Positions 1-64,000 of a DNA stretch of 64,000 bases are shown here, piece after piece. The DNA is from Strigamia acuminata (Eukaryota; Arthropoda; Chilopoda; Geophilomorpha; Linotaeniidae), in assembly GCA_949358305.1 (NCBI GenBank), contig OX442322.1:7562001-7626000 (forward strand). The letters are read 5' to 3'. The number at the start of each line of letters is the position of its first letter. Position 1 is the stretch's first letter. The position numbers and the translations under genes are program-made. The notes beneath the pieces were generated by a model. The model had not been told where the DNA came from. It did no database searches and saw nothing but the letters and a program-made list of their open reading frames with translations.

Positions 1-129
1 CTTTCCCTTTCCCCTTTCCTTTCTTTTTCCCCGCATATTCCCCTTTCCACAGCTTGTTAAAAGTCTAGCGATTACAGTATAGAAAGTTAATTAATACAAG
101 AACAATACTGAACATTTATTAATGCTCAC

Positions 130-858
130 CTCAAACAAAAGTGCGGGTTTCAGGGAAACATTCTTCATGTCCTCATAGATCCGGGGATATGCTTTTTTTT
201 CGTAGATTTTGTGCACGTTGCGCATGTGAGCTTGTCCATCCACAAAATCAGGTTGTTTTCCCCACTCTCCTACATATAAAATAAAAATGTGTAAGATACA
301 ATTACAATAACAACTACGACAATTTTGTTTTTACCGTCGTTCAAAGCGCACATACTGCAATGGAACGACTTTCTAGTTTTTTCTTTATCCTTCTTCATCT
401 TCTTCTCCGCATCTTTTCTGTTGTCAAGTTCTTTTTCCACAAGTTTAGAAATTCTCTCGTCTACCATTTTCTCCACAGCTTTTAAGATTCGTTTCTCCAT
501 TGCCTTTAACGGAAAACCCTGAAAAGAAAGAAGAAAAAATAAGCAATCAGACGACCACAACAATCGAAAAAAATCAGATTGAACAAATGCAATTATACCT
601 TAACTTGTCTATGATCTACTTCCCACTGTCGCTCGTTACTCATTCTTTCTCTGTTGTCTATCATTTCCTGCACAGTTTTTAAAATTCGCTTCTCCATTTC
701 CTGTAATGTGACCCACCGTATCACAATAATATCCTGGAAATAAAGACAAAATACGCAAATAAGTGAACACCACAACAGTCGACGATCAAAGAAATTCAAA
801 TTGAACAATGCACTTATACCTCATTTTGTCCAACCTTCATTTGTCTCTTCCTGGGCGG
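130..858 (-). CDS. Partial multi-exon gene: coiled coil plus U1-type zinc finger
   Basis: Four minus-strand exons join with matching phases and GT/AG borders: 858-820, 733-599, 518-335 and 269-130. The gene continues past the left edge after a GTGAGC donor at 129, and its start was not found upstream. Exons 2 and 3 carry related helical segments, MEKRILKTVQEMIDNR and MEKRILKAVEKMVDER, which suggests an exon duplication forming a coiled coil. A lysine/glutamate-rich stretch follows. Then FHCSMC and, across the last intron, HMRNVH give a Cx2C...Hx4H pattern like the U1-type (matrin-like) fingers of RNA-binding proteins. The gap between the two halves (18 residues) is longer than usual. A nuclear RNA-associated role is inference. 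I do not recognise the gene. The splice model is well supported; the zinc-finger call is moderate. Confidence 0.7.
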
Positions 859-1237
859 CTGTCGGGAGAAAAAAAAACAAAAATAAGAAGTAAACGAAGA
901 CAGTGTTTAATCATCTTGACAGTTCACATAGACAAAAACATTAAAGATAAGTGAAAATTCTTTCTAATATCTAATTTTTAACTAATTAATTAATTTATGG
1001 ACAGTCCTCTATTGAGAACAGTGAACATCAATTTAAACACACATCTACAGGTGCGATTAAGCCGCGAATTATAAATAACTAAAAGAAAAACACATTATTT
1101 TATTAAACAGAAAGATCTTATCTTATTATTTGCGTCCTAACAAGTGATACTTTTTACAATAACCATATTGTGCCATTTCTAGCCTACTTATTTTATATTT
1201 CATATCATATGCCTGTTGATGTCCCTCTCCTCACATT
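859..1237. other. Intron or upstream flank of the zinc-finger gene
   Basis: AT-rich sequence upstream of the 39-nt exon ending at 858. Pyrimidine-rich stretches followed by AG are visible on the minus strand, but no further exon could be joined with confidence. No repeat or other gene was seen. Confidence 0.4.
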
Positions 1238-1805
1238 GTTGAGGCATTTCGCCAACTTGTGGCCTAATTTTGGAAAACTTGTGGCAAAATTGTGGACAAA
1301 TTCTGGCCAAATTCTGACCAAATTGTGGCAACATTGTGGCCAAATTGTGGATAAATTCTGACCAAATTGTGGCAAACTTGTGGACAAAATGTGGCAAAAT
1401 TCTGGCAAAATGTGGCAAAATTATGGCCAATTTGTGGCCAACTTGTGGCAAAATTCTGGCAAAAATGTGGCAAAATTATGGCCAACATGTGGCAAACTTG
1501 TGGACAAAATGTGGCCAAATTCTGGCAAACTTGTGGACAAATTCTGACCAAATTGTAGCAACATTGTGGCCAAACTGTGGATAAATTCTGGCAAAATTCT
1601 GGCAAAAATGTGGCAAAATTCGGCAAAATGTGGCAAATTCTGGCAAAAAATGTGGCATAATTCTGGCAAAAATGTGGCCAGATTATGATCAACTTGTGGC
1701 CAAATTGTGACAAACTTGTGGACAAAATGTGGCAAAATTCTGGCAAAAAATGTGGCAAAATTCTGGCTAAATTCTGGCTAAATTGTGGCCAAATTGTGGC
1801 AAATG
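1238..1805. repeat. Degenerate minisatellite, GTGGC/AAATT motif
   Basis: About 570 bp of imperfect tandem copies of a 12-15 bp motif such as AAATTGTGGCC, with variants ATTCTGGC and AACTTGTGGC. Unit length wobbles. Because the motif lacks stop codons in several frames, it produces overlapping open frames on both strands that are not genes. Confidence 0.9.
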
Positions 1806-2110
1806 TTTCGGTTACTTAGCAGTATCACTTCGTCACCGTGTCATTTCGTCGCCCTTCTGTTCGGTTTGAGTTGTTTTGATTGTAAAACCGTATCATTTCG
1901 TCGCCCTTTATTTTGTCGCCCTTTTTCCGTTTTGGGTGCCATTTTGTCGCCAAAAACAGCGACGAAATGACACAGCGACGAAAATGAAGAAACACTCTTT
2001 AGTCACCCAATGTCCGCACTTTTGCCCAACTCATTGCGCCAAATTAGCTTTTGCGCGATATTTATTAAATTTATTTATTACAACTGAAATTAATCGTGAC
2101 AACACAATAT
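1806..2110. repeat. Inverted-repeat remnant with TTTCGTCG motifs
   Basis: GTGTCATTTCGTCGC at 1838-1852 is repeated exactly in inverted orientation at 1959-1973. Further copies of TCATTTCGTCGCCC and TTTTGTCGCC lie between them. This looks like the ends of a small non-autonomous DNA transposon with subterminal repeats. No coding sequence is visible. Confidence 0.5.
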
Positions 2111-2996
2111 GATAAAATTAGGTTTATTTGAATTTTGCTGTGTACCTTTTTTGCCTTTTACCGAATGAATACTAATAATTTACACAATGTACAGTGCATT
2201 TTCAGAGACAACTACATATTTATAGGTCAAAATTGCATTTTTTTACAAAAAAAATTATTTTACACAATTAAATTGCATTTTTACAAAAAAAATTAATTTA
2301 CACAATTTAATTGCAATTATTACCTAAAAATTACAAATTTACAATAAAGAGTCAATATTTATTTTAAAAATAAAATTTTTAATTGCATTTCCCTATAAAA
2401 TTGCTTTAGAGGCAAAAATTCGACATTTAGGCAAAAATCGCTATTTCTAGGCAAGAATTGCACTTTTTCAGAAAAAGAACATTTTTAACTTAAAAAATTT
2501 ACATTTTTTGGGGTAAAAAGACCATTTTAGAACTTAAAACTGTATTTATTTGATAAAAAGTAAAAAATTTCAGCCGAAAATGGCTTTTCCAGCCAAAAAA
2601 ATGACTTTTTCAACATTAAAAGATTTTTTTTAAATATTCGGTTATTCGGCCTTTTTGGAATTCGGAGCAACTCTACCACACACCAATCGCGTTTCGACGT
2701 CGCGGTTACGAATATATCCGACATTCCTACTCACGACGTCGCGTATTTGAATATCGCGCGCGTTATCAAGCATTTTTTCTGGTTTGAACACATTAAAACA
2801 TGTGCTGAGGCCAGGAAATGCGATTGCACCTGGAGAAATAAGATTCTGCACATGCGCAGAAGCATTTTAAAAGAAGGTTGATTTGACCGACCACAGCTAG
2901 CAACGTGGGAAGGTTAAACTAACAAATGTTTCAGTGAAGTGCGAGTAAAATTAGATAATCAAAGAGTCAAACTTTTTTTAAAAATTGTTTGTTTAC
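2111..2996. other. AT-rich intergenic DNA
   Basis: Low-complexity sequence with loosely repeated poly(A)/poly(T) words (TTTTTACAAAAAAAATTA around 2240-2310). A short open frame on the minus strand at 2642-2851 is not supported by splice signals or similarity. No gene is called. Confidence 0.5.
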
Positions 2997-3279
2997 CTCT
3001 GAATTATCCAAGTCCTTTGAACATCCCGGTAAACTCATAACTGGCGCTTCTTTTGTGAATCTATAATGGCAGAATGTACTTCTGCATAGAGAGGTATAGG
3101 TAGGACCAATCACGGCTCTTGTTTCAGTTTGCAAATCACATCGCTCCATGCATTTTGGGTAACAGTTGGTGTCAAAATCGATTTTGGGACTGTTTGTGAT
3201 AAGTATGTCATCACATAGCCGAGATACTTTCAAATGGCAGGTACAAGAGAATAAGTTTGCCAAGTTTTCAAAATGAATT
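2997..3279 (-). CDS. Possible cysteine-rich coding exon
   Basis: A 283-nt open block on the minus strand sits between an acceptor (TTTCACAG, ending at 3280) and a good donor (AG/GTAAAC, at 2996). It is open throughout in one frame and holds nine cysteines in about 95 residues, including CTC, CYPKCMERC and FCHYRF. The CxxxCxxxC run loosely recalls extracellular cysteine-rich regions such as those of DEG/ENaC channels, but I could not find partner exons in the right order. No function is assigned. It could be an orphan exon of a decayed gene. Confidence 0.3.
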
Positions 3280-3410
3280 CTGTGAAATTTTTATTTTATC
3301 ATTTTTTCTCCAGGGAGAAATTTTGTCAAAACAGCTGTTCTGGGAGAATAAAAAACACCAGCGAGAAAGAATTTGTGATTAATGATGAAGCGGAATTATC
3401 GTTAGCCTAA

Positions 3411-3463
3411 ATCCGCTATGTATGTATTATCGGCTAAGTATGTATTGATAATACATAGCGGAT
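3411..3463. repeat. Short palindrome
   Basis: ATCCGCTATGTATGTATTAT at 3411-3430 faces a close inverted copy at 3447-3463 (ATAATACATAGCGGAT core). Together they could form a small hairpin. Confidence 0.5.
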
Positions 3464-3894
3464 AATTCTCCTTATTTTCTATCATTCCCATCGCATCACG
3501 GCCATCCTCGAGTTGCTGACCAGTGTTTAGTTTCCCGGGACGTGAGTCAGGATGGTAATTTGCTATTTTTTGACCGCGTTTGGTTCAGAAAAATCGAGAG
3601 TGTAGGTAAAATTTTCGAAAATTTATTGCGGATTATGAAAATACAATTTGATTTATTTTTCTCAATATTTATAAATTTCAAGTAGATGCAATTCAAGAAA
3701 AATTACTGCGACAGGTTTAGATAGAATTATTATTTTGTTCTTTTTAGGAATTTAATTCATTGATTAATTAGGTTTTTGTTAATTTTGGTGATTTAATTCA
3801 TTGATTAATTTAGTTTTTGTTAGTTTTAGTGATTTAAATAATTGATTAATTTGTTTTTTGTTCGCAATAGATTGACGGGGTTCTTGCTGTGCAC

Positions 3895-3969
3895 GAATTT
3901 CACGTGTGACAATTGACCGGTGGCCGAAGCAAGTATTCGTTCACCGGTCAATTGCCACACGTGAAATTC
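3895..3969. repeat. Strong 28-bp inverted repeat (hairpin)
   Basis: Left arm 3895-3922 and right arm 3942-3969 are inverted copies with one visible mismatch, around a 19-nt loop. Each arm contains TTCACGTG and CAATTGACCGG-type blocks. It lies upstream of the FLAD1-like exons. It could be a tiny foldback element or a regulatory palindrome; the sequence does not decide. Confidence 0.7.
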
Positions 3970-4484
3970 TTCGGACTGTCCACCAAATAAAAAGTCTATC
4001 GCTTCGACGTTTTACGGGTCCACCAAAGACTCGCCACACGCATCGACGCACAGAATCGAAAACGATTGCCGTCAACGGTCGATAAACGCAAACGATTAGA
4101 CGTGTGACGAAGGTTCAGGGACGTTCGATTTGCAGTCAGCGATGGAAAGTGGTAGTTTAACCAATCAACAGACTCCGCCGACCGGTGTGGTCCAAGAAAG
4201 AGAGACTTCCACTGAGTGAACATTTAATTATTACTTTCTTTGTTAAATTGGTAATTGGACCAGTGAATAACAAAAACTAATTTTTAAATTTAATTTGAAT
4301 TGAATGTTTTCCGTATGGTCTTTGGAATGTTGTTATTATTATTATTTTTTCTCTCTCTTTTTTTCGCATCCATATTTTTGACATAAGAATTAAGTTTTTA
4401 GAAATTCGATGGAGGAAAATGTACTAGGTTTTTATTAAATTATTAATTGTAATTATTGGTAATATTTTGCATTTGTTTTATAGG
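3970..4484. other. Flank or intron upstream of FLAD1-like exons
   Basis: Mostly AT-rich. A 25-codon plus-strand ATG frame begins at 4142 in a GC-richer patch (4000-4230), with no splice donor joining it to the exon at 4485. The stretch ends in the acceptor TTTTATAG before 4485. Confidence 0.4.
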
Positions 4485-5028
4485 TTACCTGAAGTGTGCA
4501 TTAGTTTTAACGGCGGGAAAGACTGCACCGTTCTCTTGCACCTGGTTTATGTGGTAGCTCAGCGAAATCGCTTGTTGCAAGATCGGAAGCTGAGGATCCT
4601 TTACATTCGCGATAAATTGCCGTTTCCACAAGTCGAGCAATTCGTCCAACAGTCAACTATGTGTTACGACTTCGATCTGACGATTCTGACTGGATTGGTT
4701 AAAGATGCGTTGAAACAGATGAAAACGTGTCATTCTGACACCACTGTAGGGAACCGCATTCTGGTTAATTAGATTATATTTATAATTTTATTCTCAGATG
4801 TTAATATTGTTAAACATGATTTTTATTCTTGCAACTAATACATTCCCGTTTCAAGACACTGATTCTAATTGGCCTAAATTTGTTCGTGTGTCACCTATAT
4901 TAAATTGGCAGTACGATGACGTGGTTATTCGGATACTGTACTCACCCTACTGTGAATTATATGATAAATGGCAAAATAAAAATGATATTTTTTTTTAACT
5001 TCAAAAATACTATTTTTTCCTCTTAAAA

Positions 5029-5165
5029 TACAATTTCCGCTTTTAAAAATCAATTTCTGCTTTTAAAAATCAACTTTTGCTTTTAAAAAATCAACTTTTG
5101 CTTTTAAAAAATCAATTTTTGCTTTTATAAAATCAATTTTTGCTTTTAAAAAATCAATTTGTACT
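5029..5165. repeat. AT-rich tandem repeat, about 21-22 bp unit
   Basis: Six to seven imperfect copies of TTTTTGCTTTTAAAAAATCAA inside the last intron of the FLAD1-like gene. Confidence 0.8.
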
Positions 5166-5209
5166 TAAAAAATTTTTTTTATTGTTAGTTACACATCAAT
5201 TGGGCATAT

Positions 5210-5727
5210 TGTTACGTGGCCAGACTGACTACTGTTTGACCACGTAAATACTTTATTATTAAACTGGGGGTTTGTACTTACATTAAGTTAAACTAGCATT
5301 TAACTGTGTTGCTAATAAGAAGGAAATAAAGAGGACTCATTGTATTATTAATAAAATATAACTGTATGTTTATTAAATCATAAATACAATCTGAAATGAA
5401 CCAAAGATTAACTTAAAACTAAATCTTATAAAACTATCTTAAATCTAGTAAGCATGAATAACTTTGGTGGGTGAAGAACCTCAAGATGCCGCGGCAGTAC
5501 CTGCCCGACAACCTCTCGGTATGAAAGCTCGGAATGAACTGACATTTCAGTTCTCCTCATCAGCCAAGTAAACTTGGGTGATTCTACTATTACTCAATGG
5601 GTAAATTAGTGAGATCATTCGCTTAAGGCGAACTCTAGTGAGGGTTTACAGCATTAATTCGAATCGTTTAGTTACGGAAACGAGGTGGCGACAACTGGTT
5701 CACAGTGTGCTCGTCAACCTCGTAACA
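5210..5727 (-). repeat. 3' LTR of outer gypsy element
   Basis: 518 bp with TG...CA ends, matching 24087-24604 throughout by eye. It is the 3' LTR because the element reads on the minus strand. Confidence 0.95.
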
Positions 5728-6220
5728 GCCCCCTCCTTTAGATTTTTGGACCCCAAAAACAAGTTATTTAACTAAACAAACTCCCTTGTTGTTCATGCTT
5801 ATATATGAGTTCATTCCCTGTTATTCATGCTTACTTTCACAAAATTTATACTTTAAACAACATTTACTAAAAACAATTTCAAATTACAAAAATTCAAAAT
5901 CATATGTCAATTATTACACAAATACACTTTCAAGATTAACACTTTTTTGATGTTTTTCTCACTTATATTAATTTTTTTGTTTACAGTTTTCCTATTTTCT
6001 ATACAACTAATAATTCAAAAAAAACAATATACACTACATTCAATGTGAATGAAAATGAAAACAATATCAAAATCAAAAAAATAATATCAACTTCCAATAA
6101 TAAGAAAAAAAAAACCATGTCTCTGCTCGCTCCAGTACACCTGGGCTCACATCATTGACAAATAATACAAAATAAATTATACACAAAAAAAAATAATTTC
6201 ACACAACACTTAATGTCCGA
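5728..6220 (-). other. 3' untranslated part and polypurine tract of outer gypsy element
   Basis: Directly against the 3' LTR the minus strand reads AAAGGAGGGGGC (5728-5739), a polypurine tract for plus-strand DNA priming. The rest up to ORF3 is AT-rich with no coding signal. Confidence 0.75.
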
Positions 6221-7582
6221 TTAAGGCTGGTTTTCCTCCTTTTCGAATGGGATCAACTTCTCGTGTAAGATCTCGTACACTATACGCTGGCGCAAATCAA
6301 TCGGGTGGCCATGGCGCATGTTGTCCCTGTCTTCGATATATCGGCGGGCAAAATATAAGATAGTGGGCCCGCAGCTATCGCCGTCCAGCTGTTGCATACG
6401 GGGCGGGTCCCACTTCTCATAGCCCCGTGGAAAAACCATTCCAGCCCCAACAATACAATTATGCACTCGCTCCCAAGCAGGGCAACTGAAAGTCAGAACC
6501 CCACTCGGATCGTAGAGCGTTACCTGTGTTGGAAATTTGGTCCAATCGACCACAAACAATTGCCAGTGATCGATTTCCGGTATAGGAAAAATCCAAATTG
6601 ACTTCCCATAATGGTCATGGGTTTTCTTCATCCAGCTCCATGCTTCTGGAAACCGCTCGGCGTCTAGCATCATTTCGACAAAGTCGACTCTGACTGCCCA
6701 TACTCGTTCATTAAATTTTGCGAGCATTCGCAAATAATGATCAATCACACTTGGATGAACCCAAGCCCTTTCACCTGGCGCAAGGTGTCCAAGAGACGCC
6801 ATTTCCCTATTGGTTATAATTATGGACGGGTCATCTGACATAGTAATCGCTGTTTCATGCTTTGGTCGATAACTAAAAGCTACCGTTGCTTCCAACGCCT
6901 CCATCTGTTGATCTCCTTGTAAACGAACGCGATAGAGTATCAGTTGTTTTGGCAAAATTACACAAGGGTCTTCTTTATACTCGCGCCGCCCGAGCGCTTT
7001 CGCACGCTGGATATTGCGTCTGATCTTGGCCTCATACTGAAGCAATTTATCTGCCGCACGAAACCATGCTTCAAAGACCAACCGTCCATCAAGGCCTTTC
7101 AGACCTTTTTTTCTCACTTCCTCGGTCATACAGCGCTGCTCGACTCTAAGTTCTCCAAGACGCTTCTCATTTCGGGTTACTGTCTTCTCAGCCTGCTTCT
7201 TGATGACTTGAAGTCCCTTTTTCGTGAATGCGCGCTTTTCCGCTGTATCCGCCATTCTTCTCCTTTGCTCACAGCGTTTTCGGCGCTCAATCTTGCTACG
7301 TTGTTTCGGCGTCAAGGGCTTGTCATATACTTTCGGCCGCGCACCGAGTTCTTTACGTTCGGAGAATGGTCGCTTAAATGTTACCAGTTCGGACAACGGT
7401 TTAATGGGAACAGTTGCAATGTCTTCCTCCTCAGCCAAGACATCCAAGTGTTCCAACTCCGACTGCCTGTCATATAAGTCAAACATCTGGGTCGAAACTC
7501 CCGAACACACGGAAATATTGTCGTCTTCGTCTGAGCTGTCTTTTACGTCCATCCGACTAAATTTTCCCGTCATATCGTCCAT
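6221..7582 (-). CDS. ORF3 of outer gypsy element: Ulp1/C48-like cysteine peptidase
   Basis: A 453-aa protein in the position where env would lie. The N terminus is acidic and serine-rich (SSDEDDN). A lysine/arginine-rich helical region spans roughly residues 90-200. The C-terminal third has the C48 layout: His339 in DHWQLFVVDW, Asp358 in LYDPSG, Gln398 and Cys404 in QLDGDSCGP. Yeast Ulp1 uses His514, Asp531, Gln574 and Cys580, so the Gln-to-Cys gap (6) is the same and the His-to-Cys span (65 against 66) is nearly so. Family members cleave SUMO or related isopeptide and peptide bonds; the substrate here is unknown. The ATG at 7582 starts MDDMTGKFSRMD, alignable with the inner element's MENMASKFDRMD, which supports the start. 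A TTTTTGCACATATTAG acceptor ends at 7589, seven bases before the ATG, suggesting expression from a spliced mRNA. Confidence 0.8.
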   Translation of the reverse strand: MDDMTGKFSRMDVKDSSDEDDNISVCSGVSTQMFDLYDRQSELEHLDVLAEEEDIATVPIKPLSELVTFKRPFSERKELGARPKVYDKPLTPKQRSKIERRKRCEQRRRMADTAEKRAFTKKGLQVIKKQAEKTVTRNEKRLGELRVEQRCMTEEVRKKGLKGLDGRLVFEAWFRAADKLLQYEAKIRRNIQRAKALGRREYKEDPCVILPKQLILYRVRLQGDQQMEALEATVAFSYRPKHETAITMSDDPSIIITNREMASLGHLAPGERAWVHPSVIDHYLRMLAKFNERVWAVRVDFVEMMLDAERFPEAWSWMKKTHDHYGKSIWIFPIPEIDHWQLFVVDWTKFPTQVTLYDPSGVLTFSCPAWERVHNCIVGAGMVFPRGYEKWDPPRMQQLDGDSCGPTILYFARRYIEDRDNMRHGHPIDLRQRIVYEILHEKLIPFEKEENQP

Positions 7583-8143
7583 TCAAGTCTAATATGTGCA
7601 AAAATAAATTAAATTCATTAATTACAATTGATTAATGGCCAATACAATTCATGTTCACAATCAATTTGTCTAAATTTCGTTAAACTTTTAACTTTATACA
7701 ATATTCAAATTATTTCATCTAAACCAATTAAATATTCATAGTTATTTCTATTAAATTTTAAAATTAAATGTCAAGTTAACATTTCAAAAATGTGCGAAGT
7801 TCTCTTTATTCACTGGAAAAATGGCGATAGATTCGTTTCGTTTTGTTCACTTTCGGCACTTTTATTAATATTATCCAAAGCTGGAGAAAAATGTCTCAAA
7901 ATTGTTCAAATCAACCAGTAAATTCGAGTTATTCTTGGTTCACTGCAAATAACTTGCGTTCGCCTCAAAAAACAAGAAAATACAACTTCAAAATCGTGTC
8001 ACGTCTCGTCTGTGTTCATATTAACTTCCGTCAATTAAAAGTACCTACTTTCACAGAAAATATGCGAAATCCTCGTCAATCACACTCGGAGAATAACAAT
8101 TCCCTTCGCTCACTGCAAATAACTTGCGTTCCTTAAAGAAAAG
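7583..8143 (-). other. Spacer between pol and ORF3 of outer element
   Basis: About 560 bp of AT-rich DNA without a long frame. It contains the candidate 3' splice site just upstream of ORF3. A repeated phrase (TTCACTGCAAATAACTTGCGTTC) occurs near 7939 and, as TCACTGCAAATAACTTGCGTTC, near 8110; the shared part is quoted only in outline here. Confidence 0.5.
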
Positions 8144-10686
8144 CTAGTAAAATGCAGTGTAATCTTGGCGTGGTTGCGATCTAAGTCGTCGTGACCGGAA
8201 ATCACTTTCAGCAGGACGTCGCGCATGCGTATCGGCGCCAACAGCATTTGCGACACCTGGTGATGGTTTCTGCAACCGATTCTTCTTGCTTTCGTCTGGC
8301 GACGATTTTAGCAACTGATTTCGCTGTTCTAACTCAACTTCCTTTTTCACTCGACGTGCCTCAGTTTCTTTCGGCCCGTAAATTGCCTTCAGTCGCTCTT
8401 TTTCCGTCAGAGCCGGTAAATCCGACGCTTTATCTTCGGATTCAAAGAAATTCCGCAACGAAATTTGATCATCATCATCAATAAACCTTTCCTTCGCTCC
8501 TACTTTAGGCCTATCTCGCGGATCATCGTCCTTCTTCACAATTTCCGCATTTTGATCGTCTTTTTGCGAACTTCTTTGCACTTCATCAGAAAATGTTACT
8601 TTCTTTGGTGGTAAATCCTGCAGAATAGTTTCTGGAATTTCCTCTCTCGGCTTGTATGGTTTTAAACGCTCAACATTGACAATACTAGTTTTCTTTCCTG
8701 ATGAATTCCTCACTTCATAATCGTTTGGCGCTGTGCGTCTAACTATCTCATATGGTCCAGAAAATGGTGGCAGGAGTTTTTCGCTTAACCCTACTTTCCT
8801 ATTTGGGGTTTTCAAGTAAACTAGTTCTCCTGGTTCGAATTCAACCACAATTCTGTCCAAATCAAATCTTCTCTTGCTTTTCTCACTCTGCCATTCTAGT
8901 CTTTCGTTGGCAATTTTCCGCATCTCCCTCATAAATCTAGAAGTGCGAAGAGTGAATTCCTTTCGCGGAAGGTTCAAGTTCACGTCCACACTCAAATCAA
9001 CTTCATAACCTTTCAACAAATAATATGGGGTATATCCAGTTGTTTCATGGACTGCTGAATTATAGGAGAAAATGACAAATGGTAAAAATTCATCCCAATC
9101 TGTGTGATCTTTATTAGTATAACATGTCAACATTTTAGCAAATGTTGCATTGAATCTTTCCGTTAATCCGTTGGTCCTTGGATGGTACCCGGATGTAGAT
9201 TTGTGCTGGGATTTAAACAGTGCTGATACTTCATTGATCATTTCATTCCTGTACTCTGTCCCCTTATCGCTGAGTATCTCGCGTGGACTTCCCTCTTTGA
9301 GCATTACCTCGAATACAAGAGTTTTTGCTGCTTCCAACGCTGTACATGCTGGAGCCGCTCTAGCAATGACTGCACGCGATAAATAATCAGTGATGACAAA
9401 AACAAATTTATTTCCACTATTTGAAACTGGAAAGCTTCCTAACGTGTCTATACCAATCCTCTCGAACGGTCTTGAAATCGTCGACCAAGGTTGTAATAAA
9501 CCTTTTTGTGGAGTGGTCATTGACTTACTTCCTGCGCAATGTGGACAACTGAGAACGTAATTCCTTACGTCCCTGTATATCCTCGGCCAAAAGAATCTTA
9601 CTCTAATCCTTTTCCACGTCTTATTTAGGCCGAGATGAGCACCTACGAGCCCGTCATGCATTTCTTCTAACACTTGCTTACGTAAATGCTGCGGTACTAC
9701 TAAAAGGTTTCCTTCCATGTTTAGAGAATTGTAGCTTTTCTTTCTAAACAACGTATTATCCAGGAGAACGAACTGTTTTAAAGGACGTTTCCTGTTTCTT
9801 GGAAGTTGCTCAATGTTCTCCATTGCGGTGATGATCTCCAAAATTTTCTCATCCTTACGCTGTTCTACAGGTAAGTTGAGTTTTTCGAGAAGTAGTAAGG
9901 GAATAATTTCTTTTTCTTCCTCACCAATCTCTTCTTGGATTCGGCTAAGAGCATCTGCGTCCGTGTGCTTCTTGCCTGACTTATGCATCACATCGTAGTC
10001 ATAATCTACCAGTTGTAAACTCCACCTGGCCAATCTACCGTTGGGATTTTTCACCTTATTCAGCCATTGTAACGCAGAATGGTCTGTCACAATTGTAAAT
10101 TTCCTACCGTAAAGATATGGTCTGTACTTGTTAATGCCGAATATTATGGCTAAACATTCTCTTTCCGTAGCTGTGTAATTCTGTTCCGCTGTACTTAACA
10201 ATCGACTGGCGTAACAAATCACATGTTCTTGCTTGTTAATACGCTGCTTCAAAATTGCACCGAGCCCATAAGCACTTGCATCCGTAGATACAATGAATGG
10301 CTCTGCAAAATTTGGATGTGCCAATACTGGTACCGTAACTAAAGCTGTCCGTAAGGCCTTAAACGCTGTTTCCTGTGGTGGTCCCCAATCAAAAGCTTCA
10401 TCTTTGCGAGTTAAGTTGGCTAAGGGCTTAGATACGTCCGCAAATCCTGGAATAAACTTTCGATAATACGAACATAAACCCAAAAACCCTCTCAACTGCT
10501 TCAAATTTGTTGGTTTTGGAAATTTAGCTACACTTTCCAAATTACGTGGATCAGGTGACACTCCATCAGAATCAACTATGTGGCCTAAATATTTGATGGT
10601 ATTAGTACCAAACGTACATTTGCTGAGTTTAACCTTTAAGTTTGCCAACCGCAGCTTGCTGAAGACAGCATCGAGATCCTGAAGAT
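8144..10686 (-). CDS. pol: pol of outer gypsy element, 3' part (end of RT, RNase H, integrase)
   Basis: This continues the frame broken at the inner insertion. It starts QDLDAVFSKLRLANLKVKLS, the thumb region of reverse transcriptase. Next come the RNase H domain (STDASAYGLGAIL, TDHSALQWL, DADALSR), the integrase zinc region (HDGLVGAHLG...CPHC) and the DDE core (IGIDTLGSFP, DYLSRAV, SDKGTEYRNEM, NGLTERFNATF). The C-terminal region contains LVYLKTPNRKVGLSEKL and a basic, charged tail ending RQDYTAFY. No internal stop was seen. Together with 20575-22078 it would make one pol frame; the gap is exactly the inner element plus one copy of its AGAT duplication. Confidence 0.9.
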
Positions 10687-11255
10687 TGTCACGTGTACGA
10701 ACCGTGTCGATTAATGCGCGATTCGTAACACGTAATTTGATCCATTATTGGTTTAATGTTGCTAAATTTCGGCAACAGATGGCGTGGCGATTGGAAACCG
10801 TCATCGTCGTCTGTTAGACCGATCAATTCGATTAAGGGTAGAATAGGAGATTTCCTATGAACTGACCCACTCTAAGACAGCTCACTTAATCTTATGTTGC
10901 TTTTCAGAGAACATCAATTTAACTTACTAGCCTAATGTCGCCCGATAAACAAAGGGTACGGCTGACGGCTATCTTCTGATATTATGATTTATGCAATTTA
11001 TCACCCAGTTGTAAAGTGTTATTTAGTTGTACTGAATTAATATAATATAAATGCCATTTCATTCAAGGTTAATAGTGATGATTTATTCGAGTTGTAAAGC
11101 GCACAATTAATGAAGGTCGAACAGACTTTGTCTGTCCGATCTAATAAAGATCAGAATTGAATTTAAAACTATAAACAACGCCTCATTCTTTCTCTATCAC
11201 TCAGTCAAAATACAGTTGCGTGGAACTCGGATTGAAGCCCAGAATCCACGTAACA
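10687..11255 (+). repeat. 5' LTR of inner gypsy element
   Basis: 569 bp, TGTCACG...CGTAACA ends, matching 20006-20574. It contains an internal palindromic phrase near its start (CGTGTACGAACCGTG... then ...ATTCGTAACACG). Confidence 0.95.
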
Positions 11256-11257
11256 AA

Positions 11258-11270
11258 TGGTGGAGATGCG
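11258..11270 (+). other. Primer-binding site of inner gypsy element
   Basis: TGGTGGAGATGCG begins two bases after the LTR and starts with the TGG expected to pair with a tRNA CCA end. The same word follows the LTRs of the outer element (24071-24083, with one extra T) and the third element (61262-61274). I could not assign the tRNA. Confidence 0.7.
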
Positions 11271-12042
11271 AGTCTTTCCCATACCGCATAAAAATTAGAA
11301 TAAAATTTGAAAATTAGCGAAAATTTTGGAATTAAGCTTAGTTTTGCTTGAGTTTACCTAGTGATTAGTTTTTCAGGAAATTGGAAAATTAAAATTGGGA
11401 AATTAAAACAATTAGAATTGAAATTTGTGGAAAATTAGTTCAAAAATTATATAAAATTTTGAAAAACTGTAACTTGATTTGCATACAGATGACTCATTGA
11501 TAAGAGTGATAGAAATGAAAAAGGTGACTCATTGCTAATAAAGATAATAGACTTAATTGAGTTTTAAAATTGGTGAAATTAAGAGATAAAATATAACAAA
11601 ATAACTTTGAATATTGAATTGAATGAAGTGATATTGAGTGATATTTATTGTGGAGTTTAATTGTGAATTGAATGTGAATGGTGACGTTTATAATTATTAA
11701 ATAAGGAATTTAGTGTTTTCCATTTTGATGAAAGTGTATATTAATAAAATATATAGTTTGAATTTATTAATGAATTTTTGAATTTCAGGATATTTTTGTA
11801 ATTATTTACTAATAAAAAGTTTTCTTAAATATTTATTACTAATGAATTTAATAAAGTTTTGAAATATGACCGTGAAAATTTAATTGTTTTGAAAATTTTG
11901 AAATTTGATAGTGAAGATTGAATTGTTTGAATTGTTTAATCATTTACTTATTTTTCAGAGAGTTAAAAGTGTTATAGTGTTATTTACAATTGAATAAACT
12001 GATTCTAAGTGCATCATAGGATTGTGTCTTCAGTTTAATTAA
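11271..12042 (+). other. Leader of inner gypsy element
   Basis: AT-rich, no long frame. A stop at 12040-12042 marks the upstream limit of the open gag frame. Confidence 0.6.
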
Positions 12043-13542
12043 TTAATCATTGCGGAATCCAAACGCTATAAACTGCCAGAGTTTGTAGCAGATTATCTGT
12101 TTTCCAAAAAGGAACCAGGAGAACCTGATACACCCAAAGAGTTACTGGATGATAAAGTAACTGGTCGGAAGTATAGATCAAAATCCAAAGGTGAACAAAA
12201 AACACAAAAAAGGGAAGATCTTGAAACTCCCGAGCAGCGTAATAAAAGATTAATAGATCCAGAGGTGTATAATTGGTTATTGCCTAAGGAACAATCAGAA
12301 TTAGGCGATCTTTTGGAAAGGGTACAGGTAAATTTGGACGACGTATTTGAGGACGCAGCCAAAGATATTGAAGAGCACGAGGAATCAATTCAACCAAAAG
12401 TGGAAATAAAAATTGAACAATCTTCTACTAAAATGGCTAATGCTTCGCCATCATCAGAACTGGTAGCAATACAGACAGTGTTACAAAACTTAGTGGTCAA
12501 TAGAAGAAATCCAGTTGATTTTGATCCGGCTACAGGAAATATTGACACGTGGTTGATTGGATATGAGGATACGATCGCCGATGATACTGAACGTATTAAG
12601 CATCTGTCAATTGTGCTGAAATCTTCCGCATCATCATGGTATTTAGATCAACTTCCACTGTATCCGACTAGAACATGGACACAATGGAAAGATGCGTTGA
12701 AGACTAAATTTAGACGACAAATAACAACGATTTTGTCGAAATTACAAGCAATGCAGCAGAAGGATGGAACGGCTTTGGAACACATGCAGAAGATATTAAA
12801 AGAATGTTCTTTTGCAAGACCATCATTTACTGAAGAGCAAAAGATATTTCATGTGTTTCAGACACTTAAAAAGGCGACTAGAGATAAATTAGTAGTCAAC
12901 TTTCCAAAGACGTTGGATCAACTAACATCTCAACTTGGGTTATTGGAAGCTCATGCATTCAACGAGGACCCTGCAGAAGTTTTACTAACCCTACTGCAAA
13001 AAGCTGTTGATACACCTAGCAAGGTGACACCAAGTTGCTTGGTAGAACCGAGCGACGTCAATAAAACAAAAGACGAGTTGTTAGCAGAGGTCAAAGTGCT
13101 AAGACAACAGCAGCAGTTTGGGGATGTCCAATATGCAGAGGTTACTCCAGTCTTCTACCAAAACCAATGGTATACGCCACATCCAAACCAGGCGCAGTTC
13201 TATAATAGAGGAAACTTTAGAGGACGACCTGGACAACAACGTGGATGGTGGAATAACAACAGTAATTGGAACCAAGGTAGAGGATGGAATAATAGAGGTC
13301 AAAACAGAGGTAACTGGAATAATTCAGGTCAAGGATTCCAACAACAATACCCACAACAGCAATGGAATCCGCCACAACAGCAAGGGAACCCACCACAAGG
13401 TCAAAGACAACAGGGGAATCCAAATAACCAAGGTCATCCTAAAAATCCAAATTATAAAGGTAAAAATTTTATTGAAAATTACCAAGGCCGAGGAAATCGA
13501 GGAGCCCCACGTGGTGGACCACCTAATGCATCGGGAAACTAG
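12043..13542 (+). CDS. gag: gag of inner gypsy element
   Basis: The frame is open from 12043 to TAG at 13540-13542 (499 sense codons), but the first in-frame ATG is at about 12433 (MANASPSSEL). The first 130 codons are acidic and charged and have no ATG. The outer element has the same arrangement with MADPITVL at the matching place, so translation may begin at MA(N/D), or upstream at a non-AUG codon or after splicing. The capsid-like part includes GNIDTWLIGYEDTI and RTWTQWKDALKTKFRRQ. The C-terminal 110 residues are rich in Gly, Arg, Gln and Asn (RGNFRGRPGQQRGWW) with no CCHC knuckle, so RNA binding probably relies on RG-rich sequence. The frame ends directly after a GGGAAAC heptamer. Confidence 0.85.
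   Translation, partial: LIIAESKRYKLPEFVADYLFSKKEPGEPDTPKELLDDKVTGRKYRSKSKGEQKTQKREDLETPEQRNKRLIDPEVYNWLLPKEQSELGDLLERVQVNLDDVFEDAAKDIEEHEESIQPKVEIKIEQSSTKMANASPSSELVAIQTVLQNLVVNRRNPVDFDPATGNIDTWLIGYEDTIADDTERIKHLSIVLKSSASSWYLDQLPLYPTRTWTQWKDALKTKFRRQITTILSKLQAMQQKDGTALEHMQKILKECSFARPSFTEEQKIFHVFQTLKKATRDKLVVNFPKTLDQLTSQLGLLEAHAFNEDPAEVLLTLLQKAVDTPSKVTPSCLVEPSDVNKTKDELLAEVKVLRQQQQFGDVQYAEVTPVFYQNQWYTPHPNQAQFYNRGNFRGRPGQQRGWWNNNSNWNQGRGWNNRGQNRGNWNNSGQGFQQQYPQQQWNPPQQQGNPPQGQRQQGNPNNQGHPKNPNYKGKNFIENYQGRGNRGAPRGGPPNASGN
13533..13539 (+). promoter_or_regulatory. Candidate -1 ribosomal frameshift site between gag and pol
   Basis: GGGAAAC is positioned in frame as G GGA AAC and is followed at once by the gag stop TAG. 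Pol lies in the -1 frame and is open across the site, continuing LEWPQRRNN and a lysine/arginine run into protease. GGGAAAC is a known X XXY YYZ heptamer type. The outer element has G AAA AAC then TAG at the same place (22088-22079, minus strand). Confidence 0.75.
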
Positions 13543-16500
13543 AATGGCCACAAAGACGAAATAACAAAAAGAAGAGAAGAAGAAAAAGGAAGTTAGAAAT
13601 TATTGAGTTGAACGCCACAGATGAACTTTTGCAAATTCCAGTAGTGGTGAATGGTATGGAGATAACAGGTGTCTTGGATTCTGGAGGTTATCGTAATATT
13701 ATTAATGAAGATTTGGTAAGAACATTGCAGCTCAAATATCAACCATGTCCATACATTCGACTTAGAGTTGTAGATGGTTCAATAATAATCCCAGAAGGAA
13801 AAACCAAGATCACTATTGACGTTGGACAACAGCAACACACCATTGAAGTGCTGATCGTCAACGGATTTGGCCACCATTTACTGCTTGGGCATAGCTTTCT
13901 GACATCTGCGAGGTGTAAACTTGATTAAGACCACCAGAAGATCTTTGTAGGCCCAAAAGATGAACAACAAGAAGTTTTCCCAATGTCAAAAAATCATACC
14001 GATCAAAATTACATAGCTCGAGTTTTGAAACCTATTACTATACCAGCTTTACATGAATGTATAGTACCAATAAAAATTGCAAAGAAAGTAGACGATGAAT
14101 TATTTATTGAACCACTTAGTGGAGTAGTAGACCGATTTGGAGTGATTTGCTGTAAAACATTGACCAAATTCAGAAAAGGTGAAGGAGTTCTGCGAGTTGC
14201 AAATCCGACTAAAAAGACAATTTATTTAGGACGTAATTCAGCAATTGCAAAAGCTTTTTATGTAATTGAGTCTGGCGTGCTTGATGAAAAAAGAGATGAT
14301 CATTTTGACTTTAGCACGTCTATGGCAAATGACAATATGACGCCATCACAACAAGAGCTGATGCTACAATTGTTGAAGAAAAATTCAGATAGATTTGCGA
14401 AGACTGATAATGATTTAGGCAGAGCTCACACGATTAGGCATCGAATAGATACTGGAGATTCTCCTCCAATCCATTTACAACCTTATAGACGATCAATTAA
14501 GGAAAAAGAAATCGAGGATGCTGAAACAAAGAAGTTACTTGAGCAAGGAGTCATTAGAGAATCCGAGAGCCCATGGAGTGCACCAGTACTGCTCATCAAG
14601 AAGAGAGATGGCAAATGGAGATTTTGTGTAGATTGGAGACGTTTGAATGCAGTGACAAAGAAAATGGTGTATCCCTTACCACGTATAGATGACACCCTAG
14701 ATCAGCTAGCGGGTGCAAAGTATTTTTCAATGATGGATCTTATTCAGGGATATCACCAAGTAGAAATAGATGAACAAGATCGTGAGAAAACAGCGTTCAC
14801 TACTTCAAGCGGACACTATGAGTTTAATGTCCTTGGAATGGGATTATGTAACAGTCCAGCAGCCTTTTAAAAATTGATGAATAAGGTACTTGGTGACCTC
14901 CTGGGAAAAGTATGCATAGCATATCTTGACGATTTGATAGTGTTTTCAAAGACTTTTGACCAGCACCTCGTCGATTTGGAGGCAGTTTTCGAAAAGCTGA
15001 GAGCAGCGAATTTAAAAGTCAAACTGAGTAAATGTACGTTTGCCACACACACCATACGATACCTCGGACATGTGGTTGATGCTGAAGGTATTTCACCGGA
15101 TCCCAGGAATCTGGATTCTGTGGCCAAGTTTCCAATTCCTGTGAACGTTAAACAACTACGTGGTTTTCTTGGATTATGCTCGTATTACCGGAAATTTATT
15201 AAAGGTTTTGCGGACATTTCCAAACCTCTGGTGAATTTAACCAAAAAGGATGAAAAGTTTGATTGGGGACCTCCCCATGAGAAAGCATTCCACACGCTTC
15301 GAACAGCATTAATAACAGTGCCGGTGTTAGCGCATCCAGATTTTACTCAGCCTTTCATGATTTCATGCGATGCAAGTGCCTATGGATTAGGAGCTATTTT
15401 GAAGCAAAAAGTCAACAATCAAGAGCGTGCCATCGCTTATGCAAGTCGTATGATGAGCACAGCAGAAATGAATTACACTGCAACTGAAAGGGAAATGTTA
15501 GCAATTATTTTTGCTATTGAAAAGTTTAGACCGTACTTATATGGACAGAAATTCCAAATTATTACCGACCATTCTGCCCTCCAATGGCTGAAAGGAGTCC
15601 GAAACCCAAATGGACGTCTAGCCAGGTGGGCGCTGCAACTAGCTGAGTATGATTTTGAAATATTTCATAAAAGTGGCAAGAAGCACACAGATGCTGATGC
15701 CCTGAGTAGGATCCAGGAAGAGTTAAGTGAAGAAGAAATCAAAAAATTGCCTTCGCTTCTCTTAGAAAATTTGGACCTCCCTGCTGAGCAGAGGAAGGAT
15801 CCTAAACTTCTGGACCTCATAACAGCGCTAGAAAACCAAGAGCAACTTCCAAGAAAAAGAAGACGACCTCTAAAGCAGTTCGTTCTTCAAAACAAAACGT
15901 TGTTCAGGAAGAAAAAATTAAATAGTTCCCTGAACATGGAAGATTTGTTACTAGTAGTTCCAAAACAACTTCAAACAGATGTATTATATGAAATGCATGA
16001 TGGATTACTAGGAGCTCATTTGGGTTTGGCAAAAACGTGGAAACGTATAAGAACACGATTCTTTTGGACAAGAATTTATAGGGACGTTAGAAATTATGTC
16101 TTGTCCTGCCAAAGTTGCGCGAAAGCAAAAACGATGACTACACCAGCGAAGGGACTAATGCAGCCATGGTCAACAGTTTCAAAGCCTTTTGAGCGAATTG
16201 GAATAGATACGCTTGGACCATTTCCATTATCACGTCTTGGAAATAAATATGTTTTTGTTGTGACTGATTATCTTTCGAGAAATGCAATAGCCAGACCAGC
16301 AGCAGTAGCTACAGCTTTAGAAGCAGCGAGAACGTTGTTATATGAAGTAATTCTGAAAGAAGGCAGTCCAAGAGAGATTTTAAGTGACCGTGGAACAGAA
16401 TACAGGAATAAAATGGTTGAGGAAGTCTCAAATATGTTTAAAAGTTTGCATAAAACTACGTCAGGATACCATCCAAGAACAAATGGATTAACTGAGAGAT

Positions 16501-17342
16501 TTAATGCGACATTCGCAAAAATGTTGCAAAGTTACGTTAATGAAGAACATACTGACTGGGACGAATTTCTTCCATTTCTCCTGTTTTCATATAACACGGC
16601 CGTTCATGAAACAACAGGTTATACACCACATTATCTTTTACGAGGATATGATGTGGATTTGACAGTAGATGTAAATTTGGATTTGCCACAGAAAGAGTTT
16701 ACTTTAAGAACAGCGAAATTCATTCGAGCAGCCAGGAAAATTGCAAATGAGAGGCTTGAAAAACAATCAGCAAAAAGCAAGAAAAGGTTTGATGAAGATA
16801 GAGTCAACAAGGAATTTGAACCAGGTGAATTGGTATATTTGAAAACCATTAACAGAAAAGTTGGCTTGTCAGAGAAGCTTTTACCGCAATTTTCCGGCCC
16901 ATATGAAATTGTGCGAAGAACTGCACCGAATGATTATGAAATAATCAATTCAACAAGAAAGAAAAGTGATATAGTGAATGTAGAAAGACTGAAACCGTAT
17001 AAAGAACGAGTTGAACCAGAAATAGACGAAGTTTTGAAAGAATTACCAGAAAAGAAAGTGAAATTTGCTGATAAAGTAAAGAAAATCAGTAAAAAAGGAC
17101 AAAGTGTAGAAGAAAACATTAAAAAACCAGTCGAAATGACGAAAATCAAACCGAGAGAACGTTATATAGACGATACAGAACAAATCTCATTAAAGTCGCT
17201 ATTTGAACCACAGCCTTTGATAGGAACTAATGAAAATCAACTTAAAAATCCGCCACAAGATGGCGCAAATACACAAAAAGACGATTTCCGGTCGCGCAGA
17301 CTCAGACCGCAGAAACGAAAAGACTATCGTCATTGCTATTGA
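13542..17342 (+). pseudogene. pol: pol of inner gypsy element (protease, RT, RNase H, integrase) with two nonsense codons
   Basis: One continuous frame carries the aspartic protease (VLDSGGYRNII near 13673), RT (SPWSAPVLLIKKRDGKWRFC, FSMMDLIQGYH, AYLDDLIVF near 14920), RNase H (CDASAYGLGAIL, TDHSALQWL, DADALSR), the integrase HHCC region (HDGLLGAHLG near 16000) and DDE core (IGIDTLGPFP, SDRGTEYRNKM, NGLTERFNATF). The product ends DYRHCY. Two stops interrupt it: TAA at 13926-13928, where relatives have Tyr in LDYD, and TAA at 14868-14870, where relatives have Gln after SPAAF. Both are single-base changes by comparison. With LTRs that look identical, the element must have been copied recently, so the stops arose after insertion or its enzymes came from another copy. 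Confidence 0.93.
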
Positions 17343-18229
17343 TTCTTGCTACGGTGAACACGAACTCATAGTGTGACCCGGAAACAAAAATCTTTTTATT
17401 GTCTATTTATTTATTTATATTTTGTGTATAAAATTGTGTGTCAAAAGGTTTGTACGAATGATATTGATAATTTTAAGTGATTTTAGAGATGAATTTTGAG
17501 GTTTTAAACGTTTTTTTGAGCGATTTTCGTAAAGTGAAACTAATCGCCATGTTCGTTCATTCGTGTTAGAATTTTAATTAGGTGAAAATGTTTTAAACTA
17601 AAATTTTAAATAATTAGGAGTAAAATTTAATGACACATTAGTGTGAAATAAAATGATTTTAAAGCATAGATAAGAAGTAATGAAAGTGCGAATGGCGGGG
17701 ACGCGAAAGGACCCAGCACGATCTTCGGTCATCTGCATTGAATTTTAATTAGGCTTAATAATTTAGGTAAAGTTTTAAGATTATGAAATGCTGAATTTAA
17801 TAGCATAGTAGAGTAAATTAAAAATAAATTTCAAAGAGAAAATTTGGAAAATTTAGTTCTAACAACACAAATGATTCGAGACGCGATAAGTGAATTCATT
17901 GCAAATTTTGTTAAAATTGAATAAGTTTGATAAATGTAAATATGTTTCGATGGAAAATTGATTGAATTTAGATAGGAATAATTTATTGTAAATAAGTAAA
18001 ATGGAATAAGTTGATGTTTGTTTTTTTGAAAATATTAATGATTTTTTAAAGAAAACTTGAAAAATGAAAGAAAAATTTAATTAATTTGAAATTCTTTTAG
18101 GAAATTGTTAGAAGTTTGAAGTTTATTATGGAATATTTATTTGCAATAGGAATAATTTTATTTATTAGGCATAATATAGTTGATATTATTTAATTTTATT
18201 TTGTTTCGTTTTATTTTCTTCATAAGTAG
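17343..18229 (+). other. Spacer between pol and ORF3 of inner element
   Basis: About 890 bp of AT-rich DNA with no long frame. It ends in a long pyrimidine-rich run (TTTCGTTTTATTTTCTTC) followed by AG at 18225-18226 and 18228-18229, a candidate 3' splice site for an ORF3 mRNA. Confidence 0.55.
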
Positions 18230-18273
18230 GTTGGAATCGTTCAGTGCTTAGTGACAGTGCGAAGGACCGTCAA

Positions 18274-19716
18274 ATGGAAAATATGGCGAGTAAATTCGAC
18301 AGGATGGACATCCATTCGAGCTCAGATGAGAGCGACGAGTTCGAAATACCAGAATACGAACCAACCGAACCAATTGAAGTTGAGCCGATTGAACCAACTG
18401 AAGAGTCAACGGACTTAAACGACGTAATGCCTGATCAAGCGGAAGTAGAGATCGACCCGATGGCCATGTGGAATTGGTACGATAGAAGTATAGACTTGAA
18501 CAATCCAACAGCGGGTACCAGTAAAACGATTAAATTGGAAGACATAGTCCAGTTCGAGCGCCCATTTACCAACAGACGTAAGAAAGGTCATAGCCAGCCA
18601 CCAATGATGCTAGATCCAAACGACCCGAAGTACATCAAAAAGAAAAACCGTCAGGACCGACGTAAGAGAAATAGAACCTTGCGTCGTAAAACTGAAGGTA
18701 TCGAGAAAAAGAAATTAACACCAAGGGGTTTGAAAATTATTCGAGAGCAGTCTCAGCGAGCGGTGAGGAGAAATTTCCGTCGTTTGCTGGAGATTAACGT
18801 TGAACGGAGAAATCTAGCGGCGGCGGTTATTCCTCTTCAACCGAAGGGCGCGGAAGGACGACCGATCTTTCAAGCTTATAAGCAGGAGGCGCAGGTATTG
18901 ATTCTGGAAGAAGCGAAGATTCGTAATAAAGTGGATCGCGCAAAAGAATTAGGGAAAAGAACAGCGCTTTATGATCCGCGAATCAACCTACCGTTACCAC
19001 CAGTTGACTATGAAGTCAAGATCTCTGCAGAAAAAGCGATGGAAGCCCTGGAGAAATGGCCGGAATATTTTCAACATCACCCGGATGAGCAAATGTACGT
19101 GTCGGAAGTGCGACCACACATCGCGGTCGGCCCTAGAGAAATGATCTCTTTAGAAGCATTAATGCCAGGCCGCATATCTTGGGTGCACGACACGGTGGTT
19201 GATTATTATTTGGGTATGTTGATGAAGCGATATCCGATAGTTTATGCGTTTCCAGTGGCAACCGTGGCAAAACTAATGAAAGGCGAGGATAAACCCAATA
19301 CATGGCGTTGGCTCCGCGACCAGGTCGACCAACCGAAAAAACAGCACAAGATTTGGTTCTTCCCCATACCGGCGGAGGAACACTGGATCATATACGTGTT
19401 CGATATGGAGCGTTCTCCGCCGTGTGTGGGGTTCTACGACTCGTCGGGAAAGCCACACGTGGATCATTTCACGTGGTGGTGTAATATTAAACTCAATTTA
19501 ATAGGTTCTGGATACGAAATACCGAGTTACGAGCCATGGGAACCACCAAAAGCAGCCCAGCTTGATGGGGACAGCTGCGGGCCCATGATTTTACATTTTG
19601 CTCGTAGATACGTTGAATGCCGAGACCTGATGAAACTAGCGGAGGGCTCGGAATTGCGAGTTCGAATCCTGTACGAGATCCAGCAAGGAAAATTCGAACC
19701 TTTTGAAGAAATTTAA
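18274..19716 (+). CDS. ORF3 of inner gypsy element: Ulp1/C48-like cysteine peptidase
   Basis: A 480-aa protein from the ATG at 18274 (CAAATGG context). MENMASKFDRMD aligns with the start of the outer ORF3, so I prefer this start to an in-frame GTG 30 bases upstream. Acidic serine-rich N terminus (SSSDESDE), then repeated EPTEPIE-like acidic text, a basic middle (RRKRNRTLRRK) and a C-terminal peptidase domain: His370 in EEHWIIYVFD, Asp389 in FYDSSG, Gln429 and Cys435 in QLDGDSCGP. The His-to-Cys distance (65) equals that of the outer copy, although most surrounding residues differ. Retention of all four positions in two diverged families implies selection on peptidase activity. Candidate roles are polyprotein processing, removal of SUMO or ubiquitin-like tags, or countering host silencing; none is shown by the sequence. 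Confidence 0.82.
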   Translation: MENMASKFDRMDIHSSSDESDEFEIPEYEPTEPIEVEPIEPTEESTDLNDVMPDQAEVEIDPMAMWNWYDRSIDLNNPTAGTSKTIKLEDIVQFERPFTNRRKKGHSQPPMMLDPNDPKYIKKKNRQDRRKRNRTLRRKTEGIEKKKLTPRGLKIIREQSQRAVRRNFRRLLEINVERRNLAAAVIPLQPKGAEGRPIFQAYKQEAQVLILEEAKIRNKVDRAKELGKRTALYDPRINLPLPPVDYEVKISAEKAMEALEKWPEYFQHHPDEQMYVSEVRPHIAVGPREMISLEALMPGRISWVHDTVVDYYLGMLMKRYPIVYAFPVATVAKLMKGEDKPNTWRWLRDQVDQPKKQHKIWFFPIPAEEHWIIYVFDMERSPPCVGFYDSSGKPHVDHFTWWCNIKLNLIGSGYEIPSYEPWEPPKAAQLDGDSCGPMILHFARRYVECRDLMKLAEGSELRVRILYEIQQGKFEPFEEI

Positions 19717-20005
19717 GTTTGAATTTGTTTTGATTTATTTTTGTACCTTTCATTTCAGTTCAAAAGACATGTAAAATAAAATATAGAAATACAAAAGATC
19801 TGTATAGATTAAACTAAAAGGGAGTACATGTAAAAATTGTGAAATTTTCTTTTGATTTTGAGAAATAATTGTAAAACAACTGAGTGATAACTTGTATAAA
19901 AAGCAAAAAGCAACCGAACATTCCTTAAGAATGTCCGATTATAAAAGAGACCTGTCTGGACCGAAATTTGTAATTTGGGGTCCAAATCACAGCAAAAAAG
20001 GGAGT
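19717..20005 (+). other. 3' untranslated part and polypurine tract of inner gypsy element
   Basis: Short AT-rich tail. AAAAAAGGGAG ends at 20004, directly before the 3' LTR, as expected for a polypurine tract. Confidence 0.75.
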
Positions 20006-20574
20006 TGTCACGTGTACGAACCGTGTCGATTAATGCGCGATTCGTAACACGTAATTTGATCCATTATTGGTTTAATGTTGCTAAATTTCGGCAACAGATG
20101 GCGTGGCGATTGGAAACCGTCATCGTCGTCTGTTAGACCGATCAATTCGATTAAGGGTAGAATAGGAGATTTCCTATGAACTGACCCACTCTAAGACAGC
20201 TCACTTAATCTTATGTTGCTTTTCAGAGAACATCAATTTAACTTACTAGCCTAATGTCGCCCGATAAACAAAGGGTACGGCTGACGGCTATCTTCTGATA
20301 TTATGATTTATGCAATTTATCACCCAGTTGTAAAGTGTTATTTAGTTGTACTGAATTAATATAATATAAATGCCATTTCATTCAAGGTTAATAGTGATGA
20401 TTTATTCGAGTTGTAAAGCGCACAATTAATGAAGGTCGAACAGACTTTGTCTGTCCGATCTAATAAAGATCAGAATTGAATTTAAAACTATAAACAACGC
20501 CTCATTCTTTCTCTATCACTCAGTCAAAATACAGTTGCGTGGAACTCGGATTGAAGCCCAGAATCCACGTAACA
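20006..20574 (+). repeat. 3' LTR of inner gypsy element
   Basis: 569 bp matching 10687-11255 with no difference seen by eye. AGAT target duplication follows at 20575. Confidence 0.95.
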
Positions 20575-22078
20575 AGATGCTGATCAAATGTCTTTGAAAA
20601 TATTATAAGGTCGTCAATATAAGCTATACAGACCTTGCCAAGAAGATTACCAAGCACCTTGTTCATCAATTTTTGAAACGCAGCTGGGCTATTACATAAT
20701 CCCATTCCTAGGACGTTAAACTCAAAATGTCCGCTTGAAGTGGTAAACGCTGTTTTTTCACGATCCTGTTCATCTATTTCGACTTGATAATATCCTTGAA
20801 TAAGATCCATCATCGAAAAATACTGGGCCCCTGCCAGTTGATCTAATGTATCGTCAATCCTGGGCAGTGGGTATATCATTTTCTTTGTGATCGCGTTTAA
20901 CCTCCTCCAATCGACACAAAATCTCCATTTACCGTCTCTTTTCTTGATGAGAAGTACTGGTGCACTCCATGGACTTTCTGACTCTCTAATGACTCCCATC
21001 TCAAGCAACTTTCTGGTCTCTTCTGCCTCTACTTCTTTTTCTGCGATTGAACGTCTATAAGGCTGCAAATGTATTGGATCATGGTCCCCCGTATCAATTT
21101 TGTGTTTAAATGTTGTTACTCTACCTAAGTCTTTGTCTGTGGCTGCAAATCTATCCTGATTCCTTTGAAGTAACTGCTTCATCTGCTCTTGTTGGCTTTT
21201 GTTCATCTTATCTTTAGCAATCGAGGAGTCAAAGTCAAAGCAATGTACTTGCTTTTCATCTGTCAACTCAACCGCTTTGGTTGAGGAGTCAGTGCAATAC
21301 ACTTGCTTTTCATCCAACAACCCGATGTCAATAATGTAATACGCCTTACCAATTGCAGATTTCTCCTTCAGAAAGACTGATTTGTTTGTTGGATTAGCCA
21401 CACGCAGAACTCCTTTACCATACTCAAAATTTGTTAATGTTTTACAACACAAAATTCCAAACCTATCTATTACATTTCCTAGAGGTTCCATAAACATTTC
21501 TGTGGTTAGTTTTGTATTTAAATAAACTGGTATAACGCATTCATGCATTGGTGGAATTGAGATATTCTTCATTACTCTGGCAACATAACTCTGGTCCGAA
21601 AATGATCTATTTATTGGAAAAACTGCTTCTTCTACTCCACTATCATTGTTCCGGCCCACAAAGATTTTTTGTAAATCATAATCGACGACAGTTCTCGTTG
21701 ACCTCATGAATGGATCCCCCAATAAGAGCTGATGATGAAATCCTGACACTATTAACACTTCCACTCTATAGGTCAGTTTTCCAATTGCAATGTTCATTTT
21801 TGTTTTACCCACTGGAACTACCAAATCCTTTCCTATCCCACGTAGCCTAATGTTAGGGCTGGGTGAATAATCCAATTGAAGAGCTATTGCAACTTCTTCG
21901 CTTAGCAGGTTTCGTTTGGCTCCAGTGTCCATTACCGCTTTTATTTCCATTTCTTTTACAATTACTGGGATCTCCAACAATGATTCTGATACCTGAACGT
22001 CAATTATAATTATCTTACTCTTCTTCTTTTGTCTTTTCCTTTTCTTTGGGTGGCAACAATTTCTCTGTGGCCGTTCAA
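20575..22078 (-). CDS. pol: pol of outer gypsy element, 5' part (protease and most of RT)
   Basis: Open from the -1 frame just past the gag stop: LVERPQRN, a lysine/arginine run, then EIPVIVKEM and the protease motif VMDTGAKRNLL, with LLLGDPFM as the second conserved block. RT follows with IHLQPYRRS, SPWSAPVLLIKKRDGKWRFC, FSMMDLIQGYYQ, FNVLGMGLCNSPAAFQKLM and AYIDDLIIF. The frame is cut after FDQHL by the AGAT duplication and the inner element. The region between protease and RT (about 120 residues beginning SYVARVMKNISIPPMHEC) is shared by all three gypsy elements here. Sense continues at 10686. Confidence 0.9.
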
Positions 22079-23425
22079 CTAGTTTTTCGAATTTTGGGCC
22101 TTCGTTTGTGCCTGAGGATTAGGGTTTCCATCTTGCTGTTCACCTCTTCTCCTCTTTTTATTCCACTTCCAGCTGTTACTTCCACCTCTTTCCTGTTGCT
22201 GCTGTTGCTGTTGTTGTTGCCTGGGTGGATTGTAAAACTCACAGCTGAAATGATGATAACATCCGCATGAACGGTTATTAGAATTATTACTATTGTTAGT
22301 ATTATAATTATTGTAATTAGGATTAAAGCCTTGTCTTCCACCTCTACTTCTACCTCCTTGATTATACTGTCCCCTATTCCTTATTGGCGCATACCACTGA
22401 TTTTGTATCAGTATCGACTCTTCATCCAGCAAATCCACTGACTCTGCTTCTAACAATCGCCGCTTTAAATCAGCGACTTCAGCTAACAATTCAGTGTGGG
22501 TTGGTTGGGTCCCCACGGTTCCACTCAGTTTACCTGCTGTTACCGGGATCGCCTTCTCGTCCACGATTTTTTTAAACGCTGCAAGTAGAACATCTGCTGG
22601 GTCTTTTACTTTATGACTTTCGAATAACTTAATTCTCTCTTCCATATCCGCCAAAGTCTTCGGGAATACAGTAATCAACATCTTTTGCATTTCCGGCTTC
22701 AATCCTTGAAAAATATAATTAATCTTCAAATTCTCAGGTAATTCTGGTCGCGCATAAGCACATTCGGCCAAGACCTTCTTCATAAATGCATCGGCTTTAC
22801 CATCTGAATGCCTCATAAAATGAAGAGTGTTCAATACATTTTCCTGGCTTTTCCTGAACTTCTTTTCGATTTGTGGCTTCCATTCTGTCCAAGTCCAGGT
22901 TGGATTCGTTTTATATTGTTCCACAAACCATGCCAGTCCGTCAGTCTTAAGGGCTAACGGCAATTGTTTCACTCGTTCATCATCTGATGCTATTGTAGCT
23001 TCATAAGCCACAAGCCATTGGTCGATGTTACCTTTTTCTGTATCATAACAAACAACTTCGCGCTTTTGTACCAAAATACCCTTGAGAAGATCAGTCAAAA
23101 CTGTTATTGGGTCCGCCATCTTGGATACAGTTCCTTTTGATGTGGATTCCTTTGATTTTACTGGTGTTAATAATTCAAATACTGATTGAAAAGACTTCGA
23201 TTGCGCAAATTTTAATGGGGTTGCAAAAACAAGTTTATCATCCAATATGGAAGTATTTTGCTCAACCTCCTTTATTCCAGGTTCCGACTGTGAAGTTGTT
23301 TTTCTTTTTCTAACCGCTACTTTGGAATCATCCACTGTGCTTACTAATTCTCTTTCTAATTCTTGATTCTTTAAGTCCAGTAGATTATCCACTTGCGCCT
23401 GTGATAACTTAACTGGCTGATCCAC
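22079..23425 (-). CDS. gag: gag of outer gypsy element
   Basis: Open frame of about 448 codons whose first codon at 23425 is GTG; the first ATG is at 23119 (MADPITVLTDLLKG), matching the inner element's MANASPSSEL. Capsid-like text includes GNIDQWLVAYEATIAS and WTWTEWKPQIEKKFRK, alignable with the inner gag. The C terminus has a Gly/Arg/Asn/Gln-rich stretch and a run of nine Gln. A CGCYHHFSC cluster lacks CCHC spacing, so I do not call a knuckle. It ends in AAC TAG after a G AAA AAC heptamer, with pol in the -1 frame. Confidence 0.85.
   Translation of the reverse strand: MDQPVKLSQAQVDNLLDLKNQELERELVSTVDDSKVAVRKRKTTSQSEPGIKEVEQNTSILDDKLVFATPLKFAQSKSFQSVFELLTPVKSKESTSKGTVSKMADPITVLTDLLKGILVQKREVVCYDTEKGNIDQWLVAYEATIASDDERVKQLPLALKTDGLAWFVEQYKTNPTWTWTEWKPQIEKKFRKSQENVLNTLHFMRHSDGKADAFMKKVLAECAYARPELPENLKINYIFQGLKPEMQKMLITVFPKTLADMEERIKLFESHKVKDPADVLLAAFKKIVDEKAIPVTAGKLSGTVGTQPTHTELLAEVADLKRRLLEAESVDLLDEESILIQNQWYAPIRNRGQYNQGGRSRGGRQGFNPNYNNYNTNNSNNSNNRSCGCYHHFSCEFYNPPRQQQQQQQQQERGGSNSWKWNKKRRRGEQQDGNPNPQAQTKAQNSKN
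22082..22088 (-). promoter_or_regulatory. Candidate -1 frameshift site of outer element
   Basis: G AAA AAC directly before the gag TAG (22081-22079). It is less canonical than the inner element's GGGAAAC because the first codon slips to GAA, but position, stop and -1 pol frame are the same. Confidence 0.5.
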
Positions 23426-24070
23426 TGTTAAGCCTTAAATTATACCTTCACTTTATTCACACAACGCTGTAGCAACTCACAACTTTCACTAACCCTGAAA
23501 CAAACTTATGCACAATTAATTATCACAATTAGTCACTAATTCAAAATAAATTTCAATAACAAAAAAAAATTATTATTATTTCCTGAAAAATAATCAAAAT
23601 TAATCATCAAAATCAACATAAACTTCTACATAAACCAAAAAGAAAACATTTCCTATAATTGAATCATTATTAATATAAGTTTTATCATTAAACAAACATT
23701 GAATATTCACCACTCTTAACCTCCAAAACAACCTCATTTTATTATATAAATTCAACTTGGGTAAATATCTTTAATAAATTCCAATATGTAAATCTTATTA
23801 GTGCACTATAATTAAATATTCAACTGCAATTGACCCTAAAAGAAAATTTTCACAATGAGTCACCTTTCAATCTTATCACTCATGCAAATGAGTTTGCAAC
23901 TTTTCAAAATTTTATATGAATTTCACTTGAATTTTACTGAATTTTAATGCAAATTTGTACGGATTTCAAATGGATCTTCTAATTTTTAGCAAATAACTGG
24001 CCAATTTCACTTTACTTTTACTACTTTTCACTACTTTTAGCCAATTAATGGGTCTCAAATAGAAAGAACC
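23426..24070 (-). other. Leader of outer gypsy element
   Basis: AT-rich leader between the primer-binding site and gag; no coding signal. Confidence 0.6.
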
Positions 24071-24083
24071 GCAATCTCCACCA
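24071..24083 (-). other. Primer-binding site of outer gypsy element
   Basis: Minus strand TGGTGGAGATTGC, three bases from the 5' LTR. Same word as in the other two gypsy elements apart from one inserted T. Confidence 0.65.
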
Positions 24084-24086
24084 CTT

Positions 24087-24604
24087 TGTTACGTGGCCAG
24101 ACTGACTACTGTTTGACCACGTAAATACTTTATTATTAAACTGGGGGTTTGTACTTACATTAAGTTAAACTAGCATTTAACTGTGTTGCTAATAAGAAGG
24201 AAATAAAGAGGACTCATTGTATTATTAATAAAATATAACTGTATGTTTATTAAATCATAAATACAATCTGAAATGAACCAAAGATTAACTTAAAACTAAA
24301 TCTTATAAAACTATCTTAAATCTAGTAAGCATGAATAACTTTGGTGGGTGAAGAACCTCAAGATGCCGCGGCAGTACCTGCCCGACAACCTCTCGGTATG
24401 AAAGCTCGGAATGAACTGACATTTCAGTTCTCCTCATCAGCCAAGTAAACTTGGGTGATTCTACTATTACTCAATGGGTAAATTAGTGAGATCATTCGCT
24501 TAAGGCGAACTCTAGTGAGGGTTTACAGCATTAATTCGAATCGTTTAGTTACGGAAACGAGGTGGCGACAACTGGTTCACAGTGTGCTCGTCAACCTCGT
24601 AACA
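24087..24604 (-). repeat. 5' LTR of outer gypsy element
   Basis: 518 bp, TG...CA ends in either reading. Matches 5210-5727 with no difference seen by eye. ATAT duplication at 24605-24608. Confidence 0.95.
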
Positions 24605-24693
24605 ATATAGATGATAATGTACACAATCCGAGGTTACAATACACAAACGACCACGGTTTTATCCAATACCAACCAGTCTACGAGTTACTATAA

Positions 24694-25255
24694 GTAGCTG
24701 AAGAACGGCGAGGTGGGTTATCTTGATAAAAACATTTCTAGGTGATGAATTTGTCTTTAAAAAAATGTAATAAATTATATAGAAATAAATGAACTTAATT
24801 TGATGCAAAAACAAGTTATTTTAATCAAATTAAACAAAAACAAACAAACTATTTTGAATGTTGTTTAAACAATTTAAAAGAAATGTACATTTAAAGTATT
24901 TATTGAAATATGTCTTGAGCACTTGTTGCCTATGAAGCAACGAAATCGGCTTGGTCCATACCGCCGCCGCCGCCCCTTGATGATCGTGGCAGAACGAACA
25001 ATCGCAAACGTTCTTGAACGATTCGTATCGATCGGTTCGTTCCATCGGACCCTTTCTTTGGCAGCGGATAAGGAGTCTCTTAAAAACATCTCCTGCACAG
25101 AATTTCGTGCTTGTTCTGGTAATAAACACCGACCGGAGCCTTTTTACATTGCTCGCACTAAATCCGAGTGAAATATTCGTTCAATATTTACTAGATCTGT
25201 AATTATTTTTAAATATAATTTTACTCGGTCCTCGTAAACAGGAACACATTTATTC
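24694..25255. other. Flank downstream of the FLAD1-like tail
   Basis: AT-rich with one GC-richer patch (24940-25150) that gives overlapping short frames on both strands. None has splice signals or a recognisable motif. Confidence 0.35.
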
Positions 25256-25705
25256 TATTGGCATAGATTTGTTCGAGTTATCGGCTTCCTCGCCAGAATA
25301 AAGCGGCGAGCGCTGCCATAATTGAACACCCAGTTAGTCCTGCCACCTGAGGTTCTAAATAATAATTAAAAAACAAGTGCCTGACAAATTTTTGTGCAAT
25401 AAATTATATCGATTAGGGGTTCGTGTAGAAAGTGTAAGTTCCGAAAAAGTCAATTATTTATTTTTTTTATTAATGAAATCAATTATATTTTAATTCATTC
25501 ATTTTGTAGATCTGGCATTTGGACAATAAATCACGAATTTTGGTATGTGCGCCGTCAAATAGCGCTTGCGATACGGTAACTGAACGAATCGGTATTTTTA
25601 TTTATTTATTTATTTATTTATTTTCATAAATTCATCTAACCTTAAAAAAAATTCAATCCGTCTACTTAAGAAAGCCACCACCACCAGAGCGCGCGCTTGA
25701 TCTTT
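25256..25705 (+). repeat. Duplicated segment, copy 1
   Basis: Two blocks recur about 2.1 kb downstream in the same order: 25256-25320 (around TTATCGGC...CTCGCCA) resembles 27361-27425, and 25588-25705 resembles 27664-27800. The second block has an ATTT run, then CAATCCGTCTACTTAAG, then CACCAGAGCGCGCGCTTG. Divergence suggests an old tandem duplication, possibly of a promoter region. Confidence 0.7.
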
Positions 25706-25824
25706 TTCCCATCCCAACACGGACGAAGCCACAGATTAGAGGAATAATAATAAATAATAATAAAAATAGTTGTTTGATTTGATATAAATCAGAGCCGACC
25801 GGGCAGGTTTGTTTAGTCATAAAA

Positions 25825-26759
25825 TTATACAGCCAAAATTGAAATAGGTGCCGTCGCGTTGGTGGTGGTTAGATTGCACTTGCGATTCTTTAACGTATAA
25901 ATCGTTCTGTCTAAGCTGTTCCAAGGAAGCCATGGTCTGCTGACTCGAGATAGAATTTCGATCGATTCTGCGCACTCCATGCAACAAGCCCAGTGCTGGA
26001 ACGGCACGCACGTGTTGCCCAGGTAAAGATTCTTAAATGTGAATACTGCGTAGCCTGGAAAGGAAGAGGAATTAATAAGATTTGGTATTAATTAGTGGCG
26101 CATTAACTTGTAAGTGTTCAAAAGGTCCAGTTTTACCTAAAGAAGTATTTTCACATCTAAAAAGGTACGTTTTGTTATTTTACAATTCAATACACCACTT
26201 ATCTGCTTCCAAACGCACTTTTAGGCAAAAATGACTTTTTACACATGAAAAAGCATTTTGATGTAAAACTGGGCCTTATTTCGACATGAAAATACATTTT
26301 AGGCAAAACGAAACCCATTGCCTTCCTCTTTTTAAATCATGTAGAAAACCTGGCACGCAATAGATGCCGGCATCCAGTGAACTACAGACCAACATACATA
26401 AATTCATACTTCGAATCTGCATAGATAAAATGAAAATGAATGAACTATTAATTAAACGATAAAAAATTGTTTTAAAAATCGGAAAATACTTGGCTCGAGT
26501 CGTGCGTAACGTTTAAACAGCGCTGCTTCTTTAGTGACGCCTTTTCCCACGAATAAACAATCGTTAATATTTTTCCTAAATCGCCATAAACGGTGGCAAC
26601 TTGCAAATAAATGAGAAAGTCTACAGTGCGAATTACCACCGTGTGATTGCCGTTGTTATCGACTACTACACGAAGTGATTTTTGCTCTCCTGAACGGGAA
26701 ACGAATTCACACGAGAGGAACGAACTGAAACGCCAAACTTGTCCTCTTCACATTTTCCC
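25825..26759 (-). CDS. Three-exon gene for a cysteine-rich, probably secreted protein (5' end uncertain)
   Basis: Minus-strand exons 26759-26490, 26416-26350 and 26054-25825 join in phases 0 and 1 with GT/AG borders. The last ends ISILAV and a stop. Translated text includes VVVDNNGNHTVVIRTVDFL in exon 1, NLCMLVC and IYCVP in exon 2, and NTCVPFQHWACCMEC in exon 3. It holds four N-glycosylation sequons (NHT, NVT, NLT, NAT) and many cysteines, suggesting a lumenal or extracellular domain. Exon 1 has a problem: near its acceptor this frame meets a stop, while another frame reads KCEEDKFGVSVRSS and ends about 30 codons in. The true acceptor may be internal, or there is a frameshift and this is a pseudogene. 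No family recognised. Confidence 0.45.
26122..26282. mobile_element. Small inverted-repeat element (MITE-like), in intron
   Basis: AAGGTCCAGTTTTACC at the left end and its imperfect inverted copy (GGTAAAACTGG-like, GATGTAAAACTGGGCCTT) at the right end define arms of about 50 bp. They enclose roughly 60 bp. It lies within the intron between the last two exons of the gene above. No coding sequence. Confidence 0.5.
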
Positions 26760-27360
26760 CTGGTAACAAACAGTTAGAAATAAATAAATATTAGTTTCGG
26801 TCATCGGTTTGGAATATTTAATTGCAATAAATTATGCACTTACCGGTATTTACGTTTAATCATGCTTTTAATACGTTGACAAAATGTACTTCTTTCGATT
26901 TGCAGTGACAATCTACTTGTAATTCATCCGTTGTTGACAGTTGTTTTAACATATTGCACAGAATGTTAGAGTATCAGTCACTTCGATCTTTGAAAAGTAA
27001 AATGTTATTTTATATTACGGAGTATTTTATATGAATCAATCTATTTTTTATGTTAATGCGCAATTTTTCTACTTAGATCATCGACGTTTTGTGGATTAAA
27101 CATGGGAACACCAACAAGATGACTAGCGCACTTTTTTCCATGTTTGTGTTCATCTTTAACAGATCTAATAAATAAAAAAAACCACTACGGCATCTCTATG
27201 CCGTTGATGTCGAGCTGTCTATGCCGTTGACGAAACAAAATGGAACATTCAGATGCAAAAAGTAACCATTTATGACGATAAAGTAAAGACAAATTCCTTC
27301 AACTGAATGTACTTAGTTCCGTTTTTGTCGCTAGTCCGCGCCAGCAGACCAACTAATTGC
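26760..27360. other. AT-rich intergenic DNA
   Basis: No frame, repeat or RNA gene recognised apart from a short repeated phrase (CTATGCCGTTGA) near 27195 and 27220. Confidence 0.4.
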
Positions 27361-27800
27361 TATTGGCACAGATTTGACCTAGTTATCGGCCTCCTCGCCA
27401 AGATAATCTGGCGAGCGCCGCCGATCGCAGCCAGAGAGGAGGACATTTTCTAAAGGTTTACTATGTTCTATTGTTGTAAAAAGGTATGTTAAGAGTAACA
27501 AATATCTTCTTTATCATTTCAGGGAAGGCATTTTAGCTCATCAGTTTCTGTAAATGTAAGTTTTACTATTTTCTATTGTTGTAAATGTAAAAAAAGATTA
27601 AATATAATGGTGTAACACACAAACGTGTTCACGAAAACATGAATAAAAACATGTTCAAATGAGTGAATCGGTATTTTTATTTATTTATTCATTTATTTTC
27701 ATGTTTCATCAATTCATCTAAACCTACTGTAGTGGCATAAATTTCAATCCGTCTACTTAAGAAAGCCACTGCCACCAGAGCGCGCGCTTGCACTTCTTCT
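27361..27800 (+). repeat. Duplicated segment, copy 2
   Basis: Partner of 25256-25705; the same two blocks in the same order and orientation. This copy directly precedes candidate transcribed exons. Confidence 0.7.
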
Positions 27801-27829
27801 CATATCAACACGAAGCAGTGAGCAGTTAG

Positions 27830-28275
27830 TTGCCGTACGGATCCATTCGAACAATTTGACCTACGCAAATCTAACGGTACATCGAAGATCCATTCTCCAA
27901 AAAACCCGCCGATCTTTCTATCCAAAATGCACGAAACTTCGCAACGAGCGCAAATTTGTGCAAAGGCAAACACGGGCAATCGCGAGTCTCATCAGTCGTC
28001 GTTCGAGATCAAAGCGCACACGGCGAAAATTCCGTAGATAAGATTCTCGACACATCACGTAAGTATCCAGTAAAAAAATCCCCGCAAAAAACGTGTCCAA
28101 AAACGAGCGAGATTGAGCGAAAATCGGCAAATTCCTTGGATTTTCGTTCTGCTTCAAAATGGCGGATCGTGCGCTGTTCTTTAACGCTTCTTCTTCATCC
28201 AAATTTGCCCAAATTTTGATCTAACAACCATCCAACGGTCTAAAAACATCGCCAAAACGTGTAAGAGAGTTTTAG
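27830..28275 (+). other. Possible first exon(s), non-coding, with two strong donors
   Basis: A GC-richer stretch ends in CACATCAC/GTAAGT at 28058/28059, and a second donor TTTTAG/GTAAGT follows at 28275/28276. Both match the donor consensus closely on the plus strand. No long frame starts here, so they would be alternative 5' untranslated exons. No promoter element is identified. Confidence 0.3.
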
Positions 28276-29497
28276 GTAAGTATTGGGTAGGAATTGGATG
28301 ACTGGGAAGCGTTTAAATGGCAAAAAGTTAGCTTTTTTCGGGTTTAGGCAGTTAGGGTTAGTTGCAAGTACAGTACATGTGGCCGCTCTTGTTGTTTCTG
28401 ACGCCATAACTGTTGTTGTCGGTAAGTTGGAAATTGTGAGCGAAGTTTGTTCGATGTTGGATGCGAGTTTATCTTCACTTAGTACTGGGTTTTGTTTGCT
28501 CGAGGTTTGCTTTATGTTGTATTAATTTTTGCGAGCAATCGACGCGTTTTTGTGGATTAATTTAGTTTTTTTTTTATATATTTTCGTATTATACGAGGTG
28601 TGGAAAATTCGATCCGGTTACCAGAGTTGACTCGAAAGCATTTGAGTTGCTGTCAAAGTGGCAGCGATGGTGGGAAATTGGTTCTTGTTTTTGGGTTTTT
28701 CGTGCTGGAATGAATGGGTTCTTATAATACAATTATTTTTAAATTATAAAAAAAATATTTTAGAAAAATTAAAATATTTTTTTATTGCTGGGAAAAATTG
28801 AAATTGTCGGGAATTGGTTGAAAATTGATTGAATATTTGCTTAAATATTCTAAAATGGTTTATTAAATGCAACAACGATTTTCCGTCGTTTCAAAGGCGA
28901 AAAACATGAAATTAAATTTTTGTTTTTGATGTTAAAATGATTTTTTGGTAATAAAAATTAACCAGAAGTAAATTTATTTATTTAGGCGCCAATCGATGTT
29001 TTCCGATAAAAACACACCAAATTTGATGTTCAACGGGATCCGTTTTGCAGAGTTACCGATTTGTCACGTGAAGGCCACAAAAAAAAAACACACTGATGAC
29101 TTTGACCGATCGATTAGGTAATGAATCAATCGTCAGGGCAAGTTATCAAACTGCATTATGCCAAATTCGAACACTAAATTCTTTTTTTTGTTTTGTTTTT
29201 GTTTTCTTCTTCCCTTTTCTTTTTTTATTGTGAATATCACAATTACACACACACTTTGTTGATGAATGTGTCTAGTATTTATTTAATAGGTGGTTTTAAT
29301 TTTTTTCTAGTGTGACAAGTGAGTGACAAGTTATATCTGTGATGAAACGATTCGACTACCGGGAGTAAAAAGATTTAAGAACACGAGGAAAGGCACCAAC
29401 ATCGCCGCACAGGCCACAGGAATCACCATAGGCAAAATGAGTCGGCCATTTTGGTTTGGTATTTAATTTGATTTAATGGGATTTGTTTTGTATAAAG
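28276..29497 (+). other. Intron-like sequence
   Basis: AT-rich with poly(A)/poly(T) tracts; no gene or structured repeat seen. Confidence 0.35.
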
Positions 29498-29625
29498 CTC
29501 TGGTGAAAGGCATCACTGATGTGCGAGTCAAGGTCCGAGGATGGCCGGCGTGAACGTGGTTTCGCTGACGGACGACACTCCGGTGCCATTTAGTGCGTTT
29601 CCACGGCCCCGAAAGTAGCAACAGC
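29498..29625 (+). other. Possible exon with a 25-codon ORF
   Basis: Bounded by TATAAAG at 29497 and GC/GTAAGT at 29625/29626. It contains ATG at 29541 in a strong context (GAGGATGGCC), giving MAGVNVVSLTDDTPV and ten more residues, ending in TAG at 29616-29618. It could be an upstream ORF in a 5' leader or chance. Confidence 0.3.
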
Positions 29626-32178
29626 GTAAGTTGTGATTCGTGGAAGGCAGGAACTTTTTTATGCTTTTTAATGAATTAAAGTAAAAGCTTTACGCCAGTT
29701 TTGTTTATCTGAATTTAAAAGTTAACGTTTTAACGTTTTAACGTTTTATTATATAAATTTATTTTAAATTAAAAAATTAAATTAATTTTATTAATTTTTT
29801 ATTTTTTTTATTTTTAGTTGAAACGAACTTGGAACTATTTCGGATTTTCATATATATTTTTTTTTAAATCAAAATAAATAGAAAGTGAATAACAATTTAA
29901 AAGACTAAAATTAATAATTCTTGTAATTATTTAAAAATAATTTGAATATTTTTTATAAATTAATTCTATTTAGAAGTTAAAAAAAAAATAGCAAGCATTT
30001 GGATATTTTGTTGTTGTAATAATTCAAGTGTTTTGATCCAAATAAATATTGACTAAAATTTGAAAATGACGTGGTTTATTTAAATTTAAAATTTAAATAA
30101 TATGCTTAAAAAAAGTTTAATATGGAAGCGAGTGCGAGTTAATGCGGAATAGTTTGAATAATGCGGAATAGTTTGAATATTAATACAATCGGACGTTGTA
30201 AAGGACAAGAAATATCGAAAGCAAGTTGAATTAATACGTCGCAAATATATTTGTGCGACTGGCATCACTCTGCCAATTTGCAGTTGGCTTTGCTTTTTCC
30301 AACAAACGAATCAAGGAAGAATAAAGCCATGGCGGGTTGGCTGTGAACGAGTTTTTTTTGCTCAGTTCCCGTTCGTCTTTTTATACCTAGCGGTCATCCG
30401 GTACTCGAACACAACATTATGTGTTTATTATTTGCTATTTTACTGGTATTTTTTGAGAAAAAACGTGTACGAAACGACGCGGTTTACGCTCATTTTGTTT
30501 AGGACGAATGTCAACGAGAAAATGACGGCCACATGAAACGTAGCCATTTTGTTGTGATCTTCAAACATTGAATTCGCTCGTTTATTAACGCCCTGTTAAC
30601 ACTTTTAGTCGACAGATAATCACGTTTTAAGTGTCCGTTGACATTTTTCGAACGCTGATTGCGCTTTTTGATCGGATTTGCATCGAACCAACCGCGTTTT
30701 CTGAGCTACGTTCGACAATGGCGCAGACATGGATGAGGTATTTACTTTCAGTTTGTATACTTTTATTCATTTCTACGCTAGTTTTTGGTCGTTTCTGTGG
30801 GCAAAAATGATCTCAGGGTCGTTTTTGGCTCTGGGAAGTACTTTCCAGCCTTTCAAACGGCCGAGAAAGTGCTTTTTGAATTTAGTGGACTTTTGGCGTT
30901 TTCCGTCTCAGGTTTTGGCGACACCCTGACTCGTCACATCGTCTGCTCTTCCTCCAAAGTCCATTTAGGGTTAACTATATCCTTTTTGGGGGATTTTAGT
31001 GTTGCAAAGTGTTGTTTCAGTTGCTCTTTATTATTTTATTCAGTTTGCAGCATTAATATATACGACTTCTTTATGTATTCAGTGAAATGTGTATTTTGTC
31101 TTGCAGGCAAGCTTTTTTGTACCCCTGATTTTTTGGTGTTTGTTATAATTTAAGACTCAATTGTAACAATGCATTTTGCTGTATATTTTTATTGTTTCAA
31201 GCACGTGCAGGCACGCGCTCATTGTTATCCTGAGCAGGTTTTGCTCACTCTTCAATTTGTTCTCATCGAATAAACACGTAGTTCTGTGTTTATCCGACTC
31301 AATTTGTTTTCTCGTTGGGTTTGGGTCAGATTTCAACTGAGCCCTGCCATGCCATCGTTCCTGCAATTAGATGACCACAGTCATCTAATCTGCCTTCACC
31401 ACTCGATCCACGAGCCAAGAACGAGTGACGACGAGAGGTTAGTTCTCGAGAGGATTTTAGCCAGTGCCATGTCGTCTCGTCGCCATGTCGTTTCCTTGCG
31501 CTCGCTGGTCGCGAGCGTGAGCTGCCGCCAGCAGTGGCATCTCACCTTCCTTCCTAAAATTGGCAGGCGGTCAATCACGCGGCCGGTCGCTGCCTGCCAC
31601 AGCACTTCCCGTGGTGTGGTATACCCTATACACAGCAACTTTGTTCAGACCTGACTAAAAGGCATGCGGTAAATGCGAGAATAAATTAAATCTATAAATT
31701 ATTTATTGCACAAAATAAATAAATAAATAAATATCCTAAATTTAATTTAAATTAATTTCAAATCAAAAATAAATTAATCCAAAACAAAAAACAAAAAAAT
31801 ATAAAAACTGAAAAAAAAAATCTAATTATCCTAAAAAATTAAAAAATCCCGTTTAAAAATTGCAATTTTCCAAAAAAAAAATCGTTACCAGCTGCCAACG
31901 AAAAAGGTTCTTAGGCACGTTTTATCTGCCAAGTATTGTTCGTATATCTAATTAAAACAAAAAACAGTTAGACCGCACACTTAGAACAAACACAAATTAA
32001 AAAAAAACACGAAATTATCAATCAACAAATTAAAAAAAAAAACAAAGCAATACAATACACCAAAAACACTTTTTACACATTAAAAAAACAAAAAAAAACA
32101 AAACACAAATACAGTAAGAAAAATAATTGGAATGTTTGTTACATATCTCCATCAACCTCAAATCAAGCACTGTCCGCT
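29626..32178. other. Long stretch without a supported gene
   Basis: AT-rich. An ATG at 30718 gives MAQTWM before an AG/GTATTT donor at 30737/30738, a possible tiny coding exon. A GC-richer patch at 31340-31660 is open on both strands (about 100 plus-strand codons) but shows no recognisable domain. From 31680 to 32130 the sequence is poly(A)-rich and would be the 3' untranslated region of the Scratch-like gene on the minus strand. Confidence 0.35.
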
Positions 32179-34206
32179 TTATCCTGTCTTTGGAAACGAA
32201 CACAAGACGACTCTTCGATGTTTATACAAATAACTTTTGAGTGCAAAGGCTCTCCCACAACGGTGACACACGTATGGCGTCGTATCGGAATGAGTTCGTA
32301 TGTGCGCGCGCAGGTTGGATTTATCAGCAAAGGCTTTGTTGCACGTGGGACACTTGAACGGTTTCTCGCCCGTGTGCGTGCGGATGTGTCCTTGTAGGAT
32401 CCAGGGACGACTGAAGCATTTGCCGCAGTACTGGCACTGGAAGCCCAGCGCGTGCGTGCGCACGTGCATGCTGAACGCGGGCATCGACACGTAGATTTTA
32501 TCGCATTGTGGGCATTTCCTGGCTTTTTTGTCCGACAATGAACGGTGCGTTTGACGATGTCGTGCCAAGTTGCTATTCGTGCTGTACCGTTTGCCGCATT
32601 CGGGGCACACGTGCGGGTCCTTGCTCCACGCGGTCACGGGGTCGGCCGGGGAGAATGGTTGGTTGGCCGCGGTGGCTAGTGATATTTCAGCTAATTGTGC
32701 TACGCTGCTCAGGTGGCAGTATCCGTCGAGGATGGTGGTGGGTGAGCGGCTGCCTCTGTCGGATGCGATGCCGTAGTGCGAGGACGAGGGCGTTCTTTCA
32801 CCGAGGGTTGATTGGTGGTAGCTGGTGTCGTCGTTTGTTTCTGCGGTCCATACACGTGTTTCAGGACTGCTTTCTGCAAATTATTGGTAGAATTAGTTAG
32901 ATATAAGTTGTTTTAAAATGTATATTTTTGAGTTTTTTAAGTTTTCAAGCATTTTTTTGCACGATTTTTGAGTTGTTCATGTAGTTTTTGGTTAGAAATG
33001 TTCACAGAAAATGTTGGAAGGGAAATGAATATGTTAAATAGTTTGGTTAGAGTAAAACACAAGGTAAGAACATCACAAATTGAACAAAAGTGCAAATTTT
33101 AAAGCCGCAAAACACAAAATCCAAACAAAATCAAACTTTAAATGATTTTTCCAGCTTTTACAACCTTTGACATTAAACTGATACTTATACATACATACTT
33201 ATACAGGGTGTCCCAAAAATAACGCAAGATTTGAATTAGCCGCCTTTTGTGCAGTAAATTGTTGGCGACCCTGAAACAACAACGATTTGACAGCTGAAAG
33301 TTTAGGGTTTTATCTTCCGAAATTGGTGAATAATGATGTGGCCAATATGTGGTTTCAACAAGACGGTGCCACATGCCATATTACCATACAACCATGGAAA
33401 CAATTCAATTACTGCATGAGACATCACTGGTTTCGGTGATCAAAAATGGCCCATTTTTCTTGCACCGTCTTGTTGAAACCACATATTGGCCACATCAATA
33501 TAATCCAATTTCGGCAGATAAAACCATAAACTTTCAGCTGTCAAATCGTTGTTGTTTCAGAGTTGTCAACAATTTACTGCACAAATGGCGCTTAATTCAA
33601 ATCTTGCGTTATTTTTGGGACACCCTTTACTTATATTAAAAATGAAAAAAAAATTATTTTTTCATTTTTTTTTTTCCATTTCTTTTTCCATTTTTTTTTC
33701 CATTTTTTACATTTATTTTTACATTTCTTTTTACATTTGATGTTATTTTTTCGTTTTTAACTATCTGCACAAATCATCAGCAACAACAAAAAACAAGAAA
33801 ATAATAAAATTCTCTACCATTAAAAAAAATTATTTCGTCCAACTAAAAAAGCAAAAAAAAAGTAAACAAATTCCCAAACTCCCAAAGTTAATTACAAACC
33901 AGTCGAAAACTATATTTGGACCTTCTATTTTTCTATTTTTATCAAGTTGCTGCCAACTTGTTGCGTGTCTTCATTCCCAATTTCCACACCTTCCAAAACG
34001 TACTATTCGACCCCAAACACCACCACAACCCCCACCCAATTAAACAACCCTCAATTCCATCTCCAACCAACACTTAAATGAGCATTAAACTCCTCAACAA
34101 ACCCCCACATGCTGACCCCAAGAAAAACGCAGGAAAACTCACCTCGCGACACGTATTCCACTGCCGTGTTGTATCTCCTGTTGGTGATGAGAAAAACACG
34201 CGGCAT
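32179..34206 (-). CDS. scrt: Scratch/Snail-family zinc-finger transcription repressor
   Basis: Two exons: 34206-34143 (64 nt) and 32873-32179 (695 nt), 252 residues. Exon 1 starts [12 protein letters not shown], a SNAG repression motif (family start MPR[SA]FL), and ends at CGAG/GTGAGT; exon 2 begins after TTTGCAG and the phases fit exactly. The second exon encodes a short serine-rich linker, then five C2H2 fingers. They include [57 protein letters not shown] and [19 protein letters not shown], with a TGEKPF linker. VSMPAFSMH and ALKSYL are typical of Scratch rather than Snail. Scratch factors bind E-box-type DNA and repress transcription in neural cells. The linker is short compared with insect or vertebrate Scratch. 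The intron holds a foldback transposon. The symbol is by homology. Confidence 0.9.
33204..33628. mobile_element. Foldback element derived from a mariner-like transposon, in the scratch intron
   Basis: Arms of about 165 bp (33204-33371 and about 33462-33628) are inverted copies ending AGGGTGTCCCAAAAATAACG. The outer arms include a fragment reading [11 protein letters not shown], and the centre reads ETIQLLHET, both recognisable from mariner/IS630-type DDE transposases. The rest of the transposase is gone. It is therefore a deletion-and-inversion derivative, non-autonomous. Confidence 0.8.
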
Positions 34207-34730
34207 GTCAAGTTTGACGAAACAAGCTAAAGATTTCTCACATAAAGCAATTACTTTTATCATTTTTCTGTTTATAGAAGCCCCACTCCCAATAACACAT
34301 TAAATTTTTATCCTAATTTTTTCAAAATATTTAATCCCATCAAATACAATTTTTGTTAAAGTCATTATTATTTGGAAAAAAAAAGCAACTGAGAACTTTA
34401 TGTCATTAGACAATTCTCAAATCATTAGAACTAAAACTTTATTTGCTAATTGTGATTTAGATGACATAGATTCTAAACTATTAAAATTTCTATTTGCTTC
34501 TAGATCTGAAAACCCCACAAATTCCGCACTATTTGCTGAATAAACAAATCATTGTTTAATATACATTTCATAAATTAGTAAAGCGAAATATTTTTGCCAT
34601 TCCTCAGTGATTTTTTTTTCAAAATAATATTCTCCAACAGTGTTAAAACATCTGCTTTAAAACAAAAGTCTTCAACGTATTAAACTTAATTGTCAAATAA
34701 TGCAATATATGTACAGAAATAAACATACCA
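34207..34730. other. Upstream flank of scratch
   Basis: AT-rich; would contain the scratch promoter on the minus strand, but no element is recognised. Confidence 0.35.
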
Positions 34731-34893
34731 TACTGCCTTGAACAATGGCCCGGGCGTTTATTTATTTTCATGACCCGACCCCACCCGGTCGGGTCAGTTC
34801 GGGGCGGCGTTTGGTGCACTAAGCGCCGCCGAGCCCCCGGCGTTTATTCGAGTCCCGGCGCTTATTCACGCCGGGCCATTGTTCAAGGCAGTA
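34731..34893. mobile_element. MITE with 24-bp inverted termini
   Basis: ACTGCCTTGAACAATGGCCC near 34732 recurs inverted at the right end (GGGCCATTGTTCAAGGCAGT). TA lies on both sides, as for Tc1/mariner-type target duplication. The interior is unusually GC-rich for this region (CCCGACCCCACCCGG). Confidence 0.75.
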
Positions 34894-35380
34894 CGGTACA
34901 AAACTACAAAAATAAATAAATGTTAAATATTTTATTTATTTCTGAAAAATATTAATCTTTTCTAATGTACAAAAATGAATTAAAAACATTTTAATTATTA
35001 AATATACAACCCTTGGCAGAAAGTACTGTATGTGATACTTTTTCTGCTTCAAAAAATCAGTAGAAAAGGTTCCTATAAAAAATTGGTGTTAATGAATTAG
35101 ATGGAATCAATAAAGGGCTTTAAAATAACCCTATTTAATCTAAGTTTTGGTTATCTTCAATTATTTTAAAATATTTTTCTTTTTCTTTCCTGATTTTTTT
35201 TTTAATTTTCTCCTTGTATAGTTCAAGAAATGTGTTTCTGATGTTTCCCGAATCTTTATTTCAATTCCTGTAGGTTTTTATAGAATATAAGTCAACAGAA
35301 CATATTGCTGTGTATTTCCGCATTCTTGTAGTTCCAATTGTTGACGAACGAGGGCGTCACTTTGCAGAGCAGCTTTTTTA
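34894..35380. other. AT-rich intergenic DNA
   Basis: No gene, repeat or RNA recognised. Confidence 0.4.
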
Positions 35381-36195
35381 AGGGGCGTGTCATCTAGCGC
35401 GAAAATATATTCCGCGAATCGATTTACCGCGAATCGATTTACCGCGAATCGATTTATCGCGAATCGATTTACCGCGAATTCAAATTCAAATTCTCTATTT
35501 TCTCTTGGCTTTCCTGCCCAGCTTCGACGGCGAATTGTTCAGTAATAATGAATGTCAAAAACCAAGTGTGTTTAATGATACAATAGGTACGATGTGATGC
35601 TGCAATGTTGGCGCAAAGATTCTCATGCGAGACCAACGTTTATTGATCTCGTTACTAAAATTGAATCGATTATCCATGCACTGAAAAGAATGGTCATCAA
35701 AAACGTGTAATTTTAACTGTTTTATATGTGAATCATCCATTACCAGTAGACATAAACAAAGGCCTTATTTGCAACAGGTTTTGTCTTGTTTTCGCAACTA
35801 AAATCCCTCGATTTATTCGCAAATCTTTGCAGCGCTTCGGCTTAGGAATTGCACGATTCAAAAGCACAATTAATTCCACCCAAACACAACATCAGGTACA
35901 CGTCCAACGTTGTAGTAATAGAAAATAGAAATCTTATAACGGCACTAAAATTTCCTTAAATAGTAAATGATAGTGTTACATAAACAGTCGAAGCTGGGCA
36001 GGAAAGCCAAAAGAAAATAGAGGAGTGGATTTTAGAAATTCGCGGTAATTCGCGGTAATTCGCGGTACTTCCTGTTCGCGCTAAATTGTTTCGCGCTAAA
36101 TCGATTAGCGGAAAATCGATGTTCGAGCGCGAATTATTTTTTTCGCGGTAAAGCGAGTTCGCGGTAAATTGAGTCGCGGTAGATGTGCGGCCCCT
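35381..36195. mobile_element. Non-autonomous DNA transposon with subterminal CGCGAATCGATTT repeats
   Basis: Ends AGGGGCGTGTCATCT and (inverted) AGGGGCCGCACATCT are flanked by T/A runs. The left side has four copies of CGCGAATCGATTTAC (35413-35478); the right side has related GCGGTAATTC and GCGCTAAATC copies in inverted sense. A second inverted pair, CTTGGCTTTCCTGCCCAGC near 35503 and its complement near 35992, lies inside. The centre has only short frames. Family not assigned. Confidence 0.7.
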
Positions 36196-36330
36196 TTTTT
36201 AAACATTTATTTCATTCAATCGTTTTGGTTTAATTTAAACATTTATTATTTCAATTGTTTGGGTTTAATTTAAACATTTATTATTTCAATTGTTTTGGTT
36301 AATTTAAACATTTATTTCAATCAACATTCA
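36196..36330. repeat. Tandem repeat, about 38-40 bp unit
   Basis: Three to four imperfect copies of TTTAATTTAAACATTTATT plus ATTTCAATTGTTTTGG. Confidence 0.8.
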
Positions 36331-36625
36331 ATAGACATTCATTTTAATAGTTTTTGTTAATTAAAAACAATTATTTCATAGTTTTAATCGTAAAACTGTT
36401 AGATTTATTTGAAATAAAAGACCAATTTTAAAACAAGATACACAGGAAATATGAATACACTATGAGATAATAGTGGTGTCATCTGTATTTCAAAGTTGGT
36501 GCGAACTAGGGATTACAAACCCTCTTAAGCATAAGTTTTTGTTTAATCAACATCTTATTATTTTGGTGTTCATAAAGTTGTCATTTTTTATTTCTTTTTA
36601 GATAAAGATCTAACTCTGAGACGAG

Positions 36626-37165
36626 ATGTCAACCCAGAAAAGACTAGACAACGAGTTGATTACAAATATTAAGAAATTGTTAAATTCAGCCAGCAGTTGT
36701 ACTTCTTTGCAGGAAAAAATAAAGACTACACAACAAATTCTCAATAAGGTTTTTGAGATTGGTAAGAATCAGGTGGATTTCAGTGAAGAAGACAAAAAGG
36801 ACATTGGACATTTGATTCCTAAGGTTTGTGTAGCTATTGGATTATGCGTAAACCGCACGGCTTGTGGCTTGGTCAATGATCCACTGAAATCGGCTTGTAA
36901 GCAGCGATCAGCTATACAGTTTTTGCTCGACATATTTGGTGATTTCCCATCAGAAGATCAAAAGACCGTCAGAATAAAGCTGGAAGAATCGGACATCGGT
37001 GAAATCATCAAAGTGTGCGAGCACACTATTCAAAACTGGACGGATAACCCGGATATTCCTCCATTGTACCCTGCAGACGATTATAGCGTCGTGATTGATA
37101 TTGAAGGAATTCCACAATCTCACTCTTGGTGGTTCAAAGAAGAGATTCACGTTGATATTCGATAA
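36626..37165 (+). CDS. Unrecognised 179-aa protein
   Basis: ATG at 36626 lies 25 bases after a clear acceptor (TTTATTTCTTTTTAG, ending at 36600), so an untranslated first exon probably precedes it. The stop at 37163-37165 is followed by AATAAA at 37213-37218. The N-terminal two thirds look helical; six cysteines are scattered (CVAIGLC, NRTACGL). The acidic C-terminal part reads PPLYPADDYSVVIDIEGIP then SHSWWF. No signal peptide or membrane segment is seen, suggesting a cytosolic or nuclear protein. Codon use looks coding and neither strand's repeats overlap it. I do not recognise the family. Confidence 0.65.
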   Translation: MSTQKRLDNELITNIKKLLNSASSCTSLQEKIKTTQQILNKVFEIGKNQVDFSEEDKKDIGHLIPKVCVAIGLCVNRTACGLVNDPLKSACKQRSAIQFLLDIFGDFPSEDQKTVRIKLEESDIGEIIKVCEHTIQNWTDNPDIPPLYPADDYSVVIDIEGIPQSHSWWFKEEIHVDIR

Positions 37166-37514
37166 ATACTGCATAAAAAACTTACGATTAAACTGGATTT
37201 AAATCCTCAGAAAATAAACACACGCTTTTGGTTACAAATCAAAGATTGTACTATTTATTTTATTCAGGGTTTGCACATTACAAAACAAAGACAAAAGAGA
37301 GATTACGACAATTTATGACATTACAATGCACTTCCCGTTTTGCGTCATCACTTCTCAACCGAAAAATACCTCTTGGATGTCGACTTCACTGTATGGCGCA
37401 TCATCTATTCCTTTGATTCTGTGCGTCCTTGCTATTTCTAAAATTCCCGGTTTTACACTGGGGCCGCCGAAGTGGGTATCGCCACCCACTGTTTCTACAT
37501 CGTGCGCTACCAAA

Positions 37515-37631
37515 AATGCACAACTCCTGTATTGGTCGTCGTAAATTCTTTCCGGTTGCAAATTTTAACTGGCATGCACGAACACGCCCATCACGTCCGT
37601 GGATTACTTTTACAACTCTGTAAATCTTCCA
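37515..37631 (-). pseudogene. Retroelement integrase C-terminal fragment (DUF5641-like)
   Basis: The minus strand reads WKIYRVVKVIHGRDGRVRAC then LRRPIQELCIF, the pattern found at the C terminus of BEL/Pao-type and related integrases (RVVxVIxGxDGxVRxxxVRT...RRPIxxLCxL). A stop lies just upstream, and no other part of the element was found nearby. It is a short relic. Confidence 0.6.
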
Positions 37632-38010
37632 GCTTTAACCTAGGATCAATTTTGACCTCCCTAGGTTAGTGATTTTATTTTTTTTCTAAAAAAAAATATT
37701 AAGATTTTCATTCTGACATTTCATGTTTTCATGTTTTTTATTTATCACAATAAATTTTTTTTCACAAAAATTCCTTTGTTTATTCACTACTTTTTAATAC
37801 AATGTCATTTTTTTAATACAATGTCAACTATTTTGTTGCTTTCTTAATTAAATATTCTTGACATCACCTGATACTTGTGATGTCTCATTAGCTTGAATTC
37901 TATTTTTTTTGTTGTGGCTGTTTTAAAATAGTAGTTCTTTTCTTTTAATTAATTAAACAAAAAACAGAATTCACCTTTCCCATTTCAAACCATTCACATC
38001 TCTTCACATC
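37632..38010. other. AT-rich intergenic DNA
   Basis: No gene seen; 3' flank of the seven-exon gene on the minus strand. Confidence 0.4.
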
Positions 38011-40148
38011 TTATATGTCCTTAACGGAGTTTTCTAAGGAAATTGAATCCATTATTTCATTGACAAAATCTGCAGAGCGTCCAGCAATTTTGTTTTCTGC
38101 ATATGCTAAAATTTGGTTCAATGTAAATTGGTAATAGAAAAAACTTTGTTTAGATAGAATATATTCAACACTCACTTGCACTTGCATTATCAAGTGCTTT
38201 ACGATCTTGTGTAGTGAAATATTGTTTGAACAATAGCTGAGCTTCTTTTAACGTAGCAAAAATCTTTTCTGAAACAAAGATATTTCATTTAAATAATAAT
38301 CTTATAAGAAATAACTCTCCAAATCCTCACTATATTCTTGATCCAACGCATGGAATTTTAATTTGTTGGCTTCATGGTGTGCCACTTTTTTCAAGCGACT
38401 GACCATATTTTTAGATTTGTTATTTATCTAGTTAATATCTTTAATTAAGTTAGCTATTTATTACCTAGACATCAGTTTAAGTTTTTCCTTTCGATTTTTC
38501 CGCATCTTCTTAATCCTTAGTTTATTTACTGAAGTCAACTCGTTAATTACTCCTTTTAATTTCTTCATTTTAGTTCTAATTTCATATAGTTTTTGAGGAC
38601 TAGGAGTCAAATCGTTCCCACCACCAATTCTAGGTTTTCTACTACAAAATCTAGATTAAACATTGCACTGGAAATAATCAATTATCGTACCCATGTTTTA
38701 TGCTTTCATCCGTACAAGAGCTGAACATTGGATCAGTGACGCCATTCAGTATATGTGGGTCAGTAGTGCAAGGATTGAGCGATAGTCTGGTAAACTTCGG
38801 ACCTTTCGAGTGGTAATTATACTGCCAAAAGCATAGTTCTTTCTTGCCGTGTTTGGATAAGGGACAAGACAGAGAACAAGAACGCTTAACATCGTCCTTA
38901 CAACTAATTATTGAATCTAAAACAACAAAAAACAATAAAGAAACAAAAAGAAATCAATTAAGACTGCTGGAAATATTATTTAGCAAACTAAATTTTGTTA
39001 ATACAACGCAACAACATACGTAGGAACACGTTTGAGGTTGAAATGATCTTCTTTGAGGCGGCTTCTTCAATCAAAGATCCTGAGTCGGTACTCGTAGCCT
39101 GTTGTTGGCTTCCACTGTATTCATGCTCCAAACAAATTTTTTGGGTTGCTGCCGAGGAGGAATATCTAAGATGTAAAGACTATAAATCATGTATAAAGGC
39201 ATGACTTGGACATTACTTATGTTCTAAGCGTGCAGATTGTGTTGAATATTTTTTTTGTTTTTTTGACAAATAAACAGCATCATCGTCAGCACTCGCATCA
39301 GCACTTGCGTCAGTATGTCGTGTAGTGACTAAATATGAAGCGTTTGGGTTTTTTTCTACTTCAAAATCGGCTGACGATGTAATAACTTGTTTTGAAGATA
39401 ATAAGTCTTGAGAGACGCAGTTCATCCCCGTAGTCGATTGACCATCGTTTGTTTCCTTACTACACAAAATCAACTTTGAGTTGTTGAAATGTCCGACAGA
39501 GATTCTAGCAATTTCTTCTTCTTTAAATCCTCCAAGCAAGTCAAGATTTTCTTCAGCAAATATGCCCTGTAAGTCAAGATTTTCTTCAGCAAATATGCCC
39601 TGTAAGTCAAGATTTTCTTCAGCAAATATGCCCTGTAAGTCAAGATTTTCTTCAGCAAATATGCCCTGTAAGTCAAGATTTTCTTCAGCAAATATGCCCT
39701 GTAAGTCAAGATTTTCTTCAGCAAATATGCCCTGTAAGTCAAGATTTTCTTCAGCAAATATGCCCTGTAAGTCAAGATTTTCTTCAGCAAATATGCCCTG
39801 TAAGTCAAGATTTTCTTCAGCAAATATGCCCTGTAAGTCAAGATTTTCTTCAGCAAATATGCCCTGTAAGTCAAGATTTTCTTCAGCAAATATGCCCTGT
39901 AAGTCAAGATTTTCTTCAGCAAATATGCCCTGTAAGTCAAGATCTAAATTATCAAAGAACGGTTCCTCCAGCTCACTGACATTCAATTGTGAAAAAGTTG
40001 GCTCTTGCGTAAACTGACTTTTGTTAACAGACAGAGGATACTTAAAGTTCTCGCAACGCGACATGTGACGATCGGGATCCAGAGTCTTGTCGTAATTATG
40101 ATTGTATGTAAATGAAGCCAAAGGATCACTCAAACAATAATCACTCAT
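38011..40148 (-). CDS. Unrecognised seven-exon gene; protein with 12 identical 11-residue acidic repeats
   Basis: Exons on the minus strand: 40148-39217, 39165-39020, 38916-38691, 38641-38465, 38398-38331, 38268-38176 and 38105-38011. All borders are GT/AG, all phases fit, and the total is 1,737 nt (578 residues). The start MSDYCLSDP is the first ATG in the open frame. Layout: residues about 70-205 hold repeats of NLDLQGIFAEE, preceded by SELEEPFFDNLDLDL; then a low-complexity serine/aspartate part. Next come a cysteine-rich block (SCSLSCPLSKHGKKELCFW, NPCTTDPHI), a basic segment (RKPRIGGGNDLTPSPQKL) and a long charged helix (RTKMKKLKGVINEL, LRIKKMRKNRKEKLKL). The C terminus reads RLKKVAHHEANKLKFHAL and KIFATLKEAQLLFKQYF. 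The acidic-hydrophobic repeats resemble transactivation-type sequence, so a chromatin or transcription role is possible but inferred. No family recognised. Confidence 0.75.
39541..39936 (-). repeat. Coding minisatellite: 12 copies of a 33-bp unit
   Basis: Twelve copies with no difference seen by eye; a partial thirteenth starts at 39937 and diverges. The unit length is a multiple of three, so the host frame is kept (NLDLQGIFAEE). The two other stop-free frames across the array are by-products. Confidence 0.97.
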
Positions 40149-40754
40149 CGTGCCAGTCAATTATAATTCTGACGGATCAACTTGCATCCATACTGGTGTC
40201 AGACTGGGAAATCGCAATTTATTCTTTGGGTATTGGAACTGAGCTTATTTAATTACATTTAATTAAACTTCTGTTAAAGATTAATAAATCCTTTCCATTT
40301 TTCCTTAACAAGATTTGAAAATTATAATTACAAAAAGTACAAGCACATTGCATATGATAAAATAATATAAATTATGGTAATATGGATACTCAAAACTTAA
40401 TTATGAAATTGTATATTTCCAACTGTTTAAAAATTAACTTCCCACCAATGATGTTTTCATCTACTAAAATAAATAAATAAAAACCGTATTTACCAAAGCC
40501 GAAACTTTTAAATTTACGTTAACTTTTCAGCAATTAAAAGACATTTAAAGCCATATTATTTTCCAGTGTTTGAGACAGCCTAAACTCCGCTATCTACACA
40601 TAAAAACCTCAAACAAAATCTTTTTGAATGAGAGCCACTAGGTTTCATCATCCATCAATTGCGTGTGTTTTATCTAGATTTTTTTCAAACACCTCAGTCT
40701 GTCAGACACTCAAACACATGATATTTATGGTTCAACTATTGTCTGCCTGCAGAG
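40149..40754. other. Divergent intergenic region
   Basis: About 600 bp between the start codons of the seven-exon gene (minus) and the first FEM-1-like gene (plus), so both promoters must be here or near. TGTCTGCCTGCAG immediately before AGATGG at 40753 looks like a 3' splice site, suggesting an intron in the FEM-1-like 5' leader. Confidence 0.45.
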
Positions 40755-42680
40755 ATGGCAACCGATTTGCAACTATATCAAAATCTTCCGTTATCAACTA
40801 CGGAAAGGACATTAGAATCCCTCGAACATCGTGTCTTTTCTGCAGCTCGCGATGGATTATCCAGCGTCTTGTTTACTATCCTAGCAGGTAGGCCCGATCA
40901 TGAGATCACCTATCTCTTGAGCCACATCACGAAGGAAAACAACCAAGAATTCACGCCACTCATTATTGCTGTCATAAATAAAAAAAAAGCAATAATTGAA
41001 TTACTACTATCGAAATTTAAGCCAGTTGTTGATCAAGAAGGCACAGTTTGCATCGGTACCCCCTTCACCGGAGGAGTCACTCCTCTATGGTGTGCTGTCA
41101 GAGTTGGAGACTTCGATATTGTCAAACTCCTAGTTTCAAACGGCGCCAACGTCAACCATCAGACCACAACGGAATCGTCCCCATTGCGTGCCGCCTGTTT
41201 TGACAGAAAGTTGGACATTCTACGATTCCTACTTGAACATGGTGCTAACATTGACATAACCAACGAGTACAACAGCACCTGCTTAATGAAAGCCGCGTTT
41301 AAAAACCAAAAACGGGTTGTGTCCTTGCTGCTGGAAAAAGGTGCCGATCTAAATATCATAACGTATTACGGTTCAACGGCACTGCATTTTGCTGCAAAGC
41401 GCGGCCATGTACAGATCGTGGAAGATCTGTTAATAAAGGGTGCAAACATACTTCGAGATAATTGCGGAATGACGCCGTTGATGAGTGCAGCCGAAAAGGT
41501 TAAAGTGGATGTGGTGGAATTTATTGTATCATGCTGCAATGTATTTAGAGAGGAAAAAGTTCTTGCGTACGAGCTTCTGGGGGCTTCATTCGCCAACAAC
41601 TGGAAAAATTATAACTTGAATAATGCATACTTGTTTTTGTATAAGGGTATGCGACTTCGGTTTTCTCCGAGCTGTCAACCGCTGCTGAAACCGGAGTGTT
41701 CCAAAGTAGAAGCTTATGATAACCACACGGAATGTCAAACGATGGTAGAGCTAGAGTCGATTAGGATGAACGAGGACAAGTTGCACATGGAATCCCTGAT
41801 AATCAGAGAGAGAATTCTAGGGTCACATAATCCACATGTGCATAGTTCGTTGATTTATCGCGGAATACAGTTCTTCAATGTGGCAAACTTTGATCGGTGT
41901 GTAAAGCTGTTCATACATGCTTTACGACTGCGTCAGGACATCTGCCGGGCGGCCTGTGTAGATTTGTGGCGACTATTACAGGTGTTTTGTCGTGCGAGCC
42001 GTGTTGGCTGTAATCTATCATTCGAGCTTTTGAGTGAGGTGTTTAGAAGAGGTGTTTTTGAGTTGGAGCGCGATCAGAACAGGGAGGGAACGGCGAAAGA
42101 TGGCATGAACGAAAGCATTTTTACAATTCTTTATTTACTTATATTAGTCACGAAATCAATTCCAAAGATAACGGATCAAGAAGAAATGCAATCTATTTAT
42201 AAACAGGTGTACAAATTAAATTCTCTCGGCTTAACGACTTGTGATCAGAAGTATTCGCTACTTCATTTAACCGTGCATCCATCCTTGGCAGACGTCGTCA
42301 CTAACGGTGTTTGTAGCACCCCCAATGCAGCTGCAGCTAGACTGCTAATAAAATGTGGGGCAGATTTAAACGTCCTGGACAAGAACCGAAACACTCCTCT
42401 GCATTTAATTGCCGATTGTCAAAAACTCAAAAGGAACTCTATTGAGATAATAATGTGTTTGATAAAATCTGGGGCTCACACGGACATTGTCAACAACAGA
42501 GGGCTAACGCCATTGGAAACTGCAACTAATGGTACCATTAAGCAGATTTTAAGGATTAATTCTGAATTATATCTGAAATGTATCGCTGCCAAAGCCGTGT
42601 CTCTGTCAAATATTTCTTATATTGGTCAAATACCTCAAACTTTAGAAAATTTCATTAAACTCCATGGAGTTTCTTGGTAG
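40755..42680 (+). CDS. FEM-1B-like ankyrin protein, single coding exon
   Basis: A 641-aa protein, close to the 627 aa usual for FEM1B. FEM1 proteins are substrate receptors of cullin-2 ubiquitin ligases that read C-terminal degrons, and in nematodes act in sex determination. The N terminus has FSAARDGLSSVLFTILAGRP, then ankyrin repeats: TPLIIAVINKKKAIIELLL, TPLWCAVRVGDFDIVKLLV, SPLRAACFDRKLDILRFLL, CLMKAAF, TALHFAAKRGHVQIVEDLL, TPLMSAAEK. The FEM1 middle follows (AYELLGASFANN, LIIRERILG, IYRG). Late ankyrins read NTPLHLIADC and GAHTDIVNNRGLTPLETA. The C-terminal box (LKCIAAKAV...IPQTLENFI) matches the cullin-2-binding end. No intron lies within the coding part, unlike typical FEM1B, hinting at a retrocopy origin. 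AATAAA at 42845. Confidence 0.9.
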   Translation: MATDLQLYQNLPLSTTERTLESLEHRVFSAARDGLSSVLFTILAGRPDHEITYLLSHITKENNQEFTPLIIAVINKKKAIIELLLSKFKPVVDQEGTVCIGTPFTGGVTPLWCAVRVGDFDIVKLLVSNGANVNHQTTTESSPLRAACFDRKLDILRFLLEHGANIDITNEYNSTCLMKAAFKNQKRVVSLLLEKGADLNIITYYGSTALHFAAKRGHVQIVEDLLIKGANILRDNCGMTPLMSAAEKVKVDVVEFIVSCCNVFREEKVLAYELLGASFANNWKNYNLNNAYLFLYKGMRLRFSPSCQPLLKPECSKVEAYDNHTECQTMVELESIRMNEDKLHMESLIIRERILGSHNPHVHSSLIYRGIQFFNVANFDRCVKLFIHALRLRQDICRAACVDLWRLLQVFCRASRVGCNLSFELLSEVFRRGVFELERDQNREGTAKDGMNESIFTILYLLILVTKSIPKITDQEEMQSIYKQVYKLNSLGLTTCDQKYSLLHLTVHPSLADVVTNGVCSTPNAAAARLLIKCGADLNVLDKNRNTPLHLIADCQKLKRNSIEIIMCLIKSGAHTDIVNNRGLTPLETATNGTIKQILRINSELYLKCIAAKAVSLSNISYIGQIPQTLENFIKLHGVSW

Positions 42681-43277
42681 ATTAGTGACTATTGATTTCA
42701 TATTTACATTTTGGTTTCTTTTTTTTTTTATTTCTTTAATCCTGTTGGTTTTTTTTTTGTTATACTTTAATCAGTATTGTAAAGGACTGATAAATTATAC
42801 GTACTGTAGAACCTACCAATTTTGTAATAATAGTTGTATAGTGAAATAAATTGGATCTTACTTATACTTTTAAGTTTATTAATTTATTAATTTCATATTT
42901 TTATTATTACAAAAAAAAAATTTTTTATTAATATTTTTATCAGGCAGTTTGAGATCGTCAATTCCACAATTCCACAAAAAGCGATAAAAAACAATTGAAC
43001 ATTAATTTCTCAAAATATTTGACCGTTTTATACACACAACATTTTAGCCCATTTTGACCATTTGAAATAAAACAAAATTAAGATGATATTGTTTTAATCG
43101 TAATTAAAAGATTTCTACAAAAGATTAGAAAAAATCGTATAAAATCATTTCAGATTATTCATTTAATACACGTTGTTAAACACCAAATTTGAAACTCATG
43201 GATTACAATTATGAAACTTGTGGATTTTAATGAAACTTTTTAACATTTCTGGCAGTTTATTATCCGAAATGTTAAAC
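42681..43277. other. Convergent 3' region between the two FEM-1-like genes
   Basis: AT-rich, about 600 bp. Holds AATAAA for the plus gene (42845-42850) and TTTATT (AATAAA on the minus strand) near 43256 for the minus gene. No other gene. Confidence 0.5.
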
Positions 43278-45212
43278 TTATTCATGACTGGCTGCAAAAC
43301 ATTGAAGATTTAAATTAGAACTAGGTTTTAATATATTCTTGACATCAGGGTCAAGTGTAGCTTCGAACGGTGTCAGTCCTCTGCAGTTAATAACGTCCGT
43401 ATGTGCGCTATTATTAATTAGTTGCATTAATAAAACTTTTATTATGATCTTGATGTCACGAATAGGTTCGAACTGCGGGTCACCTCCTGTTGGTATCAAA
43501 TCGCTGATGCGTTTGACGGTGTTGGAACTCCAATACGTTGCAAGTAAATGTAAAGGCGTGTTCATGTACTTATCTACTGCATTTAAATCAGCTCCACACT
43601 TAATTAGCATGTTGACAGTCGCTGGACAGGGAATCCGACAAACGTCACTAATGTGAAACTCGTCCACGACCGTATCCGGGTGCACGATTAAATGTAACAA
43701 TGAACGCTTGCGAGAGTGAGTTGACAAGCCGAAAGAATTCAATTTGGATGTCAAGTTATAAATACGAATTTCTTCCTGCTTCGTCATATTCTTCATTAAT
43801 TTCGTAAGAAGAATTAGTAAATAGGCAGTTGTCAGAATGTTTAGGTCCATTTCATAACCCAGCAGCCACTTATTACTGTTTTCAACGGTCAAGAGCTCTG
43901 CCCGGTTGAACTCCAGCTCTAAAATGCATCTTCTAAGTACCTCGCTCAAGATTCCGAATGAGAGATCGACGCCGGTATGTGTTGCACGACAAAACACCCG
44001 CACAAGACGTCGCAGGTTCATGGTGGCAGATCGACTGGTGTTCTGTCTCGTACGCAAAGCGAACATCCACAGCTCTATGCACTGCTCAAAATTTCCGCCA
44101 TTGATAAACGCCGCTTCGAGAAAAGTCACTGAAGAAGGCTCATCGAGATTATAGGGGCTAAGAATTCTCTCTCTGATCATCTGAGATTTCCCGTGTAGGA
44201 TGTTGTCGCTCGTCTTGGACGACTCCAATTTTTCAATCGTCTGGTGTGCTACATATGTAAAAATCACATTCTTATCCATTTTAAGATAAACTGATTTGGA
44301 TATTTGTCTGTGCTCTCGATTAAAAGACAAGAGACGTGTACCCACAAGCCCGTAATGGTATGTATTGGCCTGGTATTTATTCTCCTGATCGTATGCGAAG
44401 GAACAACCTAATAACTCGCATGCGTCAATTCTATCCGCATCTGATACATTTTCCCGCGATAGAAGGAACTTCAACACGTGTAGTTGCTTACTTGTGGTGG
44501 CAAACAACAATGGTGACATTCCCTCCTCGTTCTTCAGCATTTCTGCTCCTTTCGTCATCATATGTTGCACAATTTCCAAGTCCTTACTCATCGCAGCATG
44601 ATGCAGAGCTGTCATACCGAGGTACGATGTAATGTTAGGATCAGCCCCCTTTTCCAACAGGTAGTGAACGATCTGTGTATGCTTTCGGGCAGTGGCTTCT
44701 ATCAAACAGTTAGCGTTGAAGCCGTTGGACAGGTTGATGAGTGCGCCGCTTTCAACCAGATATTGCACAATGTCTAACCTGTTTCTGGAACAGGCGGCAA
44801 ATAATGGTGTCTTTCCACTGCTAGTTTGGTGGTTTATGTTGGCGCCATGAGTAACAAGACATTTAGAAACCTGGAAATGCCCGGCATTTACAGCACACCA
44901 CAAAGGAGTGGCGCATGCAATGACACGCCCATTCATGCAAACTCTGCATTCCTGATCGACAGATGGTTTGAAGCACGTTAATAAAATTTTTACAACTTCG
45001 AAATTCCCATTTTGCGAGGCAATGGCAAGTGGTGAGCAACTTTGTTCGCATTCATTGGTGATGTGGTTCAGAAGAAGACTGATTTCGTCATCGGGTTTAC
45101 CTGTCAGGAGGTCGAATAAGGTGGTGGACATTCCGTCACGTGCTGCAGAATAAACTTGTCGTTCAAGGGTATCGTATGTTTGGTTTTGATACAAACTCGA
45201 GCAGTGTGTCAT
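43278..45212 (-). CDS. FEM-1B-like ankyrin protein, second copy, C terminus altered
   Basis: A 644-aa protein with the same layout as 40755-42680: VYSAARDGMSTTLFDLLTGKP, ankyrins TPLWCAVNAGHFQVSKCLV, TPLFAACSRNRLDIVQYLV and TALHHAAMSKDLEIVQHMM, then ACELLGCSFAYD, MIRERILSPYN, LLHLIVHPDTVVDEFH, NTPLHLLATYW and AHTDVINCRGLTPFEA. Unlike the first copy, it ends LQCFAASHE and lacks the C-terminal stretch that follows LKCxAAxAV in FEM1B. Cullin-2 binding may therefore be changed or lost, though the box itself is only partly shortened. The middle (residues about 285-330) is also strongly diverged. Single exon, tail to tail with the first copy. The two are paralogues, not recent duplicates. Confidence 0.88.
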   Translation of the reverse strand: MTHCSSLYQNQTYDTLERQVYSAARDGMSTTLFDLLTGKPDDEISLLLNHITNECEQSCSPLAIASQNGNFEVVKILLTCFKPSVDQECRVCMNGRVIACATPLWCAVNAGHFQVSKCLVTHGANINHQTSSGKTPLFAACSRNRLDIVQYLVESGALINLSNGFNANCLIEATARKHTQIVHYLLEKGADPNITSYLGMTALHHAAMSKDLEIVQHMMTKGAEMLKNEEGMSPLLFATTSKQLHVLKFLLSRENVSDADRIDACELLGCSFAYDQENKYQANTYHYGLVGTRLLSFNREHRQISKSVYLKMDKNVIFTYVAHQTIEKLESSKTSDNILHGKSQMIRERILSPYNLDEPSSVTFLEAAFINGGNFEQCIELWMFALRTRQNTSRSATMNLRRLVRVFCRATHTGVDLSFGILSEVLRRCILELEFNRAELLTVENSNKWLLGYEMDLNILTTAYLLILLTKLMKNMTKQEEIRIYNLTSKLNSFGLSTHSRKRSLLHLIVHPDTVVDEFHISDVCRIPCPATVNMLIKCGADLNAVDKYMNTPLHLLATYWSSNTVKRISDLIPTGGDPQFEPIRDIKIIIKVLLMQLINNSAHTDVINCRGLTPFEATLDPDVKNILKPSSNLNLQCFAASHE

Positions 45213-45726
45213 CTCGACTGTTTCAATCGGATGTTGGATTTTGATGTAAACACGAGTCGTATGTCATCTCTATACTCTGGCTCATTGTAAGTGAGTACCC
45301 TGTTCCTATTGGCCGAGCCTATTTAATCCTAACTGTTGCCTTTATACTTCCACCAGGAAATGTAGTTTTGTTGTATTTTTAATTTGTTTGATTATTATAA
45401 TGGTTGAAATGATGTTAATTGACTTTTATTTAGTAATAAAATATTTTAAAAAATCTTAAAGCAATTTTTTTACTTTAAAAAAATCTTGAAGCAATTGTTT
45501 TATGCTGTTATTTCTTCAAAATACATGCTTGTTCAGTTCGTTAAGTTTATTTGTTGCTTTTTCAGGAAGGCATAATGATAATAATGTGGTCCCTTAATAT
45601 ACATAGGCTCATTTTGTTTGTCTCAGCAAGCTGATTCCGAATATGTGTGGTAGAAGAGCCAAAGGTGTGCGGAAATGCCTAAAACTAATCTAAAAGTTAG
45701 GAATTAGGTCTGCGCCTAGACTCAAA
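45213..45726. other. Upstream flank of the second FEM-1-like gene
   Basis: A phrase just before and across the start (CAAACTCGAGCAGTGTGTCATCTC) is loosely repeated 60 bp upstream (AAACACGAGTCGTATGTCATCTC); only the shared pattern is noted. The rest is AT-rich without a gene. Confidence 0.4.
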
Positions 45727-46340
45727 ACTTCGAATTGGAATTGTGCAAGAACCACGCACAGGAAAATTTCCAAATTTCTTTTGCTAGTTCCTTGGTTCCT
45801 CCTCCACCACCACACCAAATTTCAGAACGTCACTCCTCTAGATTTAAAAGTTACAGACATGCAAACATTCAAACATTATCCATATAAACACCCAACTTCG
45901 AATTGGAATTGTGCAAGAACCACGCTCAGAAAATTCCCAAATTTCTTTTGCCAGTTCTTTTAAAAACGACATTAGATTGGATGGACGCCATCCACAGTAA
46001 TGTTTTAGGCCAAGCTCCAATGCCCGAGTACACCGTAAAAAGACTTAGACATGGCATCTCTAGAACAAGGATTCAACTTCACAAAGACAGATGTACATAG
46101 AGAAAGAGTAAGTACTGCTGTCGAGTTGCTACAAGGGCGCTTGGATAGCAGCTACTTATTGAACATTTCCAATGTTTAGAAGTTTGAAATTAGGTGTTTG
46201 AGTGTCTGTAACTTTTTAATCAAGAGGAGTGACATTCTGAAATTTGGTGTGGTGGTGGAGGATGAACCAAGGAACAGGCAAAAGAAATTTGGGAATTTTC
46301 CTGTGCTTGGTTCTTGCACAATTCCAATTCAAAGTTGGGT
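45727..46340. repeat. Diverged satellite units, direct then inverted
   Basis: Direct copies start near 45727 and 45896 (TTCGAATTGGAATTGTGCAA ...). The run near 46165-46340 is the same unit in inverted orientation (ending CTTGCACAATTCCAATTCAA). Block order resembles the 187-bp satellite: a CCAAATTTCTTTTGC block, a CCTCCTCCACCACC block, then CAAATTTCAGAACG. This suggests distant kinship. Confidence 0.75.
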
Positions 46341-46344
46341 GTTA

Positions 46345-46645
46345 TCTATCTCATTTTCACTATCTCATCTTCGCTATATCATCTTCACTATCTCATCTTC
46401 ACTATCTCATCTTCACTATCTCATCTTCACTATCTCATCTTCACTATCTCATCTTCACTATCTCATCTTCACTATCTCATTTTTACTATTTCATTTTTAC
46501 TATCTTATCTTCATTATCTCATCTTCATTATCTCATCTTCACTATCTCATTTTCACTATCTCATCTTCATTATCTCATCTTCACTATCTATCTCATTATC
46601 TCATCTTCATTATCTCATCTTTATTATCTCATCTCATTTACACTA
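46345..46645 (+). repeat. 14-bp minisatellite, left side
   Basis: About 21 copies of TATCTCATCTTCAC with single-base variants. The unit has no stop in any plus-strand frame, hence three overlapping false frames. Confidence 0.95.
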
Positions 46646-46825
46646 TTTTTTTTTTACAATAATTAAAATATTAAATAAATACATTAACAAACCTAAAAGT
46701 AATTTTGTAAAGTTAATGTTTTCTATACAATGTAAAGTGTTCTTTAACACAATAAAATTTAAAGCTAATTTTCATCTTTAACAAAATTTATAAATCCTAT
46801 TTAAAACTTGTAAATATTAAAATTA
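46646..46825. other. AT-rich spacer
   Basis: Short unique AT-rich stretch between the minisatellite and further satellite units. Confidence 0.5.
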
Positions 46826-47109
46826 CAATTTTTTTTGCCAGTACCTTGGTTCCTCCTCCACCACAACATCAAAATTTCAGAACGTCACTCCTCGAGATTA
46901 AAAAGTTACAGACATGCAAACATTCAAACTTTACCCGAATAAACACCCAACTTTGAATTGGAATTGTGCAAGAACCAAGCACAGGAAAATTCCCAAATTT
47001 CTTTTGCCTGTTCCTTGGTTCCTCCACCACCACACCAAATTTCAGAAGGACACCCCTCTAGATAAAAAAGTTACAGACATGCAAACATTCAAACTTACTT
47101 TTTTCGAAC
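46826..47109 (+). repeat. Diverged satellite units, direct
   Basis: Two more units of the 45.7-kb type (GCCAGTACCTTGGTTCCTCC, then GCAAGAACCAAGCACAGG). They run into the 187-bp array through a shared TTTTTTCGAACTTTAAAACT boundary. Confidence 0.75.
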
Positions 47110-50100
47110 TTTAAAACTTTTTAAGAAATCGCACCCGACTTCAAACAGCCATAACGCCGGAACTAAACAGAGGAATCTTCCCAAACTTGTTTTACAACTT
47201 CTTTACCTCCTCCTCGACACACTCAACAAGTTTCAAGACAACACACCTTTTCATACCTGAGTAACACACTCCCAAACTTAGCAACTTTTTTCGAACTTTA
47301 AAACTTTTTAAGAAATCGCACCCGACTTCGAACAGCCATAACGCCGGAACTAAACAGAGGAATCTTCCCAAACTTGTTTTACAACTTCTTTACCTCCTCC
47401 TCAACACACTTAACAAGTTTCAAGACAACACACCTTCTCATACCTGAGTAACACACTTCCAAACTTAACAACTTTTTTCTAACTTTAAAACTTTTTAAGA
47501 AATCGCACCCGACTTCGAACAGCCATAACGCCGGAACTAAACAGAGGAATCTTCCCAAACTTGTTTTACAACTTCTTTACCTCCTCCTCAACACACTTAA
47601 CAAGTTTCAAGACAACACACCTTCTCATACCTGAGTAACACACTTCCAAACTTAACAACTTTTTTCGAACTTTAAAACTTTTTAAGAAATCGCACCCGAC
47701 TTCAAACAGCCATAACGCCGGAACTAAACAGAGGAATCTTCCCAAACTTGTTTTACAACTTCTTTACCTCCTCCTCGACACACTCAACAAGTTTCAAGAC
47801 AACACACCTTTTCATACCTGAGTAACACACTCCCAAACTTAGCAACTTTTTTCGAACTTTAAAACTTTTTAAGAAATCGCACCCGACTTCGAACAGCCAT
47901 AACGCCGGAACTAAACAGAGGAATCTTCCCAAACTTGTTTTACAACTTCTTTACCTCCTCCTCAACACACTTAACAAGTTTCAAGACAACACACCTTCTC
48001 ATACCTGAGTAACACACTTCCAAACTTAACAACTTTTTTCGAACTTTAAAACTTTTTAAGAAATCGCACCCGACTTCGAACAGCCATAACGCCGGAACTA
48101 AACAGAGGAATCTTCCCAAACTTGTTTTACAACTTTTTTACCTCCTCCTCAACACACTTAACAAGTTTCAAGACAACACACCTTCTCACACCTGAGTAAC
48201 ACACTTCCAAACTTAACAACTTTTTTCGAACTTTAAAACTTTTTAAGAAATCGCACCCGACTTCGAACAGCCATAACGCCAGAACTAAACAGAGGAATCT
48301 TCCCAAACTTGTTTTACAACTTCTTTACCTCCTCCTCAACACACTCAACAAGTTTCAAGATAACACACCTTCTCATACCTGAGTAACACACTTCCAAACT
48401 TAACAACTTTTTTCGAACTTTTAAACTTTTTAAGAAATCGCACCCGACTTCAAACAGCCATAACGCCGGAACTAAACAGAGGAATCTTCCCAAACTTGTT
48501 TTACAACTTCTTTACCTCCTCCTCAACACACTTAACAAGTTTCAAGACAACACACCTTCTCATACCTGAGTAACACACTTCCAAACTTAACAACTTTTTT
48601 CGAACTTTAAAACTTTTTAAGAAATCGCACCCGACTTCGAACAGCCATAACGCCGGAACTAAACAGAGGAATCTTCCCAAACTTGTTTTACAACTTCTTT
48701 ACCTCCTCCTCAACACACTTAACAAGTTTCAAGACAACACACCTTCTCATACCTGAGTAACACACTTCCAAACTTAACAACTTTTTTCGAACTTTAAAAC
48801 TTTTTAAGAAATCGCACCCGACTTCAAACAGCCATAACGCCGGAACTAAACAGAGGAATCTTCCCAAACTTGTTTTACAACTTCTTTACCTCTTCCTCGA
48901 CACACTCAACAAGTTTCAAGACAACACACCTTTTCATACCTGAGTAACACACTCCCAAACTTAGCAACTTTTTTCGAACTTTAAAACTTTTTAAGAAATC
49001 GCATCCGACTTCGAACAGCCATAACGCCGGAACTAAACAGAGGAATCTTCCCAAACTTGTTTTACAACTTCTTTACCTCCTCCTCAACACACTTAACAAG
49101 TTTCAAGACAACACACCTTCTCATACCTGAGTAACACACTTCCAAACTTAACAACTTTTTTCGAACTTTAAAACTTTTTAAGAAATCGCACCCGACTTCA
49201 AACAGCCATAACGCCGGAACTAAACAGAGGAATCTTCCCAAACTTGTTTTACAACTTCTTTACCTCCTCCTCGACACACTCAACAAGTTTCAAGACAACA
49301 CACCTTTTCATACCTGAGTAACACACTCCCAAACTTAGCAACTTTTTTCAAACTTTAAAATTTTTTAAGAAATCGCACCCGACTTCGAACAGCCATAACG
49401 CCGGAACTAAACAGAGGAATCTTCCCAAACTTGTTTTACAACTTCTTTACCTCCTCCTCAACACACTCAACAAGTTTCAAGACAACACACCTTCTCATAC
49501 CTGAGTAACACACTTCCAAACTTAACAACTTTTTTCGAACTTTTAAACTTTTTAAGAAATCGCACCCGACTTCAAACAGCCATAACGCCGGAACTAAACA
49601 GAGGAATCTTCCCAAACTTGTTTTACAACTTCTTTACCTCCTCCTCAACACACTTAACAAGTTTCAAGACAACACACCTTCTCATACCTGAGTAACACAC
49701 TTCCAAACTTAACAACTTTTTTCGAACTTTTAAACTTTTTAAGAAATCGCACCCGACTTCGAACAGCCATAACGCCGGAACTAAACAGAGGAATCTTCCC
49801 AAACTTGTTTTACAACTTCTTTACCTCCTCCTCAACACACTCAACAAGTTTCAAGACAACACACCTTCTCATACCTAAGTAACACACTTCCAAACTTAAC
49901 AACTTTTTTCGAACTTTTAAACTTTTTAAGAAATCGCACCCGACTTCAAACAGCCATAACGCCGGAACTAAACAGAGGAATCTTCCCAAACTTGTTTTAC
50001 AACTTCTTTACCTCCTCCTCAACACACTTAACAAGTTTCAAGACAACACACCTTCTCTTACCTGAGTAACACACTTCCAAACTTAACAACTTTTTTCGAA

Positions 50101-50733
50101 CTTTAAAACTTTTTAAGAAATCGCACCCGACTTCAAACAGCCATAACGCCGGAACTAAACAGAGGAATCTTCCCAAACTTGTTTTACAACTTCTTTACCT
50201 CCTCCTCGACACACTCAACAAGTTTCAAGACAACACACCTTTTCATACCTGAGTAACACACTCCCAAACTTAGCAACATTTTTCGAACTTTAAAACTTTT
50301 TAAGAAATCGCACCCAACTTCGAACAGCCATAACGCCGGAACTAAACAGAGGAATCTTCCCAAACTTGTTTTACAACTTATTTACCTCCTCCTCAACACA
50401 CTCAACAAGTTTCAAGACAACACATCTTCTCATACCTGAGTAAGACACTTCCAAACTTAGCAACTTTTTTCGAACTTTAAAACTTTTTGAGAAATTGCAC
50501 CCGACTTTGAACAGCCATAACGCCGGAACTAAACAGAGGAATCTTCCCAAACTTGTTTTACAACTTCTTTACCTCCTCCTCAACACACTTAACAAGTTTC
50601 AAGACAACACACCTTCTCATACCTGAGTAACACACTTCCAAACTTAACAACTTTTTTCAAACTTTTATTAAACTTTTTAAGAAATCGCACCAGACTTCGA
50701 ACAGCCATAACGCCGGAACTAAACAGAGGAATC
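47110..50733 (+). repeat. 187-bp satellite array, left block (about 19 copies)
   Basis: The period is exactly 187 bp (GAAATCGCACCCGAC at 47125, 47312, 47499 and so on). Variant positions (TTCAAAC/TTCGAAC, CTCGACACACTC/CTCAACACACTT, TTTTCAT/TTCTCAT) repeat as a three-unit pattern at the left end: units 1-3 match units 4-6, a 561-bp higher-order unit. Further right the order is mixed. The block is interrupted by the copia element. Confidence 0.97.
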
Positions 50734-51204
50734 TGTAGCAGAGGAGTGCGCTCACAGTATAAAATACTGTGTGTGGAAGCGAGTTTAAATGCCGAAACAC
50801 GGCTAATATGAGCGCAATGACGTGCGCGCACCTCCAGCGCTTGAAAATGGTGGAAAATAAAGTCACTGCACTCTAAAGTGCTCATGAGTGACAAACACAA
50901 TGTAAAAATAAACTAAATGTTTAATAAAAATGAAAATGCTTACATAATGTGGTCCATTTAGATGGAGAAAATACATGAGTGCTTGCTGGCATGCAAGCGG
51001 CCATTGTGATTGAGAGAAAACATACAATTGACACCATCTGGTGTTGGAAAAAGTAAACTAATACTAACATGATGCAGGCAGCATTATGCCCAATGTTAAA
51101 TAATGAAATAAATCCTAATAAATACACTAGGCTGCATAATGCAGTAATACTTTAAGAAATGCGCAAAACAAGTACGGAGGACTGTTTGGCATCGATAAAC
51201 AACA
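50734..51204 (-). repeat. 3' LTR of copia element
   Basis: 471 bp, TGTAGCAGAGG...AAACAACA on the plus strand. Beside it the minus strand reads GAAGGGGGAAAT (51205-51216), a polypurine tract. Confidence 0.95.
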
Positions 51205-51412
51205 ATTTCCCCCTTCGATGGCAAATAGCCGCAAAAATAAAGAACAAGTTAAGGGAAAAACTTTAAATGTAACTTTACATAGAATAATAATAATGGAAAT
51301 AATAATTCGGAACATCGAGCCGGGTACTGTTATATGAATCACTACGGAAGCCCGAAAATTCCCACTGGAACTCGATGATCCTCAAAATTCGGGTAAAACT
51401 AAATTAAGAATG

Positions 51413-54400
51413 TCACGATAGGTTGAAATTGAAAATCCGGGAAATCAGGAGACGCAGTTGAGATGAGCCCAACCATTTGGTAAAAATGTCTGCCACGTTC
51501 ATTGATCCGGGGACTTTGCGCAATTGGAATGCACCTGCTGTGTACCATTCCCGAATCCAATGAAATTTCACTCGGATATGTTTCGTTTTACTGTTCTCCA
51601 CGTCATTTGATGTAAATTGGATGGAAGAAAGCGCATCGGAGAACACTATAGGTAGTGAAGATCTATTCAGCATCGGTACGGAACTGTAGACGTAATCGAG
51701 CCAATAAAGCTCACGGACGCACTCAACGAGGGCGACAAACTCCGCTTCCATCGTTGAGCACGCCACGCTGGTTTGTTTACGACAACTCCATCCGATGGGG
51801 ACGTTTCCAATATAGGCTATATACCCGCCGAAACTCAAAGAAGTGCTGACTTCGGTGGCCCAGGACGCGTCAGTATATCCCCATAGTTGTCCATTGGAAC
51901 AATTTGATAGTTCAATTGCGTAATCCAAAGTATTGCCTACATAGCGCACAACCTGCATGAGTGCCTTGATGTGCGTGTGGTTATAGCAATTGTTAAACTG
52001 TGATAACATTATAACTGAGAATAATATATCAGGTCGTGTCCTCGATGCTAGGAAGAGAAGAGAGCCTATTAACGAACGATAAGGAAATTCTGGTAAGTCC
52101 TCTTTCGACCCTTTGACGAGCGTCGTTCCTGGTGTTACTGGGACCTTGATGAGTTTATCGGCGACAATTTCAAATTTCTTAAGAATCTTCTGTATGTATG
52201 CACGTTGGATGATGAAGATTCCCTTGGGAGTACGGATGAACTCTACACCTAAGAGTTTCGTAATTGGTCCTAAATTCACGACATCGAATTTGGTGCTAAT
52301 GAGAGCAATTAATTGCGTCAGGACGTTATCCGTCGCGTAAAATAGAACTATATCATCGACGTATATTAGCATCACGGCGGAAGTTCCGTATATGTACACA
52401 CAGTTGCATCCTGGTAATCTTCGAAATCCCAAATCGCGCAATGTTTGATCCAGTTTTTCAAACCATTGGCGCCCGGACTGATGGAGTCCGTAGAGAGACT
52501 TTATCAAAAGCCATACATGATTTGGGTTCGAACATGTCGCGCCAGCTGGAATGCGCATATACACCTTATGCGCAAGATCACCGTATAGGTATGCGCACTT
52601 CACATCTAAGTGTGCGTCCTTCCACCCTTTAAGCACTACTAGCAGGCAGAAGAATAGGCGTATGAGAACAAAGTTGACAACAGGGCTAAAGACTTCATCG
52701 TAGTCCACTCCTAACGTTTGGCGAAAGCCCTGTGCCACTAATCTAGCGCGATATCTTGCTGGTTTGCCCTGCGCATCTTCCTTCAGTTTAAAGAGCCACT
52801 TGCACCCTAATATGGTTGTATTTTCCGGTTTTGGGACCTCTTCATAAACGCCTCTTTTTGCAAAAGTGTCTAACTCTTCATTAATGGCTTCCTGCCATTT
52901 GGTCGAATCCGGAAATCTTACAGCCTCTGCGTAACTAGTGGGATCACGACGACAAAGGTGCACTCTGGGAAGTGATTGTGGAAGATCCTCCAATTCATAT
53001 TCCATATTGCCAAAATAAAACAGTTCAGAATCATAAGGAATATTGTTCATGTGACAGAATTCCTCAACTTCACCTCTAGAACGTAATCGGAGTCCCGCTT
53101 CTGGGAAATAATAAACATCTGTTTTTAATTTGCCAGGTTCCTGCACTTTGCGCAAATGTTCCTCTCTTTTCCAGTGTCTACACACTGAATCACCTCCGAC
53201 GTAACGCCATTTATAAGCAGTTGCAGCTCCAGTTGGAGGTGGACCATGGTGCGCTGCTGGATGGGCTTGTGGCGCATTGCCACGAGAACCTCGACGAGCG
53301 TTCACAAAACGTGGTGGTGAACCCGGTGGTGTTCCTGGCGGTGTGTGAGTTGGTGTATTACCTGGTGTGATAAGTGGGCTTGGTGCTCGAGATATCACTG
53401 GAGAAATTATTGGAGATAGGACGGGTGTTGGAATCCTAATTGGAGACCCTGGTGGTGTCCGGGCTTGAGCGCCTGGCGGAGCTGAATCGTCAGAGTCATA
53501 GTCTGTATCGCATTCATCTTCCGAATCCGGAAATTTGGGCCAATCGGTATATTCCAACTCGTCGTCAAATCTCACTTGCGGTTGTGAAATGCGCAATGGT
53601 TCATAAATTTGCGACGCTTGATGCGTTTGGTCCAAATCTGGTCCTGTCCACGGTTCCTGTGGACCTCGATAATGATTTGAGCGTTTATAGGACTGCCGTT
53701 CATCTATTTTGACGTGAATGGACTCGATAACCTTGTTATCTGTTGGATTCCAGACGCGATAACCTCGCGTTGTCGTGGCGTAGCCGACTAAATAGCCCTC
53801 CCAAGCTCGTGGATCCAATTTGTCCCTGCCGGGCGCTGTATGATGAACCCAGCACTTGGAGCCTAACTTGCGCAGGTGTCTGAGCGAAAGGGCACGTCGT
53901 CGCCACAGGATATAGGGCACCTCATTTTTGAGACGAGAATGAGGACACCGGTTCTTTATGTACGAGAAAGTCACTGCGAATTCCGCCCAAAGTTCGTTTG
54001 GAAGTCCAGTTTCATCTAGTATGGCACGCGTGTAATCCGCCATGGTGCGGTTTATTCGCTCCGCTGTGCCATTCATAGCGGGGCTATGTGGATTGGTCCT
54101 TTGGGCCTGAATTCCGGTCTCTTTTAAATAGCGGTCAAATTCGTTTGATAAGAATTCCCCTCCTCGGTCTGTTCGGATGGCCTTGACTCGTTTGCCCGTC
54201 ACTCGTTCAATTCGTGTGACATAGTCCTTAAAGAGTCCAAACACTTGGGATTTTTGGGCCATCGGAAATATCCAGGCATAGCGCGTGGCGTCATCGATAA
54301 TCGTTAACACATAACGCGCGCCTCCGTAGGAAGTCGTTCTTGAAGCTCCCCACACGTCCATGTGTAGGAGATCTAAAGCCTTTGTTGAAATTGGATGTTC

Positions 54401-56251
54401 ATCCGGTTTGTGAGAAATGCGCGTTGATTTCGCAATTCGACAATGATTACACGAAAGTTCCTTGTTCACTTCTGCCGGTGTCACTCCATAAACTTGGTTA
54501 TTTCCGGCCAAAAGCTTCATTGCATTGGTATGAAGGTGACCCAATCTGCTGTGCCATATCCCTGTCGCATCCTTTTTAACCGATGGTGCTGCAACCTTCT
54601 TTGCGTTGGTTGGCTTTGAATTCGGTTTTGAATTTGAATTCGGTTGGGAGATCGGTGGGTTTGCCTTTAATGTCTTGGCAAAGGATGGGACTTGAGGTAA
54701 TGGATTGGTGGGAGTAATTACAGGAAGTGTCTTGGACTGGATTACTTTGATTGGTACAGGTGGAGGAATTTCATTCGGCAAAAGAGGGAATTCGAGCCGA
54801 AAATCAGTAAAAAGTTCAGGATCTTTCGACTTTTTCTTTGCCCTTGGATACTGGATGAAATCCTCTTCTGTCGTGACTAATGTTCGGGTCGGAGCGGTCG
54901 ACTGCGCAATAGGCACATCCACTGTTGATATCAACGTTGAAGGTGGGCACAAGCCGTCAACATAGTAAAGGCCGCCCTTTTCTTTGGCCCGAAGCATTGG
55001 ATGCTTAATGTCGGATTTGTAGACATAAACGTCTCCATTCCAAATATGGATGTGATGTTTAGTTTTATCCATTTTTGACACTGAAATCAAATTCGCCTCA
55101 AATTTTGGCGCATACAACACATCTTGGAGATTTACGACACATTCTACGTTGTTAATCATGGAGATAATCTGGACTTTGCCCTTTCCTAGAACTTCGGAAT
55201 GTCCTTGACCCAGCGCGATATTAAAAGGCACAACTTTGACAAAGTCCTGAAACCATGCTTGAACGTGGCACACATGATCAGTTGCCCCACAATCCACGAT
55301 CCATTCATGTGATTGCATGAAGTGAATTGTGGGCAACTGTTGCGGAGCACTGGCGAAAAAGTTCGTTTCCCGTCTTGCGCTGGAATTCCCCCTTGGCCTC
55401 GAATCATCACGGTTTGAGTTCTTATTGCGTTTGCGGCTAGAACTTCTTGGCTTCCTTTGAAGTGAAGCTGTCGGTTGATTTTTGTCATCTCGGCGCGGCG
55501 GTAATGGACATTTATTTGCGTAATGGCCAAATTCCTGGCAATTAAAACACTGCACCGAAGATAACGGTCGAGAGGGACGAGAACGATTTCTCCCACGTTG
55601 CTGTTTTTCACCAGCATAGGCACGTGGAGATTTAGAATTGTCTATGTCGCGCGAATCCATAGCTTTGAGTCGCATATGTTCCGCGAGCAATTGTTCAGAC
55701 ACTTTCTTTGGTGTGAATTCACCGTTGGGCAAGTGATATGTTGTGAATGAAATCTGTGAATATTCACGAGGCAATAAGTCCAAGTATTGGTAAGCGTGGT
55801 GATCAGGCGAAGTTATCTCTCCGATATCTTTCATTTGGCGGACATGATAGTCAACGCGTCCTAAGAAGTCAGCCATATCTTCGCCCTGCTCCAGGCGCAA
55901 ATTCAAAAATTCCCGGCGCATGGCTGCCTGTCGCGCACGAGATGATGGCGCATAAATGTTGGCTAAGATGTCCCATGCTTCCTTTGGGGTTTTACAATCA
56001 TCCAGCGCAGACTTCTTCGCCTCGCTTACAGAACAGTATATTAAACCTAAAGCTTTGGCTTTACGACGCTTGTATTTCTTCTTTTCCTTGTCACCCGCGG
56101 TTTTAAGGAATTCTGCCTCTTCTTCTTCCGTCACATGTTCCCACAATTCTTCACTTCTCAGCACCATGCGCATTGAGCGCTGCCATAGTTCGTAGTTTCC
56201 TACGCTGAGAATCGGAAGGCGTCCGGAATTGGCTTTGACGGATTTTGACAT
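51413..56251 (-). CDS. gag-pol polyprotein of copia element
   Basis: A 1,612-residue single frame without stops. Order: gag (residues 1 to about 225), a CCHC knuckle CFNCQEFGHYANKC near 234, aspartic protease DCGATDHVC near 322, the pre-integrase HSRLGHLH motif near 568, then integrase. Integrase shows HMDVWGASR, TIIDDATRYAW, RTDRGGEFLS and NGTAERINRT. A proline-rich linker (PPGTPPGSPPRF) follows. RT shows YRARLVAQGFRQ, LDVKCAYLYGDL and YVDDIVLF near 1295, and RNase H shows YTDASWA near 1461 with STMEAEFVALVEC. Integrase before RT is the Ty1/copia order. The ATG at 56251 opens MSKSVKANSG. All catalytic motifs look intact, so the element may be active. The gag/pol ratio mechanism is not evident because there is a single frame. 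Confidence 0.95.
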   Translation of the reverse strand: MSKSVKANSGRLPILSVGNYELWQRSMRMVLRSEELWEHVTEEEEAEFLKTAGDKEKKKYKRRKAKALGLIYCSVSEAKKSALDDCKTPKEAWDILANIYAPSSRARQAAMRREFLNLRLEQGEDMADFLGRVDYHVRQMKDIGEITSPDHHAYQYLDLLPREYSQISFTTYHLPNGEFTPKKVSEQLLAEHMRLKAMDSRDIDNSKSPRAYAGEKQQRGRNRSRPSRPLSSVQCFNCQEFGHYANKCPLPPRRDDKNQPTASLQRKPRSSSRKRNKNSNRDDSRPRGNSSARRETNFFASAPQQLPTIHFMQSHEWIVDCGATDHVCHVQAWFQDFVKVVPFNIALGQGHSEVLGKGKVQIISMINNVECVVNLQDVLYAPKFEANLISVSKMDKTKHHIHIWNGDVYVYKSDIKHPMLRAKEKGGLYYVDGLCPPSTLISTVDVPIAQSTAPTRTLVTTEEDFIQYPRAKKKSKDPELFTDFRLEFPLLPNEIPPPVPIKVIQSKTLPVITPTNPLPQVPSFAKTLKANPPISQPNSNSKPNSKPTNAKKVAAPSVKKDATGIWHSRLGHLHTNAMKLLAGNNQVYGVTPAEVNKELSCNHCRIAKSTRISHKPDEHPISTKALDLLHMDVWGASRTTSYGGARYVLTIIDDATRYAWIFPMAQKSQVFGLFKDYVTRIERVTGKRVKAIRTDRGGEFLSNEFDRYLKETGIQAQRTNPHSPAMNGTAERINRTMADYTRAILDETGLPNELWAEFAVTFSYIKNRCPHSRLKNEVPYILWRRRALSLRHLRKLGSKCWVHHTAPGRDKLDPRAWEGYLVGYATTTRGYRVWNPTDNKVIESIHVKIDERQSYKRSNHYRGPQEPWTGPDLDQTHQASQIYEPLRISQPQVRFDDELEYTDWPKFPDSEDECDTDYDSDDSAPPGAQARTPPGSPIRIPTPVLSPIISPVISRAPSPLITPGNTPTHTPPGTPPGSPPRFVNARRGSRGNAPQAHPAAHHGPPPTGAATAYKWRYVGGDSVCRHWKREEHLRKVQEPGKLKTDVYYFPEAGLRLRSRGEVEEFCHMNNIPYDSELFYFGNMEYELEDLPQSLPRVHLCRRDPTSYAEAVRFPDSTKWQEAINEELDTFAKRGVYEEVPKPENTTILGCKWLFKLKEDAQGKPARYRARLVAQGFRQTLGVDYDEVFSPVVNFVLIRLFFCLLVVLKGWKDAHLDVKCAYLYGDLAHKVYMRIPAGATCSNPNHVWLLIKSLYGLHQSGRQWFEKLDQTLRDLGFRRLPGCNCVYIYGTSAVMLIYVDDIVLFYATDNVLTQLIALISTKFDVVNLGPITKLLGVEFIRTPKGIFIIQRAYIQKILKKFEIVADKLIKVPVTPGTTLVKGSKEDLPEFPYRSLIGSLLFLASRTRPDILFSVIMLSQFNNCYNHTHIKALMQVVRYVGNTLDYAIELSNCSNGQLWGYTDASWATEVSTSLSFGGYIAYIGNVPIGWSCRKQTSVACSTMEAEFVALVECVRELYWLDYVYSSVPMLNRSSLPIVFSDALSSIQFTSNDVENSKTKHIRVKFHWIREWYTAGAFQLRKVPGSMNVADIFTKWLGSSQLRLLISRIFNFNLS

Positions 56252-57109
56252 AATGACGTGGAGCTACGAAACAATCCGAAGCGAAGCACACAGGACGGAA
56301 AATGGTACAATTGATGAACTTGACGGTCTCGGAGCACAATATCGCGTTGAACAACACAAATACGGCGCACTATTCGAAGCACTGTCAAAGCGGATATCAA
56401 TCGAATTGGGCGACCACTTCTGAAGTAGCCAAATAACCCTAGCCAGCCAACACACAGGGGTCCGTTCGCCTGCCTGGAGGCGCGGGAGTACCTGTTGGCC
56501 ACGGTAAGCACTGGCTAGGAATGAGTTTGTGCGGTGGTTCGACTGAACCGGAGGGCACAAACTATTCTAAGGGACCCACAAAAACTTAATACTATCTTAA
56601 GTACTAACAAGCTAATTACGACTACTGAAAAGCAATTTTTAATTAGTATGATGAGACGTTGCGCCAATCTAGAGATGAAAATGGCGTAGTTGCGCATTTA
56701 AATGCGAAAATCGTCGAAAATCGTCGTTTCTTTAAGAAAAATCGTCGATACAACGACCGTACACGGTGTACTAAGTCGGGAATTAGTCCAAATCGTCGTT
56801 CACGCTGTGTAAAGCGGGTTTCCAACGTTGATTGTCGTTGGAAAACAGCGAAAATCTGAAAATAAATTGAAATTTGTCTCGAAAATTGCGAAACCCGCAG
56901 AAATTCGGACGAAATTAAATGAAAAATCGTAGAGCTGGTCGTGCAAACTACGTGAGAACGTCGGCGTGTCGTCTCGAACGTTCTAGAGACGAAAATCGTC
57001 GCGGAAATCGGCGCAATCTGCAAATAGAAAATTTATCGCAAATTTGCGAATTTCGCGAAAATGGCGATAAAAATTAGCGGTTTCGGCGTGCTGCAAGGAT
57101 AGCAACCAC
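56252..57109 (-). other. Leader of copia element
   Basis: About 860 bp between the primer-binding site and gag-pol. Contains repeated AATCGTCG-type words (56700-56800). Short frames only. Confidence 0.6.
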
Positions 57110-57121
57110 CCTCTGCTACCA
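57110..57121 (-). other. Primer-binding site of copia element (initiator tRNA-Met type)
   Basis: Minus strand TGGTAGCAGAGG, two bases from the 5' LTR. It is the complement of CCTCTGCTACCA, the 3' end of animal initiator tRNA-Met. Confidence 0.85.
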
Positions 57122-57123
57122 CT

Positions 57124-57594
57124 TGTAGCAGAGGAGTGCGCTCACAGTATAAAATACTGTGTGTGGAAGCGAGTTTAAATGCCGAAACACGGCTAATATG
57201 AGCGCAATGACGTGCGCGCACCTCCAGCGCTTGAAAATGGTGGAAAATAAAGTCACTGCACTCTAAAGTGCTCATGAGTGACAAACACAATGTAAAAATA
57301 AACTAAATGTTTAATAAAAACGAAAATGCTTACATAATGTGGTCCATTTAGATGGAGAAAATACATGAGTGCTTGCTGGCATGCAAGCGGCCATTGTGAT
57401 TGAGAGAAAACATACAATTAACACCATCTGGTGTTGGAAAAAGTAAACTAATACTAACATGATGCAGGCAGCATTATGCCCAATGTTAAATAATGAAATA
57501 AATCCTAATAAATACACTAGGCTGCATAATGCAGTAATACTTTAAGAAATGCGCAAAACAAGTACGGAGGACTGTTTGGCATCGATAAACAACA
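57124..57594 (-). repeat. 5' LTR of copia element
   Basis: 471 bp, partner of 50734-51204; GAATC duplication follows at 57595. Confidence 0.95.
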
Positions 57595-59855
57595 GAATCT
57601 TCCCAAACTTGTTTTACAACTTCTTTACCTCCTCCTCAACACACTCAACAAGTTTCAAGACAACACACCTTCTCATACCTGAGTAACACACTTCCAAACT
57701 TAACAACTTTTTTCGAACTTTTAAACTTTTTAAGAAATCGCACCCGACTTCAAACAGCCATAACGCCGGAACTAAACAGAGGAATCTTCCCAAACTTGTT
57801 TTACAACTTCTTTACCTCCTCCTCGACACACTCAACAAGTTTCAAGACAACACACCTTTTCATACCTGAGTAACACACTCCCAAACTTAGCAACTTTTTT
57901 CGAACTTTAAAACTTTTTAAGAAATCGCACCCGACTTCGAACAGCCATAACGCCGGAACTAAACAGAGGAATCTTCCCAAACTTGTTTTACAACTTATTT
58001 ACCTCCTCCTCAACACACTCAACAAGTTTCAAGACAACACATCTTCTCATACCTGAGTAAGACACTTCCAAACTTAGCAACTTTTTTCGAACTTTAAAAC
58101 TTTTTGAGAAATCGCACCCGACTTTGAACAGCCATAACGCCGGAACTAAACAGAGGAATCTTCCCAAACTTGTTTTACAACTTCTTTACCTCCTCCTCAA
58201 CACACTCAACAAGTTTCAAGACAACACACCTTCTCATACCTGAGTAACACACTTCCAAACTTAACAACTTTTTTCGAACTTTTAAACTTTTTAAGAAATC
58301 GCACCCGACTTCAAACAGCCATAACGCCGGAACTAAACAGAGGAATCTTCCCAAACTTGTTTTACAACTTCTTTACCTCCTCCTCAACACACTTAACAAG
58401 TTTCAAGACAACACACCTTCTCTTACCTGAGTAACACACTTCCAAACTTAACAACTTTTTTCGAACTTTAAAACTTTTTGAGAAATCGCACCCGACTTTG
58501 AACAGCCATAACGCCGGAACTAAACAGAGGAATCTTCCCAAACTTGTTTTACAACTTCTTTACCTCCTCCTCAACACACTTAACAAGTTTCAAGACAACA
58601 CACCTTCTCATACCTGAGTAACACACTTCCAAACTTAACAACTTTTTTCGAACTTTTAAACTTTTTAAGAAATTGCACCCGACTTCAAACAGCCATAACG
58701 CCGGAACTAAACAGAGGAATCTTCCCAAACTTGTTTTACAACTTCTTTACCTCCTCCTCAACACACTTAACAAGTTTCAAGACAACATACCTTCTCATAC
58801 CTGAGTAACACACTTCCAAACTTAACAACTTTTTTCGAACTTTTAAACTTTTTAAGAAATTGCACCCGACTTTGAACAGCCATAACGCCGGAACTAAACA
58901 GAGGAATCTTCCCAAACTTGTTTTACAACTTCTTTACCTCCTCCTCAACACACTCAACAAGTTTCAAGACAACACACCTTCTCATACCTAAGTAACACAC
59001 TTCCAAACTTAACAACTTTTTTCAAACTTTTAAACTTTTTAAGAAATCGCACCCGACTTCGAACAGCCATAACGCCGGAACTAAACAGAGGAATCTTTCC
59101 AAACTTGTTTTACAACTTCTTTACCTCCTCCTCAACATACTCAACAAGTTTCAAGACAACACACCTTCTCATACCTAAGTAACACACTTCCAAACTTAAC
59201 AACTTTTTTCGAACTTTTAAACTTTTTAAGAAATCGCACCCGACTTCAAACAGCCATAACGCCGGAACTAAACAGAGGAATCTTCCCAAACTTGTTTTAC
59301 AACTTCTTTACCTTCTCCTCAACACACTTAACAAGTTTCAAGACAACACACCTTCTCATACCTGAGTAACACACTTCCAAACTTAACAACTTTTTTCGAA
59401 CTTTTAAACTTTTTAAGCAATCGCACCCGACTTCGAACAGCCATAACGCCGGAACTATACACACCTTCTCATACCTGAGAAACACACTCCCAAACTTAGC
59501 AACTTTTTTCGAACTTTGAAACTTTTTGAGAAATCGCACCCGACTTTGAACAGCCATAACGCCGGAACTAAACAGAGGAATCTTCCCAAACTTGTTTTAC
59601 AACTTCTTTACCTCCTCCTCAACACACTCAACAAGTTTCAAGACAACACACCTTCTCATACCTGAGTAACACACTTCCAAACTTAACAACTTTTTTCGAT
59701 CTTTAAACTTTTTAAGAAATCGCACCCGACTTCGAACAGCCATAACGCCAGAACTAAACAGAGGAATCTTCCCAAACTTGTTTTACAACTTCCTTACCTC
59801 CTCCTCGACACACTCAACAAGTTTCAAGACAACACATCGTCTCACACCTGAGTAA
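57595..59855 (+). repeat. 187-bp satellite array, right block (about 12 copies)
   Basis: The array resumes mid-monomer (GAATCTTCCC) after the copia element. A run of distinctive variants (ACTTATTTACC with GTAAGACAC, then TTTTTGAGAAAT with CTTTGAAC) occurs both near 57980-58130 and just left of the copia element near 50380-50510, showing local segment amplification. One unit near 59455 is shortened (GGAACTATACACACC). Confidence 0.96.
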
Positions 59856-60583
59856 ATGAGATAGTGAAGATGAGATAGTGAAGATGAGATAGTGAAAATG
59901 AGATAGAGAAGATGAGATAGTGAAGATGAGATAGTAAAGATGAGATAGTGAAGAAGAGATAGTGAAGATGAGATAGTGAAGATGAGATAGTGAAGATGAG
60001 ATAGTGGAGATGAGATAATGAAGATGAGATAATGAAGATGAGATAGTGAAGATGAGATAGTGAAGATGAGATAATGAAGATGAGATAGTGAAGATGAGAT
60101 AGTGAAGATGAGATAGTGAAGATGAGATAGTGAAGATGAGATAGTGAAGATGAGATAGTGAAGATGAGATAATGAAGATGAGATAATGAAGATGAGATAG
60201 TGAAGATGAGATAATGAAGATGAGATAATGAAGATGAGATAGTGAAGATGAGATAATGAAGATGAGATAATGAAGATGAGATAGTAAAGATGAGATAATG
60301 AAGATGAGATAATGAAGATGAGATAGTAAAGATGAGATAATGAAGATGAGATAATGAAGATGAGATAATGAAGATGAGATAATGAAGATGAGATAATGAA
60401 GTGAGATAGTGAAGATGAGATAGTGAAGATGAGATAGTGAAGATGAGATAGTGAAGATGAGATAGTGAAGATGAGATAGTAAAGATGAGATAATGAAAAT
60501 GAGATAGTGAAGATGAGATAATGAAGATGAGATAGTGAAGATGAGATAGTGAAAATGAGATAGTGAAGATGAGATAGTGAAAG
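59856..60583 (-). repeat. 14-bp minisatellite, right side
   Basis: About 52 copies of ATGAGATAGTGAAG, the reverse complement of the unit at 46345-46645. Variants AGTGAAG/AATGAAG form short sub-patterns. It gives a 281-codon stop-free minus-strand frame cycling the three phases, not a gene. Confidence 0.96.
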
Positions 60584-60714
60584 GATTGGTCGGGAGACCG
60601 ATTGTTGTTGTGTTAGCCCTAATCTCATTCGCGGCTATTTTTAGACAAAGCTAGTGGTAAATTATCTTTATTGTTAGAAAATATTAAACAAATTAATTTT
60701 TTATTTCTTAATAT
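60584..60714. other. Junction sequence before the third gypsy element
   Basis: Short unique stretch, AT-rich to the right. The last four bases before the LTR are ATAT, the same target word as for the outer element. Confidence 0.4.
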
Positions 60715-61258
60715 TGTTACGAGCGCGGACCTCGCTGTACGACAGCGGGCCTAAACGCTCTGTTTAGAGAATTAATTCTGAAAGCTCTCACTAGGCACAC
60801 TGGAGTTTCCAAATCCGCTCACCAGTTGTCACTGTGTTAATTATGCACAGGGCAACTGGACTAATCAATCAAGTAGAGCGGGGGTGGACCCAGAGTTTAC
60901 CTAGTGAGCTAAGTGGGTTTGAGAGAGCAGAAATGTTCTGAGCCTCAAACAGTTAACATGGTAAGTAAAGGCTTCTGTGGACCAGCGCACACAGCGCTTG
61001 GTCCCACCCCGCCTTTCCAAATTCATAGAGATATAATTTGATTATCATTCTTGCTTTCTTACTTTATGTTTATGTAAAATAAAGGATTATGTTTATCATT
61101 TGATTTTGTTAAGTTTGTAATAAATCCCATAGAATAAAAGAGATTTATTTAAATGATAGATCAGTTCTCTCAATCCTTTCACCTGAAGCTTTTCAAGGTC
61201 TTTGCTAAATTAATTAGCATTTGTTATGTTTGTGGTTCACCCCAACCCACACGTAACA
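60715..61258 (+). repeat. 5' LTR of third gypsy element
   Basis: 544 bp bounded by TGTTACG...CGTAACA, the same terminal words as the outer element, and followed by AAGTGGTGGAGATGCGG. No second copy in the window, so the ends rest on these motifs. Confidence 0.85.
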
Positions 61259-61261
61259 AAG

Positions 61262-61274
61262 TGGTGGAGATGCG
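61262..61274 (+). other. Primer-binding site of third gypsy element
   Basis: TGGTGGAGATGCG, three bases after the LTR, identical to the inner element's site. Confidence 0.7.
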
Positions 61275-61371
61275 GATTTAAAAGACCCTGTATAATTGCT
61301 TTATTTAAGAGCTAAAATGTTAGTAAAAATCTGGAATTTTGTGTAAAATAGTTTGAAATTTGGCCCTGAGA

Positions 61372-64000
61372 ATGAGAAGGAAGTTGGAAATAGTTGACAT
61401 TAACACCACTGAGGAGATGCTAACAATACCTGTTGTAGTGGATGATTTGGAAGTTAAAGGTGTATTGGATTCAGGTGGATATAGAAACATTATAAGTGAG
61501 GAACTGGCAGACAGAGTGCACCTGTTTCGTCGGCCTTGCCCTTACATAAAACTGAGGGTAATTGATAACTCCTTAATATCTCCTGAAGGAATTGGGAAAA
61601 TTACAGTCACCATTGGAAGATTGGACTACAGCATGGAGGTATTAGTAGTGCGGGGATTTGGTCATGAGCTCTTACTAGGTGATCCTTTCCTCAAACAAGC
61701 AGGGTGTGTGTTGGACTATGACCGACGGAAGGTCTTTGTGGGGCGAAAAAGTGAAGGATTTAAACCGGAAGTTTTTCCAATGTCAAGAAATTATCTGGAA
61801 CAAACATTTATTGGCAGACTTACTAAATCAATAAAAATTCCAGCAATGCACGAATGCATGCTTTTCATTGGAGTGAACAATAATAAAATTAATGAAGATT
61901 TGTTTGCAGAGCCATTATCCAATTTGACTGATAGATTGGGAGTAATTGGCTGTAAAACTCTAACTACATTTAAGGATGGATCAGGCATAATGCGAGTTGC
62001 GAATCCGACGAAGAAGGCGGTTTATCTGCAGAAAGGAACAGCGATTGCCAAGGCATACCATGTCATTGACATTGGCAGTTTTGAGGAGCAGCCACCTAAT
62101 GGCTTGAACTTTGATTCTGCTGTGTCAAGTGATCTACTGGATACAAACCAAAAGGAGCAGCTGAAGAACCTACTGCGCAGAAATGAAGATAGATTTGCCA
62201 CTTCAGATCAGGATTTAGGCAGAGTAAAGGTCTACAAGCATAAAATAGACACAGGTGATGCACAGCCAATTCACCTGCAGCCATATCGCCGATCCATGAA
62301 AGAGAAAGAAGTCGAAGCAGAGGAAACCCAGAAACTGCTTGAAATGGATGTAATCAGAGAGTCCGAGAGTCCATGGAGTGCGCCAGTGCTTTTAATTAAG
62401 AGACGTGATGGCAAATGGCGGTTTTGTGTTGATTGGAGACGGCTGAATGCAGTGACTAAGAAGATGGTTTACCCACTCCCCCGAATCGACGACACCTTAG
62501 ACCAACTGTCAGGTGCGAAGTATTTTTTCATGATGGATTTAATCCAGGGATATTTCCAAGTCGAGATTGATGAGGAGGATAAGGAAAAGACTGCGTTCAC
62601 AACGTCTTCCGGTCATTACGAATTTAATGTACTGGGCCAGGGCTTGTGTAATAGTCCTGCGGCATTCCAAAAGCTCATGAACAAAGTGCTTGGTAACCTC
62701 CTAGGAAAAGTGTGTATAGCCTACTTGGACGATCTGATCATCTTTTCAAAGACATTCGACCAGCATTTGGTTGATTTAGACAACGTCTTTTCGAAATTGC
62801 GCACGGCGAATTTAAAGGTCAAATTAAGTAAATGCACTTTTGGAACGGATACCATTAAGTATTTGGGACACGTCATCAATGCAAAAGGAGTTTCACCGGA
62901 TCCACGTAATTTGGAGTCTGTGGCGAAGTTCCCAAAACCAACAACAGTAAAGCAGTTGCAGGGATTTCTTGGATTATGTTCTTATTATCGCAAATTTATT
63001 CGTGGTTTTTCGGACGTGTCCAAGTGCCTTGTAAATCTGACAAAGAAAGAAGAAAAGTATGATTGGGGACCGCCACACGATGAAGCGTTTCAGAAGCTGA
63101 AGACGGCCCTAACAACATCTCCAGTGCTGGCTCATCCAAATTTTAGCGAGCCTTTTATGATCTCTACTGACGCCAGTGCATACGGATTAGGAGTTGTGCT
63201 GAAACAAAAGATAGGAAAACAAGAACATGTTGTAGCCTACGCTAGCCGACTGCTTAGCAAAGCAGAGCAGAATTATGATACGACAGAGCGTGAGTGCCTG
63301 GCGATCATCTTTGGCATACAAAAGTTCCGACCTTACTTGTATGGCCAAAAATTCTACGTTATTACGGACCATTCAGCGTTGCAGTGGCTCAAAACTGTGA
63401 GAAATCCCAACGGACGACTCACCAGATGGTCACTCCAATTGGTGGACTATGACTACGAGGTCATTCACAAGAGTGGTAAAAAACATCAAGATGCAGATGC
63501 GTTAAGTCGTATTCCTGAGGCAGTGGGCGAAGAAGAAATAATTGATTTACCTTTGTTGCTACTGGAAAATCTGGACCTACCTGCCGAGCAGCGAAAGGAT
63601 CAGAAGCTGAAGGAATACGTTGATGCACTTCGAGATATTGAGCGCCTTTCGAAAAAGAAGAGACGATCTTTACAACAGTTCGTGCTCCAGGATGAAGTTT
63701 TGTTCAGAAGGAAGAATTTCCTGGGCAACGAAAGGTTACTACTGGTTGTGCCAAAACACCTACAGCAAGATGTTCTGCACGAGATGCATGATGGCCTTCC
63801 AGGAGCTCATCTGGGCCTGTCGAAAACTTGGAAAAGAATAAGCACCAGATTCCATTGGCCCAGAATTTATGCAGAGGTCAGAGACTACGTCTTGTCCTGC
63901 AAAAAGTGCGCTGCAGCAAAAACAGATACCACACCACCAAAAGGATTATTGCAGCCCTGGACAACCGTGACCAGACCATTCCAAAGAGTAGGAATGGACA
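61372..64000 (+). CDS. pol: pol of third gypsy element, open to the window end
   Basis: ATG at 61372 (MRRKLEIVDINTTEEM) starts a frame that I read without a stop to base 64000, about 876 codons. It holds protease (VLDSGGYRNII, LLLGDPFL), RT (SPWSAPVLLIKRRDGKWRFC, MMDLIQGYFQ, AYLDDLIIF near 62720) and RNase H (TDASAYGLGVVL, TDHSALQWL, DADALSR). The integrase zinc region follows (HDGLPGAHLG...CKKC), and the frame is cut at the first integrase core motif (VGMD). RT has VLGQGL where the others have VLGMGL. An in-frame stop lies 18 bases upstream of the ATG, so pol here has its own start instead of a frameshift from gag. This may be a by-product of the gag deletion. Confidence 0.93.
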   Translation, partial: MRRKLEIVDINTTEEMLTIPVVVDDLEVKGVLDSGGYRNIISEELADRVHLFRRPCPYIKLRVIDNSLISPEGIGKITVTIGRLDYSMEVLVVRGFGHELLLGDPFLKQAGCVLDYDRRKVFVGRKSEGFKPEVFPMSRNYLEQTFIGRLTKSIKIPAMHECMLFIGVNNNKINEDLFAEPLSNLTDRLGVIGCKTLTTFKDGSGIMRVANPTKKAVYLQKGTAIAKAYHVIDIGSFEEQPPNGLNFDSAVSSDLLDTNQKEQLKNLLRRNEDRFATSDQDLGRVKVYKHKIDTGDAQPIHLQPYRRSMKEKEVEAEETQKLLEMDVIRESESPWSAPVLLIKRRDGKWRFCVDWRRLNAVTKKMVYPLPRIDDTLDQLSGAKYFFMMDLIQGYFQVEIDEEDKEKTAFTTSSGHYEFNVLGQGLCNSPAAFQKLMNKVLGNLLGKVCIAYLDDLIIFSKTFDQHLVDLDNVFSKLRTANLKVKLSKCTFGTDTIKYLGHVINAKGVSPDPRNLESVAKFPKPTTVKQLQGFLGLCSYYRKFIRGFSDVSKCLVNLTKKEEKYDWGPPHDEAFQKLKTALTTSPVLAHPNFSEPFMISTDASAYGLGVVLKQKIGKQEHVVAYASRLLSKAEQNYDTTERECLAIIFGIQKFRPYLYGQKFYVITDHSALQWLKTVRNPNGRLTRWSLQLVDYDYEVIHKSGKKHQDADALSRIPEAVGEEEIIDLPLLLLENLDLPAEQRKDQKLKEYVDALRDIERLSKKKRRSLQQFVLQDEVLFRRKNFLGNERLLLVVPKHLQQDVLHEMHDGLPGAHLGLSKTWKRISTRFHWPRIYAEVRDYVLSCKKCAAAKTDTTPPKGLLQPWTTVTRPFQRVGMD

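What the first reader, a model, noticed from the sequence alone, without database searches (positions are those of the whole stretch)
6221..7582. Ulp1/C48-like peptidase as third ORF of a Ty3/gypsy retrotransposon (outer copy)
The env position of an LTR retrotransposon holds a 453-aa protein with His339, Asp358, Gln398 and Cys404 in the order and spacing of Ulp1/adenain-type peptidases (DHW, YDPSG, QLDGDSCGP). I know of Ulp1-like domains in several DNA transposons but not as a standard third ORF of gypsy elements. SUMO removal could protect capsid or integration complexes or blunt host silencing; that part is inference.
Basis: partly seen in the sequence, partly recalled or inferred. Interest (0 to 1): 0.92.

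Follow-up and report, generated by a model that had tools for sequence, protein, structure and literature searches.

The report
SENP-like protease gene in Ty3/gypsy retrotransposons
A family of jumping genes in this animal genome carries, where related elements often keep an envelope gene, a well-preserved gene for an enzyme that looks like the cell's own SUMO-removing proteases, which may help the elements escape the cell's silencing.

Summary
Window 6221-7582, MINUS strand, is an open 453-aa frame with H339, D358, Q398, C404. Its C-terminal 200 aa match SENP1 by sequence (E=6.6e-8); a profile of 15 copies reaches SENP1 at 3e-11. It is the third ORF of a Ty3/gypsy element with identical LTRs and a 4-bp target duplication. 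A second element nested inside, with a 39%-identical ORF3, has the same layout. The window's genome gives at least 95 matched stretches in several families; 76 are full length, 66 of those stop-free. Catalytic residues and the two Trp of the Ulp1 Gly-Gly tunnel are invariant at the 27 places aligned, mostly chosen stop-free. dN/dS is 0.04-0.17 in 9 of the 10 pairs (of 18) with dS below 1. ORF3 forms one clade apart from a host SENP and other transposons' C48 domains; silent sites suggest it was swapped between lineages in two of three pairs. Both refuting conditions were tested and not met. Unproven: catalysis, SUMO rather than another modifier, any anti-silencing role. Predicted structures were too poor to help. 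No report of such a gypsy ORF3 was seen in seven open-access literature searches, judged mainly from listings.

The parts
6221..7582 (-). ORF3 of the outer element, 453 aa: acidic N-terminus, basic middle, C48/SENP-like catalytic domain (about residues 250-445)
5210..5727 (-). 3' LTR of the outer element, TGTTACG...CGTAACA
   Evidence: identical to the 5' LTR
24087..24604 (-). 5' LTR of the outer element
5206..5209 (.). target-site duplication ATAT (outer, 3' side)
24605..24608 (.). target-site duplication ATAT (outer, 5' side)
22079..23434 (-). outer gag
   Evidence: 35% identical to inner gag over 371 columns
20579..22118 (-). outer pol, first part (PR with DTG, RT with YIDD), cut by the inner element
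8144..10686 (-). outer pol, second part (end of RT, RNase H, integrase; GPY/F motif seen by eye)
7583..8143 (-). 561-nt non-coding gap between outer pol and ORF3; T-rich tract plus TTAG 6 nt before the ORF3 ATG (acceptor-like)
10687..11255 (+). 5' LTR of the inner element, TGTCACG...CGTAACA
20006..20574 (+). 3' LTR of the inner element, identical to the 5' LTR
10683..10686 (.). target-site duplication AGAT of the inner element (second copy at 20575-20578)
12043..13542 (+). inner gag
   Evidence: Ty3_capsid 2.3e-6, 27.6 bits, just under the cut-off of 29.1
13527..17342 (+). inner pol PR-RT-RH-IN, in a frame shifted from gag, with two in-frame stops (13926-13928, 14868-14870)
18274..19716 (+). 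ORF3 of the inner element, 480 aa from its ATG (open frame from 18226)

Best explanation
ORF3 is a SENP/Ulp1-type (clan CE, family C48) cysteine protease gene that one lineage of Ty3/gypsy retrotransposons acquired, most simply once, and kept. It occupies the env position and is probably made from a spliced mRNA. The N-terminal half (acidic tail, then a basic stretch) would target the enzyme; the C-terminal half would cleave after the Gly-Gly of SUMO. By removing SUMO, either from host silencing factors at the element's own chromatin or from Gag/integrase complexes in the nucleus, it would raise expression or integration. Shown by computation: C48 homology, intact catalytic and tunnel residues, multi-family conservation, purifying selection, single clade, position. 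Inferred: splicing, catalysis, SUMO as substrate, anti-silencing role.
For: Sequence match to SENP1 for the window ORF (6.6e-8), the pair (7.7e-11) and 15 copies (3e-11; of 18 distinct PDB sequences at E<=1, 17 are named SENP1, 2, 3, 5, Ulp1 or XopD, the last, E=0.77, a poxvirus protein named only MPXVgp068). H339, W340, D358, Q398, C404 and W274 identical in 28 of 28 rows, i.e. 27 places; I take W274 and W340 for Ulp1 W448 and W515, which wall the Gly-Gly tunnel (alignment to SENP1; PMC9603560 passages; the SENP1-to-Ulp1 numbering is recalled). At least 95 matched stretches in the genome, 66 of 76 full-length ones stop-free. dN/dS 0.04-0.17 in 9 of 10 pairs with dS<1. Integrase sequence just upstream in 10 of 10 elements, LTR pairs at 99.8-100% in 5 of 10. 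No transmembrane stretch in 5 copies checked. The elements have their own aspartic protease (DTG/DSG), so a second maturation protease is not needed. In yeast, the authors of PMC8585004 suggest that decreased SUMOylation of unidentified factors activates Ty1 (passages); SUMO is stated to promote silent chromatin in yeast, plants and animals (PMC8131101, start of abstract).
Confidence: 0.5

Rival explanations
1. The enzyme removes ubiquitin, NEDD8 or another Gly-Gly modifier rather than SUMO, and mainly protects Gag or integrase from degradation.
Against: By sequence profile the best solved relatives are SENP1, SENP5, SENP2, SENP3 and Ulp1; no NEDD8 protease is listed at E<=1.
Confidence: 0.2
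2. ORF3 is a particle-maturation protease (adenain-like) that cuts Gag or Pol.
For: Polintons carry an Ulp1-like cysteine protease among their virion-type genes (PMC5601938 and PMC10175614 passages); adenain's role in adenovirus is recalled. Weak Pfam C57 (poxvirus I7) match for the inner domain (E=0.0066, under cut-off).
Against: Both elements already encode a retroviral-type aspartic protease with DTG/DSG. The Gly-Gly tunnel Trp are invariant. It is a separate ORF 561 and 931 nt after pol.
Confidence: 0.1
3. ORF3 acts at integration: it removes SUMO from chromatin or repair factors at the target, or carries integrase there, rather than countering silencing.
For: A role in activating repair factors is proposed for the Ulp1 and OTU domains of Ginger transposases (PMC2836005 passages). 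The basic N-terminal half could bind nucleic acid (charge profile). Elements share a short 4-bp target, ATAT in 5 of 7 (window pair, five others read by eye).
Against: ORF3 is not fused to integrase. The ATAT preference may come from the integrase alone; Drosophila gypsy is recalled to have a similar target.
Confidence: 0.15
4. ORF3 is an envelope-type or structural protein whose protease fold is inactive.
For: It sits in the env position.
Against: No transmembrane stretch in 5 copies (highest 19-residue hydropathy 1.16). All catalytic residues kept in the 27 places aligned, which an inactive scaffold would not need; those places were mostly chosen stop-free.
Confidence: 0.03
5. ORF3 is a host exon captured by this one copy.
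For: None found.
Against: At least 95 matched stretches in the genome in several families; ORF3 forms one clade apart from the host SENP1-like gene, whose domain is spread over several open stretches as if by introns; pol and ORF3 trees share their well-supported splits.
Confidence: 0.01

Closest known systems
SENP1/SENP2/SENP5 and yeast Ulp1 (peptidase family C48, clan CE)
   Same: Homologous catalytic domain, H-D-Q-C in order, Trp pair of the Gly-Gly tunnel
   Different: Encoded by a retrotransposon; low identity (20-26% in the SENP1 rows); a 250-aa N-terminal half (the only Pfam family under E=0.05 in 15 copies is C48); sits apart from the host SENP1-like gene in the tree
Mutator-like (MULE) and Ginger1 DNA transposons with Ulp1 domains
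   Same: A mobile element carrying a C48 domain; PMC2836005 lists Ginger1 and Mutator cases (passages), and this very genome has ORFs with MULE transposase and C48 both over cut-off (L054, L064)
   Different: There the domain is fused to a transposase; here it is a separate third ORF of an LTR retrotransposon, and none of the six other-element C48 rows falls inside the ORF3 clade
Cryptons (CryptonF, CryptonS of oomycetes) with a C48 peptidase; Polintons with an Ulp1-like protease
   Same: C48 peptidase as an extra protein of a mobile element (PMC3212892 passages; PMC10175614 and PMC5601938 passages)
   Different: Tyrosine-recombinase elements or large virus-like DNA transposons, not LTR retrotransposons; sequences not compared here
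LTR retrotransposons with captured ORF3 (bdelloid Vesta, Juno, TelKA)
   Same: gag, pol, then an enzymatic or env ORF3 (GDSL esterase, DEDDy exonuclease, fusion glycoprotein; PMC5408684 passages)
   Different: No protease among the ORF3 types in the passages seen; 'SUMO' and 'peptidase' do not occur in that paper's main text
Ty3/gypsy pols of spiders, ticks and a pseudoscorpion (Trichonephila, Araneus, Rhipicephalus, Cordylochernes)
   Same: Closest NAMED pol relatives, about 40-43% identity over 86-93% of the query
   Different: None of the 120 listed proteins (of 3050 hits) carries PF02902; whether a separate ORF3 follows them could not be seen

Membership tests
Peptidase family C48 (Ulp1/SENP), clan CE | Significant sequence homology to the catalytic domain | tested here: met
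   SENP1 6.6e-8, 3e-11 with 15 copies
Peptidase family C48 (Ulp1/SENP), clan CE | Pfam PF02902 score over the curated cut-off | tested here: inconclusive
   Window ORFs 12.7 and 13.3 bits, under 20.7; 12 of 15 copies match at E<=1, best 1.2e-4; two genomic copies over cut-off, 25.2 and 23.9 bits
Peptidase family C48 (Ulp1/SENP), clan CE | His-Asp-Cys triad with Gln before Cys, in order | tested here: met
   28 of 28 rows, 27 places; places were mostly chosen stop-free
Peptidase family C48 (Ulp1/SENP), clan CE | Trp pair that walls the Gly-Gly tunnel (Ulp1 W448, W515) | tested here: met
   W274 and W340 in 28 of 28 rows, aligned to SENP1 Trp; role from PMC9603560 passages
Peptidase family C48 (Ulp1/SENP), clan CE | CE fold in three dimensions | tested here: inconclusive
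Peptidase family C48 (Ulp1/SENP), clan CE | Cleavage of SUMO or another Ubl | not testable with these tools
   needs a bench assay
Ty3/gypsy LTR retrotransposon | gag then PR-RT-RNase H-IN order | tested here: met
Ty3/gypsy LTR retrotransposon | LTR pair with TG...CA ends and target duplication | tested here: met
   outer and inner; 5 of 10 further elements
Ty3/gypsy LTR retrotransposon | tRNA primer-binding site and polypurine tract | tested here: inconclusive
   TGGTGGAGAT a few nt after both 5' LTRs and purine runs before both 3' LTRs; the tRNA was not identified
Retroviral-type env | Transmembrane segment | tested here: not met
   highest 19-residue hydropathy 0.69-1.16 in 5 copies; signal peptide and furin site not tested

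The most novel reading that the evidence does not exclude
A whole lineage of Ty3/gypsy elements carries its own SUMO protease as an anti-silencing module.
Probability: 0.3. Interest if true: 0.82.

Novelty: new variant of a known kind. Interest (0 to 1): 0.64.

Why it matters
Ulp1/SENP-type domains are known in several DNA transposons, Cryptons and Polintons, and LTR retrotransposons are known to capture assorted third ORFs. A conserved SENP-type enzyme as the regular third ORF of several gypsy families joins the two. If active, it would be an element-encoded tool against a modification that animals use in transposon silencing, and a clean way to test whether SUMO removal helps a retrotransposon: one cysteine, one assay.

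Tried and rejected
Chance ORF: rejected. Single captured exon: rejected. Env glycoprotein: rejected, no transmembrane stretch in 5 copies. Close kin of the host SENP or of this genome's other C48 domains: not supported. The ORF3s form one clade (100/100), but its nearest neighbour is unresolved (weak backbone, long branches and odd letter make-up flagged by the tool).

Homologues elsewhere: the search for homologous proteins with the outer ORF3 found none at E<=1e-3 among 4820 candidates, and with the two-sequence alignment none at E<=1 among 6940. The control with pol found 3050 relatives among the 7974 candidates scored, animals included, so the database is not blind to such elements. The method needs shared 5-residue words, so absence elsewhere is not shown. 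Viral contigs gave none for the pair or the 15-copy alignment, but none for pol either, so that collection says nothing. Prokaryote contigs: none. PHROGs: none for the outer ORF3, one at E=0.18 for the inner.

Wanted but not obtained: a search of the own genome with integrase, to count related elements WITHOUT ORF3, and one with the inner ORF3. The machine was busy at every attempt, so 'every element of the lineage has ORF3' is not claimed. The host was not identified.

Literature: (open-access PMC only) listed no gypsy element with a C48 third ORF. This was judged from titles and starts of abstracts of the rows listed (25 of 29, 25 of 245, 4 of 4, 15 of 78, none, 15 of 64, 15 of 15 papers); the one term was read as 'peptidasec48'. 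Ulp1 passages were then read in PMC2836005, PMC10175614, PMC3212892, PMC5821449, PMC5601938 and PMC5240378: none describes it. Subscription journals and Repbase were not searchable. Searches served other points.

Full report
What is in the window. The ORF named in the finding is on the minus strand, 6221-7582, 453 aa. It lies in an LTR retrotransposon of about 9.5 kb (minus strand, 5210-24604) that is itself interrupted by a second element (plus strand, 10687-20574). Both LTR pairs are identical (518 and 569 bp, TG...CA) and flanked by 4-bp duplications, ATAT for the outer and AGAT for the inner element. Both carry gag, then PR-RT-RNase H-integrase in the Ty3/gypsy order, then a non-coding gap of 561 or 931 nt, then ORF3. 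The inner pol has two in-frame stops; the outer pol is open on both sides of the insertion. By BLAST, outer and inner are 67% identical in two pol pieces, 43% in PR, 35% in gag and 36% in ORF3; by MAFFT ORF3 is 39%.

Conservation. The window's genome (237.5 Mb, 157 contigs) gives 95 ORF3 matches (474 candidates, 93 scored). This is a count of matched stretches: some copies appear as two pieces, and the list is a lower bound, since the window's own inner ORF3 is not in it. Of the 95, 76 are full length, 66 of the 76 without a stop. By identity to the outer ORF3 the stop-free share is 12 of 13 (92-100%), 10 of 10 (47-50%), 37 of 43 (42-44%) and 7 of 10 (39-41%). I fetched 20 further ORF3 stretches, mostly chosen stop-free. 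Of 30 rows on hand (20 stretches, 8 search loci, two window copies), L006 (stop inside) and L009 (partial) were left out; the 28 rows aligned are 27 places because L001 is the window's outer copy. H339, W340, D358, Q398, C404, G405 and P406 are identical in all 28 rows, as is W274. W274 and W340 align with SENP1 Trp and I take them for Ulp1 W448 and W515, which with the triad and S513 form the tunnel around the SUMO Gly-Gly (PMC9603560, passages). Of 18 pairs tested for dN/dS, 10 had dS below 1: nine gave 0.04-0.17 and one, with only 12 changes, 0.39; one pair had dS 2.97 (ratio 0.08) and seven were saturated. The pairs are not independent.

Context elsewhere in the genome. For 10 ORF3 copies I fetched the upstream and downstream stretches. 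Integrase sequence lies just upstream in 10 of 10 (in the C3 copy only its tail); gag, RT and integrase matches are present in 9 of 10, two of them with broken or displaced pieces (C13:561608, C13:1843994); an LTR pair was found in 5 of 10, four at 100% and one at 99.8% identity. So recent copies of several families carry an open ORF3. Target duplications are ATAT in 5 of 7 elements including the window's two, and CTAT and AGAT in the others (five read by eye).

Expression. ORF3 has no overlap with pol. A T-rich tract ending in AG stands close before the ATG in the outer-type families (6-8 nt where scored) and 42-46 nt before it in the inner type. By a fixed criterion (YAG after at least 11 of 16 pyrimidines) 7 of 17 rows pass, against 15% of background stretches; five have YAG with 8-10 of 16, and five have AAG instead. 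This is suggestive of a spliced mRNA, no more.

Origin and evolution. In a tree of 16 C48 domains the seven ORF3 rows form one clade (100/100), separate from human SENP1 plus the host's SENP1-like gene (99/98) and from the six C48 rows of other elements or ORFs of this genome; the backbone is weak, so the source is not resolved. Among eight elements, pol and ORF3 trees share the splits inner+C1_29, C8+C10 and outer+C12+C1_62; pol leaves the order of C4, C8+C10 and the outer group open, while ORF3 puts C4 with the outer group (90/95). In two of three element pairs ORF3 is far more diverged than pol even at silent sites: inner against C1_29, pS 0.26 in RNase H-integrase and 0.85 in ORF3; outer against C12, 0.135 and 0.44; the third pair, C4 against C8, is saturated in both (DNA windows of the first two). 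Faster protein evolution does not explain a silent-site difference of that size, so I read this as recombination that exchanged the ORF3 end between lineages. In both cases what came in was another ORF3 of the same clade with an intact active site.

How it most likely works. Shown: a C48-type protease gene, intact and under purifying selection, regular in several families. From established work: such enzymes cleave after Gly-Gly of SUMO or related modifiers; SUMO is reported to promote silent chromatin (PMC8131101, start of abstract), KAP1 is reported to bind SETDB1 when SUMOylated (PMC4303303, start of abstract), and in yeast lowered SUMOylation is the authors' suggestion for Ty1 activation (PMC8585004, passages), although there loss of Ulp1 itself raises Ty1, so the sign is not trivial. 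Inferred: ORF3 enters the nucleus through its basic N-terminal half and removes SUMO from silencing factors or from the element's own Gag or integrase. I give 0.95 to C48 homology and to ORF3 being a regular part of these elements, about 0.6 to SUMO as main substrate, and about 0.35 to an anti-silencing role; 0.5 for the whole statement.

What is known. Ulp1 domains in Ginger1 and Mutator DNA transposons, with a proposed role in repair at transposition, are described in PMC2836005 (passages); C48 peptidases of oomycete Cryptons in PMC3212892 (passages); an Ulp1-like protease of Polintons in PMC10175614 and PMC5601938 (passages). Third ORFs in bdelloid LTR elements are GDSL, DEDDy, env or small membrane types (PMC5408684, passages). 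A paper on accessory domains in retrotransposons names chromodomain, exonuclease and helicase in the part I read (part 1 of 4, PMC6338049). Seven searches of the open-access library listed no gypsy element with a C48 third ORF, judged mainly from listings; Repbase and subscription papers were out of reach. I therefore call it a new variant of a known kind.

Limits. The converse count, related gypsy elements without ORF3, could not be made (tool busy). The presence of ORF3 in other species is unknown: the protein database holds pol relatives at 50-51% identity over about 90% of the query but gave no ORF3 relative, by a method that only finds relatives sharing exact 5-residue words.

Noticed in passing
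window 51413-56251 (-): Open 1612-aa Copia-type gag-pol ORF with a methyl-CpG-binding (MBD) domain at residues 1026-1073, just over the Pfam cut-off (21.5 vs 21 bits), between integrase and RT. It lies between two stretches of the same 187-bp satellite array. One literature search (12 of 64 papers listed) showed no such Copia by title or start of abstract.
   Followed up: partly
L024/L035 (C1:29.48 Mb) vs window 14871-19716; L027/L039 vs window outer element: ORF3 much more diverged than pol at silent sites in the same element pair (pS 0.85 vs 0.26; 0.44 vs 0.135): exchange of the ORF3 end between lineages.
   Followed up: partly
L054 (C1:47.59 Mb), L064 (C1:9.69 Mb), L063 (C1:7.94 Mb): ORFs with MULE transposase and C48 domains (both over cut-off in L054 and L064; MULE under cut-off in L063), with sub-cut-off PHD matches in L054 and L063. 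One search shows six places with a 1075-aa ORF and nine with a 1083-aa ORF.
   Followed up: no
L062:1026-2840 (+) (C1:50.73 Mb): One 605-aa ORF holding an mRNA capping-enzyme domain (9.9e-48) and a C48 domain (8.2e-6), both over cut-off.
   Followed up: no
L056:1094-6577 (+) and L055:2768-4762 (+): Large ORFs (1828 and 665 aa) with C48 domains of a further type; the 1828-aa one has a PHD finger over cut-off and two places; element type not determined.
   Followed up: no
window 13926-13928 and 14868-14870: Inner element has two in-frame stops in pol although its LTRs are identical.
   Followed up: no
window just before both 3' LTRs: A shared TTTGGGGTCCAAA word begins about 30-33 nt before the 3' LTR in both elements.
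   Followed up: no
window 39213-40160 (-): ORF with 12 tandem copies of an 11-residue unit (NLDLQGIFAEE), a coding minisatellite.
   Followed up: no
window 40755-42680 (+) and 43278-45212 (-): Two related uninterrupted ankyrin-repeat ORFs (641 and 644 aa) in opposite orientation; Fem1-like by my recall of the family, Pfam shows ankyrin families only.
   Followed up: no
window 46346-46589 and 59744 to about 60650: 14-bp tandem arrays in inverted orientation at both outer edges of the 187-bp satellite block.
   Followed up: no
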